A stretch of 64,000 bases of DNA, taken from NCBI GenBank assembly GCA_030431775.1, contig JAUIHW010000004.1, forward strand, positions 1 to 64,000, written 5' to 3'. A program made the translations under genes and the position numbers. Positions 1 through 64,000 of this stretch are shown in pieces (position 1 is the stretch's first letter; each line of letters opens with the position of its first letter). Origin of the DNA: Gammaproteobacteria bacterium. GTDB lineage: Bacteria > Pseudomonadota > Gammaproteobacteria > Pseudomonadales > JAUIET01. The notes beneath the pieces are model-generated. The model saw only the letters and a program-made list of their open reading frames with translations. It was not told the DNA's origin and ran no database searches.

Positions 1-45
1 GTCGTCGAGGAACTGCTGCACAAAGCTGCTGAAATCCTCATCCAT
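1..45 (-). CDS. HPt (histidine phosphotransfer) domain protein, N-terminal fragment
   Basis: Only the first 15 codons from ATG 45 are inside the window (MDEDFSSFVQQFLDD). The open frame continues upstream to a stop at 112-114, adding LLDEETIQELQVV before the Met. This resembles the start of HPt domains found next to flagellar operons, in which that preceding helix is part of the fold. The real start may therefore be a rare codon (ATT 93 or CTG 90) overlapping the preceding ATPase gene, which ends at 98. It would act as a phosphorelay intermediate. The identification rests on a short stretch. Confidence 0.45.
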   Translation of the reverse strand, partial: MDEDFSSFVQQFLDD

Positions 46-97
46 AACAACTTGCAGTTCCTGAATGGTTTCTTCGTCAAGCAGTTTCAGAATGGTC

Positions 98-688
98 TCA
101 GCACTGATAAGTTACGCGAATCTGGTTACGACGCCCGGAGTACTCCAGATTTTGCACCAGTGAGCGGACGATCTGCAAGCCCCGTCCACTCAGCGCATCC
201 TCAGCGGTTCGCGGCTGAGCCGCGCTTTGCTTGGCGGAAAATCCGCTGCCCGAATCAGCCACCGTCAACACCAGCGAAGGGCGGTCGGCAATATCGAGCA
301 TACAGTCAATTTTTATCCATACGCGCGCTTCGTTTCTTGCCCTGGCGAGCTGTTGCAAACGATCGCGCCGAACTCTGTGAAAGTCGTAAAATTCATCGGT
401 TTCATTTTTCTCGATATCGGCCAGACCCAGTACTCCATAGTCCAAAGCATTGACATACAGCTCGTTCAGTATGGTGTGGACATCCTGCTGAGCGGTGCGC
501 GGCAGCCCGCTTTTTAATAACGCCTGCACCACTTCGGATACCGGGCAGTATTCCGCCAGCTCGGCATTGCGAAACTCAAAGTCCAGTAACCAGCAATGCG
601 CCGAAGCGTATTGCCCTTTTGGGGTGTGCTCTGCATTCTCTTCGGCGGATTGATTTTGGCGCCGTGTTAATCGCCGATCGAGGAACAT
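98..688 (-). CDS. Anti-sigma-factor-type HATPase (RsbW-like) next to the flagellar operon
   Basis: A 196-residue GHKL/HATPase_c protein of the serine-kinase anti-sigma type. The N box is NELYVNALDYG (about 75-85), the G1 box DSGSGF (145-150) and the G2 box GRGLQIV (168-174). No membrane segment or receiver domain is visible. It follows fliJ by 55 bp and precedes an HPt protein. In pseudomonads the same position carries an anti-anti-sigma protein, a receiver/PP2C/HATPase fusion and an HPt protein, so this may be the surviving ATPase domain of that fusion or a stand-alone relative. The likely role is partner switching that affects motility or sigma-factor availability (inference). The domain call is firm; the target is unknown. 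Confidence 0.75.
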   Translation of the reverse strand: MFLDRRLTRRQNQSAEENAEHTPKGQYASAHCWLLDFEFRNAELAEYCPVSEVVQALLKSGLPRTAQQDVHTILNELYVNALDYGVLGLADIEKNETDEFYDFHRVRRDRLQQLARARNEARVWIKIDCMLDIADRPSLVLTVADSGSGFSAKQSAAQPRTAEDALSGRGLQIVRSLVQNLEYSGRRNQIRVTYQC

Positions 689-743
689 AATGACCGATTC
701 CGTGACAGTTTAATTACAGTGTAGTTCAGATTTGCGGTCGCCT

Positions 744-1241
744 TCAGCACACTTTAACCCGCTGAGAACCCGGCCCTGATAAACCTTGCTCAAAAGCCAA
801 TCGCACTGCGGACTCCTCCTCACTCTCGCGCTGCAGGCTGAGCTCCACCTGGCGCTGGTATTGTTGTTTGGCTCGGTTCAGTTTCTCCGCCAGCATCTGC
901 TCCCGCTGCCTCGCCACGGCCCAGTGTCTGCGATGGTGATCCAGGCTTTGTTCTGCATTGTGGCAGGCCGTGCGCTGTGTCTGGATAACACTGTCCAGTC
1001 TTTGGATAAACCTCAGTTGTCGACTGCGCGCTTGTATGTGCGCCACTCCGCGCTGTTCACGCATACTCTGCAGGTATTCCAATTGATAGTCATTCAGCTG
1101 ATCCAGCTTGGCCTGAGCGGCCAGTGCCTGTTGAGTGGCCGCTGCGGTTTGCAGTGCAACCGCACGCTCTTCGCCGGCGATCAGCCGGTGAAAGCTCTGC
1201 AAGGCGCGTATTTTTCGTTTTTGTGCCGCTCGATTAGCCAT
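744..1241 (-). CDS. fliJ: Flagellar export chaperone-like protein FliJ
   Basis: A 165-residue, almost entirely helical, Gln/Arg/Ala-rich protein with the predicted antiparallel coiled coil and size of FliJ. FliJ is the central-stalk component of the flagellar type III export ATPase, escorts chaperones and stimulates the FliI ring. ATG 1241 (MANRAAQKRK) is preferred over GTG 1253 because it overlaps the fliI stop by 8 bp, a normal coupling arrangement. Sequence conservation in FliJ is low, so the call depends mainly on position after fliI and on the coiled-coil character. Confidence 0.88.
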   Translation of the reverse strand: MANRAAQKRKIRALQSFHRLIAGEERAVALQTAAATQQALAAQAKLDQLNDYQLEYLQSMREQRGVAHIQARSRQLRFIQRLDSVIQTQRTACHNAEQSLDHHRRHWAVARQREQMLAEKLNRAKQQYQRQVELSLQRESEEESAVRLAFEQGLSGPGSQRVKVC

Positions 1242-2622
1242 TCTCAGCCACACTTAGTGCCTGGCTTTGTGGAACCGAGGGCGAGGCTTCCTGCGGTGCT
1301 GACGATGCACCGCTGATAAGCTGCTGCAGCGCGCTAACTGACTCCTCGATCGGGCAGCGCTCGGTAACATTCTGTTGAAGAAACTGCCTGATCTGCGGCC
1401 ATTTTTTAACCGCTGTGTCACTAAGCTCGTCACTGCCTTCCCGATAGGCACCAATGCTCAGCAAATCGCGAACTTCTTCATAAGCCGCCAGCCATTGTTT
1501 GCAGCGTATGGCCAGCGCGCCATGTTGCTCGTTCACGACCGAGGTCATCACCCGGCTGATCGATGCACCCACATCAATGGCTGGAAAATGTCCGGCATCA
1601 GCCAGTGATCTGGACAATACAATGTGGCCATCCAAAATCGCTCTGGAGGCATCGGCGACTGGATCCTGTAACTCATCGCCATCGGTGAGTACAGTGTATA
1701 TCGCAGTCAGGCTCCCTTCAGGATTGACGCCGTTGCCCGCCCGCTCAACCAATGCGGGGAGCTTGGCCAATACCGAGGCAGGATAGCCCCGGGTTGCTGG
1801 TGGTTCGCCGGCGGCCAGCGCTATCTCCCGATGCGCCTGGGCAAAACGGCTTAAAGAGTCCATCAATAGCAGAACATGTTTTCCTCGATCCCGAAAGTCC
1901 TCAGCAATTCGAGTGGCGAGGTTTGCGGCGCGCACCCGCTTGAGCGCTGTGTCATCGGCTGGCGATGCCACTACAATCGCTTTCTGGCGCATCTCTTCGC
2001 GCATATTCTGGTCAATAAACTCACGTACTTCCCGGCCGCGTTCACCAATCAGGCCAACAACCACAACATCGGCGCTCGTGTAGCGACTGATCATGCCCAG
2101 CAGCGTGCTTTTGCCCACACCGCTGCCCGCGAACAAGCCGATTCTCTGGCCTCGACCAAGTGTTAACAAGGCGTTGATTGATCGCACACCGACGTCCAGG
2201 GGTTCGCAAATCAGTTGGCGTTGCATTGGGTTAACCGGACTTGAGGCAAACTTAATGACCCGCTCAGTGGATAGCTCGCCCAAACCATCAAGCGGGTCGG
2301 CCAGGGCATCCACCACTCGACCCAGCAAGGCATCATCGCAGCGGAATTTTCCGCTGTGCTCCAGCGGGCGCACGCGTGAACCCGGGTAAAGGTGCTGCTG
2401 ACCGCACAGGGCAACAAGATAGGCCTTGTCTTCACAAAAACCCACTACTTCCGCTTCCACAGGACTATGCTCCGGGTGCTCGATAAGACAGCGGCTACCC
2501 ACCGCTACCCGCAGGCCGACTGCTTCGATGGTCAGACCCACGACACGAGTCAGCCGGCCGGTGGATTTTGGTTCAGGCCGGTAGTTGAATTGCTCGGCCG
2601 CCGTATGCAGCTGTTCCAGCAC
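1234..2622 (-). CDS. fliI: Flagellum-specific ATPase FliI
   Basis: A 462-residue ATPase of the F1-beta/type III export family that energises substrate unfolding and delivery at the flagellar export gate. Visible motifs are the Walker A AGSGVGKST (about 165-173), the catalytic-Glu segment GERGRE (193-198), the Walker B LLLMDSLSRF (251-260) and the export-ATPase signature GEPPATRGYPAS (272-283). Length is typical. It lies 21 bp after fliH and overlaps fliJ, so FliH, FliI and FliJ are coexpressed. Confidence 0.98.
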   Translation of the reverse strand: MLEQLHTAAEQFNYRPEPKSTGRLTRVVGLTIEAVGLRVAVGSRCLIEHPEHSPVEAEVVGFCEDKAYLVALCGQQHLYPGSRVRPLEHSGKFRCDDALLGRVVDALADPLDGLGELSTERVIKFASSPVNPMQRQLICEPLDVGVRSINALLTLGRGQRIGLFAGSGVGKSTLLGMISRYTSADVVVVGLIGERGREVREFIDQNMREEMRQKAIVVASPADDTALKRVRAANLATRIAEDFRDRGKHVLLLMDSLSRFAQAHREIALAAGEPPATRGYPASVLAKLPALVERAGNGVNPEGSLTAIYTVLTDGDELQDPVADASRAILDGHIVLSRSLADAGHFPAIDVGASISRVMTSVVNEQHGALAIRCKQWLAAYEEVRDLLSIGAYREGSDELSDTAVKKWPQIRQFLQQNVTERCPIEESVSALQQLISGASSAPQEASPSVPQSQALSVAENG

Positions 2623-2643
2623 TGCGTTCCTCCATGTGTGAAA

Positions 2644-3393
2644 TCACGTATCAACAACCTGGCTGATTTGCGAACGCAACGCTGACATCGCCTCATCCAG
2701 TCTCTGCTCAACGCTGTAGTCAAGCAACGCCCGGCGCGATTCAACGATGCAGTCGCCGGTTTGCAGCGTTGGGTCGGCAAGTAATTTCCAGTTGCGCCCG
2801 CTTTGTAAACTGCCCAGAGTAATGAAGTCCTGCTCGCTGACCCTGACTTCAAGAACCTGATCCTGCTCGGACAGACAGCTTAATGCCTGGTCGACCACAG
2901 CCTCCATGTCAGCACCCTGCATAGCCAATTCCTGCAGAGTTACCGTACGCACCAGTTTTTCCAGAATCTGCAACAGAAATTGTCGTTCCGCCTGATTATG
3001 CAGGTTTAGCGCCGCGGGCAATTGTTGCTCCAGTTGATCCACCACCTGCAAAGCGGCATCCAACCTGGTGTCGGCCTCCTGGCGCCCAAGCTCCATGGCC
3101 TGCTCGCGACCTTGCCGGCCACCATCCTCCAGACCTTTTTCAAACCCTTCCCGGTAACCCTGTTCTCTGGCTTCAACTAACAGGGCTTCCAGTTCAACCG
3201 CGGTTACCCGGCGACGATTGGGATAATTGGAATCAGTGTCGTGGGAATCTGCACATTTGCCCAATTCCGGGAATTGCGCTGTGTTCGTGCCCTCCTCTCG
3301 GGTAATGTAAACCACCGGATCACCACTGAGTTCGGGCAGCTGCCAATTGCTGATCTCCGCTATTTTATTGGCTGGTATGCGATCGCTTTCCAT
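2644..3393 (-). CDS. fliH: Flagellar assembly protein FliH
   Basis: A 249-residue FliH, the peripheral-stalk-like dimer that tethers and regulates the FliI ATPase and links it to the C ring. The middle holds a Gly/Glu-spaced helix (REQGYREGFEKGLEDGGRQG, about 95-114) with the GxxxG-type repeats characteristic of FliH. The C-terminal globular part (VEQALSCL/RVSEQD region) matches the FliI-binding domain. It begins 14 bp after fliG and sits inside the operon. Confidence 0.95.
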   Translation of the reverse strand: MESDRIPANKIAEISNWQLPELSGDPVVYITREEGTNTAQFPELGKCADSHDTDSNYPNRRRVTAVELEALLVEAREQGYREGFEKGLEDGGRQGREQAMELGRQEADTRLDAALQVVDQLEQQLPAALNLHNQAERQFLLQILEKLVRTVTLQELAMQGADMEAVVDQALSCLSEQDQVLEVRVSEQDFITLGSLQSGRNWKLLADPTLQTGDCIVESRRALLDYSVEQRLDEAMSALRSQISQVVDT

Positions 3394-3407
3394 TGTTTAA
3401 ACGACCA

Positions 3408-4421
3408 CTACAGCATTTCGTCGCCAGAACCACCCAGCATAATCTCGCCATCCTCCGCAAGTTTATGCGCCAAAGTAAGAATTTCTCGCTGAGCTTCCTC
3501 CACTTCGCTGACTCTGACTGGACCTTTCGCATCCAGATCATCGGCCAGCAACTCCGCAGCACGCTTCGACATATTGCCGAATATTTTCGCTTTCAATTCT
3601 TCACTGGCGCCTTTTAATGCAGTGATCAGCTTGTCAGTGTCCACTTCACGCAGGATGACCTGGATACCGCGGTCATCCACATTGAGCAGATTTTCAAAGA
3701 CAAACATCAGGTCTTTAATTTCGCCGGTCAGCTGTTCGTTTTCTTCATTAAGCTTTTCAAGCACATCAGCTTCCAGTTTCTTATCCAGGCTGTTGAGTAT
3801 CTCCGCGGCAATTCGCCGTCCACCCATAGAGCGGGCCTGCGATTTGGCATGGCCTGCAAACTGCTGTTCCAGAATGTCATTCAATTCCTGTAATGCTGCA
3901 GGATGAACTGTGTCCAGCTCGGCCACGCGACGGATGATGTCCAAACGGCTGCCCTCATCCAGATACTCAAGCACCTCAGCCGATCTTTCCGCTTCCAGAT
4001 AAGCAATAACAATGGCCTGTATCTGGGGATGTTCGTGGCGGATGATATCGGCGACTTTGCGAACTTCCATCCATTTCAGTGTGTCCAGACCGGAACTCGG
4101 CCCCCCCAGCAAAATGCGGTCTACCAGGCTATTGGCTTTGTCTTCACCAAGGGCTTTTACCATTACCTTACGAATGTATTCATCGGAGTCCGTGCCAATA
4201 CTGGTCAGACCACCAACATCGGTTAACAAGCTCTTTACTGCGGCCTCAACCTGTTCCTGCTGAACGTTTTCCAGCCTGTTCATCGAGGTGCCGATTGCTT
4301 GCACCTCCTTTGGGCCCATATTCTTCAAAACGGCTGCAGCATCGGCCTCGCCGAGAGACATCAGCAGGATTGCCGCCTGATCCACCTTAGGCAGTTTGTT
4401 CACCTCCGGTGTGTCACTCAC
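3408..4421 (-). CDS. fliG: Flagellar motor switch protein FliG
   Basis: A 337-residue rotor protein that forms the torque-generating part of the C ring on the cytoplasmic face of the MS ring. The N-terminal part (PKVDQAAILLMSLGE) binds FliF, the middle domain carries the EHPQ motif (about 130-133), and the C-terminal charged helix (DDRGIQVILREVDTDKL) is the stator-contacting region. Length is standard. Its ATG overlaps the fliF stop by 8 bp. Confidence 0.98.
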   Translation of the reverse strand: MSDTPEVNKLPKVDQAAILLMSLGEADAAAVLKNMGPKEVQAIGTSMNRLENVQQEQVEAAVKSLLTDVGGLTSIGTDSDEYIRKVMVKALGEDKANSLVDRILLGGPSSGLDTLKWMEVRKVADIIRHEHPQIQAIVIAYLEAERSAEVLEYLDEGSRLDIIRRVAELDTVHPAALQELNDILEQQFAGHAKSQARSMGGRRIAAEILNSLDKKLEADVLEKLNEENEQLTGEIKDLMFVFENLLNVDDRGIQVILREVDTDKLITALKGASEELKAKIFGNMSKRAAELLADDLDAKGPVRVSEVEEAQREILTLAHKLAEDGEIMLGGSGDEML

Positions 4422-6219
4422 TGTCAGCCACCCATTGTTTAATTACCTGTGCCACGCGATTCGGGTCCTGTTCTATCAAGTCTTTAATCGAGTCCATTTG
4501 CTGATCGAAGCTACCCTGCAATGCGGGTATCAATGCCATCTCTCCCTGCGCTCCAAGTGCCATTGCCTGCTGTTCCTGCTCGGCCAGAGCGACGGCCTCG
4601 GCTTCTTTGGCCATCTCGGCCGCCTTAGCTTTAGCACTGCTGTTGCTCTCGTCAGTTTTTTCATTTTCCACCAGCCCATCGTCCACAGAGCTGAGAACCG
4701 CCGGTGGCGCCGGCGGTGCAGCTTTGGAGAGGTTTTTCAGGGTCGGGCGCAGCACACCGAACACCAGTAGCAGTACAAACAACCCTCCCAACACTTGCTT
4801 GATCAGCTGAGAAAACCAGGCCTGCTGCCAGAAAGCCGGTTCCGGCAATGGAATGGCTTCGTCTTCGCGAACGAATTCGGCGTTAATCACGCTCACCGAG
4901 TCGCCACGCGCTGCATTAAACCCAACAGTATCCCGAACAAGCTGGGTAAGCCGCCCCAGCTCCTCTTCCGTCCACGGCTCGGCCACATATTTTGGTGTTG
5001 CGGCTTCGGCCGCCTCGCCTTCTTCAGCTGGCGCCTGTTCGGCCTCCTCGCCTTCCGCCGGAACAGGCAGTTCCTCCAATACCGATTTGTGATCAACCAC
5101 GACTGCCACTGCGATACGTTGTATCCGGCCGACCTGATGCTGGGTATGGCTGATGGTACGATCCAACTCGTAATTGCGCGTGCTCTGCCGGCGAGTGCTT
5201 GCATTCTGTGCCGCTTCAGCCGCCGCACCCCCACCGGGATTGTCAGCGGTCACAAATGCATCAGCCGGCGGCTGATTAGCCAGTGCGCCTGGTACCCCAC
5301 CCGCTGCCTGCTCGGTTCCACGGCGCTGTTCTTCGATTGTCGCTTCACTGCGGACCGACGGTAAATCCGGATTGAAGACTTCATCGGTTTGTTCCATCCT
5401 GGTGAAATCAACATCGATATTCACTTCAGCCCGGTACTTGCCCGGCCCTACGATCGGGCTGAGAATACTGTTCACCCGCTCGTTAAATTCGCGCTCCAGC
5501 TTCTTTTTGTATTCAAGTTGCCGAGACGCCTGTTCAAGCTCGCGCCCCTCTTCTGATGTGGACAACAGATTGCCCTGCTGATCGACGATAGTGACATCAT
5601 CAAGGTGCAGCTCAGGAATACTGAAAGCCACCATGTTACGTATTGCCTTCACCTGTGACGCAGACAAGCTGCGCCCAGCAAAAAGTTCTACGAACACGGA
5701 GGCACGTGGACGCTTCGCATCACGAATAAAAACTGACTCTTTGGGTATGGCGAGGTGAACCCGGGCGGTGCGCACGGCGTGGATATTGCTGATCGTACGG
5801 CCGAGTTCACCTTCCAGCCCACGTCGGTACCGAGCTGTTTCCATAAACTGGCTGGTGCCCAAGGACTGCTCCTGCTCCAATACTTCAAGACCCACTCCCT
5901 GGCTGGCATTAAAGCCGCTGGCAGCCAGTTTGAGCCTGGCCGAATGCAGTTGTCCTGACTCTACCAATAACGCGCCGCTGCGCGGATCAAGGCGGTACTT
6001 GATCTCGGCCGATTCCAGGATTTCAATGGCGTTGGTGGCATCGGCGTATTGCATGCCATCGTACAGAGGACGATAGTCGGGCTCCTGACTCCACAAAACC
6101 ACCGCGAAGCCAACCGCAACGCTCGCGGCGAGGCCCACCATCAAACCAAGCTGCCGAAGAAAACTGAGCCGATTGAATCCGGCGAAACCCAATACCGCCG
6201 TAGAATCTGCTGTTGCCAC
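4414..6219 (-). CDS. fliF: Flagellar MS-ring protein FliF
   Basis: A 601-residue MS-ring protein. A first membrane segment lies near residues 22-44 and a second near 465-490 (LIKQVLGGLFVLLLVFGVL). Between them is the large periplasmic region with the ring-building motifs YRPLYDGMQYADA and QLHSARLKLAASG. The cytoplasmic tail (SFDQQMDSIKDLIEQDPNRVAQVIKQW) is the FliG-binding peptide. An Ala/Glu-rich insert (about 405-430) is low complexity but in frame. It starts 27 bp after fliE. Confidence 0.98.
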   Translation of the reverse strand: MATADSTAVLGFAGFNRLSFLRQLGLMVGLAASVAVGFAVVLWSQEPDYRPLYDGMQYADATNAIEILESAEIKYRLDPRSGALLVESGQLHSARLKLAASGFNASQGVGLEVLEQEQSLGTSQFMETARYRRGLEGELGRTISNIHAVRTARVHLAIPKESVFIRDAKRPRASVFVELFAGRSLSASQVKAIRNMVAFSIPELHLDDVTIVDQQGNLLSTSEEGRELEQASRQLEYKKKLEREFNERVNSILSPIVGPGKYRAEVNIDVDFTRMEQTDEVFNPDLPSVRSEATIEEQRRGTEQAAGGVPGALANQPPADAFVTADNPGGGAAAEAAQNASTRRQSTRNYELDRTISHTQHQVGRIQRIAVAVVVDHKSVLEELPVPAEGEEAEQAPAEEGEAAEAATPKYVAEPWTEEELGRLTQLVRDTVGFNAARGDSVSVINAEFVREDEAIPLPEPAFWQQAWFSQLIKQVLGGLFVLLLVFGVLRPTLKNLSKAAPPAPPAVLSSVDDGLVENEKTDESNSSAKAKAAEMAKEAEAVALAEQEQQAMALGAQGEMALIPALQGSFDQQMDSIKDLIEQDPNRVAQVIKQWVADSE

Positions 6220-6246
6220 CCTAAGATCCTTTTAAAACCAGCCGAA

Positions 6247-6630
6247 TCAGACCGGCATGTTCATTACTTCCTGGTAAGCCTCTACCAGCCGGTTTCTGAT
6301 CTGGGTCATCGCCTGGAAGGCTACCCCAGACTTTTGTGAAGCAACCATGACATCACTGAGCGATACCTTGTTGTCACCCAGCTGATATGCTTCGGCCAGT
6401 TGGCCTGAGGTTTTCTGCAGCTCGTTCACCTTATTAATTGCCGAGCTGAAAACCTGATGAAAATCGGTTTTGCCAACCGCATCAGGCCCCTGTTGAATGC
6501 CCTTAAGCTGTAACTCCCGGCTTGCGGAAAGATCCTGCTGCGGTCGGGCAAGCGCCGGGTTTTGTACCTGCTCTCTTAACAGGCGCATTTGCCCCAGTAC
6601 ATTATTTATATCAACTCGTCCGCTATCCAT
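6247..6630 (-). CDS. fliE: Flagellar hook-basal body complex protein FliE
   Basis: A 127-residue FliE that joins the MS ring to the proximal rod and is among the earliest export substrates. The C-terminal block (VSLSDVMVASQKSGVAFQAM...RNRLVEAYQEVMNMPV) is the conserved polymerising helix pair. ATG 6630 is chosen over GTG 6639 because AGGA lies about 10 nt upstream, while it would be too close to the GTG. It is first in the operon. The 237 bp upstream show no convincing promoter to me. Confidence 0.96.
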   Translation of the reverse strand: MDSGRVDINNVLGQMRLLREQVQNPALARPQQDLSASRELQLKGIQQGPDAVGKTDFHQVFSSAINKVNELQKTSGQLAEAYQLGDNKVSLSDVMVASQKSGVAFQAMTQIRNRLVEAYQEVMNMPV

Positions 6631-6867
6631 ACTTCTCACTTCCTGGTTGTTTCAGGCGTCTGTCGGGGACCGGCAACAGACTGTCAATTTCTTGTCAGAA
6701 AGTCGTTGCCAACCATAATCCAGCGACCAGAATGACGGCTCTTTGACACCGGCATCACAGCGCGCTGCGCGATAATGTTGCATCCCGCGATGCTATCCAA
6801 GGAAAGTGCAGAAATCGGGCCAACTTGCTGCCGCTCATCCTTTTCAGGACGAATGGCTGTCTCTGGC

Positions 6868-7323
6868 CTAGAAAATACCCATCGAGATGCCGGCGGCCAT
6901 ACTCAGACCCAGCTCTTCACAGGCCTGATCGGTCTCGGTGCTGAATGAGCCCACCGAGCGCACCGGTTCGGCGACCTTGCGCAGCGGATAACCTAAAGCG
7001 ATTCTTTCCACCGCTGTAATGGCGCCAGTTCCATCATTGCCAGCCCCCACAAACAGGGCATAAGGTAAATTGAGTTTATAGGGCTCTGCTGGATAAAACG
7101 TGCGATCGAAAAAGTCTTTCAGCGCGCCGGACATATAGCCAAAGTTCTCCGGTGTCCCAAAAATCAATGCATCCGCGTCCAACAGATCCTGCAAACCAGC
7201 GTCCCCGGCCATCAGCAGACGGCTCTCCACTTCGCTTTCCTGACGAGCGCCGCGCAATACGGCTTCCGCCATTTGCGACACATGGCGACCCTGGCTGTGG
7301 TAAATGATGCGCAGTTGTTTCAT
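6868..7323 (-). CDS. Flavodoxin/NADPH-dependent FMN reductase family protein
   Basis: A 151-residue single-domain flavoprotein from the start MKQLRIIYHS. The N-terminal strand and loop YHSQGRHVSQMAEAV bind FMN phosphate. GTPENFGYMSGALKDFFDRTFYP (about 65-85) is the conserved second flavin loop of the WrbA/flavodoxin-like reductases. The extended frame to 7344 adds only seven residues and is less likely. Substrate unknown. It reads away from the divergent MDR gene at 7409, so the two may share a control region. Confidence 0.85.
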   Translation of the reverse strand: MKQLRIIYHSQGRHVSQMAEAVLRGARQESEVESRLLMAGDAGLQDLLDADALIFGTPENFGYMSGALKDFFDRTFYPAEPYKLNLPYALFVGAGNDGTGAITAVERIALGYPLRKVAEPVRSVGSFSTETDQACEELGLSMAAGISMGIF

Positions 7324-7408
7324 TAGCGTAATTTTGCCGGGCACACAGTGCTATTGATGCCCCGTATTATAAGAAGTGTACTGTAACTTTCGGGGGCTGC
7401 GGCCAGCA

Positions 7409-8434
7409 ATGACGACGATCAACCGACAGTGGCTACTTGATAGCCGGCCTTTGGGCATGGTCAGTGAGGATAATTTCCGCTATTTCGAAGCGCCAATGCC
7501 TGCTGCAGACCTGAGTTCAGGTGAATTCCTGGTGCGGGTTTTGTATTTGAGTTTCGAACCGGCTATGCGCGGTTGGATGGAGGATGCACCCAGTTACCTG
7601 CCACCGGCCGATCTGAATCAACCGATGCGGTCAGCCGGGGTGGCCCAGGTGATCGCGTCAGAAAACCCCGATTTCCCGGTGGGCAGCCTGTGTCAGGGCA
7701 TGTTTGGCTGGCAGGAGTATGCATTGGGTGGAAACGACAGCCTGTTCCCGGTCAATCCCCTGCCTGAGGGCACCCCACCAACCCTGCCATTGAGTGTTCT
7801 GGGCGGTACCGGGCTGACCGCCTACTTTGGCCTGTTGCACATTGGCGAACCCCAGCCGGGAGAAACGGTCGTGGTGTCTGGTGCTGCTGGTGCTACTGGC
7901 AGCGTTGCGGCACAGATTGCCAAGCTTAAAGGCTGCCAGGTGATCGGCATTGCCGGAGGCCAGAGCAAATGCAGCTGGCTGATAGACGAGGCCGGACTCG
8001 ACCATGCAATTGACTATAAATCGGAGAATGTGGAGCAGCGCCTCAGAGAGTTGTGTCCGGATGGTATTAACGTTTTTTACGACAATGTCGGCGGCGAAAC
8101 GCTGCAGGCAGCCATTGCAAATATCGCCAAATTTGGCCGCATTGTGTTATGCGGGGCAATTTCCGGTTACAACGATGCCGAGCCCGCAGCTGGCCCGAAC
8201 AATCTCATGAACCTCGTTAAATTCAGTGTCCGAATGCAGGGCTTTATCATGTTCGACTTTCTCGAGCAGATCGATGAAGCGTACCGGGATCTTGGGCAAT
8301 GGCTTGCGCAAGGCAAATTAATTTGGAAGGAGGACGTGCAGGAAGGCTTCGACAATATCCCCGCTACCTTCCTGCGTCTTTTCGATGGCCGCAACGACGG
8401 CAAGCAACTGCTCAAACTCGCCGACCCGGAGTGA
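7409..8434 (+). CDS. NADP-dependent MDR oxidoreductase (prostaglandin reductase/CurA-like)
   Basis: A 341-residue zinc-independent medium-chain reductase. MTTINRQWLLDSRPLG is the usual N terminus of this subfamily, which places the start at ATG 7409. The Rossmann motif VVVSGAAGATGSVAAQIAKLKG (about 151-172) binds NADPH, and FYDNVGGETLQAA is the downstream family motif. Known relatives reduce alpha,beta-unsaturated ketones and aldehydes. It ends 6 bp before an SDR gene and is probably cotranscribed with it. The actual enone substrate cannot be read from sequence. Confidence 0.9.
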   Translation: MTTINRQWLLDSRPLGMVSEDNFRYFEAPMPAADLSSGEFLVRVLYLSFEPAMRGWMEDAPSYLPPADLNQPMRSAGVAQVIASENPDFPVGSLCQGMFGWQEYALGGNDSLFPVNPLPEGTPPTLPLSVLGGTGLTAYFGLLHIGEPQPGETVVVSGAAGATGSVAAQIAKLKGCQVIGIAGGQSKCSWLIDEAGLDHAIDYKSENVEQRLRELCPDGINVFYDNVGGETLQAAIANIAKFGRIVLCGAISGYNDAEPAAGPNNLMNLVKFSVRMQGFIMFDFLEQIDEAYRDLGQWLAQGKLIWKEDVQEGFDNIPATFLRLFDGRNDGKQLLKLADPE

Positions 8435-8440
8435 CTTTTT

Positions 8441-9292
8441 ATGAATTCATTTACTGACAAGATTGCGGTCATCACCGGCGGTGCCAGTGGCATAGGGTAC
8501 GCGCTCGCAGAGCAGGCCTTACAACACGGAATGCGAGTGGCCATTGCTGACGTCGAGCAGTCAGCACTTGAAAAGGCCAGCGAACAGCTCAGCCAGCTCG
8601 GCGAGGTTCTGCCTGTTGTGACCAATGTCGCGGACGCGGACTCCATGGAAGCCTTTGCGAAGCAGGTCAAATCCCGCTTCGGCCGTGTTCACTTGCTGTG
8701 CAACAATGCCGGAGTTGGCGGCGGTGGGCCGATGTGGGAGCTCAGTCAGGCGGACTGGGAATGGGTGCTCGGGGCAAACCTTTGGGGTGTAATACATGGA
8801 ATTCGCCTGTTCACCCCAATGCTGGTTGAGCAGAACGAAGGGCATATACTCAACACGGCGTCCATTGCCGGGTTGGTTTCTGCTCCAGGCACCGGACCTT
8901 ATACGGTCAGTAAACACGCTGTCGTTGCCCTGTCTGAATGCTTGTACGGTGAATTGCGCAACGCAGGCAAAAATGTTGGGGTTTCCGTTCTCTGCCCCAG
9001 TTTTGTCAACACCAATATTTTTCGGGACACGCGTAATCGTCAGGACCTTCAGCTGGATGCTGAAAAAGCTGAAGAGATCAAAGCCATCGAAGCAATGACC
9101 GCTGGCATTTTCGCGAATGCAATGCCGCCTGAGCTGGTCGCAAAGCAATGCTTCGATGCCATTGCTCAAAAGAGTTTTTACATTTTGCCTCATCGTGAGG
9201 GCTCTTTACCGCTCATCGAACAACGCATGAACGACATTTTGCACAATGGCCAGCCAAGCATGCAGGGGCCGGAGCAATACCCTGGAATGTAG
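8441..9292 (+). CDS. Short-chain dehydrogenase/reductase
   Basis: A 283-residue classical SDR with cofactor motif TGGASGIG (about 13-20), NNAG near 89, a catalytic Ser in NTASIAG and the YTVSK active-site Tyr/Lys pair near 156-160. The acidic residue after the second strand (ADVEQ) suggests a preference for NAD(H). The C-terminal extension after the core resembles SDRs found with aromatic or lipid catabolism genes. It lies 6 bp behind the MDR reductase, consistent with a two-step reduction or oxidation of one unknown substrate. Confidence 0.9.
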   Translation: MNSFTDKIAVITGGASGIGYALAEQALQHGMRVAIADVEQSALEKASEQLSQLGEVLPVVTNVADADSMEAFAKQVKSRFGRVHLLCNNAGVGGGGPMWELSQADWEWVLGANLWGVIHGIRLFTPMLVEQNEGHILNTASIAGLVSAPGTGPYTVSKHAVVALSECLYGELRNAGKNVGVSVLCPSFVNTNIFRDTRNRQDLQLDAEKAEEIKAIEAMTAGIFANAMPPELVAKQCFDAIAQKSFYILPHREGSLPLIEQRMNDILHNGQPSMQGPEQYPGM

Positions 9293-9347
9293 CCCTTTGC
9301 GCCGAAATTACGTTGAATAATTCACGCGCTTCCTATTTACTGTAAAT

Positions 9348-10433
9348 ATGTTTAGCGAATGTTTACAGCCAGCGCGACGACGCTTGCGGGAACTGGTGAT
9401 GGTCTCCGTTGTGCAGCTTTTTGTGGCGACGGTTATGGCGGCTGAACCCGCTGCTGATAATCCTGCCGCTTCTGAGCAAGTCTCGACCAGCCCGAATTCC
9501 GGACAAGCTGACTCTCGCGAAACCGGAAAAACCGCTAATAAAGTTCCGGAAGAAAGTTGGATGGACACAAGCCACCAATTTGTCAGCAAGCAGTCTGACA
9601 ATCTGGTTAAGTGGCTGGATGGCTTTTTTGGAACTTCCCGCTCCGACCTTGAATCCGCGAAGTCGTTCATCCGCTTGCGACTTGAAAATGAATGGGACGA
9701 AGAAGAAGGTTATGATCTTGGCGTGCCAATTCGCGGCAAGGTACGCCTACCACGAATCAATGAACGGATCGGCCTGATTTTTTCAGATGAGCGTGGCGAT
9801 GAAACCGGTGAGGGCGACTCGATTGAGCAGGCCTTGTCTGATGAAAATGCACGCAATGATGTAGCCCTGCAATATACAGGTATTGAGGACGAGCGCTCCC
9901 GTCTTGATCTAAGACTGGGCTTTCGCTCCGGCTTACGGGTCAAGCTCGCTGCTCGCTACCGCTACGAGCTGCCTCTTGCTTCAGACTCGCTGCTGCGATT
10001 CAGCGAAGAGCTGTATTTTCGCGATGGTGACGGCTTTGGCGTGTTCTCGCGCTTTGACTATGACAAGACCATGGCCAACGAAAAGCTCCTGCGCTGGTCC
10101 AACCGCTTTGACTGGGGTGAAGATACTCGTGGCGTTGAATGGGGCAGCACGCTATCGCTGGCCCGGCGCATCAACGACAAATCAGCGATTTCCTACTTTG
10201 CCAATGTTGAGGGCGATACCCGCCCCAATGAACTCAACCGTGGTTACGGTTTCGGTGTGACCTATCGGCGCAACTTTCTGCGCAAATGGTTGTTTTTCGA
10301 ACTGGAGCCTGGCTATATCTGGCGCCGCAACCGGGTAACATCTCCAGATGGCGTTGAATATTATGCCGACCGTGATGGCGTGGCTTTATTCACGACCCGG
10401 CTCGAGATCATGTTTGGCGAAGACGACCTGTAA
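9348..10433 (+). CDS. Predicted outer-membrane protein with C-terminal beta-barrel-like region
   Basis: A 361-residue protein I cannot assign to a named family. An N-terminal signal (LVMVSVVQLFVATVMA, then AEPAAD) is followed by a Ser/Asn/Lys-rich linker and a short helical segment (MDTSHQFVSKQSDNLVKWLDGFF). From about residue 95 it is made of alternating-polarity strands with many Arg/Asp/Tyr (RLRLENEWDEE, RLDLRLGFRSGLRVKLAARYRYEL, FELEPGYIWRR), ending in FTTRLEIMFGEDDL. This pattern fits an outer-membrane barrel of about 10-12 strands. Neighbours do not reveal a role. Confidence 0.7.
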   Translation: MFSECLQPARRRLRELVMVSVVQLFVATVMAAEPAADNPAASEQVSTSPNSGQADSRETGKTANKVPEESWMDTSHQFVSKQSDNLVKWLDGFFGTSRSDLESAKSFIRLRLENEWDEEEGYDLGVPIRGKVRLPRINERIGLIFSDERGDETGEGDSIEQALSDENARNDVALQYTGIEDERSRLDLRLGFRSGLRVKLAARYRYELPLASDSLLRFSEELYFRDGDGFGVFSRFDYDKTMANEKLLRWSNRFDWGEDTRGVEWGSTLSLARRINDKSAISYFANVEGDTRPNELNRGYGFGVTYRRNFLRKWLFFELEPGYIWRRNRVTSPDGVEYYADRDGVALFTTRLEIMFGEDDL

Positions 10434-10444
10434 TAGCTGTTTGC

Positions 10445-11215
10445 TTAGAACCCTTCTGTCTTATGGCTGTGCTCCCAGATGCGACCTGGCATCAGGCGGC
10501 TGATCCAGTAACCGACTTTGGTGCCCTTTCCTGGAAAGCATAGAAATTCACCCTTCTCCAGCGAGGCCTCTATGGCCTCAATGACTTCCTCCGGACTAAG
10601 CACATTTTCCACTTGAGTGATTTTCGGCACAACGGTGTCTTTGGCCTGCTTCCACAGCGGCGTGGCCACAGGCGGCGGGCAAACACAGACAAAGCGCACA
10701 CCGCTGTTACGGTTTTCGTGATACAGAATGTCAGTGTACATGGACACCGCTGCCTTACTCGCGCAATACCCGCCCATCAGCAGGCCAGGAATCACCCCGG
10801 ACATGGATGAAAAGCTGATGAAATCACCTTTGCCTCGCTCCACCATCCCGGGCAATGCGGCGGTGGCAACGTTAACCAGGCCGTTGTAATTGATTTGCAT
10901 CAGCTTGATTTGCACATCCGCAGCCTGTTCAAGCAACTTACCAAACGGCATGATAGCCGCCGCATTAGCCACCCGGTCGATCGGGCCGAGATCGCTCTCC
11001 ACAGCCGCAACCGCAGCTTGAACGGCTTCAGTATTGCTGATATCAACGGTGTAGGGCCTGATGTTGGCAGAGCTTGCTGCTGTTTCAGCCATTCCGGCTT
11101 CGTTCACATCAAACAACGCCACGTCAGCCCCTTTAGCCGCCAAAGCCTGCGCTGCACTGCGCCCCATTCCGCTGCCACCACCGGTAATAACTGCGACCTT
11201 GCCGTGAAATGCCAT
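10445..11215 (-). CDS. Short-chain dehydrogenase/reductase
   Basis: A 256-residue classical SDR. The cofactor loop is TGGGSGMG (about 10-17), followed by NAAAIMPFGK, the Ser of ISFSSMSG, and the catalytic YCASK near 150-154. DVNEAG after the second strand suggests NAD(H). It converges on the outer-membrane protein gene and has no obvious operon partner. Upstream lies a 353-bp space containing an inverted-repeat element and the imuA LexA box. Substrate unknown. Confidence 0.9.
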   Translation of the reverse strand: MAFHGKVAVITGGGSGMGRSAAQALAAKGADVALFDVNEAGMAETAASSANIRPYTVDISNTEAVQAAVAAVESDLGPIDRVANAAAIMPFGKLLEQAADVQIKLMQINYNGLVNVATAALPGMVERGKGDFISFSSMSGVIPGLLMGGYCASKAAVSMYTDILYHENRNSGVRFVCVCPPPVATPLWKQAKDTVVPKITQVENVLSPEEVIEAIEASLEKGEFLCFPGKGTKVGYWISRLMPGRIWEHSHKTEGF

Positions 11216-11308
11216 AATTGCTTCGCCTGTTTCTTTAGGGCTGCTTATAGTACTGTCATCTCTTAATGCTGCAAGTTACCTGCTTTTTATTACTCCATGG
11301 GTAGTATA

Positions 11309-11501
11309 CATTCGGCTATGGGGAGCCCGGGCTCTCCGGATCCAATCAGATCACGTTTAGCGCGTCCGTTGCGCGAGGATAAAGCGCGAGGACTGCCTGA
11401 GTCCCGAGCGCCAGCGGCGCGAGGTCGAGTTCCGCAGCGCCCGAGAGAAACGGCCGCGCTGTGATCGGAGACGGATAGCCCGGACTCCCCATAGCCGAAT
11501 G
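11309..11501. repeat. 193-bp element bounded by imperfect terminal inverted repeats
   Basis: The left end starts CATTCGGCTATGGGGAGCCC and the right end, read on the minus strand, starts CATTCGGCTATGGGGAGTCC. The match continues with few differences for about 30 bp, and a second inner match (GATCAC) follows. The inside is GC-rich, with repeated gcgcgagg-type words, and has no open frame of note. No target-site duplication is clear. It fills most of the 353-bp gap between an SDR gene and imuA and ends 21 bp before the LexA palindrome. It may be a MITE or an extragenic palindromic repeat; copies elsewhere cannot be checked here. Confidence 0.7.
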
Positions 11502-11522
11502 CAAACGGAGCCTTAAAAAATA

Positions 11523-11542
11523 TACTGTATATATTTACAGTA
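11523..11542 (+). promoter_or_regulatory. LexA operator (SOS box) of imuAB
   Basis: TACTGTATATATTTACAGTA matches the gammaproteobacterial SOS consensus CTGT-N8-ACAG exactly, with the flanking TA pairs also symmetric. It lies 26 bp before the imuA ATG, where LexA would block initiation. This makes imuA-imuB DNA-damage inducible. Confidence 0.93.
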
Positions 11543-11568
11543 TTAACATTTTGGTATAGCCTGAAACA

Positions 11569-12462
11569 ATGGCATCAAATCCCCCCGAACAAACACTCGC
11601 CACTCTGCTGCAGCATCCTGCGCTCTGGCAGGCCAGGCAATCAGGCACCGACCAACACGTGGCCAGTGTACCCAGCGGCTACCCGGCTCTGGACGATTGC
11701 TTGCATTGGGGGGGCTGGCCCTGCCGTGGCAGTACCGAGATACTTGCCGGACAGACCGGCATCGGTGAACTAAGCGTATTGCTACCGGCTTTAAGCGAAC
11801 TGATGCAGGCCCGGCCATGCAGCCGGCTGGCGCTGATCTGTCCGCCCTGCTTTCCCTATGCACCGGCCCTGGCCGCCAGCGGGCTCGATTTGCAACGGGT
11901 ACTGCTGGTACAACCCCGTCAACTGGCCGACATCTTATGGGTCAGCGAGCAATTGCTGCGCAGCCGTCATTTTGTGGCCGTGCTCAACTGGCTGGACGAC
12001 AGCAAGCTGCGCTATGCGCAGCTGCGCAAGTTGCAGCTGGCCGCTCAGGAAGGCCAGGCCTGGTCAGTCAGCTACCGTCCAGCAGCATGCAGTGAGCAGG
12101 CCTCGCCAGCGCGCTTACGAATCAGCCTGCAAGCGCAGGACAGTACGCTGAACGTGCATATTCTGAAGCAGCAGGGAGGCTGGGCCGGGCAAACGCTTGC
12201 CCTGTCCCGCCCGGCCGAGCTGCTGCGCAATACCCTGGACATCAACAGCTGGACTCCGATTAACAATGTTGTGGTTAGCGATTCATTTACCTTACCTGCC
12301 GCTGGAGGTTTTCACTCGCAGCAGCGAACACGCCTGCGCTTGTGCCGTGATACAACGGCAACGAGTCAGCCACGCCAACGCTCCGGCGCAAGCGGCTGGC
12401 GTACAGATCAACAGCTCGCTCAGCACCGCACTGGCACTGGCCCCGGAACTGAAGACCTTTGA
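11569..12462 (+). CDS. imuA: ImuA (RecA/SulA-like mutasome subunit), with a long C-terminal overlap
   Basis: RecA-fold protein of the SOS-inducible translesion mutasome ImuA-ImuB-DnaE2. The family N terminus is recognisable (ALWQARQ... VPSGYPALDDCLHWGGWPCRGSTEIL), followed by the degenerate P-loop region AGQTGIGELSVLLPAL and VQPRQLADILWVSEQLLRS. The frame stays open to 12462, giving 297 residues. The last 65 or so (after NSWTPINNV) overlap imuB out of phase by 197 nt and look like unconstrained Gln/Arg/Thr-rich sequence. The ancestral stop was probably near the imuB start. Regulated by the LexA box directly upstream. Confidence 0.9.
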   Translation: MASNPPEQTLATLLQHPALWQARQSGTDQHVASVPSGYPALDDCLHWGGWPCRGSTEILAGQTGIGELSVLLPALSELMQARPCSRLALICPPCFPYAPALAASGLDLQRVLLVQPRQLADILWVSEQLLRSRHFVAVLNWLDDSKLRYAQLRKLQLAAQEGQAWSVSYRPAACSEQASPARLRISLQAQDSTLNVHILKQQGGWAGQTLALSRPAELLRNTLDINSWTPINNVVVSDSFTLPAAGGFHSQQRTRLRLCRDTTATSQPRQRSGASGWRTDQQLAQHRTGTGPGTEDL

Positions 12463-13747
12463 ACGCGATCGGCGCTGCGAGCAGCAACAGTTGTGCAACT
12501 TGGCGCAGTGGGCCTACCGCTTCAGCCCCATGACCTGCCTGGAGAAAGACCAGAAAGAGTCACAAACATTACTCATCGAAATAGAAGGAATAATCAAATT
12601 ATTTAAAGGTTTAAGGAATTTACTTAATACTATTTCTAAAGATCTTATTGGGCTGAATTACAGCTTTACAATGGGCCTGGCACACACCCCAAAAGCCGCC
12701 AGCCTGCTGGCAGCCAACAGCCGTTTGCTGTCGCAGCCACCGCCGTTTAAACAGGCACCGAGCCAACAAGACTGCCTCCTGGCACTGCGGCAACTCCCTC
12801 TGGACAGTTTGCAGACCGAAGCACAATATCTCGACAAGCTCAGCAACATGGGGCTAAGCCAATTGGGCCAGCTGCTTGACCTGCCCCGTGCAGCCTTGGG
12901 CAAGCGCTTTGGCAAGGACTTTCAGCATTACTTGCAGCGATTGACCGGCGAGCGCAATGATCCACAGCAGCCGGTTCAACCAGCTACGCGCTTTACCAGC
13001 CAGCTGTTTTTTTTGGAGCCCATAAACAACAGCCAGATGCTGGTGTTTCCAATGCAGCGCCTATTGGACGAATTCTGCCGCTTTCTGGAATTGCGCCAAC
13101 TGCGTTGTAACCAGTTCAACTGGTACCTCTATGAAGGCCGCTCACAGGCCGGCCAGAATGGCAAACGCAGCCGGCTCACAATCCAGCTGAGCCAGGCCCA
13201 GGCTGACAAAGCCGCTTTCCTGAGCCTGAGCCGAATTCGGCTGGACAAATTGTGCCTACAGGAAGTACATACTCTGGAACTGCGGGCAAGCCGCTTTGTG
13301 CAGGCTCATGCCAGCAACCGCCGGTTATTCGACGAGTTGGACGGCACCCCCCCCGCTGAAGGTCTGGATGCACTGCTGGACAAGCTGCAGGCCCGGCTCG
13401 GGCCGCACACCCTGCACGGGCTGAGCTGCAAAGCGGAGCACTTGCCGGAATACGCCAGCAAAACCCGCCCCGTCAATGAACAGGCCACAACCCTCCAGCA
13501 AGACCACCCACCGGTTCGCCCGACCTGGTTATTGCACCAGCCGGTGCGGGCCCAGCAACGCACCGGACAGCTGTTCTGGCGCGGCCCACTGGAATTATTA
13601 CAGGGCCCGGAGCGCATCGAGAATACCTGGTGGGAACAGACCCAGCAACGCGATTACTACATTGCCCGCCACCAGAACGGTGGCCTGTACTGGGTATATC
13701 AGGATCTTCGTAACAAAAGCTGGTACGTTCAGGGGGTTTTTGCGTGA
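12266..13747 (+). CDS. imuB: ImuB, inactive Y-family polymerase-like mutasome hub
   Basis: A 493-residue ImuB from MLWLAIHLPYLPLEVFTR; longer upstream frames are not needed. It has a Y-family fold without the polymerase acidic residues and bridges ImuA, DnaE2 and the beta clamp. Recognisable parts are the palm-like TLLIEIEGIIKLFKGLRNLL (about 105-124), the thumb-like LDKLSNMGLSQLGQLLDLPRAALGKRFG and the C-terminal family signature RDYYIARHQNGGLYWVYQDL with the ending WYVQGVFA. Bases 12541-12665 are strikingly AT-rich compared with the rest of the gene although the protein there is conserved. Cotranscribed with imuA. Confidence 0.93.
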   Translation: MLWLAIHLPYLPLEVFTRSSEHACACAVIQRQRVSHANAPAQAAGVQINSSLSTALALAPELKTFERDRRCEQQQLCNLAQWAYRFSPMTCLEKDQKESQTLLIEIEGIIKLFKGLRNLLNTISKDLIGLNYSFTMGLAHTPKAASLLAANSRLLSQPPPFKQAPSQQDCLLALRQLPLDSLQTEAQYLDKLSNMGLSQLGQLLDLPRAALGKRFGKDFQHYLQRLTGERNDPQQPVQPATRFTSQLFFLEPINNSQMLVFPMQRLLDEFCRFLELRQLRCNQFNWYLYEGRSQAGQNGKRSRLTIQLSQAQADKAAFLSLSRIRLDKLCLQEVHTLELRASRFVQAHASNRRLFDELDGTPPAEGLDALLDKLQARLGPHTLHGLSCKAEHLPEYASKTRPVNEQATTLQQDHPPVRPTWLLHQPVRAQQRTGQLFWRGPLELLQGPERIENTWWEQTQQRDYYIARHQNGGLYWVYQDLRNKSWYVQGVFA

Positions 13748-13851
13748 GCGGATAAACGGGAATGTAAACGCCGCGGAAATTGCCAAGTACGTCAAACTCC
13801 CTGACATATTCTCGGCTAGGCTTGCTGATATAACACCGTTTTTTGATCAAT

Positions 13852-14913
13852 ATGAACACGGCAAGCAAGCTATCTGACCACGCACCAATGCATGCAACAC
13901 TGGCACGCTATTTAACCCCAGGCAGCCTCTTCCTTGCCCTGGGCTCAATAGCTGGCATGCTGTTACTAGGCCTTAAGCTGCAGACCTATCCGGCCAGCAA
14001 TCTATTAATGGCCAGCCTGGTTATCGTTATTACAAGTGCCGCTTTATGGTTGCAGGCGCGTTTATGGGAAATCAGCGACCTGCTGGACGATATCTGTGGA
14101 ACCGCCGAGTTGGGCTCACCGCAGGAACATGAAATTCAGGCATTGCGCACCAGAGCCGAAGCCTACACTACCCTGCATCAGGCAAGCGTACTGCAACTCA
14201 TTGAACACCTGGAACAGGCCCAAGCACTGCAGCTGAGCCCACAGCAAGGCAACTTGCTGACGGCTAATCTGAACCTGTACATCAACCGCTGGCGTATGCT
14301 GTTAGCCGGCTTCACGGCAAGCACAGCACTGCTCGGACTGTGCCTAAGCGCCTGGCACAGCGTGGCTAATCTTGCCGCCACAGCCAGCGTCCTGGAGCCG
14401 GCTCTGTTCGGCTTGAGCGGTGCCGCCTGTCTGAGTCTTGCACTGGCCTTGAACAAACAGGTCTGCCTGACGTTTCAAACACAACTGGCCATTTGGCTCG
14501 ACCGCGTCACAGAGGTCGAGAGCGCGCCGAATTCCGAGCACAGCGGCATAGAAAGCAACACCGATGTATTACGCCATGAGCTGCAGCAATTGCATAAAGG
14601 CCAGCTCGCGGCTACCCGAATTCTGGAATCACACATCGACCGGGCTATTCAGCGCTTGCACACACAACTCAGTGCGCAGTCAAGCCAAAGCCGGCCTGCC
14701 GGTACTGAGGGTGCAGACAATCGCAAGCCTCCAGGGGAGCAAGAGCTGGTACTGCAGCCAGCGCAAATCGATGACTTGGCTCGGCAGCTGCGCGGCAGCC
14801 TCGTGGAAATGATGCTGCAGGACGATGATACCGCCACCGGCCTGCCCGATATCATGCTGCCTCTCGAGGCCAGCAACGACGAAGAGCTAATCGACGATCA
14901 ACGCAGCGCCTGA
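13852..14913 (+). CDS. Uncharacterised four-helix membrane protein with coiled-coil tail
   Basis: A 353-residue protein from ATG 13852 (MNTASKLSDHAP); the frame also permits TTG 13843. Two hydrophobic hairpins are visible: about 22-43 with 49-68, and about 149-172 with 182-202. They are separated by a helical linker (HEIQALRTRAEAYTTLHQAS). The C-terminal 130 residues are hydrophilic and helical (LRHELQQLHKGQLAATRILESHIDRAIQRL), ending acidic. The TM-TM-linker-TM-TM layout is loosely like MotA/TolQ-type proteins, but no motif confirms this. It begins 104 bp after imuB with no obvious terminator between them, so SOS coexpression is possible. Confidence 0.75.
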   Translation: MNTASKLSDHAPMHATLARYLTPGSLFLALGSIAGMLLLGLKLQTYPASNLLMASLVIVITSAALWLQARLWEISDLLDDICGTAELGSPQEHEIQALRTRAEAYTTLHQASVLQLIEHLEQAQALQLSPQQGNLLTANLNLYINRWRMLLAGFTASTALLGLCLSAWHSVANLAATASVLEPALFGLSGAACLSLALALNKQVCLTFQTQLAIWLDRVTEVESAPNSEHSGIESNTDVLRHELQQLHKGQLAATRILESHIDRAIQRLHTQLSAQSSQSRPAGTEGADNRKPPGEQELVLQPAQIDDLARQLRGSLVEMMLQDDDTATGLPDIMLPLEASNDEELIDDQRSA

Positions 14914-14930
14914 CAAGCAGCCGATTGACC

Positions 14931-16619
14931 TTAGCTGTAACTGCCTTCCAGCCAGCGGCACTGCACAATCCTGAAACGCTGGCTGACAAAGCCCAGGTCG
15001 GCCAGGCAGGCATTGCCCGCAGGATTCAGCCCGGTCACGTGCAAATCGCTGTACGCCGCACCGTAATTAAGCGCCATGGGGCCGCTGAGGTTACAGCTGA
15101 ACGACGCACCGGCATCCACAAACTGTGCCTCGGCATTGCGCAGGAACTCCGGATGGCGACTGTATACATGGGTCGCGATCGCACCGCACTCTCCGGCATC
15201 AGCGGCAGCACGGCTTAAACTCAGCTCACTGTTCTCGTCTTCGATAACAAAAGCAACTGGTGCAAAATGTTCCTCGCGCAGAATGGGCGACTGGTTATTA
15301 CTGGCGTGAATCACCAGCGGGGTTGCCGTACGTGCAGCCGGAAAATCCGGGTGCGCATAAGCCTGGTAAGGACGCACAAGCTCACCAAGCTCACTGGCCG
15401 ATTCGGTCAAGCGCTCTAGCACATCGATACTGGCCTGCGCCTGCAGCGCACCGCAAAGATTGGCAGCGGCACGCCCATCGGCTACTTTGCTATCAATGGC
15501 AGCTCGCAGATCGTCACAGAACTGCGCTACCGACACCTTGCCATCAGCTGTCGCTATCCCTTCGCTGGCCACGCGCAGATTCTGCGGTGTGGTGCACATT
15601 TGTGCCGAGAACAGGCACAGGCTGTGCGCGATCGCACTGACCATGCCAGGATAATCGTCTGCTGATTCAATAACAATCGAGTTCACGCCGGAGGTTTCGG
15701 TGTACACCAGCTTGTCGTGCACATTCTGCTCCAACCAACTGCCGTAGCGCTGGCTGCCGGTGAAATCAACAATGGCCACATCACTGCGCTTGAGAAATTC
15801 ACCGGCAATAGGCTGCTCACGGGTATCGGCCGCCAGCGTGATCATGTTAGGGTCCAGGCCGTTATCACTCAGTACCTGACGCAGGCTCTGTACCGTCATG
15901 GCCATGGGCAGAATACCATTGGGGTGAGGTTTGAGCACTACCGGGTTGCCGGTCATCAGGTTGGCCATAATGGCCGGGTAGGCATTCCAGGCAGGAAAGG
16001 TCGCGCAACAAATCACCAGGGCTATACCACGAGGAACATAGTGGTAGCGCTTGTCCAGCACCATTTCAGTCTTGCCAAAGCCTTTGCTCCAGCGGGCCCG
16101 GTCAGGGATGTCGGTCAGGGCTTTGTAAGCATAGGCCAAAGCCTCGAGACCACGGTCCAGAGCATTTGCGCCGCTGCCGACAAAACCCATCATAAAGGTC
16201 TGGCCCGCGGTGTGCATGGTGGCATGGGTGTTTTCAAACAGACGCCCTTCCAGTACGCGCAGCATTTCAATACACAATGCAGCGCGCGCGTCCGGGCTTA
16301 GCTGACGAAAATCCTGCATGGCCAGGGCGGCGGCCTGACACACTACGTCCACATCAATCTTCGGGTAATCAATACCCAGCGGTTCCAATGTATATGGCGA
16401 AACTTCCACGCCGATACGGCCGATCTCACCAGGCTGATCCAGCTGAAACGCTGTGCCAAGCTGCGAGTCAAACCACTCTTTGGCGGCCAATGGCAGCTCC
16501 TCGCCATGAATCTTGCTGCTCGGTGACTCAACAAAACCAGACCAGCACTCTCTGGTTGAGCACGCCTTCAAGGCCTGCTGCAGGGTGTTCTGGTGTCGAT
16601 CGATCAACGTTTGATGCAT
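14931..16619 (-). CDS. paaN: Phenylacetic acid degradation protein PaaN (aldehyde dehydrogenase family)
   Basis: A 562-residue member of the PaaN branch of aldehyde dehydrogenases, which lacks the hydratase domain that makes PaaZ bifunctional. Visible are the cofactor segment NPVVLKPHPNGILPM, the DFTGSQRYG loop, ETSGVNSIVI and the presumed catalytic Cys in FSAQMCTTPQNL (about residue 344). No other paa genes lie nearby, so it may oxidise a different aldehyde in CoA-linked catabolism. It follows the lipocalin-like gene by 10 bp on the same strand. Confidence 0.88.
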   Translation of the reverse strand: MHQTLIDRHQNTLQQALKACSTRECWSGFVESPSSKIHGEELPLAAKEWFDSQLGTAFQLDQPGEIGRIGVEVSPYTLEPLGIDYPKIDVDVVCQAAALAMQDFRQLSPDARAALCIEMLRVLEGRLFENTHATMHTAGQTFMMGFVGSGANALDRGLEALAYAYKALTDIPDRARWSKGFGKTEMVLDKRYHYVPRGIALVICCATFPAWNAYPAIMANLMTGNPVVLKPHPNGILPMAMTVQSLRQVLSDNGLDPNMITLAADTREQPIAGEFLKRSDVAIVDFTGSQRYGSWLEQNVHDKLVYTETSGVNSIVIESADDYPGMVSAIAHSLCLFSAQMCTTPQNLRVASEGIATADGKVSVAQFCDDLRAAIDSKVADGRAAANLCGALQAQASIDVLERLTESASELGELVRPYQAYAHPDFPAARTATPLVIHASNNQSPILREEHFAPVAFVIEDENSELSLSRAAADAGECGAIATHVYSRHPEFLRNAEAQFVDAGASFSCNLSGPMALNYGAAYSDLHVTGLNPAGNACLADLGFVSQRFRIVQCRWLEGSYS

Positions 16620-16629
16620 AGGTAATTCC

Positions 16630-17088
16630 TCAGTTGCTTGCAGTTACTCGCCGCCAGTGCAGGCGATGCGTGCGACGAACCTTTCCAATGGTATCGTGCC
16701 CACTCAATACCAGGTCAGGCTCATTGAGTTCAATGGCCCGCTCCTGCTCGGTACCGACAAAGTCCGGGTTCAAACTGTGCGTGACCGTGTGAAACACTGA
16801 CCGCCCTTCGATGCGGTAATGGCCAGCGTAATGGAAATACGAACGGTACACTTCCGCCAAGACCTCATCGGTCTGCTGGCGCAAGCCAACACCGGGCTCG
16901 AGAGCGGGGCGCTCCGCGCGCGCAATCGCCGCACTCATCCAACCGTCGTCAGAGTAGACGATCAGGCCGCTCGGATTCTCGCCGTAGGGCATACTGCCTG
17001 GGCGGCCATCACTGTAGTCTATGGTCCAGCTCAGCAAACGCCACGACCCGGCGAGTGCGGAGGGCTGTAAAGGCAAGTTGAAACTCAT
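16630..17088 (-). CDS. Lipocalin-like domain protein
   Basis: About 152 residues from MSFNLPLQPSALAGSWRLLSW; ATG 17103 would add five residues. LAGSWRLLSWTIDYSDG...PYGENPSGLIVYSDDGWMSA is the typical opening of the bacterial Lipocalin_5 family, a small beta-barrel expected to bind or modify a hydrophobic ligand. The tail VLSGHDTIGKVRRTHRLHWRRV also fits. The frame continues much further upstream but that part is unconserved-looking and would invade the divergent promoter. Probably the first gene of an operon with paaN. Confidence 0.82.
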   Translation of the reverse strand: MSFNLPLQPSALAGSWRLLSWTIDYSDGRPGSMPYGENPSGLIVYSDDGWMSAAIARAERPALEPGVGLRQQTDEVLAEVYRSYFHYAGHYRIEGRSVFHTVTHSLNPDFVGTEQERAIELNEPDLVLSGHDTIGKVRRTHRLHWRRVTASN

Positions 17089-17253
17089 TTTGACCGTACC
17101 CATCAGTATTGTTGGCAGTTTTGCGCAGCGCCCACCTTGCTGTTCAGCGACGCTGCATAAGCATACCGCAGCCAGTTCGATTACGAAAGGAACCCATGAA
17201 AACGGCGCGCCCGTGCTATGCTTTGCCCTATAAAATGTTCCGGGAATCCCTCT

Positions 17254-17709
17254 ATGCAGGCAAACGCCTTTCGTACCTATCTTCGGGTTCGCTACGCCGA
17301 GTGCGACGCTCAGGAGGTAGTGTTCAACGCTCGCTACGGCGACTATATGGACGTTGCTTTTACCGAATTCCAGCGTCATGCCATTGGTGGCTACGAACAA
17401 TTGACTAATGCCGGGCTGGACAACCAGGTGGTGAAACTCACTATTGAATGGCGCTCATCAGCACGCTTTGATGACATTATTGCTTGCGACGTGCACGTCA
17501 GCCACGTAGGCAATACCTCGTACACCTTGCAGATCGTCATGACGGATTACCCCAGCGGGCGGGAGATCGCCAGCGGAGAGGCCATTTACGTCGTTGTTGA
17601 CAGTACCGAGTTCGGCAAAACCCCAATTCCTGACTGGCTGCGCGAAAAACTGCTGCAGGGAGCCACCGGGGTTGTGGTCAATCAATCAGGCGTTGCCATC
17701 GATGCTTAA
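17254..17709 (+). CDS. 4-hydroxybenzoyl-CoA-thioesterase-type acyl-CoA thioesterase
   Basis: A 151-residue hot-dog fold protein from MQANAFRTYLRVRYAECDAQEVV. The segment YAECDAQEVVFNARYGDYMDVAFTEF (about 12-37) holds the catalytic Asp of the 4HBT family (DAQ, with the Asn/Tyr that follow). It would hydrolyse an acyl-CoA. The stop overlaps the next gene by 8 bp (GATGCTTAA), so translation is coupled. Confidence 0.9.
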   Translation: MQANAFRTYLRVRYAECDAQEVVFNARYGDYMDVAFTEFQRHAIGGYEQLTNAGLDNQVVKLTIEWRSSARFDDIIACDVHVSHVGNTSYTLQIVMTDYPSGREIASGEAIYVVVDSTEFGKTPIPDWLREKLLQGATGVVVNQSGVAIDA

Positions 17710-18649
17710 AGTGACCGTTGAGGATATCCGAGACGCCGCGCTGCGAATCAAAGCTCATGTTCATCAAACGCCGGTAATGCGCAGTGAGCGGCTGAACCAG
17801 CTCGCTGCCTGTCAATTGTTTTTCAAGTGCGAACATTTGCAAAAATGCGGAGCCTTCAAAGCACGCGGTGCACACAACGCCGTGCTGCAGCTGTCTGAAC
17901 AGCAACTGGCTTGCGGGGTGGCCACGCACTCCTCGGGCAATCATGGCGCGGCCTTGGCCCTGGCCGCAAGTCGGGTCGGCGCTACAGCTTACATAGTCAT
18001 CCCGGAAAATGCGCCCACGGTCAAAGCCGATGCCGTGGCAGCTTATGGCGGCCAGATAAGCTATTGCACGCCTACTCTGGAGGCGCGAGAACAGAGCGTC
18101 GCGAAGATCGTGGACAAAACCGGTGCGGTGCTCATCCCGCCCTACGATTCCGCTGAAATCATTGCCGGCCAAGGTACAACAGTACTGGAGTTTCTCGAGC
18201 AAATCGGCTCCCAGTTGGACGTGCTCATTACGCCCGTCGGCGGCGGAGGTTTACTGGCCGGCAGTGCTATCGCTGGGCGGGCCGAATGCCCCGGGCTGCA
18301 GGTGATTGGTGCTGAGCCCAGCGGTGCCGATGACGCATTTCGGAGTTTCCAGTCGGGTATCTGGCAGGCCCAGACCAATCCGGACACCCTCTGTGACGGC
18401 TTGCGGGCATCGACCGGGCAGTTGAATCACCAGGTCATTCAAGCCATGGTTGACGACATCATTCGGGTTGACGATGCCGATACCGTTGCCGCAATGCGCC
18501 TGATCTGGACCCGCATGAAGCAGCTTGTCGAGCCGTCCGCCGCTGTCGCACTGGCAGCGGTCCTGAAACACCCTGAACGCTTTAGCGGTTTACGAGTTGG
18601 AATCATCCTGAGCGGCGGCAACGTCGACCTGGATGCCCTGCCGTGGTGA
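17702..18649 (+). CDS. PLP-dependent threonine/serine dehydratase-like enzyme
   Basis: A 315-residue fold-type II PLP enzyme starting MLKVTVEDIRDAALRI. The cofactor Lys is in CGAFKARGAHNA (about residue 52), SSGNHGAALALAA (about 78-90) is the substrate loop and TPVGGGGLLAGSA the phosphate-binding glycine loop. There is no C-terminal ACT regulatory domain, so it is of the catabolic threonine dehydratase or serine racemase type. It overlaps the thioesterase gene and converges with the peptidase gene. Confidence 0.92.
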   Translation: MLKVTVEDIRDAALRIKAHVHQTPVMRSERLNQLAACQLFFKCEHLQKCGAFKARGAHNAVLQLSEQQLACGVATHSSGNHGAALALAASRVGATAYIVIPENAPTVKADAVAAYGGQISYCTPTLEAREQSVAKIVDKTGAVLIPPYDSAEIIAGQGTTVLEFLEQIGSQLDVLITPVGGGGLLAGSAIAGRAECPGLQVIGAEPSGADDAFRSFQSGIWQAQTNPDTLCDGLRASTGQLNHQVIQAMVDDIIRVDDADTVAAMRLIWTRMKQLVEPSAAVALAAVLKHPERFSGLRVGIILSGGNVDLDALPW

Positions 18650-18676
18650 GGCAGGGTGAATCAGCCTGTCACCGTT

Positions 18677-19885
18677 TCACTCCTTAAACAGCGCCCTGAC
18701 CTGCGGTTCCGGTAACTCCTTGACACGAAAGCCTGCGACACCCACAACAGTCTCGGCCGCTACCATCGCATTAACAATCGCTTCTTCGGTGGCCTGCACA
18801 GTGGCTTCGAACACTATCGTCAGCTGATTATTCGGGTACATCACCAGCTTTGACAGTTCGTTTTCGCTCACCTCTCCGGCATTGGCGGTGGAAAAGGCGA
18901 TGAAAATATCTCCAGAGCCATCACCACTGACCGCACCCAGCCGTCCCAGACCAAGCGACGGCCGCTTGGCCACTCGACGCAATTGATGCGGCAGTAGCGG
19001 CGCGTCGGTTGCGACAATGATAATAATTGAGCCATCACGACTGGGCACCGTGAGCGCCTCACTGCCGGTGCCGTCGCAATACGGATACCAGTTGTGATGA
19101 CGGGGGATATTGCGGTCGGTAAAACAGTGTTCACCCACCGGCAGACGATCTGCGACCAGCTGCCCGCCCAGGCGCAGGCCGACGCCGTCCCAATTATAGT
19201 TGCACTGTACCAACACGCCCACTGTGTAGCGGGCATCGCTGACTTCAAACTCGCGTGACGCGGTGCCTATGCCGCCTTTGAAGCCATTGCACACCATGCC
19301 TGTGCCGCCCCCAACCGCGCCCTCTATCACCGGCCCGGCTTTGGCAGCCGCCATGGCCTGTAGGGCGTGCTCACGAGTGACATGAAATCCATTGATGTCG
19401 TTCAAACCGCCATCGTAAGTTTCTCCCACGACCGGCGCATGCCAGATCGCCGGCCACCCTTTGTCCACCATCCAGGCAACGGCCGCATCGCGAACCACAC
19501 CCACACTGTGGGTGTTGGTAATACTGATTGGCCCTTCCAGCAGACCGCGCTCCTCCACCCAGGTGGTGCCGGTCATTTCACCGGAGGCATTCAAGGTAAA
19601 CCAGCCGGCAAATACCGGGTCGTTTGTCTGCTGGCCGCGCGGGTGGACCACGGTCACCCCGGTGCGCACCGGGCCTGCGCCCACCCTGAGCGCACCCTCG
19701 CCACGCTTGACCGTTGCGTGGCCAACTTCCACACCGGCAACATCGGTAATCGCGTTCCGTGGCCCCGGCACCCCTTCGAAGGGTATGCCGAGATCACGAG
19801 CCCGTTCGCCGGCCAGCGCCGTCGCCTGGGCAATAAGGCCTGACAGTAGAACGAAGCCTGTCAGAATGTGTTTTATGTGATGCAT
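18677..19885 (-). CDS. P1 family (DmpA-type) self-processing aminopeptidase, exported
   Basis: About 402 residues from MHHIKHILTGFVLLSGLIAQATALA, a clear signal peptide; the 22 residues before it in the frame are not signal-like. DmpA-family N-terminal nucleophile peptidases cleave themselves to expose a catalytic Ser. Here the family segment GSIIIIVATDAPLLPHQL is present, with Ser after Gly as the expected new N terminus. VGGGTGMVCNGFKGGIGTASR and DLGIPFEGVPGPRNAITDVAGVEVGHATV are further signatures. Relatives release N-terminal D-, beta- or small L-amino acids. It is divergent from dnaE2, and the LexA box lies between them. Confidence 0.92.
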   Translation of the reverse strand: MHHIKHILTGFVLLSGLIAQATALAGERARDLGIPFEGVPGPRNAITDVAGVEVGHATVKRGEGALRVGAGPVRTGVTVVHPRGQQTNDPVFAGWFTLNASGEMTGTTWVEERGLLEGPISITNTHSVGVVRDAAVAWMVDKGWPAIWHAPVVGETYDGGLNDINGFHVTREHALQAMAAAKAGPVIEGAVGGGTGMVCNGFKGGIGTASREFEVSDARYTVGVLVQCNYNWDGVGLRLGGQLVADRLPVGEHCFTDRNIPRHHNWYPYCDGTGSEALTVPSRDGSIIIIVATDAPLLPHQLRRVAKRPSLGLGRLGAVSGDGSGDIFIAFSTANAGEVSENELSKLVMYPNNQLTIVFEATVQATEEAIVNAMVAAETVVGVAGFRVKELPEPQVRALFKE

Positions 19886-19965
19886 AAGCAGTTCATCCAC
19901 AACTTTCCCGTGCCAGTTTACCGCCAATCGGCAAACCGGTACTAGCAGCAAAACAAACCACCGAA

Positions 19966-19985
19966 TACTGTATATATATCCAGTA
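19966..19985 (+). promoter_or_regulatory. LexA operator (SOS box) of dnaE2
   Basis: TACTGTATATATATCCAGTA is one base away from the symmetric SOS consensus (CCAG in place of ACAG in the right arm). It lies 49 bp before the dnaE2 ATG and is shared with the divergent peptidase promoter region. It makes dnaE2 coordinate with imuAB although the two are about 6 kb apart. Confidence 0.88.
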
Positions 19986-20034
19986 TTTTGCGCTATAGTC
20001 TGTAATATCCCGTTGTTATTCCGCTGTTCTCTGT

Positions 20035-23000
20035 ATGCCTGCCAACTATGCCGAACTGCATTGCATCAGTAATTTCAGCTTCCTGCGCGGCGCCTCGCAC
20101 CCCGGCGAGCTGGTGCAGCAGGCTGCGGCCCTTGGTTACCGGGCGATCGCCATTACTGATGAGTGTTCCTTAGCCGGCATCGTCAAGGCGCATGTTGCCG
20201 CTAAAGCCTGCGGCATCAAGCTGATTGTGGGTAGCGAGTTCGTTCTTGAGGAAGGCATCAAACTGGTACTTCTGGCCCCCAGCCGCGATGCCTATGCACA
20301 ACTCTCAACACTGATTACCCTGGCACGCAGGCGTAGCCCGAAAGGCGAATACAGCCTGCAGCTTAACGACCTGCAACGCGCCGCTGGAGAGCAATTGGCC
20401 ATCTGGCTGCCAGCTTACCGCAATTCTCAAAACAGGGAGGCATTAAGCTCTCTTAAAGCCATATTTAACAATAAGTTGTGGATAGGCTTTAGTAATTTAC
20501 TTGAATGTGAAGCAGCTCAACGGTATGAATATTTTCATGAGCTTTCACGGCATTCAGGCTGCCCGCTGCTGGCCTGCGGCAATGTGCACATGCACTGCCG
20601 GACACGCAAACCGCTGCAGGATCTATTGACCGCTATCCGCCTAAATACACCGGTGCAGCAGCTGGGCACTGCGCTGCAAATCAATGCCGAACAGCACCTA
20701 CGCGGCCTCGCTGAGCTGGAGCAGCGCTACCCGACTGGCCTGCTGCGCGAAACCCTGAATCTGGCCGGGCAGTGCCGCTTCTCCATGGATGAATTGCGCT
20801 ATGACTACCCGGAAGAACTGGTGCCACCGGGCCTGACCCCAGCCGACTACCTGCGCCAGTTGGTGCAACAGGGTGCCGGACAGCGCTGGCCCAACGGGGT
20901 GCCGCCCAGGGTACAGGAGCAGATCGACACCGAGCTGAAGCTGATTCGCGAGCTGGAATACGAGTACTACTTCCTGACGGTATTCGACATCGTCTACTTT
21001 GCCCGCAGCCAGAACATTCTGTGCCAGGGCCGCGGTTCGGCCGCCAACTCGGTGGTGTGCTTTTGCCTGTTTATTACCGAGGTCGACCCGGACCGCATCT
21101 CGGTGCTGTTTGAGCGCTTTATTTCCAAAGAGCGCAACGAACCGCCAGACATCGACGTCGACTTTGAACACGAACGCCGTGAGGAGGTAATCCAGTACAT
21201 TTACAAAAAATATTCCCGCGAGCATGCTGCGCTGGCCGCCACAGTCATCACCTACCGGCCGCGCAGTGCTATTCGCGACGTGGGCAAAGCCCTGGGTCTG
21301 GATGCCCTGTTTGTCGATCAACTGGCCAAATCTCTGGCCTGGTGGGATCGCAAAGGTGATCTGCAAAAGCGTTTTGAGGAAGCCAATATCGTCGGTGGCT
21401 CACGCATGGCCAGGCTGTTTATGCAGCGGGTGGACGACATCCTTGGCTTTCCACGCCACCTGTCGCAGCATGTGGGTGGTTTTATTATTACCCGTCACCC
21501 GGTCAGCACCCTGGTGCCAGTAGAAAACGCCGCCATGGAAGAACGCACCATCATCCAGTGGGACAAGGAGGATATTGAAGCCATGCACCTGTTGAAGGTG
21601 GATGTACTCGCACTTGGCATGCTGACCGCCATCCGCAAGACCTTCGAGCTGATCAACAGCTACCAACCCATTCCGCTGAGCATGGCCAAAGTGCCAGCGG
21701 AAGACCCGATCACCTACAACATGCTGAGCCGGGCTGACAGTATCGGTGTGTTTCAGGTGGAATCCCGCGCGCAGATCTCCATGCTACCGCGGCTTAAACC
21801 GCATAAGTTCTATGACCTGGTGATTGAAGTGGCGATCGTGCGCCCCGGCCCCATCCAGGGCGACATGGTGCACCCCTATCTACGCCGCCGTGAAGGCAGC
21901 GAACCAGTGACCTACCCCAACGATGAGGTCAAAGCCGTACTGGAGCGCACGCTGGGGGTGCCGATTTTTCAGGAGCAGGTCATCAAACTGGCCATGGTGG
22001 CGGCCGGCTTCAGTGGTGGCGAGGCAGACCAGCTGCGCCGCGCTATGGCCAGCTGGGGCAAGAACGGTAACCTGCTGCATTTTGAGCGCAAGGTAATCGA
22101 CGGCATGCTGGCCCGTGGCCACGACCGGGCCTTTGCCGAGCGCCTGTTTAAGCAGATGCAGGGCTTCGGCGAATACGGCTTCCCAGAGTCGCATGCAGCC
22201 AGTTTCGCCTTGCTTGTGTATGTCTCAGCCTGGTTGAAGTGCCACTACCCCAGCGCCTTTTACTGCGCCTTGCTGAACAGTCAGCCAATGGGCTTTTACT
22301 CACCTTCCCAACTCATTCAGGATGCCCGGCGCCACCACATCACGGTGTTGGAAGTCGACGTGTTGCACAGCCAGTGGGACTGCACACTGGATCTCAACAA
22401 CATGGCCGGAACACTGAACGCCCAGCCTGCCCTGCGGCTTGGCCTGCGTCTGATCAAGGGTTTCAATCAGGCTGCCGCTGAGCGCATTCGTCAGCTGCGT
22501 GAACAGCGGGGCTTTACCAGCGCCGAGGAGCTGGCGCGCCACGCAGCCTTAAACCGCCAGGAGGTGGCAGCTCTGGTCAGTGCTGATGCCTTGCGTTCAC
22601 TGAGCGGTCACCGTCATCAGGCCCACTGGGAAACCGCCGCCATTGAAGCACACCGCCCCTTGCTTGATATGGGCGAGGACTTGAGTAGCGGTATTACTCT
22701 ACCACCACCCAGCGAGGTTCAAGACGTACTCGCGGACTATCACGCCACCGGCCTCAGCATCAAGCAGCACCCTATGGCACTGCTGCGCTCTCGCAAGCCC
22801 TTTGTAAACTGCAAAACAGCACAGCAATTGCAGCATCTGAACCACGGCCGCTTTGTACGCGTTGCCGGTGTTGTTACCGGTAAGCAGCGCCCAGGGACCG
22901 CCTCAGGTGTGGTGTTTTTGACCCTGGAAGACGAAACAGGCAACATCAATATCGTGATCTGGAAAAGCCTGCAAGAGCGCTGCCGACAAGCCCTGATGCA

Positions 23001-23130
23001 GTCCACCATCATGCTGGTGAAAGGGGTAATGGAATGCAAGGACTCGGTCATTCATGTAATCGCCGGCGAGTTGATTGACCAGAGCCACCAGCTACAGGCA
23101 CTGAACAGCAAGTCCAGAAATTTTCGTTAA
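20035..23130 (+). CDS. dnaE2: Error-prone DNA polymerase DnaE2 (ImuC)
   Basis: A 1031-residue C-family polymerase used in SOS mutagenesis with ImuA and ImuB. The N-terminal PHP domain begins YAELHCISNFSFLRGASHPGEL. The palm has GRGSAANSVVCFCL and the catalytic Asp cluster in PPDIDVDFEHERREEV (about 379-393). The region IFQEQVIKLAMVAAGFSGGEAD follows, and the C terminus has helix-hairpin-helix and OB-fold parts (VRVAGVVTGKQRPGTASGVVFLTL). It lacks the tau-binding tail of replicative DnaE1, as expected. Bases 20430-20545 are AT-richer than the rest. Confidence 0.98.
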   Translation: MPANYAELHCISNFSFLRGASHPGELVQQAAALGYRAIAITDECSLAGIVKAHVAAKACGIKLIVGSEFVLEEGIKLVLLAPSRDAYAQLSTLITLARRRSPKGEYSLQLNDLQRAAGEQLAIWLPAYRNSQNREALSSLKAIFNNKLWIGFSNLLECEAAQRYEYFHELSRHSGCPLLACGNVHMHCRTRKPLQDLLTAIRLNTPVQQLGTALQINAEQHLRGLAELEQRYPTGLLRETLNLAGQCRFSMDELRYDYPEELVPPGLTPADYLRQLVQQGAGQRWPNGVPPRVQEQIDTELKLIRELEYEYYFLTVFDIVYFARSQNILCQGRGSAANSVVCFCLFITEVDPDRISVLFERFISKERNEPPDIDVDFEHERREEVIQYIYKKYSREHAALAATVITYRPRSAIRDVGKALGLDALFVDQLAKSLAWWDRKGDLQKRFEEANIVGGSRMARLFMQRVDDILGFPRHLSQHVGGFIITRHPVSTLVPVENAAMEERTIIQWDKEDIEAMHLLKVDVLALGMLTAIRKTFELINSYQPIPLSMAKVPAEDPITYNMLSRADSIGVFQVESRAQISMLPRLKPHKFYDLVIEVAIVRPGPIQGDMVHPYLRRREGSEPVTYPNDEVKAVLERTLGVPIFQEQVIKLAMVAAGFSGGEADQLRRAMASWGKNGNLLHFERKVIDGMLARGHDRAFAERLFKQMQGFGEYGFPESHAASFALLVYVSAWLKCHYPSAFYCALLNSQPMGFYSPSQLIQDARRHHITVLEVDVLHSQWDCTLDLNNMAGTLNAQPALRLGLRLIKGFNQAAAERIRQLREQRGFTSAEELARHAALNRQEVAALVSADALRSLSGHRHQAHWETAAIEAHRPLLDMGEDLSSGITLPPPSEVQDVLADYHATGLSIKQHPMALLRSRKPFVNCKTAQQLQHLNHGRFVRVAGVVTGKQRPGTASGVVFLTLEDETGNINIVIWKSLQERCRQALMQSTIMLVKGVMECKDSVIHVIAGELIDQSHQLQALNSKSRNFR

Positions 23131-23145
23131 AACTGCGTCAGGGGC

Positions 23146-23865
23146 TTAGTCGGACAAGTAATACACCACCGTTGAAACCACGCGTACTTTTTTGATGTGG
23201 GGGTTGTTTTTGTCGCGGGCGCTGATACTGAACTGCCCCTGACGTGCTGAACGAATCTTGCCCAAGCTGCTGTTGGAATCCTGCGCAAACTTCTCAGCCA
23301 CTTCACGCGCCTTGCGGGTGGCTTCTTCGATCATCTCCGGCTTCACCTCATTCAGGCGGGTAAACAGGTATTCGGTTTGCGACTGATAACCACCGCTGGA
23401 AAAAACAATCCCGCTTTTCCCAAGCTTAGAGATGGACTGCATGGCTGCGCGAACCGTCGCCACCGATTCGGAATACACGGTTACCGTCTGATTGGCCACA
23501 TAGCGGTACTCCGCAGGCGCCTGACCACCGTACTGTTGAGCAGATTTATCAACAATCATCGGCATGGAGGCGCTGATTTCAGCGCTTTCAATGCCACGAT
23601 CTTCCAGAAAACTGCGTATCCTTGAAGTGGTATTGTCGATTGATTCGTACAACTGCTCAAGGTTGTTGCTGGCTTCAGTAAACTCGATCGGCCATAGCAC
23701 AATATCCGCCTCAAACTCCCGCTCAGAGAGGCCCTTAACAGTAACACTGCGTTCAAACTGCTTAACTGCGATGGCCGCATCGGCCAGTAGATAGCCCAAT
23801 ACCGACAAGCCGCCGAGCAAACAAAGCCCCAGAATCACTGCATTGCTGGATTTGAAATTACTCAC
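23146..23865 (-). CDS. SIMPL-domain (DUF541) periplasmic protein
   Basis: 239 residues from GTG 23865 (MSNFKSSNAVILGLCLLGGLSVLGYLLADA), preceded by a GGGG/AGAA-rich ribosome site; the longer frame to 24033 looks non-coding. One N-terminal membrane anchor is followed by the SIMPL domain: RSVTVKGLSEREFEADIVLWPIEF, then the paired VTVYSESVATVRAAMQSISKL and LNEVKPEMIEEATRKAREVAEKFA. Family members form periplasmic oligomers of uncertain function, some stress related. It converges on dnaE2. Confidence 0.9.
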   Translation of the reverse strand: MSNFKSSNAVILGLCLLGGLSVLGYLLADAAIAVKQFERSVTVKGLSEREFEADIVLWPIEFTEASNNLEQLYESIDNTTSRIRSFLEDRGIESAEISASMPMIVDKSAQQYGGQAPAEYRYVANQTVTVYSESVATVRAAMQSISKLGKSGIVFSSGGYQSQTEYLFTRLNEVKPEMIEEATRKAREVAEKFAQDSNSSLGKIRSARQGQFSISARDKNNPHIKKVRVVSTVVYYLSD

Positions 23866-23977
23866 TTCTGCCCCACCGCCTAATAGTGTACGTGAGTGTA
23901 ACCGACCCTGCGCCGGTGAGCTACCAGCAACAGTTTCCCTTATAAAAAAACAGACCCGACGCGAGCAGCTGTGGCCG

Positions 23978-25351
23978 CTATGGCGGGTAAGTCGCTTCCG
24001 GTGGACGAGTGCGCAAAGGGTAAAACCGCTCACGAGCGGTTTTCAGTTCGCGGCGAAATCGGTTCACAGTCTCCGGGTGACGATCCGCGTAACTGTAAAC
24101 TTCACCATCGATGCCACGAGCATCCAACAGCAGCTCATACGGCGCGGTAAACCCGGGCAGCTGGTCAAACTTTTCAAACGCTCCGAGGCTGCCGGTGTAA
24201 TAGGCGTGGGTGACAAACTTCCAGTGCTGGTCGCGCACAGCCACAATGTTCTCATTGTTGAAAAAAAGCAGTCGCTCATGAATGCGGTACGCCGGATTTT
24301 TGAACAATGGCAGTAGGCTTTTGCCGTCCAGCTCACGGGCGCTCGCTTGCACTCCGGTAATCGCCGCCAAGGTGGGCAATACATCGATATTCATCGTCAG
24401 CGAATCACTGACCTGCCCACTCACAATCACACCGGGCCACGAGGCAATAAACGGCACACGATAACCTCCCTCCCAACTACTGCCCTTGCCACCACGTAAA
24501 CCAGCTGTACTGCCTTCAAAGAACGGGCCGTTATCACTGGTGAACAGCACCAAGGTCTTGTGCTGCAAGCCCTGACTTTTCAGAGCGCTGACGATGCGCC
24601 CGGTGCTCCAATCCAGTTCCTCCACAGTATCGCCATACAAACCGGCATTCGACTTACCCAAAAAGTCACTGGACGCGTACAAAGGGATATGCGGGAAGCT
24701 GTGTGACAGAACCAGCAAAAAAGGCTGTTTTGCGTTACTGACGATAAACTTGACCGCTTGTTGAGTGTACCGTCTGGTCAGGCTGGCCTGATCAATTTCC
24801 GCCTCAATCAGCTGGCGGCCATCGTACAGATGAAAGTTGGGCATATCGTTACTGTGCAGTACGCCAAAGAATTCATCAAAACCATGCTCTAACGGCCAAT
24901 ATTGTTCCCGATTGCCAAGATGCCATTTACCGATCAATGCCGTGCGATAATCGGCCTTTTTAAGCAGCTCAGCAATGGTTTCCTCAGCCGCTGGTAAGCC
25001 ATGTTCGGCATCGGCGGTCACCACTTTCCAGGCCAAGCCGGAGCGAATCGCATAGCGACCGGTCATCAGCCCGGCGCGTGAAGGGCTGCAAACGTTGGCG
25101 CTGGCATAGGCCTGGGTAAATCGCAAACCGTCGGTAGCGAGCCGATCGATATTGGGCGTGCGGATTCGCCGGGAGCCATAGGCACCAACATCACCGTAGC
25201 CCAGATCATCAGCCAGGATAATCACTATATTGGGGGAATCATCAGGAAGTTTGGTCGATTGAACATCAGCAGCTGAGGCAGTACCCATTATCGTCAGCAA
25301 CGGGAACAGGGCCAGCAGACCGCACGCATAAATGCGACGGCGACCCCGCAT
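23978..25351 (-). CDS. Exported sulfatase (formylglycine-dependent, Cys type)
   Basis: 457 residues from MRGRRRIYACGLLALFPLLTIMGTASA, a signal peptide, ending at TYPP. Metal-binding ADDLGYGD (about 47-54) and the activation motif C88-S-P-S-R with AGLMTGR mark a Cys-type sulfatase whose Cys must be converted to formylglycine; no maturase is encoded in this window. GKWHLGNREQYWPLEHGFDEFFG and FTSDNGPFFEG are further signatures. It starts 4 bp after the flavoenzyme gene, so the two form an operon. The sulfated substrate is unknown. Confidence 0.94.
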   Translation of the reverse strand: MRGRRRIYACGLLALFPLLTIMGTASAADVQSTKLPDDSPNIVIILADDLGYGDVGAYGSRRIRTPNIDRLATDGLRFTQAYASANVCSPSRAGLMTGRYAIRSGLAWKVVTADAEHGLPAAEETIAELLKKADYRTALIGKWHLGNREQYWPLEHGFDEFFGVLHSNDMPNFHLYDGRQLIEAEIDQASLTRRYTQQAVKFIVSNAKQPFLLVLSHSFPHIPLYASSDFLGKSNAGLYGDTVEELDWSTGRIVSALKSQGLQHKTLVLFTSDNGPFFEGSTAGLRGGKGSSWEGGYRVPFIASWPGVIVSGQVSDSLTMNIDVLPTLAAITGVQASARELDGKSLLPLFKNPAYRIHERLLFFNNENIVAVRDQHWKFVTHAYYTGSLGAFEKFDQLPGFTAPYELLLDARGIDGEVYSYADRHPETVNRFRRELKTARERFYPLRTRPPEATYPP

Positions 25352-25355
25352 CGGA

Positions 25356-27266
25356 TTAACCCAGCAGCTCGCTGACCGCCCGATGCGCCTGGTCGATCGC
25401 GGCGTCGACCGTTGCGGAGCCACCGGCGTCAGAATTTGCAACACTGACATTGCCAAACTGACGCCTGCCAATTTTGTAGGGCATTTGCGCATCGTCAAGC
25501 TCGCCGTCATCCATTGGACTGTACCAGTTCGCATATCCGTGCCCCCAGCGATTGAGCGTGATTCCAGCGATATCCCTTGCCGGATCGAAACCGCCTTCGG
25601 CCAGCGCACCGGCCAGTTGTTCGCGGGTTTTGCGTTCAATACTCTCGAAACTTTCATTGAACAGTTCATGGCGGCCAAGGCGGTGTTGTTGTTCGCGCGT
25701 CGCGCCTGGGGCAGGCCCTTTGTAAAAGCGCTCCAGGTGCAAAACGATCGGTTCATCCGGACCGCTGGAGAACGGCAGACCCGGCATGCTGACCGGGAAA
25801 TCAAGAAAGGCGACGGAGTAATAACTGCCCGGCGATGAAAACTGACCAATTCCCAGCTTCTTGAACGCGCGCCAGTTGTTCAGCAGAACATTGGTATACA
25901 GAATGGGTGATTTTACCGCCCATGCCAGGCCCTGGCGTTGTTGCTGGTCAAGTTGCGGACACATAGACGGTATCATCGCATTGTAACCAGCCAGCACACA
26001 ATGTCGGGCCTCCACCGTGTACGCTTTGCCATGCATCACGTATTGAATGCGGGCCAAATTCTGGCGACTGTGGTCTGCCTCCTGCACATTTATCACAGTG
26101 CTGTGCAGGCGCAGCTTGACGCTGGCCCCCGGCACATCCAGCTGCTGATAATCAAAGTTGGCTGACACAATCTCATCCATGCCGCTGGCCGGGCTGACGG
26201 CTGGAATCAGCTTCTGCACCAGAAGTCGGGCAATAGAGGCATTGCCGTCGGGAAAGTGGAAAATGTATTCCTGTTTGTCATCGTTGTAATCGTCGATGGC
26301 CGTGGCCTTCAGCCCGGGGAGACCAACATAAGTCAGAATACCCAGCGCATTGGCGCGGTCGATGCTGATGGTCGAGTCGTTGGTGAGACCATTCAATACA
26401 GAAAGCACTTCGGGATGGTCAACGCCCAGATGGCGGGCGAGAAATTCCCGGTAGCTGATACGCCAGAGATAGTCGGCCTGTTCCTCAGCCGGTATATCCA
26501 CTAAGCGGTTGCCTTTGGTCGTCAGAAGCTTCAGCATCTGCTCCCGCGCCGGCTTGGAGAGCGGCATCAGCTTCACCGCGTGTTCGACGCTGAGATCAGG
26601 TTTGGTCAATGGTAAAAAGTTGTCGTATTCCTGCAGGGGATAGCGAACCAGTTGGTCTTTACCAAACGTTTGCTGGTCGAAGTACACAGCGCCTTGCAAA
26701 CCATGGCGGCGAAAAAACTGCTGATCGTACAGGGCATAAAAACGCGTCACATCCACGCCAAGATCCCGCAGCAATTGCTTGGTGACCGAGCTGTACCATT
26801 GCGGGTCTTCCAAGGACTGGCTGCCGCCATAACTCAGATACGTTCGGTCCCGCAACTGGAACTCATTGCGCCTGGCGTGGCCACCAAAATCATCGTGGTT
26901 ATCCAGCACCAGGATGCGCGCATCAGGATTATTCTGCTGGTAAAAATAAGCAGCTGCCAGACCGCTGATGCCGGCACCAACCACCACCAGATCAAACGGC
27001 TCCGTCTCTGCCGAATACTCAGGCCCCCAATCACGTCGCCCCTCTCTGGCAAGCTGGTGGGCGACCTCAAAGGAGCCGGGATGACTGCCTCTAAGCCCCG
27101 TTTTGGCCGGAGGATAGTCCATGGGGCGCAGCTTACGCTGCAATGCTTCATTCCCTGAAATACCTCCACCGGAAACACTCAAGCCAAGCGCCAGCGTCGC
27201 CACTCCGTTGACAAAGTCACGACGCGGTATATTGCGGCTCATACCCAACTTCTTATCGTCAGGCAT
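25356..27266 (-). CDS. Tat-exported FAD amine oxidoreductase, spermidine dehydrogenase-like
   Basis: 636 residues from ATG 27266, which has GGAG 7 nt upstream. The N terminus DKKLGMSRNIPRRDFVNGVATLALG has the twin-Arg motif (RR at 15-16) and the LGM...RRDF.NG layout of SpdH. FAD is bound through FDLVVVGAGISGLAAA (GxGxxG at 97-102) and FGGHARRNEF. The C-terminal HGYANWYSP and ISVANSDAGGSATVDAAIDQAHRAV-type ending closes the FAD site. SpdH splits spermidine in the periplasm; activity of this protein on polyamines is inferred. It is followed at once by a sulfatase gene, an unusual partner. Confidence 0.82.
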   Translation of the reverse strand: MPDDKKLGMSRNIPRRDFVNGVATLALGLSVSGGGISGNEALQRKLRPMDYPPAKTGLRGSHPGSFEVAHQLAREGRRDWGPEYSAETEPFDLVVVGAGISGLAAAYFYQQNNPDARILVLDNHDDFGGHARRNEFQLRDRTYLSYGGSQSLEDPQWYSSVTKQLLRDLGVDVTRFYALYDQQFFRRHGLQGAVYFDQQTFGKDQLVRYPLQEYDNFLPLTKPDLSVEHAVKLMPLSKPAREQMLKLLTTKGNRLVDIPAEEQADYLWRISYREFLARHLGVDHPEVLSVLNGLTNDSTISIDRANALGILTYVGLPGLKATAIDDYNDDKQEYIFHFPDGNASIARLLVQKLIPAVSPASGMDEIVSANFDYQQLDVPGASVKLRLHSTVINVQEADHSRQNLARIQYVMHGKAYTVEARHCVLAGYNAMIPSMCPQLDQQQRQGLAWAVKSPILYTNVLLNNWRAFKKLGIGQFSSPGSYYSVAFLDFPVSMPGLPFSSGPDEPIVLHLERFYKGPAPGATREQQHRLGRHELFNESFESIERKTREQLAGALAEGGFDPARDIAGITLNRWGHGYANWYSPMDDGELDDAQMPYKIGRRQFGNVSVANSDAGGSATVDAAIDQAHRAVSELLG

Positions 27267-27328
27267 GGGACGCTCCGGTTGCATCAATGACTAGCTCAAG
27301 GTGACACCGCCGCCGGAGTTTATTGAGC

Positions 27329-27784
27329 TCAATGATCCCAGCCGGGGTTTCCATCGTGAGTTTTCTCACCACGGCTACTAAGCGTAAGTGCGCCATCCTC
27401 TTCCTGCCCGGCCAACGGGTCAGCAGTTAGTAGTACGCAGCGGGTTATAGGGACACCATCACAAGTATCGGCCGAAATGTTGTAATAGCCTTCTTGAGAC
27501 TCCACCGCGCCGCCCGAAGTATCATACCCCAAATCCGACAAATCTTCGGTGTAAGTCATATTATTGAGGAAGAATCGTTCTTGCTGTTGCATGATTCTAG
27601 ACAGCTGAGCAGCACCGTCCGAGCGTCTTGATTTCTTAACATACTGGTCGTAACTGGGCAAGGCAACCGACGCTAGGATAGAGATGATTACCACGGCGAT
27701 CATCAGCTCTATCAGGGTGACCCCTTGTTGTTGGCGTTGTAATCCGGCCCTGGTCATAGGGCGGGAATTCAGTTCTTGGACCAT
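27329..27784 (-). CDS. pilE: Type IV pilin-like protein PilE
   Basis: A 151-residue minor pilin. AGGTGA lies just before ATG 27784. The class III leader ends QQQG and the mature protein would begin VTLIELMIAVVIISILASVALPSYDQYVKKSRRSD, with Glu5 and the TM helix. The C-terminal Cys pair (DTCDGVPITRC) is typical of PilE. It is the last gene of the minor-pilin operon, 16 bp after pilY1, and would join the priming complex of the type IV pilus. Confidence 0.93.
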   Translation of the reverse strand: MVQELNSRPMTRAGLQRQQQGVTLIELMIAVVIISILASVALPSYDQYVKKSRRSDGAAQLSRIMQQQERFFLNNMTYTEDLSDLGYDTSGGAVESQEGYYNISADTCDGVPITRCVLLTADPLAGQEEDGALTLSSRGEKTHDGNPGWDH

Positions 27785-27800
27785 AAGCTTCACCTGTTGT

Positions 27801-30800
27801 TTAGTTTTCGCGCCACTCCGCACGGAATGCCCGCCCCTTCTCCATACCACAGGTGGTCGCGCTCACGGCAGCCGCCAGCGCGGAGCCATGTGACCCGGCA
27901 TCGAAGCCGGACGGATCACAAGGGTCTGAATCAGTGTCATCACCTGATGGTGTTTCTTCAGCGGCAACGCATTCTGTGCCGATGCACACAGCAATTTTTG
28001 GCAAGTGCAGAATAGTTGCCTCTGGAGGGATCCCGGGATGCACCAATTCCACAAACTCGTCGGCAAACACGCTGCTGCCATCTGCCAGGTTTAGAAAATA
28101 AGTCCGCCCATTGCCAACTGCGCACTCTTCACTACCTTCTTCCGTGGGAATAAAGCTTGAGACAATGATGGTGTTATTAAAAGTGATGGAACGCTGCAAA
28201 ATTTTCTCGCCATTGGCAGTCATATTCTTGTAAAAGCCGTGCTCTGGCAATATCGAAAGACTGCCGGCCTCGTCAAGATCGTCAAACTCTATCATCCGTG
28301 CAGATGAGGCTCCTGTACTAATGTACTTGTAGCGCAAACTCTCGTCCCCACCCGAAAGCCGACGACGTTTGGTGTAAGGGTCAAATACAACGTATAGGCG
28401 ATTATCGGACTCCAGCCTGTCGTTCGGATGAGCACGAAAACCAGAACCTACAACCAGTACAAAGCTGTCTCGACCGGAACGTGGGTTGGTTCGGGAAATA
28501 TCCGGCGTGTTATAAAAACGTCGCAAGTCGCCATTCTCGTTCAATCTGGCAATTTTGCCTCCACTCGCCCATTGAGAACTTCCTGCGGATTTGCTGGGAT
28601 CAAAATCGATCCGCCAAATATTGCCCGCAATATCGATTCCAAAAATCAGATCTATGGCGCCGTCACCGTCTGTATCCACGGTCATCGGGCTCGCTGGCAT
28701 TGAATGTTCAATGTCAAGATTCAAATTGTGGTTGTGCGATGCTCGCGCATCGCTGTTGTTGCCGGCTGACCAGAAGAACCGATCTCCTCCGGTCTCCAGA
28801 TCAACAATGTAAATTGCATTGCCAAGCGTGTCACTGGGTATACGACTGGAGTCATCATTGGCCGGATCATAACCACCGCTGAAAACCACCACCTCGTGCT
28901 CAACACAGCCTTTGCCAAGTGCCGAACAATTGGTTTTGATTTTCCTGGGTAGCATGGCAGACCAGGTTTGGCCAAGGTCGGAAAATCGCGAGTCGTTGCT
29001 GCCGATAATTTTCCAGTTGACTGACGGTTGGCTAATGCTGGTATGTGCATCGCTGACATCGATGGAATAATAATTACGACCTCCGCGCCGTTCGCCAATG
29101 AAAAGAGTCACTTCATCCAGCGAGAAATTACTCGGAGTACTGCCAGCAGCTTCTCTTTGCAGAACCGAAATATACCCGTCCAGGCCGTATACTTTGGGCG
29201 CACCGGCTTTGTTGCCTGCGTAATCCCTGAGGTTATCCAGGTGCTCAGCGGGCAGGTAGGACCATTTTTCAGTGCCCTTGTTATCCGCGGGGTCAATAGC
29301 ATGCAGCATACCGAGATTATCCACAGAAAAAAGTACATCCTTAGCATTGGAAGCGCTGGAACCCGAATAGGTAATGACAAAGGGCTGAGCATGCAGCGGA
29401 TCGGCTGTGTAGTGCGTTGGGTCCGTGAACAACGTGTCGCCGTCGTCATTGTAGACATCCTGGCCGGTCAACCAGCTTAATAATTGGGTTCGCTTGCTTT
29501 CCAGGTCTGCACACACAGTGGGCACCGAACCTGAGGTCAAATTGTACTCCAGCATATATTCCACCGTGCTGCTTAAGCCCGAGCCACTGGCAGTCTCGAA
29601 ATACAAGCTGATCGCGGTGGCGTTCGCTGGCAAGTTTTCTTCACATTGATGAGCCGCGTCCGGACTGGCGGAATAAGTTCCTTCACATACAAGTACTGGG
29701 CCACCACTGCTGCGGGTCACCCTGACTTCAGCCCTGATCTCATCGGTTGTGGTGAAACTCAATCTGACTGCACTCCCACCGTCAACAGGCAGGTCTGTTT
29801 CAGCCTCAACTCCAAAGGTATTAGCGGTTATAGTTTCGCCATTGCGATCAGCCGCTTCTACGCACAAGCCACCAGTGCTCGTCGTACCGAGGCCCAGAGC
29901 CTCAAAACTGATATCCGAGTCGGTTTGTATTTGATGCAGGCCGCTGCCACCCCCGGCTAGGGCATAGGCATCTGTGTACACCTCGCGCGAGGCCGTCAAT
30001 TGCTCGCGGACTCCCCCGAGCTCTACCTCAGAGCCATCAACCACATCGCTCCAGAAACTTTGCGCATCGTCACTGATTGACCCGGAACTCGGATCAATTG
30101 CCGGATTTCCATTGGCATCCTGCAACTCACCCTCGCTGGTAATCTTAAATTTCTTAATGTTGCCCTGCCAACGGGCACTGAGTTTCGGCTGGAAAATCGC
30201 GTAATACAATTCATTACGGTGTTGTAGCTGGTTGAAAGCGTTCACCGAAATCGCAGGCGCTACATTGGTGTAGGTGATACCTTTAACTTCCTCTATAACC
30301 TGCCGGATCAGCTCGAGAATTTTACTCGCATCGGACACCGAAAAACTGCCCTGCACATAGCGTCGCGGCTTGGAACCTGGGCCTTCCGGATCCCCCGGGT
30401 TCCATTCCACATCACCGGTATAGTTACCTCCAGGAGAGGCAATAGCCGCTGCGGCTCTGGAAGCGGGCGCATACCATGAGCCCCCGGGTGGAACATGCAG
30501 TATGGTAAATTGTGCTTTCAGGCCGTTGGGCAGAACACTGCCGTTTTTTAGAACGTTGTATTCATCAAAGCCTGGCAAGGTCGAGCCAAGATTGTGATTG
30601 GGACTCCCAGTATTCACCAAAGATGAGCAACACCCGCCCCAAAAATCGCGCAGTGCATCAGTAAAAAATACGATCTGCACATTTGTGGCGTCACTCACGT
30701 CCAGCGCCCCACCAGCAGCCCAAACATTGTCCTCCCGCATTTCTTTCAAGGATGCGGGTTGATGGTCCTGCAAATCCCAGTACCGCGGAGAACCCGGGCC

Positions 30801-31160
30801 AAAGTGACGGGTCCAACTGGTGGCCGCTACAACGTCTGACGTAAACGGGACAGTTACGTCGTACTTGTGCTCGCGCGTAAAATGGTTGGTGCCGTATTGA
30901 ACAACGGCGACCTGAATATCATCCAGGTCACTTTCGAGTACTTCCCTGATCGTTGAACGAATGGTATTTCGGCTCTGAGTGAATTCCCAACTACTCATTG
31001 AACCGGAATTATCCACGATAAAAACAAAGCGATATTTTTCTTGATTTACCGTCGCACAAGCCGAGACATCCGTGTATATCTCAGTGTCATCCGCCAGCAC
31101 CAAGCCACTGATCAGCAGCGCTGCCAAAAGAATATTTGTTAATACTACTGCTAATCTCAC
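27801..31160 (-). CDS. pilY1: Type IV pilus tip adhesin/assembly factor PilY1
   Basis: A 1119-residue exported protein with a signal peptide ending near residue 23. An N-terminal von Willebrand A domain carries a complete MIDAS DxSxS (D50, S52, S54 in FIVDNSGSMS). The C-terminal beta-propeller (about 600-1060) has the calcium loop DTDGDGAIDLIFGID, followed by GNIWRIDFDPS, which in PilY1 controls extension and retraction. PilY1 sits at the pilus tip, and in Pseudomonas it takes part in surface sensing. Gene order between the minor pilins and pilE is standard. Confidence 0.97.
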   Translation of the reverse strand: MRLAVVLTNILLAALLISGLVLADDTEIYTDVSACATVNQEKYRFVFIVDNSGSMSSWEFTQSRNTIRSTIREVLESDLDDIQVAVVQYGTNHFTREHKYDVTVPFTSDVVAATSWTRHFGPGSPRYWDLQDHQPASLKEMREDNVWAAGGALDVSDATNVQIVFFTDALRDFWGGCCSSLVNTGSPNHNLGSTLPGFDEYNVLKNGSVLPNGLKAQFTILHVPPGGSWYAPASRAAAAIASPGGNYTGDVEWNPGDPEGPGSKPRRYVQGSFSVSDASKILELIRQVIEEVKGITYTNVAPAISVNAFNQLQHRNELYYAIFQPKLSARWQGNIKKFKITSEGELQDANGNPAIDPSSGSISDDAQSFWSDVVDGSEVELGGVREQLTASREVYTDAYALAGGGSGLHQIQTDSDISFEALGLGTTSTGGLCVEAADRNGETITANTFGVEAETDLPVDGGSAVRLSFTTTDEIRAEVRVTRSSGGPVLVCEGTYSASPDAAHQCEENLPANATAISLYFETASGSGLSSTVEYMLEYNLTSGSVPTVCADLESKRTQLLSWLTGQDVYNDDGDTLFTDPTHYTADPLHAQPFVITYSGSSASNAKDVLFSVDNLGMLHAIDPADNKGTEKWSYLPAEHLDNLRDYAGNKAGAPKVYGLDGYISVLQREAAGSTPSNFSLDEVTLFIGERRGGRNYYSIDVSDAHTSISQPSVNWKIIGSNDSRFSDLGQTWSAMLPRKIKTNCSALGKGCVEHEVVVFSGGYDPANDDSSRIPSDTLGNAIYIVDLETGGDRFFWSAGNNSDARASHNHNLNLDIEHSMPASPMTVDTDGDGAIDLIFGIDIAGNIWRIDFDPSKSAGSSQWASGGKIARLNENGDLRRFYNTPDISRTNPRSGRDSFVLVVGSGFRAHPNDRLESDNRLYVVFDPYTKRRRLSGGDESLRYKYISTGASSARMIEFDDLDEAGSLSILPEHGFYKNMTANGEKILQRSITFNNTIIVSSFIPTEEGSEECAVGNGRTYFLNLADGSSVFADEFVELVHPGIPPEATILHLPKIAVCIGTECVAAEETPSGDDTDSDPCDPSGFDAGSHGSALAAAVSATTCGMEKGRAFRAEWREN

Positions 31161-31161
31161 T

Positions 31162-31575
31162 TTATTCGCCCCATTCCTGGCCCGGACTCAGATATAGAGC
31201 ATCAATCTCACTGGAAGAAGCTTCTTTGAAACGCACCCCCAGGGCGCGGTAGGTATGATTCGATTTTAGTGAGCTGGCTTTCACCAACTCGCCCGTTACA
31301 GTGAGTAACTCAGTTGCCTGGGTGACCCGGCTCTGCAGGCGGCAATTGCTGCAATCCGCCGGCCACAGCGTGACTGCAATCGAGAAATCATTGCCACCTC
31401 GAGCCGCCTTTTCCAGGAGACGGAAATAGGTTTCAGGAATATGATTTGGATCTTTATCAGACAATTGCTGCGGAGATGGCAGCCTCTGTGACGCACCAGC
31501 ATTCTGAGCAAACGCCACAACCGAAGTCTGCAGAAAAAGCACGCTGACAATTGCAATGAATATTCGGTTCATCAA
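31162..31575 (-). CDS. Small secreted protein between pilX and pilY1, unrecognised
   Basis: A 137-residue protein with a clear signal peptide (MMNRIFIAIVSVLFLQTSVVAFA, then QNAGASQ; the second ATG at 31572 is equally possible). The mature part of about 114 residues has one CSNC motif and no transmembrane helix or prepilin leader, so it is not a pilin. It starts 39 bp after pilX and ends 1 bp before pilY1, tightly inside the operon. I infer a periplasmic helper or a tip-complex partner of PilY1; I do not recognise the family. Confidence 0.75.
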   Translation of the reverse strand: MMNRIFIAIVSVLFLQTSVVAFAQNAGASQRLPSPQQLSDKDPNHIPETYFRLLEKAARGGNDFSIAVTLWPADCSNCRLQSRVTQATELLTVTGELVKASSLKSNHTYRALGVRFKEASSSEIDALYLSPGQEWGE

Positions 31576-31614
31576 AGCTTCCTTATAAACTGCAGGCTAA
31601 CAGACAGTGTGTAT

Positions 31615-32145
31615 TCACCAAGTCGTAATCCCTTGCGGCAGCAAATACCAAAACGACTGGGTTTGATCCGATCGTGCACCGCTGTCACCAAGGCTGGCGT
31701 TACTTTGAATGCGACCACGCAGTACACGTGTCGCGTCGTCCAAGGAATAACCAGGCGGTGGCAGACAGTCGTCAGGGTCGCAAGCAACTGATAAAGCCAG
31801 CCACTGATCGTAAGCCCCTGCACCGGCATGCGGCCCAAGCAGATCTTCGCTTTCAAGCTCCCAGAGTTGATCAACATCAAACTCCAGCAGGTCCATAATG
31901 AGGTCATCCAATTCATTGCTGGGATTGATGTTGATCACGTCAATCTGTGCATTGATCTCAGAGAGTGCGACACGATGCGCATTCAGGTACAGCTGGTCGT
32001 TTCGAACCATCGACAGCTGCAGATGGGTATCTGATACCGAGCTCATGGCCAGCAAGGACAGAGCCGTCATAACAATCAACACGACGATCATCACTGCGCC
32101 GGACTGCTGCATCCTCAGCTGCACTTTTTCAGCACATCGAATCAT
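31615..32145 (-). CDS. pilX: Minor pilin PilX
   Basis: 176 residues. The leader ends RMQQSG and is followed by AVMIVVLIVMTALSLLAMSSVSDTHLQLSMVRND, which has no Glu at position 5, as in other PilX proteins. The family helix continues with the conserved ALSEIN-type segment. It follows pilW by 2 bp. PilX joins FimT/U, PilV, PilW and PilE in the minor-pilin complex that primes pilus assembly and carries PilY1. Confidence 0.92.
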   Translation of the reverse strand: MIRCAEKVQLRMQQSGAVMIVVLIVMTALSLLAMSSVSDTHLQLSMVRNDQLYLNAHRVALSEINAQIDVININPSNELDDLIMDLLEFDVDQLWELESEDLLGPHAGAGAYDQWLALSVACDPDDCLPPPGYSLDDATRVLRGRIQSNASLGDSGARSDQTQSFWYLLPQGITTW

Positions 32146-32147
32146 GC

Positions 32148-33008
32148 TTAATCTCGCGCGTTATTCACGGTGACGGTCGTTCCAAAGACCTGACGGCGTG
32201 CTTTGTCTGCCATGGCAAGCGGTGGCGCATCTAACAGATTGAAGGTTCGTGTCTCTTCCAGGTCACTCCGATCATTCAACCCGCTGTTTGCGAGAACCGC
32301 CAGGCGAACAGCGGCAATGTCCACCCAGGGCGTGGCCGCGCCCAATGGCACGGGCAAGCCGTCAACTGTCTCAGCGTTGACATAGCGCTGAATTCGAGTA
32401 TCCACGTCTTCCATGCTGGATATGTCGGTAACGCCATACAGCACTTGTAGATTGTCAACTCCAGAGACCAACACTTGGGGAGTTGCATTGACTGTGTTCG
32501 CCACGCCATCGGCATCGATCAGAAACGTCTGACACATCAGGCTGCTGACCCCGTTATCATCCCCCACCATATAAAGATACGCTGCAACTGATGTCGCAGC
32601 CATCGCGGCGTCCGCATCCAGCGGGTTACCAACGCAATCTTCGTCAGTGCCATCATCCGGCGGCGGGTTCATAAGGACCGCAATGCGGTCGGAGGCATTA
32701 CCCCCACCGTCAGCTGTACAGGGATCAAAACCCGCGCAAGGCCCGGTATAAAACTGCCCAACCGGAATCTGTGCGTCCGCAGCCAGCACGTCAACGTAGC
32801 CAGCCATACGAATACTGGAGGACAACTCATCCAGAGCGAACCGCCCGTTTTCCTGAAGCCTGGAGTTTATGTCCTGAGTGCTATGTGCCACTCTTGAGCT
32901 AAGCAGAAAAGTGGTTGCCACTGCCAGGAAAAATAAGCCCAACGCCATGGATATCATAAGTTCAAGGAGCGAAAAACCGCTGTGTCGAATCCGACTAACA
33001 GAACTCAT
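32148..33008 (-). CDS. pilW: Minor pilin PilW
   Basis: 286 residues. The cleavage site RHSG is followed by FSLLELMISMALGLFFLAVATTFLLSS, with Glu5, then the PilW signature RLQENGRFALDELSSSIRMAGYVD (about 55-78). Its start overlaps the pilV stop by 4 bp (ATGA). Size and order match the Pseudomonas cluster. Confidence 0.95.
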   Translation of the reverse strand: MSSVSRIRHSGFSLLELMISMALGLFFLAVATTFLLSSRVAHSTQDINSRLQENGRFALDELSSSIRMAGYVDVLAADAQIPVGQFYTGPCAGFDPCTADGGGNASDRIAVLMNPPPDDGTDEDCVGNPLDADAAMAATSVAAYLYMVGDDNGVSSLMCQTFLIDADGVANTVNATPQVLVSGVDNLQVLYGVTDISSMEDVDTRIQRYVNAETVDGLPVPLGAATPWVDIAAVRLAVLANSGLNDRSDLEETRTFNLLDAPPLAMADKARRQVFGTTVTVNNARD

Positions 33009-33568
33009 AATCGGAACTCCAGAATAATCTGTTCGGTCGCCGCTGTCATCGCTTCATCATCCAGTTCAATTTGGCTTTCTCGCAGCTGCACATCGCTGTC
33101 AACCGCTTTCGATAACCAATTCATGGTCAACGTCAGGTCACTGCCAGCGACACAACCGCCGGCACAGTCCAAAGCAACTTCAAACTCTATCAACTGCTCA
33201 TCCAGCGGGTCGGCACCGCACAGTTCACTCCAGACATCAAATTCAGCCATGTCATCAGCGCTGCAATCATTCCCCTCTCCCATAGCGCTCGCTGAGCAAC
33301 TTGCCGGCGCGTCAGTTGGGCAGTCAGCCAGGCCATTAATGGCATCGGAATAGGCTTGTATGGCCGCAGTGGAATTATTTGCAGCCATACGATCGATTAA
33401 GCCATTGGCACGCCAAAGAGCGATTGACCGTTGCCGGGTATCCAAGCTGTCCTGCATGGTCCGCGTTTGCAGGGCAGTCATACCCACTACACTGATCGCA
33501 AACAATAATACTGCGACCAACAGTTCGATCATGGTCAGACCTTGTTGTGAACTTGCAGGACTGCTCAT
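33005..33568 (-). CDS. pilV: Minor pilin PilV
   Basis: 187 residues. The leader SSQQG is followed by LTMIELLVAVLLFAISVVGMTALQTRTMQDSLDTRQRS, a typical type IV pilin-like N-terminal helix with Glu5. The C-terminal domain has several Cys (GADPLDE, DCAGGCVAG) likely to form disulfides in the periplasm. It overlaps fimT and pilW by 4 bp each. Confidence 0.92.
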   Translation of the reverse strand: MSSPASSQQGLTMIELLVAVLLFAISVVGMTALQTRTMQDSLDTRQRSIALWRANGLIDRMAANNSTAAIQAYSDAINGLADCPTDAPASCSASAMGEGNDCSADDMAEFDVWSELCGADPLDEQLIEFEVALDCAGGCVAGSDLTLTMNWLSKAVDSDVQLRESQIELDDEAMTAATEQIILEFRL

Positions 33569-34077
33569 GGCAAACAGGAATCCCCACGGTCACTATCCAG
33601 TTTTCGAAGCTGCGCCCGGCCCACCTGGTTAACGGCTACGAATCGCCCTTCCCCGGCGCCACGGTCGTCACAAATACCAAAGCCAACAGCGGCACCACCT
33701 TCGTCCAGTCGCCCTCTGGGACTGAATGCGAGGCCATCATTCGCTGGTGCACCGCTGGTGACCGTTAAGGAGTCACTGGCCAGCACCAGGGCTTTCAGAA
33801 ATCCATCAGCGGCCTGATCGCAGGCGTCACCTGACACATCCGCTACGCACACCCAGAATTCATTGTCGCCCTGAGGGTCGATTGTGATGAATCGGTTACG
33901 GGCAATGGCCTCCGTACGAGCCATCTGAACCAAGCCCATCAGCTGCTGGCCAGCTGATTGCAGGCGGTTGTCGCGAATCCAGTCACTCAGCGGCGGAACA
34001 GCCACCGAAGTCAATATCGCGACGATTGCCAGCGCGACCATGAGTTCGATGAGAGAAAAACCTGATTGCTGCTGCAT
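33565..34077 (-). CDS. fimT: Pseudopilin FimT/FimU-type minor pilin
   Basis: About 170 residues from the second duplicated ATG (34077): MQQQSG then FSLIELMVALAIVAILTSVAVPPLSDWIRDNRLQSAGQQLMG, the GspH/FimT N-terminal helix. ARTEAIARNRFITI is the family core. It is first in the minor-pilin operon. An 18-bp tandem duplication at the start gives a second in-frame ATG at 34095, so the N terminus could be six residues longer. Confidence 0.92.
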   Translation of the reverse strand: MQQQSGFSLIELMVALAIVAILTSVAVPPLSDWIRDNRLQSAGQQLMGLVQMARTEAIARNRFITIDPQGDNEFWVCVADVSGDACDQAADGFLKALVLASDSLTVTSGAPANDGLAFSPRGRLDEGGAAVGFGICDDRGAGEGRFVAVNQVGRAQLRKLDSDRGDSCLP

Positions 34078-34108
34078 ATTGGTGCAAAGTTGCATATTGG
34101 TGCAAAGT
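34073..34108. repeat. Exact 18-bp tandem duplication at the fimT start
   Basis: TGCATATTGGTGCAAAGT occurs twice back to back (34073-34090 and 34091-34108). Each copy contains the complement of an ATG in the fimT frame, so the duplication adds exactly six codons (MQLCTN) in frame. It looks like a recent slippage or duplication event that copied the translation start. Confidence 0.92.
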
Positions 34109-34123
34109 GATGGGATTCTTATA

Positions 34124-34151
34124 AAACTAGTTCACATCGGGCTGGTGTCAA
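34124..34151 (-). promoter_or_regulatory. Possible sigma-70-type promoter of the minor-pilin operon
   Basis: On the minus strand TTGACA (34146-34151) is followed after 16 bp by TAGTTT (34124-34129), upstream of fimT. The -35 hexamer is perfect and the -10 is weak. It is the best match in the 382-bp gap between fimT and the LLM gene, whose remainder is an AT-rich stretch and the element at 34302-34477. Confidence 0.4.
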
Positions 34152-34301
34152 AAATCACACAGCAATCACTGGCGAACGACCAGCATTTACCGATAAATGG
34201 CAATGAACAACTTAAAAAGCGCTTTAAATTAGAGCCTTATGGAGCATCCGCCAATGAGAACTAACGTGCCAAAAAAATGACACCAAGCCTGAAAAAGCTA
34301 G

Positions 34302-34477
34302 GGCAGCTCTGAAAAATACCCAATGCCTCTGCGCTACAGCCCAGCCTTCTGGGCTAACAGGCGAACCCATCCTTTTCGTTGCAAGTTCTCGACTTACCAC
34401 CAGTAAGCCTTCCAACTCGCGCCTCAACTCTGGATTCGCCTGGAAGCCAGAGGTATCGGGTATTTTTCAGAGCTGCC
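34302..34477. mobile_element. IS5-like MITE (176 bp) with CTAG target duplication
   Basis: The terminal inverted repeats start GGCAGCTCTGAAAAATACCC and GGCAGCTCTGAAAAATACCC-like (one and two later mismatches over 30 bp). CTAG flanks both ends (34298-34301 and 34478-34481), the type of 4-bp target used by the IS5 group. No transposase is encoded. The inside has further small hairpins (AGCCCAG/CTGGGCT, CTTAC/GTAAG). The right CTAG contains the stop codon of the LLM gene, so the insertion left that gene intact. Non-autonomous by appearance. Confidence 0.8.
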
Positions 34478-35458
34478 CTAGAGCCTGGCAAGGACTTGAC
34501 GGTGGTACAACTCAACACAGTGCCAAGCCCTAGGCACCGGAATACCCCCACAGAGTGGGTGCAAGGTCGCCTGATAGTCCGGGTCTGCCCGATGCCGCCG
34601 CAGGCACTCCTCCGGGGTGACGATTTCATAGAAACCACTGGCGCGCAGCGCTTCCAGATTGGTCGCCGGCATCTCCATAGGCCTGAACAGGCCCTGTTCT
34701 GCCCAGCTTGAATACTCGGCCGCCTCGTTCAGAAAGTACGGGCCCAGCTCCTGCCAGGCCTGCTCCGGATGTTCGTCGATGAACAGGCAGGAAAAATCCG
34801 CTCTGGGTGTGTACACGAAACCCTGCTTACCGTGGCGCTCAAGCTCTTGATAATACAGAGCTTCCAACTCGGGCATGGCCGACGGTGGCGCGAACGGCAA
34901 GCCAAAACGGGCAGCGCGCCGGGCGGCCGGCTTGCTCATGCCACCTACGAGGAACATTGGGTGCGGGCGAGTGTAGGGTTTCGGGGTGACATTCATGCGC
35001 ATACCCTGGTAATCGAAGGGCTCATCACTCCAGGCTTTCAGCAGAGTTTCCAGCACATGGTCCATCCACTCGCCCCGGGTATCCCAGGGTTTATTAGTGG
35101 CTCTGAACTCGACTTCCCGATACCCCATGCCAGCAACAAAATTTAACCGGCCCCGGCTCAGCAAGTCCACGACGGCGATGTCTTCCGCAAGCCGAACCGG
35201 GTCATACAAGGCGACCAGCAGCGCCATCACCCCAATCTGAACCCGCTCGGTGCGCGCCGCGGTAGCGGCCGCCATGGTCAGCGGCGAGGGTAACCAGCCG
35301 TTCTCCGCGCAATGATGTTCTTCAAAATTTACCGCGGTAAAACCGTGCTGGTCAGCGTAGGCCGCAATGTCTATCGCCGCCTGATAGCGCTGCGCACGCC
35401 GAGCTGGGTCGCTTTCGCTACCGGTCATGTTGAAACGGATAGATGCTATTGCGGCCAT
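34478..35458 (-). CDS. LLM-class flavin-dependent oxidoreductase
   Basis: A 326-residue bacterial-luciferase-like TIM-barrel protein (F420 or FMN dependent monooxygenase superfamily). Diagnostic segments are YADQHGFTAVNFEEHHCAENGWLPSP (about 34-59), VRLAEDIAVVDLLSRGRLNFVAGMGYREVEF (about 87-117) and PHPMFLVGGMSKPAARRAARFGLP. Substrate unknown; relatives oxidise ketones, long-chain compounds or aromatics. The stop codon lies in the CTAG target of the adjacent MITE. It is divergent from the TauD-type gene across 146 bp. Confidence 0.92.
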   Translation of the reverse strand: MAAIASIRFNMTGSESDPARRAQRYQAAIDIAAYADQHGFTAVNFEEHHCAENGWLPSPLTMAAATAARTERVQIGVMALLVALYDPVRLAEDIAVVDLLSRGRLNFVAGMGYREVEFRATNKPWDTRGEWMDHVLETLLKAWSDEPFDYQGMRMNVTPKPYTRPHPMFLVGGMSKPAARRAARFGLPFAPPSAMPELEALYYQELERHGKQGFVYTPRADFSCLFIDEHPEQAWQELGPYFLNEAAEYSSWAEQGLFRPMEMPATNLEALRASGFYEIVTPEECLRRHRADPDYQATLHPLCGGIPVPRAWHCVELYHRQVLARL

Positions 35459-35604
35459 TTAAAATCTCCTTAAGCAATTGCAGAGCGCAGCGCATGGCAG
35501 GATGCCAAAGATTGCAATTCCTGCAGCTTTCCATGGGCTGGCTGATAAGCGGTGTACACTGCCGGCCGACAGTTTGACAGCAAGTCTTAAAGGAGGAAAC
35601 GAGC

Positions 35605-36453
35605 GTGCCATTAACAATCACCAAGCTCGGCGGCCAGTTGGGGGCTCGTATCGACGGGGTGGATTTTTCCGGCCCACTCAGCAACAACGTCATCCAACAG
35701 ATTGCCGGTGCCCTGTACGAACACCAGGTGGTATCAATGCCTGCGGGCGACATGAGCCCGGAGCAGCATGCGCAATTAGCCCACCACTTTGGGCAACCAG
35801 AGCACAACGCTACCGACCAGTTTGGCATTGATGAACAGTACCCATTCATTACCGTGATTGATTCCGACAAGGGCGATCGAGCAGACGCCTGGCATGCGGA
35901 TGAAACCTTTTTACAGCACCCGCCAGTGGTCAACCTGCTGCATGGCAAGGTCATCCCGGAATTTGGTGGGGCAACAGCCTTCCGCAGCACCGCGGCGGCG
36001 TACGAGGCCTTGTCTGACAAAATGAAGCAGCTGTTAGAAGGTTTAACCGCGATTCACGATTACGGCCACCTGTATGAGCAGGGCTGGCGGGCCGGCTTCC
36101 CTCTGGCAGAGCTGGTCGGCGATGCTCTGCAAAAGGGCTTATTGCATTCACATCCCGTGGTAAAAACCCACCCGTTTACCGGCAGGCGCTGGTTAACGAT
36201 CAACTCGGTGTATACAAGGTTTATCGAGGGCCTCAATCCTTTAGAAGCAGAGGCCGTATTGCAATTACTGTTGCGCCATATGGAGAAGCCGGAGTTTGAG
36301 TTTCGCCATTATTGGCAGGAGGGTGATCTGCTGATCTGGGATCAGCAGGCGGTGCAGCATTATGCGATGACCGATTATGAGGGGCGGCGGGTGGTGCACC
36401 GGATTGCGGTGTTGACGTCGGCGGAAACTTATACTGGCGTGAAGCTAGCATAG
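35605..36453 (+). CDS. TauD/TfdA-family Fe(II)/2-oxoglutarate dioxygenase
   Basis: 282 residues from GTG 35605, which has AAGGAGG about 10 nt upstream. The iron ligands are visible as WHADETF (His/Asp, about 96-102) and the distal His in HYAMTDYEGRRVVHRI; the Arg of the last motif binds 2-oxoglutarate. The fold is cytoplasmic. Typical substrates are taurine, alkylsulfates or aryloxyacids, but none is specified here. It is followed by a long hairpin-forming repeat and a converging toxin gene. Confidence 0.92.
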   Translation: MPLTITKLGGQLGARIDGVDFSGPLSNNVIQQIAGALYEHQVVSMPAGDMSPEQHAQLAHHFGQPEHNATDQFGIDEQYPFITVIDSDKGDRADAWHADETFLQHPPVVNLLHGKVIPEFGGATAFRSTAAAYEALSDKMKQLLEGLTAIHDYGHLYEQGWRAGFPLAELVGDALQKGLLHSHPVVKTHPFTGRRWLTINSVYTRFIEGLNPLEAEAVLQLLLRHMEKPEFEFRHYWQEGDLLIWDQQAVQHYAMTDYEGRRVVHRIAVLTSAETYTGVKLA

Positions 36454-36474
36454 CTTTTACGCACGATAGAAATC

Positions 36475-36591
36475 GGCCTCAAATAAAACTCGGGCTTACG
36501 CGACACGACGTGAATACATCCCTGTAGTCTCGTCTTCGAGATCCCTCTCTCAGACCAGACGGTCGCGAAAGCCCGGGTTTTATTCGAGGCC
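36475..36591. repeat. 117-bp palindromic intergenic element between converging genes
   Basis: The outer arms (36475-36504 and 36562-36591) pair over 30 bp with three mismatches, starting GGCCTCAAATAAAACTCGGG on the left. GCACGA words lie just outside both arms. The centre holds gtgaatacatccctgtag, a word I associate with dispersed intergenic repeats in gammaproteobacteria. It sits between the ends of converging genes, so it may also serve as a bidirectional terminator. No open frame inside. Confidence 0.65.
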
Positions 36592-36627
36592 TTCGTGCAA
36601 ATGGCCAAGCGCTATTGCGTTAGCCGT

Positions 36628-37365
36628 TCAAACTGCCGGCCGCGGTAGCCTTCTATCGACAAGAAAGAGCGACAGCGGGAACTCGCTGCGCTGGTTTTGC
36701 ATGGCGAAGAATACGACTTCGGCACGGGTATGGCAGAGTACGGCTCTGGGGAGCTCGGGCTGGGTGGAGTGCAGCGCCGCCGGGCTGAAGATCGCCACAT
36801 TACGGCCGCCGTTTGGGCAGCGGGCGGATGGGTACACCAGCACATCGGCCCCGCTTTCGCGGATACGGCTGCCCAGCGCCTGGGTGTCGCGGTAAAAGGC
36901 CGGGTCTGCCAGCGCCTGCCGGTATCTCTCATGCGCGTAGCCGCTGAGGTCGATACCCTGGTCAGATCGATAACTGAGCTCAAACAGGGTGTGTGCGCTC
37001 TGGATTGCATTGGGTGGCGGCTCGGCCATGTCGTGCCACCAGAGCAGGCGGTAATAGGCAACCTCAGCCATACAGGTTTGGACCTGGCGAGAAGCGTACA
37101 GAATGCTGCGCTGGTCGCGGCGACCGAAACGGGAGCCGTGACGCAGTGGCGGGTAACGAAACGGCGTGGCCAGCAAGTAATGCAGGTGGGCGGTGTCAGC
37201 CACCGCTGTTGGCTTTGCTTGCTCAATAAGCTGTTCCAACAAATCCTGCTCGGCCAGTGAGTCGCATAATTGCAGGGTGGCGGTTACCTCCTGACTTTCC
37301 ACCAGGCGTTGCGCCCTGCCCAACAAGGGCTCTGGCTGCAGGAGTATCTGCCTAAGCGCGGCCAC
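36628..37365 (-). CDS. RES-domain toxin (predicted NAD+ phosphorylase)
   Basis: About 245 residues if GTG 37365 is used; the frame stays open to 37479, but that part overlaps the antitoxin entirely. RES-family motifs include LLGRAQRLVESQEVTATLQL near the start, the Arg-containing GSRFGRRDQRSILYASR, AEVAYYR with the conserved Glu, and the Tyr/Pro-rich VLVYPSARCPNGGRN. Known RES toxins deplete cellular NAD+. It is the distal gene of a pair with the Xre/ParS-type antitoxin, overlapping it by 14 bp, the normal arrangement for neutralisation in cis. Confidence 0.87.
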   Translation of the reverse strand: MAALRQILLQPEPLLGRAQRLVESQEVTATLQLCDSLAEQDLLEQLIEQAKPTAVADTAHLHYLLATPFRYPPLRHGSRFGRRDQRSILYASRQVQTCMAEVAYYRLLWWHDMAEPPPNAIQSAHTLFELSYRSDQGIDLSGYAHERYRQALADPAFYRDTQALGSRIRESGADVLVYPSARCPNGGRNVAIFSPAALHSTQPELPRAVLCHTRAEVVFFAMQNQRSEFPLSLFLVDRRLPRPAV

Positions 37366-37717
37366 GCATCGCGTCGCAGTATTGCGCCACAAAAACCAGG
37401 CCATCCACCGACTGCATGGCCTGCAATGGAGATTGTCCAGCAAAGGCCGCGTTGGCGGTATGAAACCAATGGCGGACATTCTCCCCGTCTCCTCCCATCA
37501 AGGTGTGGACTGATCGATAAATGCGTAAAACGATCGCCGCCAGGCGGCCGGGGTTTTGCTGTGGATCCAGAGAGGCTGCCTGATAACTACGGCTGAGCGT
37601 GCTTCGGTTTACTCCGAGAATGGCGGCCATCAACTGGCTGTCCACACCCATTTGTTCCTGGGCGCGTTGCAGGGCTTTGGATAACACATTTTTAGGGTCT
37701 GGTTGAGCTTGCTCCAT
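37352..37717 (-). CDS. Xre/MbcA/ParS-type antitoxin (DUF2384)
   Basis: 121 residues from MEQAQPDPKNVLSKALQRA; ATG 37744 would add nine. An N-terminal helix-turn-helix (LMAAILGVNRSTLSRSYQA, about 29-47) is followed by the toxin-binding domain VLRIYRSVHTLMGGDGENVRHWFHTANAAFAGQSPLQAMQS with the ending YCDAMRGRA. It should bind the RES toxin and repress its own promoter. Upstream, TGCTATTATTG and two TGTGCA words could be the -10 and operator, but this is weak. Confidence 0.88.
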   Translation of the reverse strand: MEQAQPDPKNVLSKALQRAQEQMGVDSQLMAAILGVNRSTLSRSYQAASLDPQQNPGRLAAIVLRIYRSVHTLMGGDGENVRHWFHTANAAFAGQSPLQAMQSVDGLVFVAQYCDAMRGRA

Positions 37718-37818
37718 CCGGTTGCCGATATGAAAAATATGCACAATAATAGCACTTAACGCTGCTTTTGCACAGGTTTATGCAACTTTTAATCGGATAT
37801 TGATCATTACGCACCGCA

Positions 37819-38952
37819 TTATTCAGCCAGGAGTTCCGCGATCTCCTGTTCCGTATAGCCAATCTCAGCCAGAATCGCCCCACTCTGCTCGCCCGGTTTT
37901 ACTGCCTGCTTTGGTGGCCCGGCTGCGGTACGGCTGAAGCGGGGCGCCGGTGCCGGCTGCCATGTGTCACCGTCGTCCAGAAATGTTCCGCGCGCCTGAT
38001 GATGCGGATGCTGGCGCACTTCCTCCATCGACAATACCGGCGCATAGCAGACATCACTGCCAGCCAATACGCTATCCCACTCGTCCCGGGTTTTCCGGCT
38101 GATCACAGCGGCCAGTTGTTGCTTCATAGCTGGCCAGTTCGCAAAGTCGTACTGCTCGGCAAGCTGCGCTGCTGCCTCATCGCCCAGCCTGCTCAGCAAC
38201 TCGGCATAAAACTGCGGCTCTATGGCGCCCAGCGAGATGTATTTGCCGTCCTTGGTTTGGTAGTAGTCATAGAACGGAGCGCCCCCATCGAGCATATTGG
38301 TGCCTCGCAGGTCACTCCAGAATTGCGCTTGAAAGGCGGCGAACACACTGCTCATCAAGGTAGCTGTGCCATCAATCATAGCGGCATCCACCACCTGGCC
38401 TTCCCCGGACGATTTGACTTCAAGCAGCGCACAAACCATGCCGAAAGCGAGCATCAGCCCACCACCCCCGAAATCCCCAACCAAGTTGAGCGGAATGCTG
38501 GGCTTCTGTCCTGCCTGCCCGATGGCATGCCCGGCACCGGCGAGCGCAATGTAATTGATATCGTGCCCGGCGGTGTGTGCCAACGGACCGTCCTGGCCCC
38601 AGCCGGTCATGCGGCCGTAAACTAGGCGTGGGTTTCTCTGCAGGCAGTCGTCCGGGCTCAGGCCCAGCTTTTCCATCACTCCAGGTCGGAAGCCTTCAAT
38701 CAAGCCGTCGGCACGGCTGATCAGGCGCTTCGCCGCAGCCAGGCCTCGTTCATTTTTCAAATCCAGGCAGATTGACTGCTTGCCGCGGTTCAGAAAATCC
38801 AGTTTAGGGTTGTCGGCCGCGCCAAAGGTGCCGCCGCCCGGGCGGTCAACGCGGATGACTCGCGCTCCCATATCCGCCAGCAGCATGCCGCAGAAAGGCG
38901 CCGGCCCCAAGCCGACAATTTCAATGATGGTGGTGCCGTGCAATGGCCCCAT
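37819..38952 (-). CDS. CaiB/BaiF CoA transferase (alpha-methylacyl-CoA racemase-like)
   Basis: A 377-residue family III CoA-transferase fold. MGPLHGTTIIEIVGLGPAPFCGMLLADMGARVIRVDRPGGG is the racemase-type N terminus, GQDGPLAHTAGHDINYIALAGA (about 133-154) carries the His-Asp pair used by alpha-methylacyl-CoA racemase, and GLIEGFRPGVMEKLGL is shared by both branches. It may epimerise branched acyl-CoAs or move CoA. It is divergent from a crotonase, suggesting a joint role in branched-chain or isoprenoid acyl-CoA breakdown. Confidence 0.92.
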   Translation of the reverse strand: MGPLHGTTIIEIVGLGPAPFCGMLLADMGARVIRVDRPGGGTFGAADNPKLDFLNRGKQSICLDLKNERGLAAAKRLISRADGLIEGFRPGVMEKLGLSPDDCLQRNPRLVYGRMTGWGQDGPLAHTAGHDINYIALAGAGHAIGQAGQKPSIPLNLVGDFGGGGLMLAFGMVCALLEVKSSGEGQVVDAAMIDGTATLMSSVFAAFQAQFWSDLRGTNMLDGGAPFYDYYQTKDGKYISLGAIEPQFYAELLSRLGDEAAAQLAEQYDFANWPAMKQQLAAVISRKTRDEWDSVLAGSDVCYAPVLSMEEVRQHPHHQARGTFLDDGDTWQPAPAPRFSRTAAGPPKQAVKPGEQSGAILAEIGYTEQEIAELLAE

Positions 38953-39091
38953 AGCCTTATCCTCTTATAAAAGAGCGATTACAACAAACAGTGGCCTGAT
39001 AAATTATGACGCGATCGCAATTTAAGCCGGTTCACTTGAACACCACAACGTGGCACATTGCCGGTCGCTGCAAATACTTAGGAACACCGAT

Positions 39092-39889
39092 ATGCCTGCC
39101 GTACGGATTGAGAAAAGCAATGCGGTCATGACCGTCACTTTGAATCGCCCCGAAAAGCGCAATGCCATTAATTGCGAAGCCATGTGCATTCTGTACGACG
39201 CCTGGCAGGAGCTCGATAAAGACGACAATCTGCGCTGCGCTATATTGACCGGTAAAGGGCCTATATTTTGCGCCGGTATGGATTTGTCGGAAATCCCGAT
39301 TATGAGCTCCGGCAAGGCGAATTCGGAATACATGCAGCGCGCGCTGGACGAACCTGAGCTGATCATGGGCGCCTGGTTGCGCACTTACCGGCCGACCAAG
39401 CCAGTGATACTTGCAGCAGAAGGGGTAGCCCGCGCCGGCGGCACGGAAATTCTACAGGGTACGGATATCCGGGTTGCCGGTGAAAGCACAGTGTTCGGCA
39501 TCACCGAAGTACAGCGCGGTCTGTTCCCAATGGCTGGCTCAGCAGTCCGTTTACGGCGACAGATTTCTTACGCGGTCGCTGCCGAAATGCTGTTGTGCGG
39601 TGACGATCTGAGCGCCCAACGTGCCTACGAACTTGGTCTGATTAACCATGTGGTGGCAGACGGCACTGCCTTAGAGAAAGCGCACAGTATTGCTGATCGC
39701 CTCTGTCGCAATGGGCCGGTTGCTGTTAGGGCGATACTGGCGACCCTGCGGGAAACGGAAGTGCTCAGCGAACAGGATGCTTACCCAGTCGAACAAGCGC
39801 ACGGCATGCAGGTAATGGCATCAAAAGACGCCATGGAGGGGCCGCGCGCTTTTCTGGAGAAGCGCGAACCGGTATTTACCGGAGAGTAA
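39092..39889 (+). CDS. Enoyl-CoA hydratase/isomerase (crotonase) family protein
   Basis: 265 residues from MPAVRIEKSNAVMTVTLNRPEKRNAIN, with AGGA upstream. The oxyanion-hole segments are LTGKGPIFCAGMDLSEIP (about 52-69) and GVARAGGTEILQGTDIRVAGE (about 112-132). The usual catalytic Glu of hydratases at the second site is not clearly placed, so the reaction (hydratase, isomerase or other) is open. It is followed after 70 bp by an amidohydrolase on the same strand. Confidence 0.92.
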   Translation: MPAVRIEKSNAVMTVTLNRPEKRNAINCEAMCILYDAWQELDKDDNLRCAILTGKGPIFCAGMDLSEIPIMSSGKANSEYMQRALDEPELIMGAWLRTYRPTKPVILAAEGVARAGGTEILQGTDIRVAGESTVFGITEVQRGLFPMAGSAVRLRRQISYAVAAEMLLCGDDLSAQRAYELGLINHVVADGTALEKAHSIADRLCRNGPVAVRAILATLRETEVLSEQDAYPVEQAHGMQVMASKDAMEGPRAFLEKREPVFTGE

Positions 39890-39959
39890 TTGGCGACGGC
39901 TTTCATGCCTGGGCTAAAAGCAGTATCGTTACACGCTTAAACAACAAGAGAGGGTCATT

Positions 39960-41837
39960 ATGGCGCGTGGCAAGAAAGGTTGGGATACGCTTATTCAGAA
40001 TGCTCTGGTGTTTGACGGTACTGGTAATGCGCCCGAGCCGTTGGATATTGCCATCAAAGACGGCAAAGTAGCCGCCAAAGGCAGCGCACTGCCCGGCTAT
40101 GCCGCCAGCGAGGTGATTGATGCCGACGGCCTCTGGCTGATGCCGGGGCTACTGGACATTCATACGCACCTTGACCTGGAGGTTGATCTCGACCCACGGC
40201 TGCCCGAGGTCGTACGCCACGGCACAACAACCGTGCTGATGGGAAACTGCAGCCTGGGCACCAGCTTCGGCCAACAGATCGAAGGCGAACAGAACCCGAT
40301 TGTTGACTGTTTTACCCGGGTGGAGAACATCCCCAAACCGGTGCTCAACAAATGCGTTGAAGCCGTCTCCTGGAACAGCCCTGGCGAATACCTGGACCAT
40401 TTTGACAATGTTCCGCTGGGCCCAAACGTGGCGGCTTTGCTGCCGCATTCCATGCTTCGTGTCGAAGTCATGGGCTTGCAGGACAGTATCAGCCGCGACC
40501 CGACCGAAGCGGAATTACAGCGAATGTGCGATATTCTCGACGAGGCGATGGAACAGGGCTATGTGGGCATGAGCACCGACGGCTTACCGTTTCATTTTCT
40601 GGCCAATGAACCGCATACTGACAAACGCATACCCACTCAATTTGCAAGCTTCGGAGAGCTGAAACGCCTGCTCAACGTGGTTCGCGAACGTGATCGGGTC
40701 TGGCAGACGACACCAATTATCGAAAATCGCGCCAAAGCTTTCGTTTATTTTGCACTGACCAGCGGCCGTCTGTTCGGCAAGACCCTGAAAACCTCCGCTC
40801 TGTCGGTCATGGAGTTCGTCCTGATGCCCAAGGCCAGTGGCGGCTTCCTGAACTTTGCCAAACTGATGAACAGTAAGCTGTTCAAGGGGAATTTGCATTT
40901 TCAGTCTTTAGCCACCAATTTCCGCATCTGGTCTGATGGAATTGTCAGCCCTCTGTTTGAAGAGATGGATTCCACTTGCCGGTTGATTGCCAAGGAATAC
41001 GACGACGTGGAAGGCCGGCGCAAGTTGTTGAACGACCCGGAGTTTATTGAGCAATTCCGACGCGATTGGCACCATGGACGACGCGGCAATAACCTCGCCC
41101 ACTTCAAAACCAAAATGGGCCTGCCCGACACCATGGTGATTCGCGATCTGTTTCGCATGGTGTTTGATCGTGCTCCAGTCGAGATCTGGAACGGCAACAC
41201 CTTGCAGGAAGTCATGGACCGCCTGGAGCGTTACCAACACGGCGACAAAGAGGCCGCCAGAGACAGTAAAGAACAGGCTGAATTCGATAAGTTCCCGAAC
41301 CCAATCGAAGACGATGCCAATTTTATGCTGCATCTGCTACGCGAGTATGACCGTAACTTCCGCTACTGGGTTGACGTAGGCAATACCACGCGCTCAGTGG
41401 TCAAGGAACTTATGCTGCACGAACAAGCCCTGCCCGGCTTTTCCGATTCCGGCGCACACATCACGAACATGGCATTCTTTGACGTTAACCTGATGGCACT
41501 GCAGCTGGCCCAGGAGGATGGTCAGGACACTGTCGCCCGGGTCGTGCGCCGTCTAACCCGCGAGCCAGCAGAGTTCTTCGGACTGGACACGGGCCGCCTG
41601 GACATCGGCTCACAGGCCGACATCGCCATCATCAACCCTGACGCCCTGGCCAGCTACGATACCAATGCCAATCGCCAGCTGATCTACCGCGAGCTGTTTG
41701 AGCATGAGCAAATGGTGAACCGCTCTGATGGCGTGGTCTCCAGGGTGCTGATCAACGGCGAGACGGTCTGGCAGGACAACGATTTCACAGCGATTCTCGG
41801 TGAGAAAAAGCTTGGGCGGGCGTTACGCGCGCATTAA
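39960..41837 (+). CDS. Amidohydrolase, N-acyl-D-amino-acid deacylase-like
   Basis: A 625-residue metal-dependent amidohydrolase. The metal-binding HTHLDLEVD (about 64-72) follows the strand PGLLDIHTH. GTTTVLMGNCSLG and MLRVEVMGLQD match the D-aminoacylase subgroup, SDSGAHITNMAF (about 498-509) supplies the late Asp, and DLDTGRLDIGSQADIAIINPD is the C-terminal sandwich. Relatives hydrolyse N-acyl-D-amino acids, but members next to CoA genes may act on other amides. AGAGGG precedes the ATG. Confidence 0.9.
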   Translation: MARGKKGWDTLIQNALVFDGTGNAPEPLDIAIKDGKVAAKGSALPGYAASEVIDADGLWLMPGLLDIHTHLDLEVDLDPRLPEVVRHGTTTVLMGNCSLGTSFGQQIEGEQNPIVDCFTRVENIPKPVLNKCVEAVSWNSPGEYLDHFDNVPLGPNVAALLPHSMLRVEVMGLQDSISRDPTEAELQRMCDILDEAMEQGYVGMSTDGLPFHFLANEPHTDKRIPTQFASFGELKRLLNVVRERDRVWQTTPIIENRAKAFVYFALTSGRLFGKTLKTSALSVMEFVLMPKASGGFLNFAKLMNSKLFKGNLHFQSLATNFRIWSDGIVSPLFEEMDSTCRLIAKEYDDVEGRRKLLNDPEFIEQFRRDWHHGRRGNNLAHFKTKMGLPDTMVIRDLFRMVFDRAPVEIWNGNTLQEVMDRLERYQHGDKEAARDSKEQAEFDKFPNPIEDDANFMLHLLREYDRNFRYWVDVGNTTRSVVKELMLHEQALPGFSDSGAHITNMAFFDVNLMALQLAQEDGQDTVARVVRRLTREPAEFFGLDTGRLDIGSQADIAIINPDALASYDTNANRQLIYRELFEHEQMVNRSDGVVSRVLINGETVWQDNDFTAILGEKKLGRALRAH

Positions 41838-41952
41838 TCGTAAAAAACCGCCATATCGAACAATAAACATACGCCAACCGTGGCGAGCGTCAATTCTTTG
41901 ACTACGCTTATAAGATAAGCAAAAGCATTGCTAAGCCATTGAAAAGCAATAA

Positions 41953-41977
41953 CTATTGTGTGTTTTTTGCACAATAG
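41953..41977. promoter_or_regulatory. Inverted repeat upstream of the polysaccharide-type operon
   Basis: CTATTGTG and CACAATAG are perfect 8-bp arms separated by 9 bp in an AT-rich stretch 115 bp before the ATG at 42093. It could be a dimeric-regulator operator or a small hairpin. The rest of the 255-bp gap (41838-42092) shows no terminator or open frame I can support. Confidence 0.4.
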
Positions 41978-42092
41978 CAAAGTCTAGTGGTTACCGGTCA
42001 GGGAGAGATCAACACGTACAGTAAACCTTAAGATTATTGCCTGCTTGGCCGCTTACGGCCTGCGCAGTATCAGCAAGCCGGGCCGTTGTTTG

Positions 42093-43493
42093 ATGGATGC
42101 CAATCTGCAATATGAACCCCACCAGCGGGTTCTATATCTTAGCATCGGAAAACAATCCGACCGTCCGGCGTGGTCGCCAACCGTAATGACCTTGCAGTGT
42201 GATCGCTTTGAGCTGCAGACCGTACTGGAGCACCTGGACCCAAGCCTGGACGCAATCCTTGTCAATGCAGACGACCAAAGCATGGACACTGCGCTGTGGC
42301 AGCTTAGAAGTGCCGAGCCAAGCTGGTCATTGCCAATCTTTGTTGCCAAGCCACCGACTGCCCTCGCCGCCTGCCTGGCGGATGGAATCACTGCTGACAT
42401 TAACGAAGCCTGCACCAAGGCCGAGACAATTCGGCGACGCTTGGCACTGTTACCCGCAGCAGCAATGACCTACCCCTCTGCCGAGTACAAACTGCTGGCC
42501 TTTTTATTCAGTCGCGAGGGCTTAAAGCTTTCTCCAACCCTGCAAACTGACCAGGCAAAGCTCTGGGTGTACCCTTTACCGGAAGCTCTAGCTGCAAACT
42601 CCAAACAACAACCGGACATCACACAACTTGAGCTGGACGGTTTGCTCACTCCAGTTGGATTGCTTGACCGCCTGCGTGTCTGCAAGCACTGCGAGTCCGC
42701 CGCACTGAGCTTCATCGATACCTGCGCGAACTGCGACAGTATTGATATCGAACAAGCGCGTTTCTTTCATTGCTTTACCTGTGGCCATGTCGCCCCTGAG
42801 TCGAACTTCGCCCGCCGCGAGGGACTGATCTGCCCGCAATGCCAAACGCATTTTCGGCACATTGGAGTCGATTACGATAGGCCACTTGAGCAGTACATCT
42901 GCAACAGTTGCAGCGCTACGTTTGTCGAGGGTAATACTGTGGCCCGCTGCCTCAGCTGCAAGAAAAATTCTGCACCTGAAGAGCTGCGGGATCATCGGGT
43001 CCAACACTACGCCATCACCGCCCACGCTGAGGCTGCGCTTCAACAGGGGCGGTTACGATCCCCGGAACCGTTGGCCACGACCGGACAGTTCGCCGCACCC
43101 GCGTACTTTCATCAAATGCTGGACTGGCTGCTGAACCTTGTTCAACGCTACGACTCAGAAGCTTTCTGCCTGCTGTCAATCGCTGTGGTACAACCACCTG
43201 GGCAAAACGACGCTGTACCCAGGGAACACAACGATGCGTTTTTCAAACGGGTTGCCGAGCTTATCCGGGACACCGATCTTATTCACAGAGTCAGTCAGGA
43301 CTCGGTCTGGATACTGCTGCCAAAAACGCCAGCCGGGTCGCTGAAAGCCTTTGTCGACCAGGTACGCAAACTGGCCATTCAACTTCGTCACTTCAAAGAT
43401 CAAGACCTGTATTTTAGCAGCCTGTGCATTCCAGAAGACATTCCTCCCACTCACTCTGCAGACACCGTACTGCAGTTCCTGCAACAGGGCTGA
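42093..43493 (+). CDS. TackOD1-type zinc-ribbon protein with degenerate GGDEF domain
   Basis: 466 residues from ATG 42093 (TTG 42045 also possible). The N-terminal 100 residues look like a pseudo-receiver alpha/beta fold. Residues 197-289 contain six CxxC pairs (CKHC, CANC, CFTC, CPQC, CNSC, CLSC) with FTCGHVAPES and RHIGVDYDRP, the pattern I recognise as the TackOD1 metal-binding domain. The C-terminal part resembles a GGDEF domain, but the signature is SQDSV (about 401-405, in HRVSQDSVWILLPKT), so it should not make c-di-GMP. It starts the operon with the GT2 synthase, 10 bp ahead, and is probably its regulator (inference). Confidence 0.82.
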   Translation: MDANLQYEPHQRVLYLSIGKQSDRPAWSPTVMTLQCDRFELQTVLEHLDPSLDAILVNADDQSMDTALWQLRSAEPSWSLPIFVAKPPTALAACLADGITADINEACTKAETIRRRLALLPAAAMTYPSAEYKLLAFLFSREGLKLSPTLQTDQAKLWVYPLPEALAANSKQQPDITQLELDGLLTPVGLLDRLRVCKHCESAALSFIDTCANCDSIDIEQARFFHCFTCGHVAPESNFARREGLICPQCQTHFRHIGVDYDRPLEQYICNSCSATFVEGNTVARCLSCKKNSAPEELRDHRVQHYAITAHAEAALQQGRLRSPEPLATTGQFAAPAYFHQMLDWLLNLVQRYDSEAFCLLSIAVVQPPGQNDAVPREHNDAFFKRVAELIRDTDLIHRVSQDSVWILLPKTPAGSLKAFVDQVRKLAIQLRHFKDQDLYFSSLCIPEDIPPTHSADTVLQFLQQG

Positions 43494-43503
43494 GGAGCAC
43501 AGA

Positions 43504-44841
43504 ATGTACGAGCTGCTTCTTGAAACACTGACCACTCTGGAAATCTATTTCAGCCGCCTGGCGACCGATGATGTGCTCACTTATGTTGCCGAGCTGGCAC
43601 CTTTTGTTGTGGCATTCGAAGTACCACTGTATCTGCTGATTCTCATCGGTGTTTTCAAGCACTACCATCGGCGTTGCCATACACCTCCCGGCCCACTCAC
43701 TTACTCTCCATCAGTGAGTTGCATCGTGACTTGTTACTCGGAAGGCAAAGACGTTCAGACCACCATAAGCTCTATGGCCAACCAGTTGTATGCCGGCAAA
43801 ATCGAGATACTGGCCATGATCGATGGTGCTGTGAGCAATAAAGATACCTATGATGCAGCGATGGACATGCTGCCGCAAATTAGCTGCATGCCGCAACGCT
43901 CTCTGCGTGTGATACCCAAGTGGCTAAGAGGTGGCAGAGTGTCGTCCGAAAATACTGGCCTGGCTATCGCTCAGGGCGAAATCGTCATGGTGCTGGATGG
44001 CGATACCTCGTTCGATAACGACATGGTCGCCAACGCCGTACAACATTTTGCTGACCCTTGTGTTGCGGCGGTCTCCGGCAACCTTCGCTTACGAAATACC
44101 AAAGACGGTCTGGCTGCGAAGTTGCAGGCCATCGAATACATGATGTCTATCGGTACCAGCAAGGTTGGTTTGAGTGAATTCAATGTGGTCAACAACATAT
44201 CTGGGGCCTTCGGCATCTTTCGCACCCGAATCATGCGCCATATCGGCGGGTGGGATTCCGGGACGGCCGAAGATCTGGACCTCACATTGCGCCTCAAAAA
44301 GTACTTTGCTCGCCATCCTCATATGCGCATTGTGTTTGAATACTATGCGCTAGGCCACACCGACGGGCCGGGAACTTTTAAGGACTTCTTCAAGCAGCGC
44401 CATCGATGGGATGGAGACCTCTACTATCTGTACATCCTGAAACACGCGTTTGGCCTGAAACCAGCTTTAATGGGCTGGCGTAATTTTCTTGCGCTTGTCT
44501 GGATGGGCCTGTTTTTCCAGCTGATCATGCCATTCATCATTGTTGCCTATACATTATATTTAGGCATGACCGCTCCGTTGCCGGCGATGTTGGCGGTACT
44601 TGGACTGGTCTACCTGTTTTACTTCTTTTGTAGTCTGGCACTCTACTTGACCGGTGTCTTTTTGCTGTCTGATCGTAAAACAGAAGACCTTAAACTCATC
44701 TGGTGCCTGCCCTTTGTACCTTTATTCACTTTTGCCACACGCTGCTGGTCAGCCTTTGCCTGCGTGGATGAAATAGTTCGCCACATTCACCTGGATTCCA
44801 GCATGGCGCCCTGGTGGGTATTGAGGAAAACCAAGTTTTGA
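43504..44841 (+). CDS. Processive membrane glycosyltransferase, GT2 family
   Basis: 445 residues. An N-terminal membrane segment lies at about 31-51, and the GT-A domain holds VSCIVTCYSEGKD, the DxD motif DGD (165-167), TAED (254-257) and the processivity motif QRHRW (298-302) shared by cellulose, hyaluronan and PNAG synthases. C-terminal helices (about 328-390 and 398-420) form the transmembrane channel. There is no PilZ domain. It would polymerise and translocate a polysaccharide across the inner membrane. Its stop overlaps the TTG start of the next gene by 4 bp. Confidence 0.9.
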   Translation: MYELLLETLTTLEIYFSRLATDDVLTYVAELAPFVVAFEVPLYLLILIGVFKHYHRRCHTPPGPLTYSPSVSCIVTCYSEGKDVQTTISSMANQLYAGKIEILAMIDGAVSNKDTYDAAMDMLPQISCMPQRSLRVIPKWLRGGRVSSENTGLAIAQGEIVMVLDGDTSFDNDMVANAVQHFADPCVAAVSGNLRLRNTKDGLAAKLQAIEYMMSIGTSKVGLSEFNVVNNISGAFGIFRTRIMRHIGGWDSGTAEDLDLTLRLKKYFARHPHMRIVFEYYALGHTDGPGTFKDFFKQRHRWDGDLYYLYILKHAFGLKPALMGWRNFLALVWMGLFFQLIMPFIIVAYTLYLGMTAPLPAMLAVLGLVYLFYFFCSLALYLTGVFLLSDRKTEDLKLIWCLPFVPLFTFATRCWSAFACVDEIVRHIHLDSSMAPWWVLRKTKF

Positions 44842-47216
44842 ACAGACGCACTTACAGCAAGCTTTTTGCACTGCTGCTGGTAGTCGGTAGCTTCAACAGC
44901 TTCGCGAGGGGGCCTTCCCTCACTTTACCCGAATTGGAGGCAATGCTGGACACCTCGCGGCATGTTGAACTGGCTACTGCGGAAATCGAGGAAAGATTGT
45001 ATCTTCTCAAAAGAGAGCGACAGCGTCGTGGCTTGAAACTGTTCGCCAATGGAGGCTATGCCGATGTTTCTGAAGTGGTTACGGATGACCTCAAACGCAA
45101 CTATCAGCGGCAGTACCTGACACTTGGTTTAAGCTACCCCTTGTTCGGCACCAATGCCGCAGAAAGAGCTGCCATTGTTGAAGCTGAATACGGTGTAACT
45201 GCCAGCGAAATGCAACGTCGTTCGCTGCGTAGTAAGGCACTCGCAACGCTGCGACGAAGTTATATCGACTACTGGATATCACATAGGCGTCTCAGTACCT
45301 CTCGTGAGTTTTTGCAAAGCGAGCCAGAAACCCATCATTGGCTGACTGAGAGAACCGCAAGCGGATATCTGCTGGAGGCCGATCGGCTGGAATTCATGAG
45401 TGGATTTGATCTGGCGCGACGAGCCGTTGCCAGTGACGAGGAGCTAATGGATCGAACCCACGGAACTATGGCACTGCTAACAAAGGATTCATTACCAAAG
45501 TTCTTGCCAGAAAGCCCGGCGCTCTCCGAAATCTGCCTGGACAAAGAGGAATTACTGCACAAGGCTATTGAGCTGGATCCGCAATTGCAGCGGCTTAAAT
45601 ACCGTAAGGCGACCTTAAGGCAGCTCAAGAATTCCGCCAGCGAAATCGAAGGAAACCTGAACCTGAGCACAACGGTCGGCCGAGACGAACCTTCTTCACT
45701 CAACGATAGCGGGCTGGCGCTGAGCTTCAACGTTCGTATGCCGTTGGAGTTCCTCGGCGCCCGCCACAATATGAAAGCCGCACGCAACGCCAGATTGCAT
45801 CAGGTAAACCTGGAGATTGACCGCCGACGCTACGAGCTTGCCAACGAAATCGACAGCGCTGTTAATCGCTATCGAACTGCCGTGGAAAATCTCAGTTTTG
45901 CAGAAACCCGATTCGCTGCGGCCTTGGAATCGGTTCGTGAGCGTCAGCTAAAAGCGGCCAGGCTACCAGGTGATCGGCTGGAACAGCTTCAACAAGCGCG
46001 TTTCAGCAGCTATCGCACTGCGATTGATCTGATCGATTCAGAAAGCTTACTGCTTAAATCTAAAGTAGACATACTGCATTATTCCGCGCACCGCTGCGGC
46101 TCAGCAGAAAAGCCAAGCACACCGACTAGAGACGCGGCGCCACTAATCACAGCGGCACTGCCTTCCAATGGGGTTGAAAACACTAAGTCTTGGGCCAGCA
46201 CCTTAAACTTGCGGCCGCTAAAATCACGGCCAGTCCTGAGAGCGAATGCCGCTGCTGCACCCCATTTGGACCATCCTATTGACACGAAGCGAAGTGCTCG
46301 GGTCAGCTATGGTGTTCTGCCATCCAGAGCCGTAAAACACACCCGCGTTCGGTTCGCGACGCCTACACCGGACAATTCCGACTCGACCGTATTGGGTCCA
46401 CAGGCCGCAGCTCCCGAGCGCACGAGCAATATCGGCATCCACAATAATTCATTCCGACGCGGCGTCTATTTATGGAGAAGTCGAAAACTGCTCTCATCAA
46501 AAGACAAACGCGAAGAATTCTTGCACTTGGCCGGGAACTATGGCATCAACCGGGTGCTGCTGTCACTGGATGGCTACCAGCTAAAGCAAATCGGTGTTGA
46601 ACGTCAGCATCAGCAGATACTGAGTTTTGTGAAAGCAGCTGATGCGCTGGGGATCAGCGTGGAACTGCTACTCGGAGAGCACAGCTGGTTATTACCACGC
46701 CATCGGTCGAAACTTCTGGAGATAGTGCGGCAAGTACAGGCCTTGCCATTTAAAGGTTTGCATCTGGATATCGAGCCCAGTGCATTTGATGAAGAGTTTT
46801 TTGATCGCGCGAAAATACTGGAGAACCTCGCTGATACCGTGGACGAAGTACAGCAAGTAAACGCCCTGCCTTTGAGTCTAAGCCTGCATTTTCGTGACCT
46901 TTCAGAAAACGCTCCATACTGCCTGGGTTGTAGACTTAGCAAAGACAAGCTCGCCGAAGTCATACTCATGATTTATGTTAGCAACCCTGAACGAACACAA
47001 GAAATAGCCAAGCAGGTTGCCGCTAACTATCCGGACTTACGCTTTAGCGTCGCACAAAGTGTGGAGCCTATCCTGGATGCGACTGAAAGCCACGCTACTG
47101 TTGATCTGGCGACCATAAATCGGCGATTGGAGCACCTGCAACAGTCCCTGGAACCCAGACAATTCAACTCGATCGTTCTGCAATCCTGGTCTGACCTTAG
47201 GGAAGTGCGACGATGA
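44838..47216 (+). CDS. TolC-like outer-membrane protein fused to a TIM-barrel-like domain
   Basis: About 792 residues from TTG 44838, chosen for GGAAA upstream and because it begins a clean signal peptide (MNRRTYSKLFALLLVVGSFNSFA); GTG 44814 is an alternative. Residues 25-430 are TolC-like: LPELEAMLD, long heptad helices, YLTLGLSYPLFG and ALSFNVRMPLEFLGARHN as barrel strands. A low-complexity linker (about 440-535) leads to a 255-residue alpha/beta domain with RRGVYLWRSRKLL, INRVLLSLDGYQ and LHLDIEP (about 641-647), like glycoside-hydrolase-type barrels. I infer a secretion duct with a polymer-binding or trimming domain. It overlaps the GT2 and adaptor genes by 4 bp each. Confidence 0.8.
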   Translation: MNRRTYSKLFALLLVVGSFNSFARGPSLTLPELEAMLDTSRHVELATAEIEERLYLLKRERQRRGLKLFANGGYADVSEVVTDDLKRNYQRQYLTLGLSYPLFGTNAAERAAIVEAEYGVTASEMQRRSLRSKALATLRRSYIDYWISHRRLSTSREFLQSEPETHHWLTERTASGYLLEADRLEFMSGFDLARRAVASDEELMDRTHGTMALLTKDSLPKFLPESPALSEICLDKEELLHKAIELDPQLQRLKYRKATLRQLKNSASEIEGNLNLSTTVGRDEPSSLNDSGLALSFNVRMPLEFLGARHNMKAARNARLHQVNLEIDRRRYELANEIDSAVNRYRTAVENLSFAETRFAAALESVRERQLKAARLPGDRLEQLQQARFSSYRTAIDLIDSESLLLKSKVDILHYSAHRCGSAEKPSTPTRDAAPLITAALPSNGVENTKSWASTLNLRPLKSRPVLRANAAAAPHLDHPIDTKRSARVSYGVLPSRAVKHTRVRFATPTPDNSDSTVLGPQAAAPERTSNIGIHNNSFRRGVYLWRSRKLLSSKDKREEFLHLAGNYGINRVLLSLDGYQLKQIGVERQHQQILSFVKAADALGISVELLLGEHSWLLPRHRSKLLEIVRQVQALPFKGLHLDIEPSAFDEEFFDRAKILENLADTVDEVQQVNALPLSLSLHFRDLSENAPYCLGCRLSKDKLAEVILMIYVSNPERTQEIAKQVAANYPDLRFSVAQSVEPILDATESHATVDLATINRRLEHLQQSLEPRQFNSIVLQSWSDLREVRR

Positions 47217-48289
47217 AGGTTACATTCAGCTCTGTGCGCAAGCTGGAACCCGATGCAGAGCACGGCCTTAAAATACCCTACGCGCCCGCAAAACGGGTCG
47301 CATCCAAGATGCGCTGGTATCTGGTCCTGCTGATTGTCTGCTCTCCCCTGCTGTTTGTTGTCTACAACATGCTCATGCCTGCGATATTCACCAGCGAACC
47401 AGGTTATATCAGCCTGGAGAAGCTGGAGCTGAACAGCGACACATCAGGAAGGGTCGCGCGCATCGATGTGGCCGTTGGCGAGGATGTTCATAAAGGTATG
47501 GTGATCGGCAAAATCGTCGATGCCGATCTCGAGTCTCGTATTCGTCAGGTTCAGGCGGAACTCAACGCACATCAGGCACTGATGGTGACCGGTCGCGATG
47601 CTAACCACCGTAAGACTCTGCAAGAGCAGTTGGATCTTGCGAGGTCTAACAGTGAGTTTTATCGGCAACAATATGCGGCCATGAGAACTTTGTTTGCCCG
47701 ACGCTCGGCCACACGGGCTGATTTAAACAACGCACAGACAGCCCATCAACGTGCCCAGCTTACCGTGCTTGAATTGGAAGAGAGCCTGACGGAAAGCGTT
47801 AAAAGGCCAACGGGCAATAGCGTAGAAATCGAGCGCCTGAAAGCAGAATTGAGCTCTCTACACGATCGGAGAACGCGAATGCTGGTCCGCAGCCCCGCGC
47901 AGGGTCGCATACTCGATGTCTTTGTTCGCGAAGACCAGATTGTTCGCCAGGGAGACCAACTGGCACTCTTAGGCAAACCAAGCAAAGCAAAAGTCATCGC
48001 ATATCTGGACCCGAAGTACGCCAAGTTCGCGCAAATTGGCCAACCCGCCCGGATCGAATTACCCGACGGACAGAACTTGTCAGCCCACATCATCCAGTTA
48101 CCGGAGGTAACCCACCGCCTGCCATCAGAATTTGCCCGCCCACTTGGCCTTCGAACCATGAAAATTCTTGCGCACCTCGAGTTTGATGAGCCATTGCCGG
48201 TTGCTCGCCAGGTGGAGGGCTTACCAGTTACTGTCCGTTTCCCTTTCCGTGTGCGAAGGGCTCAAGCGGAGCTTGCGTCGAATAACTGA
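47213..48289 (+). CDS. HlyD-type membrane fusion protein
   Basis: 358 residues. A cytoplasmic N terminus of about 32 residues is followed by one membrane helix (WYLVLLIVCSPLLFVVYNML), then the split lipoyl domain (LELNSDTSGRVARIDVAVGEDVHKGMVIGKIVD and VRSPAQGRILDVFVREDQIVRQGDQLAL) around a coiled-coil hairpin (about 110-215). It would span the periplasm and dock the TolC-like duct to the synthase. Its ATG overlaps the previous stop (ATGA). A HlyD-like partner for a GT2 synthase recalls BgsB of the mixed-linkage glucan system and Alg44. Confidence 0.9.
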   Translation: MKVTFSSVRKLEPDAEHGLKIPYAPAKRVASKMRWYLVLLIVCSPLLFVVYNMLMPAIFTSEPGYISLEKLELNSDTSGRVARIDVAVGEDVHKGMVIGKIVDADLESRIRQVQAELNAHQALMVTGRDANHRKTLQEQLDLARSNSEFYRQQYAAMRTLFARRSATRADLNNAQTAHQRAQLTVLELEESLTESVKRPTGNSVEIERLKAELSSLHDRRTRMLVRSPAQGRILDVFVREDQIVRQGDQLALLGKPSKAKVIAYLDPKYAKFAQIGQPARIELPDGQNLSAHIIQLPEVTHRLPSEFARPLGLRTMKILAHLEFDEPLPVARQVEGLPVTVRFPFRVRRAQAELASNN

Positions 48290-48309
48290 AACAATAGGAA
48301 AGCGATACC

Positions 48310-48732
48310 ATGAGCAATTCACTGAATTTTCTTGCATTTGCATGGCTGTTGGCCACGGCTATCACCGCAGCCGCCCATCCCGAGGCAGACTATCTGGCGG
48401 ATGCTTTTCATCCGCAAAAATCAACCCCGGTGCACGAACTTCCTGGAGAGCTGTTTGCCTTGCAACTGATCGCAGTTTCCAGTCGGGAGCAAATTGAAAA
48501 CTATGCCGAGCAGCACGATTTGTACGACCTCGTTGCGGTGCCCATTCAACAACATGGGAAACGACTTTATGTGCTGATCGCCGGTTTCTATCAGCACGAA
48601 CAAGACGCCAGGCGTGCATTGGAACTGCTACCACAAGAGGTGCGCACGCAATCACCCTGGGTTCGACAGTTGGCCGGCTTACAGGCACTGATGTCCAGCA
48701 ACGATGCGGACATTTATGCGGCCTCCGACTGA
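48310..48732 (+). CDS. SPOR-domain-like periplasmic protein
   Basis: A 140-residue protein with signal peptide MSNSLNFLAFAWLLATAITAAA. From about residue 50, LFALQLIAVSSREQIENYAEQHDL...KRLYVLIAGFYQHEQDARRALELLPQEVR has the beta-alpha-beta repeat of SPOR domains, which bind denuded peptidoglycan at division sites. Most other SPOR proteins are septal, so it may position the export machine. It is last in the operon, 20 bp after the adaptor gene. Confidence 0.8.
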   Translation: MSNSLNFLAFAWLLATAITAAAHPEADYLADAFHPQKSTPVHELPGELFALQLIAVSSREQIENYAEQHDLYDLVAVPIQQHGKRLYVLIAGFYQHEQDARRALELLPQEVRTQSPWVRQLAGLQALMSSNDADIYAASD

Positions 48733-48758
48733 CGCCTTCTGGAAACAAACTCCGGCCA

Positions 48759-49211
48759 TCATTCGTCCAGAAACGACATAAAGTCTGGTACATTAAACTT
48801 CCAGCTGCGCTGCTCGACGCGCTCGGCAATACGCCAGCCATCCGCGGTGCGCACATATTTGTCGTTGTACCACAAGCCTAACATCCAGGTAGTACTACCG
48901 TCGGGCGTTTTCATCTCCTGTGGGTTGAAGCACATGATGTGTCCGTACGCCACATCACCGTCCAGCTTAACCTGCATGTTCGCGTTCAGGTGCTGAGTAT
49001 AGGGAAAAGCGCCCATTGCTCCGTGCAGAAATTCGATGGTCTCGGCGCGGTTTCCCACCGAACCACCGAACACACTGTAATCTATGTGGGCATCCTCGGT
49101 GAACACCGTGTCGAGTTCATCGAAGGCCTTACGGTCGATAATATCGGAGTAATGCCAGATAAGGTCTTCGATCTCAATTCGGTCGGAAATTTCCTGTAGG
49201 GACAATGGCAT
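48759..49211 (-). CDS. SnoaL/NTF2-like family protein
   Basis: 150 residues from MPLSLQEISDRIEIEDLIWHYSDIIDRKAFDELDTVFTEDAHIDY, preceded by AGGAAAG. This is the opening of the SnoaL_4 group, which includes scytalone-dehydratase-like and steroid isomerase-like enzymes with a cone-shaped pocket. Asp/His residues (D37-type, H-I-D-Y) could be catalytic, but no reaction can be named. It is divergent from the acetoacetate-decarboxylase-like gene across 191 bp. Confidence 0.87.
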   Translation of the reverse strand: MPLSLQEISDRIEIEDLIWHYSDIIDRKAFDELDTVFTEDAHIDYSVFGGSVGNRAETIEFLHGAMGAFPYTQHLNANMQVKLDGDVAYGHIMCFNPQEMKTPDGSTTWMLGLWYNDKYVRTADGWRIAERVEQRSWKFNVPDFMSFLDE

Positions 49212-49402
49212 AGCGCTTTCCTCTGAGTGACTTATCGTTAACTTGGAATGTTCAGATACCCTTGGGTAGCATGAGTAACATCCTATGATGCCGATCGCCA
49301 TGGTCAAGCAATTAGGCTTGAGCTCGGGTTACGCTTCGTTCACCGAAGGCCTGGCGCGGATTGATAATTTAACAAATAGCTTCATTGCAGCGAGGTACAA
49401 AT

Positions 49403-50173
49403 ATGTCATCACCCCAGGGCAACACCGGCGATATTGTCAACTGGCCAATGCTCAAAGTGGTGTATCGCACGGATAAGAGCAATATTTCCAAGTTGCTCCC
49501 GCCGGGCATAGAAGCCAGCGCCGAGCCGAACGTAAACGTCACCATTTATAACTTCCCCGTTCCTGACGAACCTGAGTACGGCATAGTTATGTCAGTTGAC
49601 GCAGACTACAACGGCATCCAGGGCGAGTATGTGCTGGGCTACGGTATAGACCAGGAGTCGGCCATTTTCGTCAGCCAAAACACCAACGGCCAGCCCAAAT
49701 TTCCGTGCGATACCACCTATTATCGAATGGGTGAGCGCGTCGTCGCCCGCTGCAGCCACCAGGGCTATACCTTCGTCAGCTTTGAAGGCGTCTCCAGCGG
49801 AGTAAACGAGCCGAAGGACGAGTTTGAACAGCACGAATGGTGGATCAAGGTGTCACGAAAAGCTAACGTCGTGCCCATCCCGGAATACGATTTCCCTCCA
49901 CACGTCGTGCACGTGCGCAGCAAATACGGCACAGCCCACCGTGAAACGGTGGATGGACAGCTGGTACTGCATGAAAGTCCATGGGACCCTATCGCAACGC
50001 TGTTGCCGATCCGCGAGCAGGTTTCCGCGCATCTCTGGTGGCCGATATTCCTCGATCGCGAAATCAAGCTGGCCGGTAAGCTGGACCCTGAGGCATTCCT
50101 GCCGCACCTGGACGTAATATCCGGGTCACGCTGGCCCGGTCAGAATGGCGGGCCAATTCGATCAGCCGGATAA
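49403..50173 (+). CDS. Acetoacetate decarboxylase (ADC) family protein
   Basis: 256 residues from MSSPQGNTGDIVNWPMLKVVYRTDKSNISKLLPPGIEAS. ADC-family landmarks are LLPPGIE, NVTIYNFPVPDEPEYGIVMSVDADYNGIQGEYVLGYGID and NTNGQPKFPCDTTYY. Members far from true acetoacetate decarboxylases use the same beta-cone fold for aldol or dehydration chemistry. It is the first gene of a run with two DUF35 proteins, two thiolase-like proteins and a crotonase. Confidence 0.88.
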   Translation: MSSPQGNTGDIVNWPMLKVVYRTDKSNISKLLPPGIEASAEPNVNVTIYNFPVPDEPEYGIVMSVDADYNGIQGEYVLGYGIDQESAIFVSQNTNGQPKFPCDTTYYRMGERVVARCSHQGYTFVSFEGVSSGVNEPKDEFEQHEWWIKVSRKANVVPIPEYDFPPHVVHVRSKYGTAHRETVDGQLVLHESPWDPIATLLPIREQVSAHLWWPIFLDREIKLAGKLDPEAFLPHLDVISGSRWPGQNGGPIRSAG

Positions 50174-50238
50174 ACCGCTCTTTTCCTGCCTGGTCATGGC
50201 GCATGGCCGGCCGCATTGACTTTTGATAGGAGAACGCT

Positions 50239-50685
50239 TTGAGTTCAGCCAATCTATTACAAGAGGACTTTCAGGTCCACTACACCTATACCCGATCAAC
50301 CGGCCCGGTTATTGGCGATTTTCTGACAGCATTGCGCGACAGGAAACAGATTCTCGGTTCGAAAACCAGCGATGGCCGGGTGCTCGTGCCACCGATGGAA
50401 TTTGACCCAGCAACAAAAGCAGCCTTGACTGAGCTTGTGGAAGTGGCCGATGAAGGAACGGTTTCCAGCTTTTGCTGGGTCAAACAACCAACTCCGCACC
50501 ACCACATTCAACAGCCATTTGCCTTCGCGATGATCCGCCTGGATGGCGCCGACAGCGATTTTATTCACATGGTGGATTGCGGTTCTGAAGACAAACTTCA
50601 AAACGGCGCCCGAGTTAAAGCCCAGTGGGCTGACGACCGCCAGGGCGCGATGACCGATATACGCTGTTTCAAACTGGTGGAGTGA
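50239..50685 (+). CDS. DUF35 OB-fold protein lacking its zinc-ribbon cysteines
   Basis: 148 residues from TTG 50239 with AGGAGA upstream. The layout is that of the DUF35 proteins that pair with thiolase-like enzymes: a rubredoxin-like N-terminal hairpin and a C-terminal OB fold (EVADEGTVSSFCWVKQ...FAMIRLDGADSDFIHMVD). In the hairpin the four zinc ligands are gone (ILGSKTSDGRVLVPPMEFDP has no Cys). It probably serves as a structural or acyl-CoA-presenting partner (inference). Confidence 0.85.
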   Translation: MSSANLLQEDFQVHYTYTRSTGPVIGDFLTALRDRKQILGSKTSDGRVLVPPMEFDPATKAALTELVEVADEGTVSSFCWVKQPTPHHHIQQPFAFAMIRLDGADSDFIHMVDCGSEDKLQNGARVKAQWADDRQGAMTDIRCFKLVE

Positions 50686-50690
50686 GCAGG

Positions 50691-51200
50691 ATGGCCGAGA
50701 AACAAGACCCTAATGCTGAGCGCGTCAACATTATGTATTCGCCGGTGAATCTGGATTACAGATTCACCGCGTCGGACCACACCACCCGCTTTCTGAACTC
50801 CATCAAGAACGGGCAGTTTATTGGAAGCCAGGTGAAGCCAGGTTCACCGGTCTACGTGCCGCCACGTCCTATTTGCCCGGAAACCGGTCTGCAAGCCAAT
50901 GAATTTGTCGATCTGCCAGATACCGGAATCGTGCACTGGTTCACTATTGTCCACATTCCCATTCCGGACAATCCGATTAAGCCGCCTTTTGTGGTGGCCA
51001 ATATCCTGCTGGATGGTGCCGATATTACTTTCCTGCATCTGATTAGCGGCTGTGCAAATGAAAACATAGAGATTGGTATGCGGGTCAAGGCCGTGTGGAA
51101 GCCAGAAGATAAGCGCTCGCTTTCCCCTGCCAATGTTCGTTTCTTTGCGCCGGAAGACAAAGCCGATGCGCTCACCATTGAACTGGCCGACCAGGAGTAA
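50691..51200 (+). CDS. DUF35 OB-fold protein, second copy
   Basis: 169 residues from ATG 50691; GTG 50682, overlapping the preceding stop, is the alternative start. FIGSQVKPGSPVYVPPRPICPETG is the rubredoxin-like hairpin with only one of four zinc Cys left, and DTGIVHWFTIVHIPIP...PFVVANILLDGADITFLHLISG is the OB fold. It is a diverged tandem relative of the preceding gene. In known systems such a protein binds one thiolase-like partner; two copies here match two thiolase-like genes. Confidence 0.87.
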   Translation: MAEKQDPNAERVNIMYSPVNLDYRFTASDHTTRFLNSIKNGQFIGSQVKPGSPVYVPPRPICPETGLQANEFVDLPDTGIVHWFTIVHIPIPDNPIKPPFVVANILLDGADITFLHLISGCANENIEIGMRVKAVWKPEDKRSLSPANVRFFAPEDKADALTIELADQE

Positions 51201-51204
51201 TGCC

Positions 51205-52263
51205 ATGCGTGATGTCGCTATCGTAAATTATCGTCAGACAGTACCTGTTAGAGATTCTGGCCCTGTCAATGAACTGCAGATGCTCGAGCAAGTGATTCAG
51301 GGTGTCATCAACGATACCGGAGTTGCCCTTGAGGATTTTGATTTTGTCTGCTCCGGAAGTTGTGACTATCTCGCAGGCGCAGCGTTCGCTTTCGTTGAAG
51401 GTGTGGAAGCTGTTGGTCCCTTCCCTCCCATTAAGGAATCCCATGTCGAAATGGATGGAGCGTGGGCATTGTATGAAGCCATTTTGAAAATTCGCACCGG
51501 AGAAGCAGACTCGGCCCTGGTCTATGGCTTCGGAAAATCGTCCCCCGGCTATTTGCGCTCCGTCATGAGCTTGCAGCTTGACCCGTATTACCTGACTCCT
51601 CTGTGGCTTGACAGCATTAGTGCCGCCGCCCTGCAGGCTGCCCAATGCCTTAACAGCGGCACGCTGACCGAAGCGGATATGGCGGCTGTGGTAGCCCGCA
51701 GCCGGGCGAACGCTAAAAGCATCGCTGCCAGCCAACTGAAAGGCGACTACAGCGTTGCGGAGCTGCTGGCCGAACCGACCATGGTGTCTCCGCTGCGCAA
51801 GCACGATTGCGCCCCGATTTCAGATGGCGCCTCAGCAATGATTGTAGCGTCACCAGAGAAAGCAAAAGAATGGTGTAGTCAACCTGTCATGGTCCGCGGA
51901 ATAGACCATCGTATTGAAAGCTCCATGCCGACTCTGCGCGATTTAACCCGTTCAGAATCAACCAGCATTGCCGGCAAAGCCGCCGGAATTGCGGGTGTTG
52001 ATGTACAGTTTGCCGAATTGCACGCACCGTTCAGCCATCAGGAAATCCTGTTACAACGGGCGCTTGAACTTGACGACAAGGTGGATCTTAATCCCTCCGG
52101 TGGCGCGCTTGCCGCCAACGTAATGATGGCCGCAGGGCTTGACCGGATTGGTCACGCCGCGAGCATGATCCAGGCAGGACGGTACACATGCGGCGTTGCC
52201 CACGCCACCTCAGGAGCCTGCCTGCAACAGAATCTAGTCGCAGTATTGGAGGCTGCCCAATGA
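51205..52263 (+). CDS. Thiolase-like protein (Ltp/SCP-x type) without the nucleophilic Cys
   Basis: 352 residues from MRDVAIVNYRQTVPVRDSGPVNELQM. The fold is thiolase: ISDGASAMIVAS (about 209-220), FAELHAPFSHQEILL and NPSGGALAANVMMAAGLDRI (about 294-313). Where thiolases carry the reactive Cys it reads SHVEMDGAWALYEA, so thiolysis by the classic route is not expected. Ltp2-type relatives instead cleave side chains by retro-aldol chemistry with a DUF35 partner. It is tightly packed between a DUF35 gene and a second thiolase-like gene. Confidence 0.88.
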   Translation: MRDVAIVNYRQTVPVRDSGPVNELQMLEQVIQGVINDTGVALEDFDFVCSGSCDYLAGAAFAFVEGVEAVGPFPPIKESHVEMDGAWALYEAILKIRTGEADSALVYGFGKSSPGYLRSVMSLQLDPYYLTPLWLDSISAAALQAAQCLNSGTLTEADMAAVVARSRANAKSIAASQLKGDYSVAELLAEPTMVSPLRKHDCAPISDGASAMIVASPEKAKEWCSQPVMVRGIDHRIESSMPTLRDLTRSESTSIAGKAAGIAGVDVQFAELHAPFSHQEILLQRALELDDKVDLNPSGGALAANVMMAAGLDRIGHAASMIQAGRYTCGVAHATSGACLQQNLVAVLEAAQ

Positions 52264-53417
52264 GTCGTTTAGCTGCAGTTACCGGAATAGGTCAAACCCA
52301 GTATAAGTCGGCGCGTAAAGACGTTTCCATGGCCGGCCTGGTTCATGAAGCCGCCGAGCGCGCCATTCAGGATGCCGGTATCGGCTGGGACGATATTGAT
52401 GCCGTCATCATTGGCAAAGCACCGGATATGTTCGAAGGCGTACTGATGCCGGAGCTCTACCTGGCCGATGCCCTCGGGGCGTGTGGTAAGCCGATGATGC
52501 GCGTGCACACAGCTGGCAGCGTTGGTGGGTCCACAGCTGTGGTCGCCGCAAGTCATGTCACCAGCGGCAGCTTTGACCGGATACTGACAGTGACCTTCGA
52601 GAAGCAGTCGGAATCGAATGCCATGTGGGCACTGTCAATTCCGCGACCGTTTTCCATGCATTTGAACGCCGGTGCGGGCGGGCACTTTGCCCCGCATATT
52701 CGTGAATATATCCGTCGCAGTGGCGCGCCCGCACATGCGGGGCCCATGGTGGCCGTCAAGGACCGCAAGAACGCCTTGAAAAACCCTCTCGCACACTTGC
52801 AGATTCCGGACATCAGCCTGGAAATGGTGATGGAATCGCCGATGTTGTGGGACCCGGTTCGTTTTCTGGAAAGCTGCCCGTCATCAGATGGTGCGTGCGC
52901 GCTGGTCATCAGTAATGAAAAGTTGGCGAGCGAAGGGCCGAACAAACCGGCCTGGATTAGAGGCATGGCCATGCGCAGTGAAACCATGACCTGTAAGGGA
53001 CGCGATGAAGTCAACCCACTGGCCGGCAGTGACTGCGCCAAAGATGTGTACGCGCAAGCGGGAATTAAAGACCCGCGACGCGAGGTTGATATGGCTGAAG
53101 TGTATGTCCCATTCAGCTGGTATGAGCCAATGTGGTTGGAGAATCTGGGCTTCGCTGATGAAGGCCAAGGCTGGAAACTGACCGAAAGCGGAGAAACCGA
53201 AATTGGCGGCTCCATCCCCTTCAACTGCTCGGGTGGCGTATTGTCATCCAATCCGATCGGGGCCTCCGGTATGATCCGTTTTGCCGAAGCCGCCCGCCAG
53301 GTTCGTGGTACAGCAGGTGAGCACCAGGTGGATGGCGCCAAGATGGCCATCGGGCACGCTTATGGCGCGAGTGCTCAGTTTTTTGCCATGTGGGCGGTGT
53401 CTTCAGAAAAGCCGTAA
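52260..53417 (+). CDS. Second thiolase-like protein (Ltp/SCP-x type), Cys replaced
   Basis: 385 residues from MSRLAAVTGIGQTQYKSARKD; its ATG overlaps the previous stop. The motif that normally holds the nucleophile reads MRVHTAGSVGGSTAVVAASH (about 79-98), so Cys is replaced. PSSDGACALVISN, MAEVYVPFSWYEPMWLEN and FNCSGGVLSSNPIGASGMIRFAEAARQVRG follow the lipid-transfer-protein thiolase pattern. Together with the preceding protein it may form a heteromeric aldolase or thiolase complex (inference). Confidence 0.9.
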   Translation: MSRLAAVTGIGQTQYKSARKDVSMAGLVHEAAERAIQDAGIGWDDIDAVIIGKAPDMFEGVLMPELYLADALGACGKPMMRVHTAGSVGGSTAVVAASHVTSGSFDRILTVTFEKQSESNAMWALSIPRPFSMHLNAGAGGHFAPHIREYIRRSGAPAHAGPMVAVKDRKNALKNPLAHLQIPDISLEMVMESPMLWDPVRFLESCPSSDGACALVISNEKLASEGPNKPAWIRGMAMRSETMTCKGRDEVNPLAGSDCAKDVYAQAGIKDPRREVDMAEVYVPFSWYEPMWLENLGFADEGQGWKLTESGETEIGGSIPFNCSGGVLSSNPIGASGMIRFAEAARQVRGTAGEHQVDGAKMAIGHAYGASAQFFAMWAVSSEKP

Positions 53418-53487
53418 ACCATTTGCTGACCGAGGGGTTGCTAGTGCTCTACTTTTGCATGGAAGACGGCACAGTTGAGAGGTCGTC

Positions 53488-54297
53488 ATGTCTTATGTAA
53501 AAGTTACCTCTCCGCAGCCAGGCATCAAGCTGGTCACACTCAACCGCCCGGAACGCATGAACGCCATGGCCTTCGACGTGATGGTTCCGTTTCGTGAGGT
53601 ACTTGAGGAGATCTCATTTGACAACACCGTTCGGGTTGTGGTGATCACCGGAGCGGGCGGTGCTTTCTGTTCCGGCGCCGATCTGGAAGACCCTGGCTGG
53701 CTGGAGATTTTTGACGGCCTGACCATGGCGGGCATTTCGCGTCGGGCCATGCGGGTTCTGGAAGATGTGGTCAAAACCATCCACGACCTGCATCAACCGG
53801 TGATCGCCGCCGTCAACGGTCCGGCCATCGGCGGCGGATTCTGCCTGGCCATGGCCTGTGATATTCGATTATGCAGTCAGCAGGCTGTTTTTAGAGCAGC
53901 CGGAATTAATAATGGCCTAACCTCGGCAGAGCTCGGTTTAAGTTATCTATTACCCAGGGCCATCGGTGCCGCGGCCTCTAATGAAATCATGCTGACCGGA
54001 CGCGATGTGAGCGGCCAGGAAGCTGAGCACAAAGGCATCGTGTCACGCTGTGTCGCAAGCGAAAAAGATCTGCTGACGGCCAGTTACGAAGTCGCCGCAC
54101 AGATCAGCAAGCACAGCCGCCTGGGCGTGGAGCTCAGCAAACAAATGCTCCATGCCGGACTGGAAGCAGGCAGCCTTTATTCACACATGAATCACGAAGG
54201 ACATGGCCAACTGTTTGTCAGGATGACGACGCAGAATTTTGAAGAGGCGATTCGCGCCCGTAAGGAAGGCCGCCCACCGAAGTTTGAAGACCAATAG
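53488..54297 (+). CDS. Enoyl-CoA hydratase/isomerase (crotonase) family protein
   Basis: 269 residues. The oxyanion-hole segments are ITGAGGAFCSGADLEDPGW (about 52-70) and AAVNGPAIGGGFCLAMACDIRLCS (about 108-131), with RMNAMAFDVM at the start. It probably hydrates the enoyl-CoA that the thiolase-like/DUF35 proteins then cleave, which fits its place at the end of that gene run. Spacing of 70 bp from the preceding gene leaves room for its own promoter. Confidence 0.93.
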   Translation: MSYVKVTSPQPGIKLVTLNRPERMNAMAFDVMVPFREVLEEISFDNTVRVVVITGAGGAFCSGADLEDPGWLEIFDGLTMAGISRRAMRVLEDVVKTIHDLHQPVIAAVNGPAIGGGFCLAMACDIRLCSQQAVFRAAGINNGLTSAELGLSYLLPRAIGAAASNEIMLTGRDVSGQEAEHKGIVSRCVASEKDLLTASYEVAAQISKHSRLGVELSKQMLHAGLEAGSLYSHMNHEGHGQLFVRMTTQNFEEAIRARKEGRPPKFEDQ

Positions 54298-54406
54298 TCG
54301 GATCGCTTCCATTCCGCTAGAATTGCCCAATTGCTTCGCTCACTGACCGCCGATTGTGATATTCGGTGCATGCGGCGAAAATTGTATTGTTGAGAGTATC
54401 CGAGCA

Positions 54407-55552
54407 ATGATCGAAAAGTACACGCAGCGCAGTGGCGCAGGCTGGCGCCGCTGGTTGTGGTTATTGCTGCTGTGCCTGGTCATAAGTCTGCTGCTGGCAG
54501 GCTTGAAGTATCGCCAGATCAGCGAAGCCATCGCGTTTGCCGAATCGTTTCCTGAGCGTTCTGAAACGGTAAACGCGGTCACGGTCTCCGCGCAAAACTG
54601 GCGGGACACTTACCGCACAATCGCCGAAGTCCGCAGCCCCCAGCTGGTTGAAACGCGCAACGAAGTTGAAGGCATGATCAAAGGTATCGGTTTTGCCGGA
54701 GGAGACAATGTCCTTAGCGGGCAGCTATTGCTAGAACTCGACAGCAGCGAGGAGAAAGCCCAACTTCGAGCGCTGGGCGCTCAGCTGGAGCTGGCCAATC
54801 TTCAACTGAAGCGTACCCAGGAGCTGCGGCGTAAAAGTCTGGCCAGTAAAGATGACCTGGATCGCGCTCAGGCCGATAAGAACGTGCTAGCAGCCAACGC
54901 TGCGGCCCTGCAGGCTCGCATCAGCAAGAAAATCCTGAGGGCGCCATTTGATGCACGAACCGACCTGCATAATTTTCAGGTTGGGCAGTATCTTGCGCCC
55001 AACACGCTCATTACAACGTTAAGCGGTCTACAAGCTGATTACTGGGTTGATTTTCAGTTGCCACAGGATATAACCACTCTTGAAATCGGCGACCAGGTCA
55101 CCCTATCCAGCCGCAGCCTTTTAGCCGAGCCAATTGAGGCTCAGGTAATATCGGCTGATTCACGGATTGATCCGCTCTCGCGCAGCCGAAGCTATCGGGC
55201 ACTGTTACAGAACGCCCCGCCTGCGCTACGACCGGGCGCTGTGTTGGATGTAAGCGTAGGTCTGCAACAAAAGGAGAACATATTTCGCTTACCGGCCAGT
55301 GCTGTGCGAGCCGACCTGCAGGGTGACTATGTATACGTTTTAAAGAGCGCCGAAAATGGGGCCGATGCCGCATACCGAGCGGAACGTCGGCCTGTGATCA
55401 AGGGCCCCGCGATTGCCAGTGAAATCATCATACTGGGAGGCATTGAATCCGGCGAACTGATCGCCACACTCGGCGCATTCAAACTGACCGACGGCATGCT
55501 GGCAAATATTGCAAAGACTGAAGCCGGCGAAGTGAATGAGCAAGCGCTGTGA
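54407..55552 (+). CDS. RND efflux periplasmic adaptor
   Basis: 381 residues from MIEKYTQRSGAGWRRWLWLLLLCLVISLLLAGLKY, with one N-terminal membrane anchor instead of a lipobox. The lipoyl halves (NEVEGMIKGIGFAGGDNVLSGQLLLELD and ILRAPFDARTDLHNFQVGQYL) flank a short coiled coil (about 118-170), followed by the beta-barrel and membrane-proximal parts. Its stop overlaps the permease GTG by 4 bp. Confidence 0.92.
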   Translation: MIEKYTQRSGAGWRRWLWLLLLCLVISLLLAGLKYRQISEAIAFAESFPERSETVNAVTVSAQNWRDTYRTIAEVRSPQLVETRNEVEGMIKGIGFAGGDNVLSGQLLLELDSSEEKAQLRALGAQLELANLQLKRTQELRRKSLASKDDLDRAQADKNVLAANAAALQARISKKILRAPFDARTDLHNFQVGQYLAPNTLITTLSGLQADYWVDFQLPQDITTLEIGDQVTLSSRSLLAEPIEAQVISADSRIDPLSRSRSYRALLQNAPPALRPGAVLDVSVGLQQKENIFRLPASAVRADLQGDYVYVLKSAENGADAAYRAERRPVIKGPAIASEIIILGGIESGELIATLGAFKLTDGMLANIAKTEAGEVNEQAL

Positions 55553-58500
55553 GCGGCGAGTACGGCAGACCCAATCTGTTTGACAACTTTATTGAGCGAC
55601 CGTTGCTGGCGGTTGTCATTTCGCTCACTCTGGTTCTCCTGGGCGTCCGGGCCGCAATCGATATGCCGGTACTCGAGTTCCCGGAAATTGAAAGCTCTTC
55701 ACTGATTATTACCACACCCTATGTCGGCGCGTCAGCCAAGACCGTACAGGGGTTTGTGACTGACCCGATTGAGCGAGCTGCAGCAACCATTCCCGGAGTG
55801 GATTATGTCGAATCGACCACGACTGCCGGTTTGAGTTCAGTCAAGGTCTGGCTTGAGCTCAACCAGCCCAGCACTCTGGCACTGGCAGAACTGACGGCAC
55901 GCTTGAGCCAAATTCGCTTTGAGTTGCCGGCCGGTGCGGAAGATCCGGCAATCACCGTGGAACGCACAGACGCTGCCAATTCAATTTTCTATCTGGACGT
56001 TATTCTTGGTGATCGCAGCCGCGCTGATGTCACCGACTACATGAGCCGACATGTTGTACCGGTTTTGTCGTCGATTCCCGGTGTCCAGAGCGTGCCCATT
56101 TATGGTGGGCGTGCTCCAGCGATGCGCATTTGGCTGGATACGGCTCGCTTAAACTATTTTTCGGTCAGCCCCAGCGATGTGCACCGGGCCTTGAATGAAA
56201 ACAACGTCATCGCGCCCATCGGGCGTGCTGAAAATGCCCAACAGCGGATTGACCTGCAAAGCAGTGCTACGCTAGGGACGGCGGCGGAGTTTAATGAGTT
56301 GGTTATCGGTAAGCAGGCGAACCGAATTATCCGGCTGAAAGACGTTGCGCGCGTGGAGTTGGGCGAAGTGGAAGGCGATGATTATGCCCGCAACAACCAG
56401 CGCGATAACATCTGGTTAGCAGTAAACGGGCTCCCGGGAGCCAACGAAATTGAAATTGGCGACCAACTTTATAAAACCCTCGAGTTGGTCAATAAATCTC
56501 TGCCTGATGGTATGCGGGTTGACATCGGGTACGATGGCACCGTTTACATGCGCAACGCGCTGCGTGAGATTTTTATAACGCTCGCAGAAACTGTCTTGTT
56601 GGTTGGGCTTGTTGTACTGTTATTCATGGGTTCCATACGAACCGCCTTGGTACCGCTGATTACCATCCCAATCTCACTATTGGGCGCCATGGCCGTCATG
56701 ATGGCCATGGGTTTCAGCTTTAATTTACTGACCGTACTGGCTATTGTTTTGTCCGTTGGACTGGTGGTCGACGATGCCATTGTGGTCGTCGAAAACGTTG
56801 CGCGTTTCATGCGCGAGGGAATGACTCGAACTCAGGCTGCCCTGGCAAGCTCCCGCCAATTGCTGACCCCAATCATCGGCATGACCGTAACCCTCGCCGC
56901 GGTCTATGTACCCATTGGCTTTTTGTCAGGCCTGACTGGCGTATTAATCAAGGAGTTCGCGTTCACCCTGGCGACGGCCGTTTTAATATCCGGCCTGGTT
57001 GCTCTTACTCTCTCTCCAATCATGAGTGCGTATGCTGCACCACCGAAAGGCGCCGAAGGTCGCATGACCCTGTGGGTCAATCAACGTTTCGATTGGCTAC
57101 GTTCTCATTACGAGGCGGCACTGTCTCAGTTGCTACCCCTGACACCGCAGCTTATTGGCCTGGCTATTTTCGTGGCACTGCTGGCCATACCTTTTCTAAT
57201 GATGTCTCAAAAAGAGCTGGCTCCTATCGAGGATGAGAGTTCAATATTCGTTATTACTGAAGCCCCGCCCGAAGCCTCCCCGGAATACACCTGGAAACAC
57301 ATGCACGACGTCGTCGATGTGATGAACAGTATTCCAACAGCAAGCTCTATGTGGCAGGTCATTAATCCGAATGGAGCCTTTGGCGGCCAGGATTTTGGAC
57401 CGCCCTCCAAGCGGGATTTTACTCCCGAGGACATTTTACAGCCGACTTATCAACAACTGGCGCAAATTCCCGGGGTGAGAGCGTTACCCAATCTGTTTCC
57501 TTCACTACCCAGTGCCGGCCAGTTTGCAGTTGAATTTGTCGTAAAGTCACCCTATCCGGTTGAGGAAATGCAAGCTTATGCACAAAAATTGCTTGCTAAG
57601 GCTTATCAAAGCAACCTGTTCCTGTTTGCCGACACCGATCTTAAACTGGACTTTCCGCGGGTACATTTCGAATTAAACAGGCAGCGCATTGCAGACCTTG
57701 GATTAACCGTGGGAAGTGTCAGTCAGCAGTTAGCGACCTACCTGTCGGGCAATTATGTCAATCGCTTCAATCTGGATGGAAAGGCGTACCGTGTCATACC
57801 GATGCTGGAAGATCAGCAGCGACAGGATATTCGCTCAATCGAGCAGCTACAGATCACCACGCCCGCTGGATATCGTGTACCGCTGTCTTCCCTGGCGAGT
57901 GTGGAGCAGGAAGTCGGCCCGCGCGCCCTGACCCGTTTTCAGCAGCAAAACTCTTTCAAAATTTACGCAGGCCTTATTCCGGCCTATACCAAGGATCAGG
58001 GCCTGAAAGCGGTTGAAAAAGCAGCGGCGGAAATCCTGCCTGCCGACTACACAATCGATTATGCCGGCGAATCAAGACAGATTCGTCAAGAAGGTAACAC
58101 CCTGTTTGGTGCGCTGGCGTTTGCACTGTCTTTCGTTTTTTTAGTGCTTGTGGTGCTATTCAACAGCTTGCGAGACCCATTGGTTGTTTTGTTAGGATGT
58201 GTACCCCTGGCTTTATCAGGCGCGATGGTATTCACCTTTCTTGATTTGACCACTATCAACATATACTCGCAAATCGGCTTTATCACACTGGTTGGCCTGG
58301 TGGCCAAAAACGGGATTCTCATAGTTGAATTTGCCAATCATCTACAGCAGACCGGTTTAAGCAAGCTACAGGCCATCATAGAGGCCGCCAGCGTCAGACT
58401 GCGCCCCGTTCTGATGACGACCGGCGCAACAGTGGTCGGGCATTTTCCCTTGGTATTGGTTACCGGAGCCGGTGCTGAGGCACGCAACAGCATCGGCATC

Positions 58501-58638
58501 ATCCTGGTTGCCGGCATGCTGATCGGCACCTTGTTTACACTGTTTATTCTGCCTAGCGTATATTTGCTGCTGGCGTCTGATCGCGGCCACAAAGAAACAA
58601 ACAGCGACGACCGAGCAGCGTTGCTTACTCCAGTGTAG
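55549..58638 (+). CDS. RND multidrug/solute efflux permease
   Basis: A 1029-residue AcrB-type transporter from GTG 55549. It has 12 TM helices with the proton-relay Asp pair in TM4 (SVGLVVDDAIVVVENVARFMREG, about 400-422) and two large periplasmic loops. The N terminus NLFDNFIERPLLAVVISLTLVLLG is typical. No outer-membrane factor is encoded beside it, so it would borrow a TolC-type channel elsewhere. The 3-prime end overlaps the converging mmsB by 14 bp. Confidence 0.96.
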   Translation: MSGEYGRPNLFDNFIERPLLAVVISLTLVLLGVRAAIDMPVLEFPEIESSSLIITTPYVGASAKTVQGFVTDPIERAAATIPGVDYVESTTTAGLSSVKVWLELNQPSTLALAELTARLSQIRFELPAGAEDPAITVERTDAANSIFYLDVILGDRSRADVTDYMSRHVVPVLSSIPGVQSVPIYGGRAPAMRIWLDTARLNYFSVSPSDVHRALNENNVIAPIGRAENAQQRIDLQSSATLGTAAEFNELVIGKQANRIIRLKDVARVELGEVEGDDYARNNQRDNIWLAVNGLPGANEIEIGDQLYKTLELVNKSLPDGMRVDIGYDGTVYMRNALREIFITLAETVLLVGLVVLLFMGSIRTALVPLITIPISLLGAMAVMMAMGFSFNLLTVLAIVLSVGLVVDDAIVVVENVARFMREGMTRTQAALASSRQLLTPIIGMTVTLAAVYVPIGFLSGLTGVLIKEFAFTLATAVLISGLVALTLSPIMSAYAAPPKGAEGRMTLWVNQRFDWLRSHYEAALSQLLPLTPQLIGLAIFVALLAIPFLMMSQKELAPIEDESSIFVITEAPPEASPEYTWKHMHDVVDVMNSIPTASSMWQVINPNGAFGGQDFGPPSKRDFTPEDILQPTYQQLAQIPGVRALPNLFPSLPSAGQFAVEFVVKSPYPVEEMQAYAQKLLAKAYQSNLFLFADTDLKLDFPRVHFELNRQRIADLGLTVGSVSQQLATYLSGNYVNRFNLDGKAYRVIPMLEDQQRQDIRSIEQLQITTPAGYRVPLSSLASVEQEVGPRALTRFQQQNSFKIYAGLIPAYTKDQGLKAVEKAAAEILPADYTIDYAGESRQIRQEGNTLFGALAFALSFVFLVLVVLFNSLRDPLVVLLGCVPLALSGAMVFTFLDLTTINIYSQIGFITLVGLVAKNGILIVEFANHLQQTGLSKLQAIIEAASVRLRPVLMTTGATVVGHFPLVLVTGAGAEARNSIGIILVAGMLIGTLFTLFILPSVYLLLASDRGHKETNSDDRAALLTPV

Positions 58639-59515
58639 TGTAAATACTCGCGAAGTCTCTCTGGCCCTGCCCTGCTGAGGCATGCTGCTCGTAGAGTTCC
58701 CTGGCCATTTTGCCCAATGGGGTTCTGGCAGACACCTGCTCGGCGTTCTCCATTGCCAGCCCAAGGTCTTTGCACATTAAGTCCACCATGAATCCGGGCC
58801 GGTAATCATTACTGGCAGGTGCTGAATCCATTACACCCGGGCACGGGTTATAACACTCGAGGGTCCAGTTACGCCCGGTGCTGGCCTGCATGATGTCCGA
58901 CAGAACTTTTGGATCCATGCCACTTTTTGTACCGAGCTGCAGCGCTTCAGAAGTTCCAATCATAATGATTGATAGCAGCATATTGTTGCACATCTTGGCA
59001 ATTTGCCCTGCGCCACTGTCACCAGCGTGGAAGACATTTTTGCCCATTGCCCGTAACACCGGCTGCGCCTGGTCGAACGCCTCCTCGCTACCGCCACACA
59101 TAAAGGATAACGTTCCAGCGGCGGCTCCCGCCACACCACCGGATACCGGAGCGTCCAACATCAGAACGCCTCGGGCTTCGGCAGCCTGCGCAACTTCTCG
59201 AGCAGTGGCCACATCAATGGTACTGCAATCAATAATCAAGGCACCGCCTGGGAGATCGTTCAGCAGGCCATCTTGCCCCAGGTAAACTGCGGCCACATGC
59301 TTGCCCGCTGGCAGCATGCTGACCACACAATCGCTCCCTGCTACCGCCTCCGCCGCACTATCAGCTACTACAGCCCCTTCAGCCGCCACGCTCTGAGCGG
59401 CGGCAGTATTCAAGTCAAAGACCGTCACCTTAAAACCCGCCGCTAACAGATTTTTGGCCATTGGCCCGCCCATATTGCCCAATCCAATGAAGGCAATCTT
59501 GTGTATATCCGCCAT
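58625..59515 (-). CDS. mmsB: 3-hydroxyisobutyrate dehydrogenase
   Basis: 296 residues of the beta-hydroxyacid dehydrogenase family. Motifs are IAFIGLGNMGGPMAKNLL (NAD site, about 7-24), DAPVSGGVAGAAAGTLSFMCGG (substrate site, about 121-142), GAGQIAKMCNNMLL with the catalytic Lys near 172, and the C-terminal KDLGLAMENA. It oxidises 3-hydroxyisobutyrate in valine breakdown. It is divergent from an acyl-CoA dehydrogenase, a frequent mmsB neighbour, across 113 bp. Confidence 0.92.
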   Translation of the reverse strand: MADIHKIAFIGLGNMGGPMAKNLLAAGFKVTVFDLNTAAAQSVAAEGAVVADSAAEAVAGSDCVVSMLPAGKHVAAVYLGQDGLLNDLPGGALIIDCSTIDVATAREVAQAAEARGVLMLDAPVSGGVAGAAAGTLSFMCGGSEEAFDQAQPVLRAMGKNVFHAGDSGAGQIAKMCNNMLLSIIMIGTSEALQLGTKSGMDPKVLSDIMQASTGRNWTLECYNPCPGVMDSAPASNDYRPGFMVDLMCKDLGLAMENAEQVSARTPLGKMARELYEQHASAGQGQRDFASIYTTLE

Positions 59516-59628
59516 AACTCACTCCAATCAGTTGCGGCCGCATTACACTGCAAAACCAGACGCAGAGCAACCGTACAAAGTCTTCAGCATGATAAGATTG
59601 CGCCCGCTTATTGACTGTGGAGTTTCCT

Positions 59629-60798
59629 ATGCGCGTGTTTACCGACGAACAAATCATGTTTCGTGATGCCTACCGAAAATTTCTGGCCGCCGAAATCGTA
59701 CCTCACATGGAAGAATGGCGGTCAGCGGGCATTGTTGACCGCTCCGCGTTTCAAAAAGCCGGAGAGCAGGGATTTCTAATGGTCTGGCCAGACGAGAAGT
59801 ACGGTGGCCTTGGCGACAATGACTTTCGCTTTGAGCAGATCATTATCGAAGAGACCAATTACGCCCGCGCTGGTGACTGGTTCAATACCCTGCACAGCCG
59901 CCTGGTCGGTCCCTATTTCTCGCGCTTTGGCAGCGACGAACAGTGCACACGCTTTCTGCCAAAATGTGTTTCCGGTGAACATATCCTCGCTATTGCCATG
60001 ACCGAACCCGATGCTGGCTCCGATCTGGCAGGGATGCGCGCCAATGCAGTCGAGCAAGGCGATCATTGGGTGCTGAACGGCTCAAAAACCTATATTTCCA
60101 ATGGTATTAACGCCGACCTGGTGATTGTTGCTGCCAAGACCAATCCTGATGAAAACCCCCATGAGATGACTTTGTTTGTTGTAGAGCGCGATATGGAAGG
60201 CTTTGAACGTGGCCGCAACTTGAAAAAAATGGGATTGAAGGCGCAAGACACGGCTGAGTTGTTTTTTAACAATGTCAAAGTCCCCAAGGAAAACGTACTG
60301 GGCGAGCCGGGTAAAGGCTTCTACTATTTGATGGATGGACTTGCCGAGGAACGTCTGCTGGGCGCCGTGGGTTACCTATCCTCCGCGCATTTAAGCTTCG
60401 ACCTGACCCGTGACTTCGTCATGGAGCGTAAAGCGTTCGGCAAGCCGGTAGCAAACTTCCAGAACACCCAGTTCAAGCTCGCCGAATTACGCACTGAATT
60501 GGACGTCGCCCAAGCCTTCGTTGATCAGTGTGTGGCCATTCATAATGCAGGCAAGCTGACCGCGGTCGAAGCAGCCAAGGCCAAACTCCATTGCGCAGAA
60601 TTACAGGTTAAGGCGGCAGACATCGGTGTCCAATTGCATGGCGGTGCCGGCTATATGGATGAATATCCCATCTCCCGCCAATACACAGACGCCAGGATCT
60701 CACCCATCTACGCTGGCACCTCTGAGATTATGAAAGTCATTATCAGCAGAGACATACTCAGCGACGACTACCAGGCCTTCAACACCCGAAATTTCTGA
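59629..60798 (+). CDS. Acyl-CoA dehydrogenase
   Basis: 389 residues from MRVFTDEQIMFRDAYRKFLAAEIVPHMEEW with GGAG upstream. FAD and substrate segments are AIAMTEPDAGSDLAGMRANA (about 123-142) and LNGSKTYISNGINAD; the catalytic Glu is in YAGTSEIMK (about 363-371), as in short/medium-chain members. The divergent mmsB suggests branched-chain acyl-CoA oxidation. A hairpin terminator follows 30 bp after the stop. Confidence 0.95.
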   Translation: MRVFTDEQIMFRDAYRKFLAAEIVPHMEEWRSAGIVDRSAFQKAGEQGFLMVWPDEKYGGLGDNDFRFEQIIIEETNYARAGDWFNTLHSRLVGPYFSRFGSDEQCTRFLPKCVSGEHILAIAMTEPDAGSDLAGMRANAVEQGDHWVLNGSKTYISNGINADLVIVAAKTNPDENPHEMTLFVVERDMEGFERGRNLKKMGLKAQDTAELFFNNVKVPKENVLGEPGKGFYYLMDGLAEERLLGAVGYLSSAHLSFDLTRDFVMERKAFGKPVANFQNTQFKLAELRTELDVAQAFVDQCVAIHNAGKLTAVEAAKAKLHCAELQVKAADIGVQLHGGAGYMDEYPISRQYTDARISPIYAGTSEIMKVIISRDILSDDYQAFNTRNF

Positions 60799-60828
60799 GT
60801 TCGGCCACCCAATACCCGTCCCACACGG

Positions 60829-60867
60829 CCCGCAGTCACCTGACTGCGGGGGCTTGCGTTTCTTTAT
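60829..60867 (+). terminator. Rho-independent terminator after the acyl-CoA dehydrogenase gene
   Basis: CCCGCAGT and ACTGCGGG form an 8-bp GC-rich stem around CACCTG, followed by a T-rich run (gcgtttcttt). It separates the acyl-CoA dehydrogenase from the methionine operon, although the tract is interrupted by G and C. Confidence 0.72.
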
Positions 60868-60877
60868 TGTTCATGTA

Positions 60878-60905
60878 ATATAAAGATATCTTTATATAAA
60901 GATAT
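60878..60905 (+). promoter_or_regulatory. Double overlapping palindrome, likely operator of the ArsR-type regulator
   Basis: ATATAAAGATATCTTTATAT (60878-60897) and ATATCTTTATATAAAGATAT (60886-60905) are both perfect 20-bp palindromes that share 12 bp. They end 6 bp before the ATG of the ArsR-methyltransferase gene, and no Shine-Dalgarno sequence can be seen. The motif fits what I recall for SahR (S-adenosylhomocysteine-responsive ArsR) sites, so autoregulation of the methionine-cycle operon is likely (inference). Confidence 0.75.
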
Positions 60906-60911
60906 TTATAT

Positions 60912-61871
60912 ATGAATACCCAGATCCAGGAATTTGCAACGCCTGAGGCCCATCCCCTCGACGAGCTTTTGCAGCTTTTCAAGTCATTAGGGGACCCAAC
61001 CCGACTGCGTCTGGTGCGCCTGCTGTTTGAAGGGGAATTGAGCGTCAACGAAATAACCCGGGTCCTGAAGCAAAGCCAACCACGGATATCTCGCCATTTG
61101 AAGCTACTGTGCGAAGCGGGCGTTCTGGAGAAGTTCCGCGAGCAGCACCACAGCTACTACCGCGTACCAAAAGATGGAATAGGCCAGGATATCGCCCGCA
61201 TGGTCTGCGACCGTATTTTGTTAGATGACCCGGAAATCCACAATGATCGCAGACGTTTGACCAAGGTAATTGCCGATCGCGAAAAATTAAGCGCTGACTT
61301 TATCTCGGAAGATGCCCCGGAATGGGCTCATTTGCACACATTGCACGGGGATGAAGAGGCCTTTGAAGCCGCCATTATCGATCTGCTGGCCAATGAACCC
61401 CTTGGCGAATTGCTCGATGTCGCCACTGGCACCGGGCGCATGCTGTGTATCCTCGGACAACTCTGCGAACACGGCGTCGGTGTCGACAGCTCAAGAAAAA
61501 TGACCTCGGTGGCGCGCACCAACCTGCAACGCCGCGGGCTGGGTCACTGCACCATTCGGCAAGCCGACATGTATAGCCTGCAGTTTGACGATGGCGTGTT
61601 TAACACCGTCTGTCTGGACCAGGTTTTGTACTTTGCAGAGCGCCCTGAAGAGGTTATCCAAGAAGCAGTACGCGTTTTGCAGCCCGGAGGTCGGCTGCTG
61701 ATCGTCGCGTTCACGGCCGCTCGCAGCAGTGACGATATCGAACTTGGCATTCGTCCTGACACCATCAATGAATGGTGCTCAGCCGCCGGTGTCGAAATTT
61801 GTCGACAGCGGGCATTACCTGGGGATCTGGCAGATATTGTCCTCATCCTGGCAAACAAACCAATATCCTGA
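60912..61871 (+). CDS. ArsR-type regulator fused to a SAM-dependent methyltransferase domain
   Basis: 319 residues. Residues 15-80 form a winged helix-turn-helix (LLQLFKSLGDPTRLRLVRLL, then ELSVNEITRVLKQSQPRISRHLKLLCEAGVLEKFREQHHSYYRV) without the metal-binding Cys of classic ArsR. From about 165, LLDVATGTGRMLCILGQLCEHGVGVDSS is a class I methyltransferase SAM-binding motif, followed by DQVLYFAERPEEVIQEAVRVLQPGGRLLI. As a SahR-like sensor it would bind SAM or SAH and control the metF/metH genes that follow. The ATG lies directly after the operator with no visible ribosome site, suggesting a leaderless or atypical start. Confidence 0.9.
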   Translation: MNTQIQEFATPEAHPLDELLQLFKSLGDPTRLRLVRLLFEGELSVNEITRVLKQSQPRISRHLKLLCEAGVLEKFREQHHSYYRVPKDGIGQDIARMVCDRILLDDPEIHNDRRRLTKVIADREKLSADFISEDAPEWAHLHTLHGDEEAFEAAIIDLLANEPLGELLDVATGTGRMLCILGQLCEHGVGVDSSRKMTSVARTNLQRRGLGHCTIRQADMYSLQFDDGVFNTVCLDQVLYFAERPEEVIQEAVRVLQPGGRLLIVAFTAARSSDDIELGIRPDTINEWCSAAGVEICRQRALPGDLADIVLILANKPIS

Positions 61872-61888
61872 TTAATAAGGAACTGACT

Positions 61889-62812
61889 ATGACTGTTGGC
61901 GCCCATGAATTGCGCGAACGCTTGCTCAAAGCGCAAAACCATCACTCGGCTCCAAGCGTGAGCTTTGAGTTTTTTCCGCCAAAGAATGACCAGGCTGAGG
62001 AGACTTTCTGGCGCAGTGCAAACAGGCTCTGCTCACTCAATCCGCGCTTTATGTCGCTTACCTACGGTGCAGATGGCTCTGAGAAAAATCGCACTCAGCA
62101 GTTCGTGAGTACCATGCAAAGACGCGGACTTGGCCCTGTTGCACCGCATTTAACCTGCGCCGGCGCGAGCCAGCAGCAGATCAATGAACTCGCTGCGGAA
62201 TATTGGGAAAGCGGAATACGTCACCTGGTTGCGTTGCGTGGGGATCCTGCCGGTGGTGCCGGTACCCGTTATCAACCGCATCCCGATGGCTACGCCTATG
62301 CCAGTGATCTGGTGCAGGCGCTGACTGACCAGTTTGATTTTTCCCTGTTCGTTGCCGCATACCCGGAGACCCATCCGGAAGCACCAAGCGCCGGCTTCGA
62401 CCTTGAAAATCTGCAGCGCAAACTGGATGCGGGTGCCGAGGCAGCGATCACCCAGTACTTTTTCAGCACCGAGTCGTTCCTGAGGTTTCGGGATGCGGCC
62501 AGTCGCCTGGGTATCAACAAGCCAATCATTCCTGGCATCCTGCCAATCTCCAATTTTGCGACTATACAAAGGTTTTCCAAGGCATGCGGAACCCATCTGC
62601 CACGTTGGCTGGAAGATGCGTTCAACGGTTTAGACGGGAACTCCAAGACCCATGAGCTGATCGCCGCGAACATCGCCATTGAACAGGTGTTGGCCCTGCA
62701 GGCCGAAGGCGTTGAGCAATTTCATTTCTACACTCTTAACCAATTTGAGTTGTGCTACGCCGTTTGCCATGCGCTTGGCGTGCGGGAAAACAATGATGAG
62801 GTGGCAGCATGA
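61889..62812 (+). CDS. metF: Methylenetetrahydrofolate reductase
   Basis: 307 residues from [19 protein letters not shown] with AAGGAA upstream. [18 protein letters not shown] (about 24-41) carries the catalytic Glu of Met[11 protein letters not shown] and [12 protein letters not shown] bind FAD and folate, and [15 protein letters not shown] is the late signature. It reduces methylene-THF to methyl-THF, the methyl donor for MetH. Starts 17 bp after the regulator and overlaps metH by 4 bp (ATGA). Confidence 0.97.
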
Positions 62813-64000
62813 GTATGCGCCAGACATTGAATGACCTTCTAAGCTCTCGTATTGCCTTGCTTGATGGTGCAATGGGCACCGCCATCCAACAATATCAACT
62901 GCAGGAAAGCGATTATCGTGGCCAACGTTTTGCTGATTACCACCAAGACCTCAAGGGCAATAACGACCTGCTGAGCCTGACCAAAGCCGATATTGTCCGG
63001 GATATTCATACAAGGTATCTGCAAGCCGGTGCTGACATCATTGAAACCAACACCTTTAATAGCAATGCACCATCTCAGGCCGACTATGGGCTGGAAAACC
63101 TGGTCTATGAACTGAATCTCGAAGCCGCAAAACTGGCGCGCCAATGTGCGGACGAGGTCGCAGCAACGACTGGTCGGCAACGGTTCGTGGCGGGTGTGCT
63201 TGGTCCGACCAACCGCACCTGCTCACTGAGCCCCGATGTTGAAGACCCGGCTTTCCGAAATATCACTTTTGACCAGCTCGTCGTCACCTATTCCGAGGCC
63301 ACCCGTGCCCTGCTGGAAGGCGGCGCCGACCTGATCATGGTCGAAACGATTTTTGACACCTTGAACGCGAAGGCGGCACTGTTTGCTATCAGCGGCGTTG
63401 CCTTGGAACGCAACCTTGATATACCAATTATGATTTCGGGCACGATCACTGATGCCTCCGGACGAACTCTGTCCGGCCAAACCACGGAAGCTTTCTGGCA
63501 CTCGGTTCGCCATGCCAAGCCATTGAGTATTGGCCTAAACTGTGCACTGGGTGCCGCCGAGCTACGGCCCTATTTGCAGACTCTGGCCAGAGAGGCAGAC
63601 TGCTTTGTCAGCGTCCACCCCAATGCTGGTTTACCTAACCAGTTTGGTGAGTACGACCAGACTGCGGAAGAGATGTCCGATATTATTGCCCAGTTCGCTA
63701 ACGACGGCTTGATTAATCTGGTTGGAGGCTGCTGCGGGACAAGCGATGAGCATATCAGGGCAATCGCCGGGAAGATGAAAGGCTGTCAGCCACGCTTACT
63801 GCCAGCCCCTCAGGAGGCGCTGCTTCTGTCAGGTTTGGAGGCCTTGAAAATCAACGAGGAAAGCTTGTTTGTCAACATAGGCGAACGAACCAACGTGACC
63901 GGATCAGCCGTTTTTCGCAGGCTGATCGAAGCCGAAGATTATAGCGGAGCCCTGCAGGTAGCACGCCAGCAGGTCGACAATGGGGCACAGATAATCGACA
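62809..64000 (+). CDS. metH: Cobalamin-dependent methionine synthase MetH, N-terminal part
   Basis: The frame is open from ATG 62809 to the window end (about 397 codons), starting [29 protein letters not shown]. The homocysteine-binding domain has the zinc Cys in [13 protein letters not shown] and [11 protein letters not shown] (about 240-325). The beginning of the folate-binding domain is [21 protein letters not shown] (about 348-368). The cobalamin and activation domains lie outside the window. No cobalamin riboswitch is visible upstream, so control is probably through the ArsR-type regulator. Transfers the methyl group from methyl-THF to homocysteine. Confidence 0.97.

Follow-up and report, generated by a model that had tools for sequence, protein, structure and literature searches.

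A conserved gene cassette predicted to couple gated polysaccharide synthesis to a HlyD-TolC-type duct

The window, meaning the whole stretch of DNA that was analysed, comprised 64,000 nucleotides. Five open reading frames on the + strand (42093-48732) formed one unit, as had been claimed in a preliminary description, and each part was supported by ORF calls and Pfam (Table 1). Spacings in gene order were 10 bp, a 4-bp overlap, a second 4-bp overlap and 20 bp. The third ORF starts with TTG at 44838; an in-frame GTG lies at 44814. GC content of the operon was 0.51-0.55 against 0.52-0.59 in the flanks, which ruled out a compositional island. No Rfam match reached the gathering score in 38000-52000. 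Promoter scanning found 2 candidates (4.7 expected) and terminator scanning 10 (7.0 expected, sd 3.2).

Table 1. Features of the operon, with positions in the window.
Feature	Position	Strand	Basis
TackOD1 regulator	42093-43493	+	Pfam, structure model
TackOD1 zinc-ribbon domain	42477-43016	+	Pfam PF18551
Degenerate GGDEF domain	about 43083-43490	+	Fold matches, residues about 331-466 to GGDEF proteins
RxxD site (RDTD in window protein)	43266-43277	+	Motif
GT2 processive-type synthase	43504-44841	+	Pfam, motifs; hydrophobic stretches flank GT domain
DGD motif	43996-44004	+	
TAED motif	44263-44274	+	
QRHRW motif	44395-44409	+	
TolC-fold protein, linker and TIM barrel	44838-47216	+	Pfam OEP, AlphaFold model, conservation
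TolC-fold part (about residues 27-418)	about 44916-46091	+	Pfam OEP, AlphaFold model
Disordered linker (residues 422-536)	about 46101-46445	+	pLDDT <50
C-terminal TIM-type barrel	about 46446-47213	+	AlphaFold model
Conserved D-x-E of barrel	46767-46775	+	66-sequence conservation
HlyD-type periplasmic adaptor	47213-48289	+	Pfam, EmrA relative
SPOR-domain protein, likely signal peptide	48310-48732	+	Pfam, hydropathy

The first protein scored 191.4 bits for TackOD1 (cut-off 32) and 15.2 bits for GGDEF, below the cut-off of 23.8 and in line with the degenerate domain previously proposed. Its model had a pLDDT of 88. The N-terminal domain was alpha/beta and REC-like by eye from modelled secondary structure; no Pfam Response_reg match was obtained there, and the fold search barely covered that part. 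The GT2 protein (445 aa) passed the cut-offs of several GT2 Pfam families. Its DGD, TAED and QRHRW motifs were present as described, and D165, D167, D257, Q298, R301 and W302 were invariant in 49 homologues (E256 nearly so). The third protein matched OEP at 44.4 bits (cut-off 22) and the TolC fold up to Z 24.1 over 386 residues (rmsd 3.5); its AlphaFold model contained both the TolC-like part and the fused TIM-type barrel that had been suggested, with a disordered stretch between them. The adaptor matched HlyD_3 (45.6 bits, cut-off 22.2). It begins with a conserved segment, M1 and R28 being invariant and Y23 and W35 at least 90% conserved, followed by a single hydrophobic stretch near the N-terminus (about 47321-47377). 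The last protein matched SPOR (39.5 bits, cut-off 21; domain about 48448-48669). No ABC, MFS or RND transporter was found among the five proteins by Pfam.

Ninety-four distinct loci were collected by GT2 similarity, after 12 of 106 were dropped as duplicates; matched genomes G935, G957 and G1136 were left out. Phylum labels were those of the records, whose MAGs are possibly mis-binned. When the five-gene order was sought in these genomes, four genes recurred and constitute the conserved system: the TackOD1 regulator, GT2 synthase, TolC-fold/barrel protein and HlyD-type adaptor. The fifth did not: among the window and 48 other loci, SPOR profiles matched in the window and in L009 alone (1/48), and the SPOR gene, placed in the unit earlier, is by its distribution a lineage-specific accessory rather than a core member. 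TackOD1 preceded GT2 in 92/94 loci, the other two being cut by contig ends. HlyD was present in 91, OEP in 67 and the barrel in 65, and no gap between neighbouring operon ORFs exceeded 150 bp in 87. The objection that GT2 and the TolC-like gene might not co-occur elsewhere fails because 67 loci carry both. The synthase and TolC-type export unit is thus conserved, but its TolC gene is not universal: 25 loci matched neither OEP nor barrel profiles, 24 of them kept HlyD, and one clade, with Legionellaceae among its members, lacks the TolC part. All 16 tested genomes without an operon OEP had OEP matches elsewhere. TackOD1 was found in 10/10 GT2-positive genomes (369 genomes of the window's class, its own included) and 29/29 in a Synergistota sample (149 genomes). 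Of the 17 genomes with a strong TackOD1 match in the class sample, 16 had such an operon. The linkage is not attributed to chance, because it recurs in 94 distinct loci and in those 16 genomes.

Neighbouring gene families were compared among L009-L056. Epimerase-type genes adjoined 16/94 loci, or 72 per Mb of adjacent zone (1300-bp zones, gap <300 bp required), against 3 in 812 kb farther out (3.7 per Mb). Of these three distant hits, one (L025) lay 596 bp away, and the other two scored weakly, at about 122 bits. Among those counted as adjoining, the L016 epimerase rests on a profile hit, and the L055 ORF is upstream, divergent and overlaps an over-long ORF only. The GalE cut-off was passed by 8 of 13 scanned epimerases (12 adjoining and L025; the scan left out L016, L026, L032 and L167) and not reached by L025, L035, L045, L047 and L180; the epimerases are therefore of several kinds. 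The window locus had no epimerase neighbour. In five related Legionellaceae-type loci a neighbouring ORF (family c2) read by eye like a drug/metabolite transporter. In Methylocystis an annotated HlyD-OM-MFS set lay nearby on the opposite strand, and barrel-profile and TolC-family genes were separate neighbours.

These observations point to gated polysaccharide synthesis with export through a HlyD-TolC duct, by a self-contained and sometimes mobile system, as the probable function. The inner-membrane GT2 would polymerise an activated sugar, probably UDP-hexose or UDP-hexosamine (the leading guess being the Gal/GalNAc series), and would thread the growing chain into the periplasm. A TolC-fold trimer, linked to GT2 by the HlyD-type adaptor, would serve as its exit. 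The tethered barrel may trim or release the chain in the periplasm, or clear peptidoglycan. The cytosolic TackOD1 protein would gate GT2, its dead GGDEF domain sensing c-di-GMP via RxxD and TackOD1 relaying the signal. Gated export is favoured because the GT2/TackOD1/HlyD/OEP linkage recurs, GT2 matches polymer synthases with invariant catalytic residues, the window unit has no transporter, epimerase-type genes are enriched beside the loci, OEP matches exist elsewhere in genomes whose operons lack one, barrel and TolC occur as separate neighbours in Methylocystis, and the window's own genome has 25 GGDEF matches. It is weakened by the 25 loci without OEP and barrel, by the window locus having no epimerase and the mixed kinds elsewhere, and by the transporter-like neighbours in Legionellaceae-type loci and Methylocystis.

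In the barrel, D644 and E646 were conserved in 66/66 members, M711 in 65/65 and Y713 in 63/64. The top structural match was Cwp19 (Z 19.4), a lytic transglycosylase (PMC6016235). GH18, GH1 and PgaB C-terminal domains scored within about 2 Z units of it (GH18 Z 18.2, rmsd 3.7, 231 residues; PgaB Z 17.4; other GH families similar), so the fold does not discriminate between these functions; in a profile scan, one of 32 members hit GH18 (PF00704) at no better than E 0.062. The Cwp19 match and the SPOR gene of the window operon would suit a barrel that cuts peptidoglycan to clear the path of the duct, with the SPOR protein marking denuded sites. We consider this rather unlikely, given the closeness of the other folds and the rarity of the SPOR gene, and a polymer hydrolase or lyase is usual in synthase systems. 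Single-sequence hhalign against PgaB was not significant. In this comparison and in that with BcsE the best local matches were short and coincided with the M-x-Y strand and with RxxD; they were given no weight.

All 45 members scanned with the TackOD1 profile matched it at E up to 0.01. GGDEF/GGEEF was found in 0/93 members, and RxxD in 84/91. RxxD was also kept in 5/5 intact divergent type II proteins; it was absent from 7/7 alignable alphaproteobacterial plasmid relatives (the eighth consisted of gaps alone). In PelD (Pel) and BcsE (enterobacterial cellulose) a degenerate GGDEF domain with RxxD senses c-di-GMP, and BcsE also has a degenerate REC domain (PMC7112168 and PMC7439463). The window's family shows the same combination, a dead GGDEF active site with RxxD kept, in a putative exopolysaccharide system; c-di-GMP gating is favoured because of it, and c-di-GMP is likely the signal in this family. 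Against this, sequence similarity to BcsE was not significant (hhalign E 0.18, single sequences). To our knowledge TackOD1 is no part of the Pel or BcsE systems. Sensing of c-di-GMP is not universal, since RxxD is missing in 7/91 members and the alphaproteobacterial plasmid relatives. An unlikely alternative keeps polymer secretion and has TackOD1 sense zinc, redox or phosphorylation, with a purely structural GGDEF domain. The protein has 12 invariant cysteines, its Roseibium and Palleronia relatives are annotated as response regulators (Roseibium's with Response_reg), and several clades lost RxxD; yet most members and the type II proteins kept it despite losing the active-site motif.

TackOD1 adjoined a GT2 in divergent systems too, one haloarchaeal plasmid among them. 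We tentatively suggest that, in archaea as well as bacteria, TackOD1 is a general actuator of GT2 polysaccharide synthases whose inputs are interchangeable: c-di-GMP via a dead GGDEF, phosphorylation via a genuine REC, or none. The window would hold its fullest form, a c-di-GMP-gated synthase releasing a GalNAc/Gal-type polymer through a dedicated TolC-glycosidase duct.

Hyaluronan, cellulose and chitin synthases were among the solved relatives of GT2 by profile match. Identity was about 29-34% to pgaC and 23-25% to nodC matches (hhalign with PgaC, E 3.3e-28). Named families were rejected: PNAG synthase (PgaC/IcaA) by TIGR03937 (127 bits, cut-off 422.3), NodC by 60.8 bits (cut-off 550), and BcsA/XcsA cellulose synthase by no PilZ match in a Pfam scan of the 445-aa protein. 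A quick tree with reference synthases on long branches, used for family separateness and the OEP-less clade, separated the family from the references and that clade from the rest. Some GT2s that are not processive carry QxxRW as well, which weakens the case for polymer export. An improbable alternative is that the exported product is no long free polymer but a glycolipid or oligosaccharide of short length, or a glycan bound to the surface. The modest identities, and the presence of NodC, a short-chain maker, among the relatives, speak for it; against it, the hyaluronan synthase match runs over residues 42-375, from before the GT domain to past QxxRW, and QRxRW with a tethered glycosidase-like barrel suits polymer systems. 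That the HlyD and TolC-like proteins serve a type I or efflux pump with an unlinked transporter, GT2 being a co-transcribed passenger, is very improbable: EmrA, which partners an MFS pump, is the closest solved relative of the adaptor (E 7.6e-26) and the Legionellaceae-type loci have their transporter-like neighbour, but GT2-HlyD linkage holds in nearly all loci, 24 of 25 without OEP included, and the window unit has no transporter gene.

The favoured route, polymer export through a HlyD-TolC duct, is not new in kind, since cyanobacteria had already been proposed to export cellulose by an XcsA-HlyD(XcsB)-TolC route (Maeda 2018, via review PMC12430437); that review calls the model unvalidated. 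This proposal contradicts the statements, made in the preliminary description, that no synthase system uses TolC and that Alg44 and Bgs are the sole known cases with HlyD-like partners. The window unit has the same gene content (GT2, HlyD-like adaptor, TolC-type exit). It differs in that XcsA carries PilZ and TolC is unlinked in the Xcs route, for which neither TackOD1 nor a TolC-fused barrel is mentioned in the available part of PMC12430437. The mixed-linkage glucan system pairs the GT2 BgsA with BgsB, which has a HlyD-like domain, and is c-di-GMP-activated; unlike the window unit it is a two-gene operon with c-di-GMP acting at the BgsA C-terminus, and the available text of PMC9495663 does not mention TackOD1 or TolC. 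No BgsA/GT2 match was found in pSymB 395000-440000. E. coli PgaABCD shares a related GT2 and a hydrolase domain (PgaB C-terminal) with the window unit; its exit is the porin PgaA and its operon has no HlyD or TackOD1 genes. In the open-licence PMC literature searched, no description of this gene set as a system was found. TolC, HlyD, TackOD1 and efflux are absent from the main text of a synthase-operon survey (PMC7112194), as are glycosyltransferase and cellulose from the first 300,000 of 747,799 characters of a tripartite-pump review (PMC8277102).

If correct, this reading would add a one-cassette TolC-type exit to the few known Gram-negative routes of synthase-polysaccharide export, and an operon-encoded, testable counterpart to the cyanobacterial tripartite idea. 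It would also offer a concrete role for TackOD1; archaeal TackOD1 proteins share the Pfam domain and include REC-TackOD1 layouts, and in the available part of PMC5847659 their function is called obscure and no GT2 link is stated. All four core genes were found on a mobilizable Aeromonas plasmid, where parts of the set are annotated as a diguanylate cyclase and efflux proteins, and carriers were scattered over several bacterial phyla. Because of this spread and the plasmid, the cassette may confer a biofilm or surface trait that is portable, possibly overlooked because of such annotations. A DNA-level plasmid search gave 3 records with solely short GT2 matches. Distant GT2s were found in 15 phage records, and among the 10 listed of these 15 all were <30% identical.

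The preliminary description proposed a five-gene plus-strand unit in the window, and the ORFs bore this out: a TackOD1 regulator, a GT2 synthase, a TolC-fold outer-membrane efflux protein (OEP) fused to a C-terminal TIM barrel, a HlyD adaptor and a SPOR protein (coordinates are in the table). The first junction has a 10-bp gap and the last a 20-bp gap; at the two junctions between them the genes overlap by 4 bp. Pfam families TackOD1, GT2, OEP, HlyD and SPOR were all matched above their respective cut-offs, and the GGDEF match in the regulator fell below its own. Flanking genes read by eye as catabolic. The system is real and recurrent, and it resembles an exopolysaccharide machine of the synthase-dependent type whose product leaves through a tripartite HlyD-TolC duct. 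The searchable literature yielded no description of it. The concept itself is not new: the general idea of a synthase-HlyD-TolC route has already been put forward for cyanobacterial cellulose (PMC12430437).

Coordinates of the operon and of further features in the window and at other loci
Record	Positions	Strand	Feature
Window	42093-48732	+	Five-gene operon
Window	54356-58638		Separate downstream pair, by reading: HlyD-like adaptor (weak match to operon adaptor profile) and 1029-aa RND-type pump
Window	36628-37744	-	Two genes reading by eye like a RES-Xre type toxin-antitoxin pair
L021	9271-10437		389-aa ORF that splits the operon between GT2 and OEP
L187	6624-8015		Orphan TackOD1 protein, GT2 not adjoining; neighbours read as phosphate regulation and uptake genes
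L179	7120-9396		TackOD1 protein of ~758 aa (Legionellaceae sample)
L178	10671-12947		TackOD1 protein of ~758 aa (Legionellaceae sample)
L195	5914-7263		Second TackOD1 protein of genome G293; PAS-type sensor-like gene beside it (by reading)
L203	5950-8911		Halorussus halophilus plasmid: stand-alone TackOD1 gene, then DUF2334, then GT2
L202	4927-9144		Alphaproteobacterial plasmid: annotated response-regulator TackOD1, then GT2, HlyD-profile match; Hpt or kinase genes nearby
L206	4110-8184		Alphaproteobacterial plasmid: as L202

The GT2 scan returned 48 loci, labelled in their records (many of them MAGs, with mis-binning possible) as Pseudomonadota, Thermodesulfobacteriota, Synergistota, Acidobacteriota, Planctomycetota, Myxococcota, Campylobacterota, Bacteroidota and Bacillota. 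GT2-positive genomes (E up to 1e-100, centre genome counted in each sample) numbered 10/369 in the window's class, 7/300 in the order around Diaphorobacter nitroreducens, 2/247 in the phylum around Desulfopila, 29/149 in the phylum around a Synergistales MAG and 18/93 in the family of Legionella erythra. Together with an Aeromonas plasmid and 57 further regions, 106 loci were read, 94 of them distinct. TackOD1 lies upstream of GT2 in 92/94, the remaining two contigs starting within GT2. HlyD is present in 91/94; of the three exceptions, L051 has no full HlyD and the other two are truncated. All gaps between adjacent operon ORFs are at most 150 bp in 87/94. An OEP or barrel lies 3' of GT2, as in the window, at 41 distinct loci, and the order is OEP-HlyD-TackOD1-GT2 at 28. 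The ORF that splits the operon of L021 may be a mobile element, because it is missing from the close relative L022.

An OEP was found at 67 of the 94 loci, a barrel at 65 and neither at 25. Those 25 loci are a single GT2 clade of 24 (SH-aLRT 96) plus L051, and in each of the 16 such genomes tested an OEP match exists at another place. At L038 and L040 there is an OEP but no barrel, and neither locus is a contig end. TolC/OprJ-type structures matched the OEP part, the highest Z being 24.1 (386 residues). The barrel fold matched Cwp19 (Z 19.4), a GH18 chitinase (18.2), enzymes of family GH1 (17.8) and the C-terminal domain of PgaB (17.4), with little difference between the scores. Conserved barrel residues are D644 and E646 (66/66), M711 (65/65) and Y713 (63/64). 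Two barrel motifs, D-x-E following strand 4 and M-x-Y following strand 6, resemble those of GH18; a Pfam scan of the barrel did not confirm GH18 membership. Since both OEP ends are periplasmic in TolC, the barrel should by analogy be periplasmic.

Among proteins of solved structure, the GT2 profile matched hyaluronan synthases (E 4e-13, query 42-375), cellulose synthases and chitin synthases; an hhalign comparison also matched it to PgaC (E 3e-28). In the tree, family GT2s form one long-stemmed group separate from PgaC, BcsA, NodC and three others. The best relative of solved structure for the adaptor is EmrA. Conservation of its segment N-terminal to the membrane stretch (M1 and R28 invariant; Y23 and W35 at least 90%) suggests that this segment may contact the synthase or regulator.

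The near-constant TackOD1-GT2 pairing is the most surprising element of the system. The predicted structure of the window regulator (pLDDT 88) has an N-terminal alpha/beta domain that we read as REC-like, and its GGDEF fold matched 6khu (Z 16.3, 128 residues, rmsd 2.4). Twelve cysteines of the zinc-ribbon TackOD1 domain are invariant. The GGDEF/GGEEF cyclase motif occurs in 0/93 family regulators, and the c-di-GMP site motif RxxD in 84/91. Loss of the first with retention of the second resembles PelD and BcsE, the c-di-GMP receptors that serve the secretion of Pel and of cellulose (PMC7112168, PMC7439463). RxxD is missing from L020, L026, L030, L032, L035, L038 and L040, and from 7/7 alphaproteobacterial plasmid proteins aligning at the site (both gammaproteobacterial ones have it), which counts against a PelD/BcsE-like reading.

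In the window's class, 19 of 369 genomes had TackOD1 above the cut-off and 27 at E up to 0.001. Matches were strong (at least 175 bits) in 17, ten of which are the GT2-positive genomes. Six of the other seven carry a divergent version (five complete, L192 in pieces): a ~690-aa protein with a terminal barrel, HlyD, TackOD1 and a GT2 that shares 28-30% identity with that of the window. Its intact TackOD1 proteins have RxxD in 5/5 cases; its barrel proteins at L188 and L190 matched no Pfam family. The seventh genome holds the orphan of L187. GT2 accompanied strong TackOD1 in 29/30 Synergistota genomes, the thirtieth being a 3.1-kb contig with part of the operon. The L179 protein, the one of its pair scanned, has two TackOD1 stretches. 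No GT2 profile match was found near the second TackOD1 protein of G293 at L195.

A tblastn search with TackOD1 matched 17 plasmid records; gene order was counted in 12 of those listed, and two others are of the same plasmid type or species. GT2 lies downstream of TackOD1 in 12/12 (directly adjoining in 10; a 113-aa ORF intervenes in Alisedimentitalea, and a DUF2334 gene in the archaeon Halorussus halophilus), followed by HlyD-profile matches in 11/12. HlyD and OEP profiles gave no match at L203. The mobilizable Aeromonas caviae pKAM329_3 (29 kb) has all four genes. Methylocystis iwaonis has, in this order, TackOD1, GT2, a HlyD-profile protein, a barrel-profile protein (35 bits, GLHFDVEP and MSY motifs) and a TolC family protein; barrel and TolC as separate neighbours support a functional connection between these two parts, which a single window protein unites. 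Roseibium and Palleronia TackOD1 proteins are annotated response regulators, with a Response_reg domain in that of Roseibium.

Two Rhodobacteraceae plasmids have the order TackOD1, GT2, HlyD, galE. SDR genes of epimerase type lie next to the operon (gap <300 bp) or inside it at 16/94 distinct loci, among them L180, where the gene sits between TackOD1 and GT2; the window locus has no such neighbour. Zones further out held three in 812 kb. These genes likely joined the operon several times independently, because arrangements differ between clades, and they suggest that in some hosts the substrate may be of the Gal or GalNAc series. Among 13 epimerases scanned, five failed the GalE cut-off (L025, 596 bp from the operon, L035, L045, L047, L180) and eight passed (L020, L021, L022, L030, L046, L048, L049, L055).
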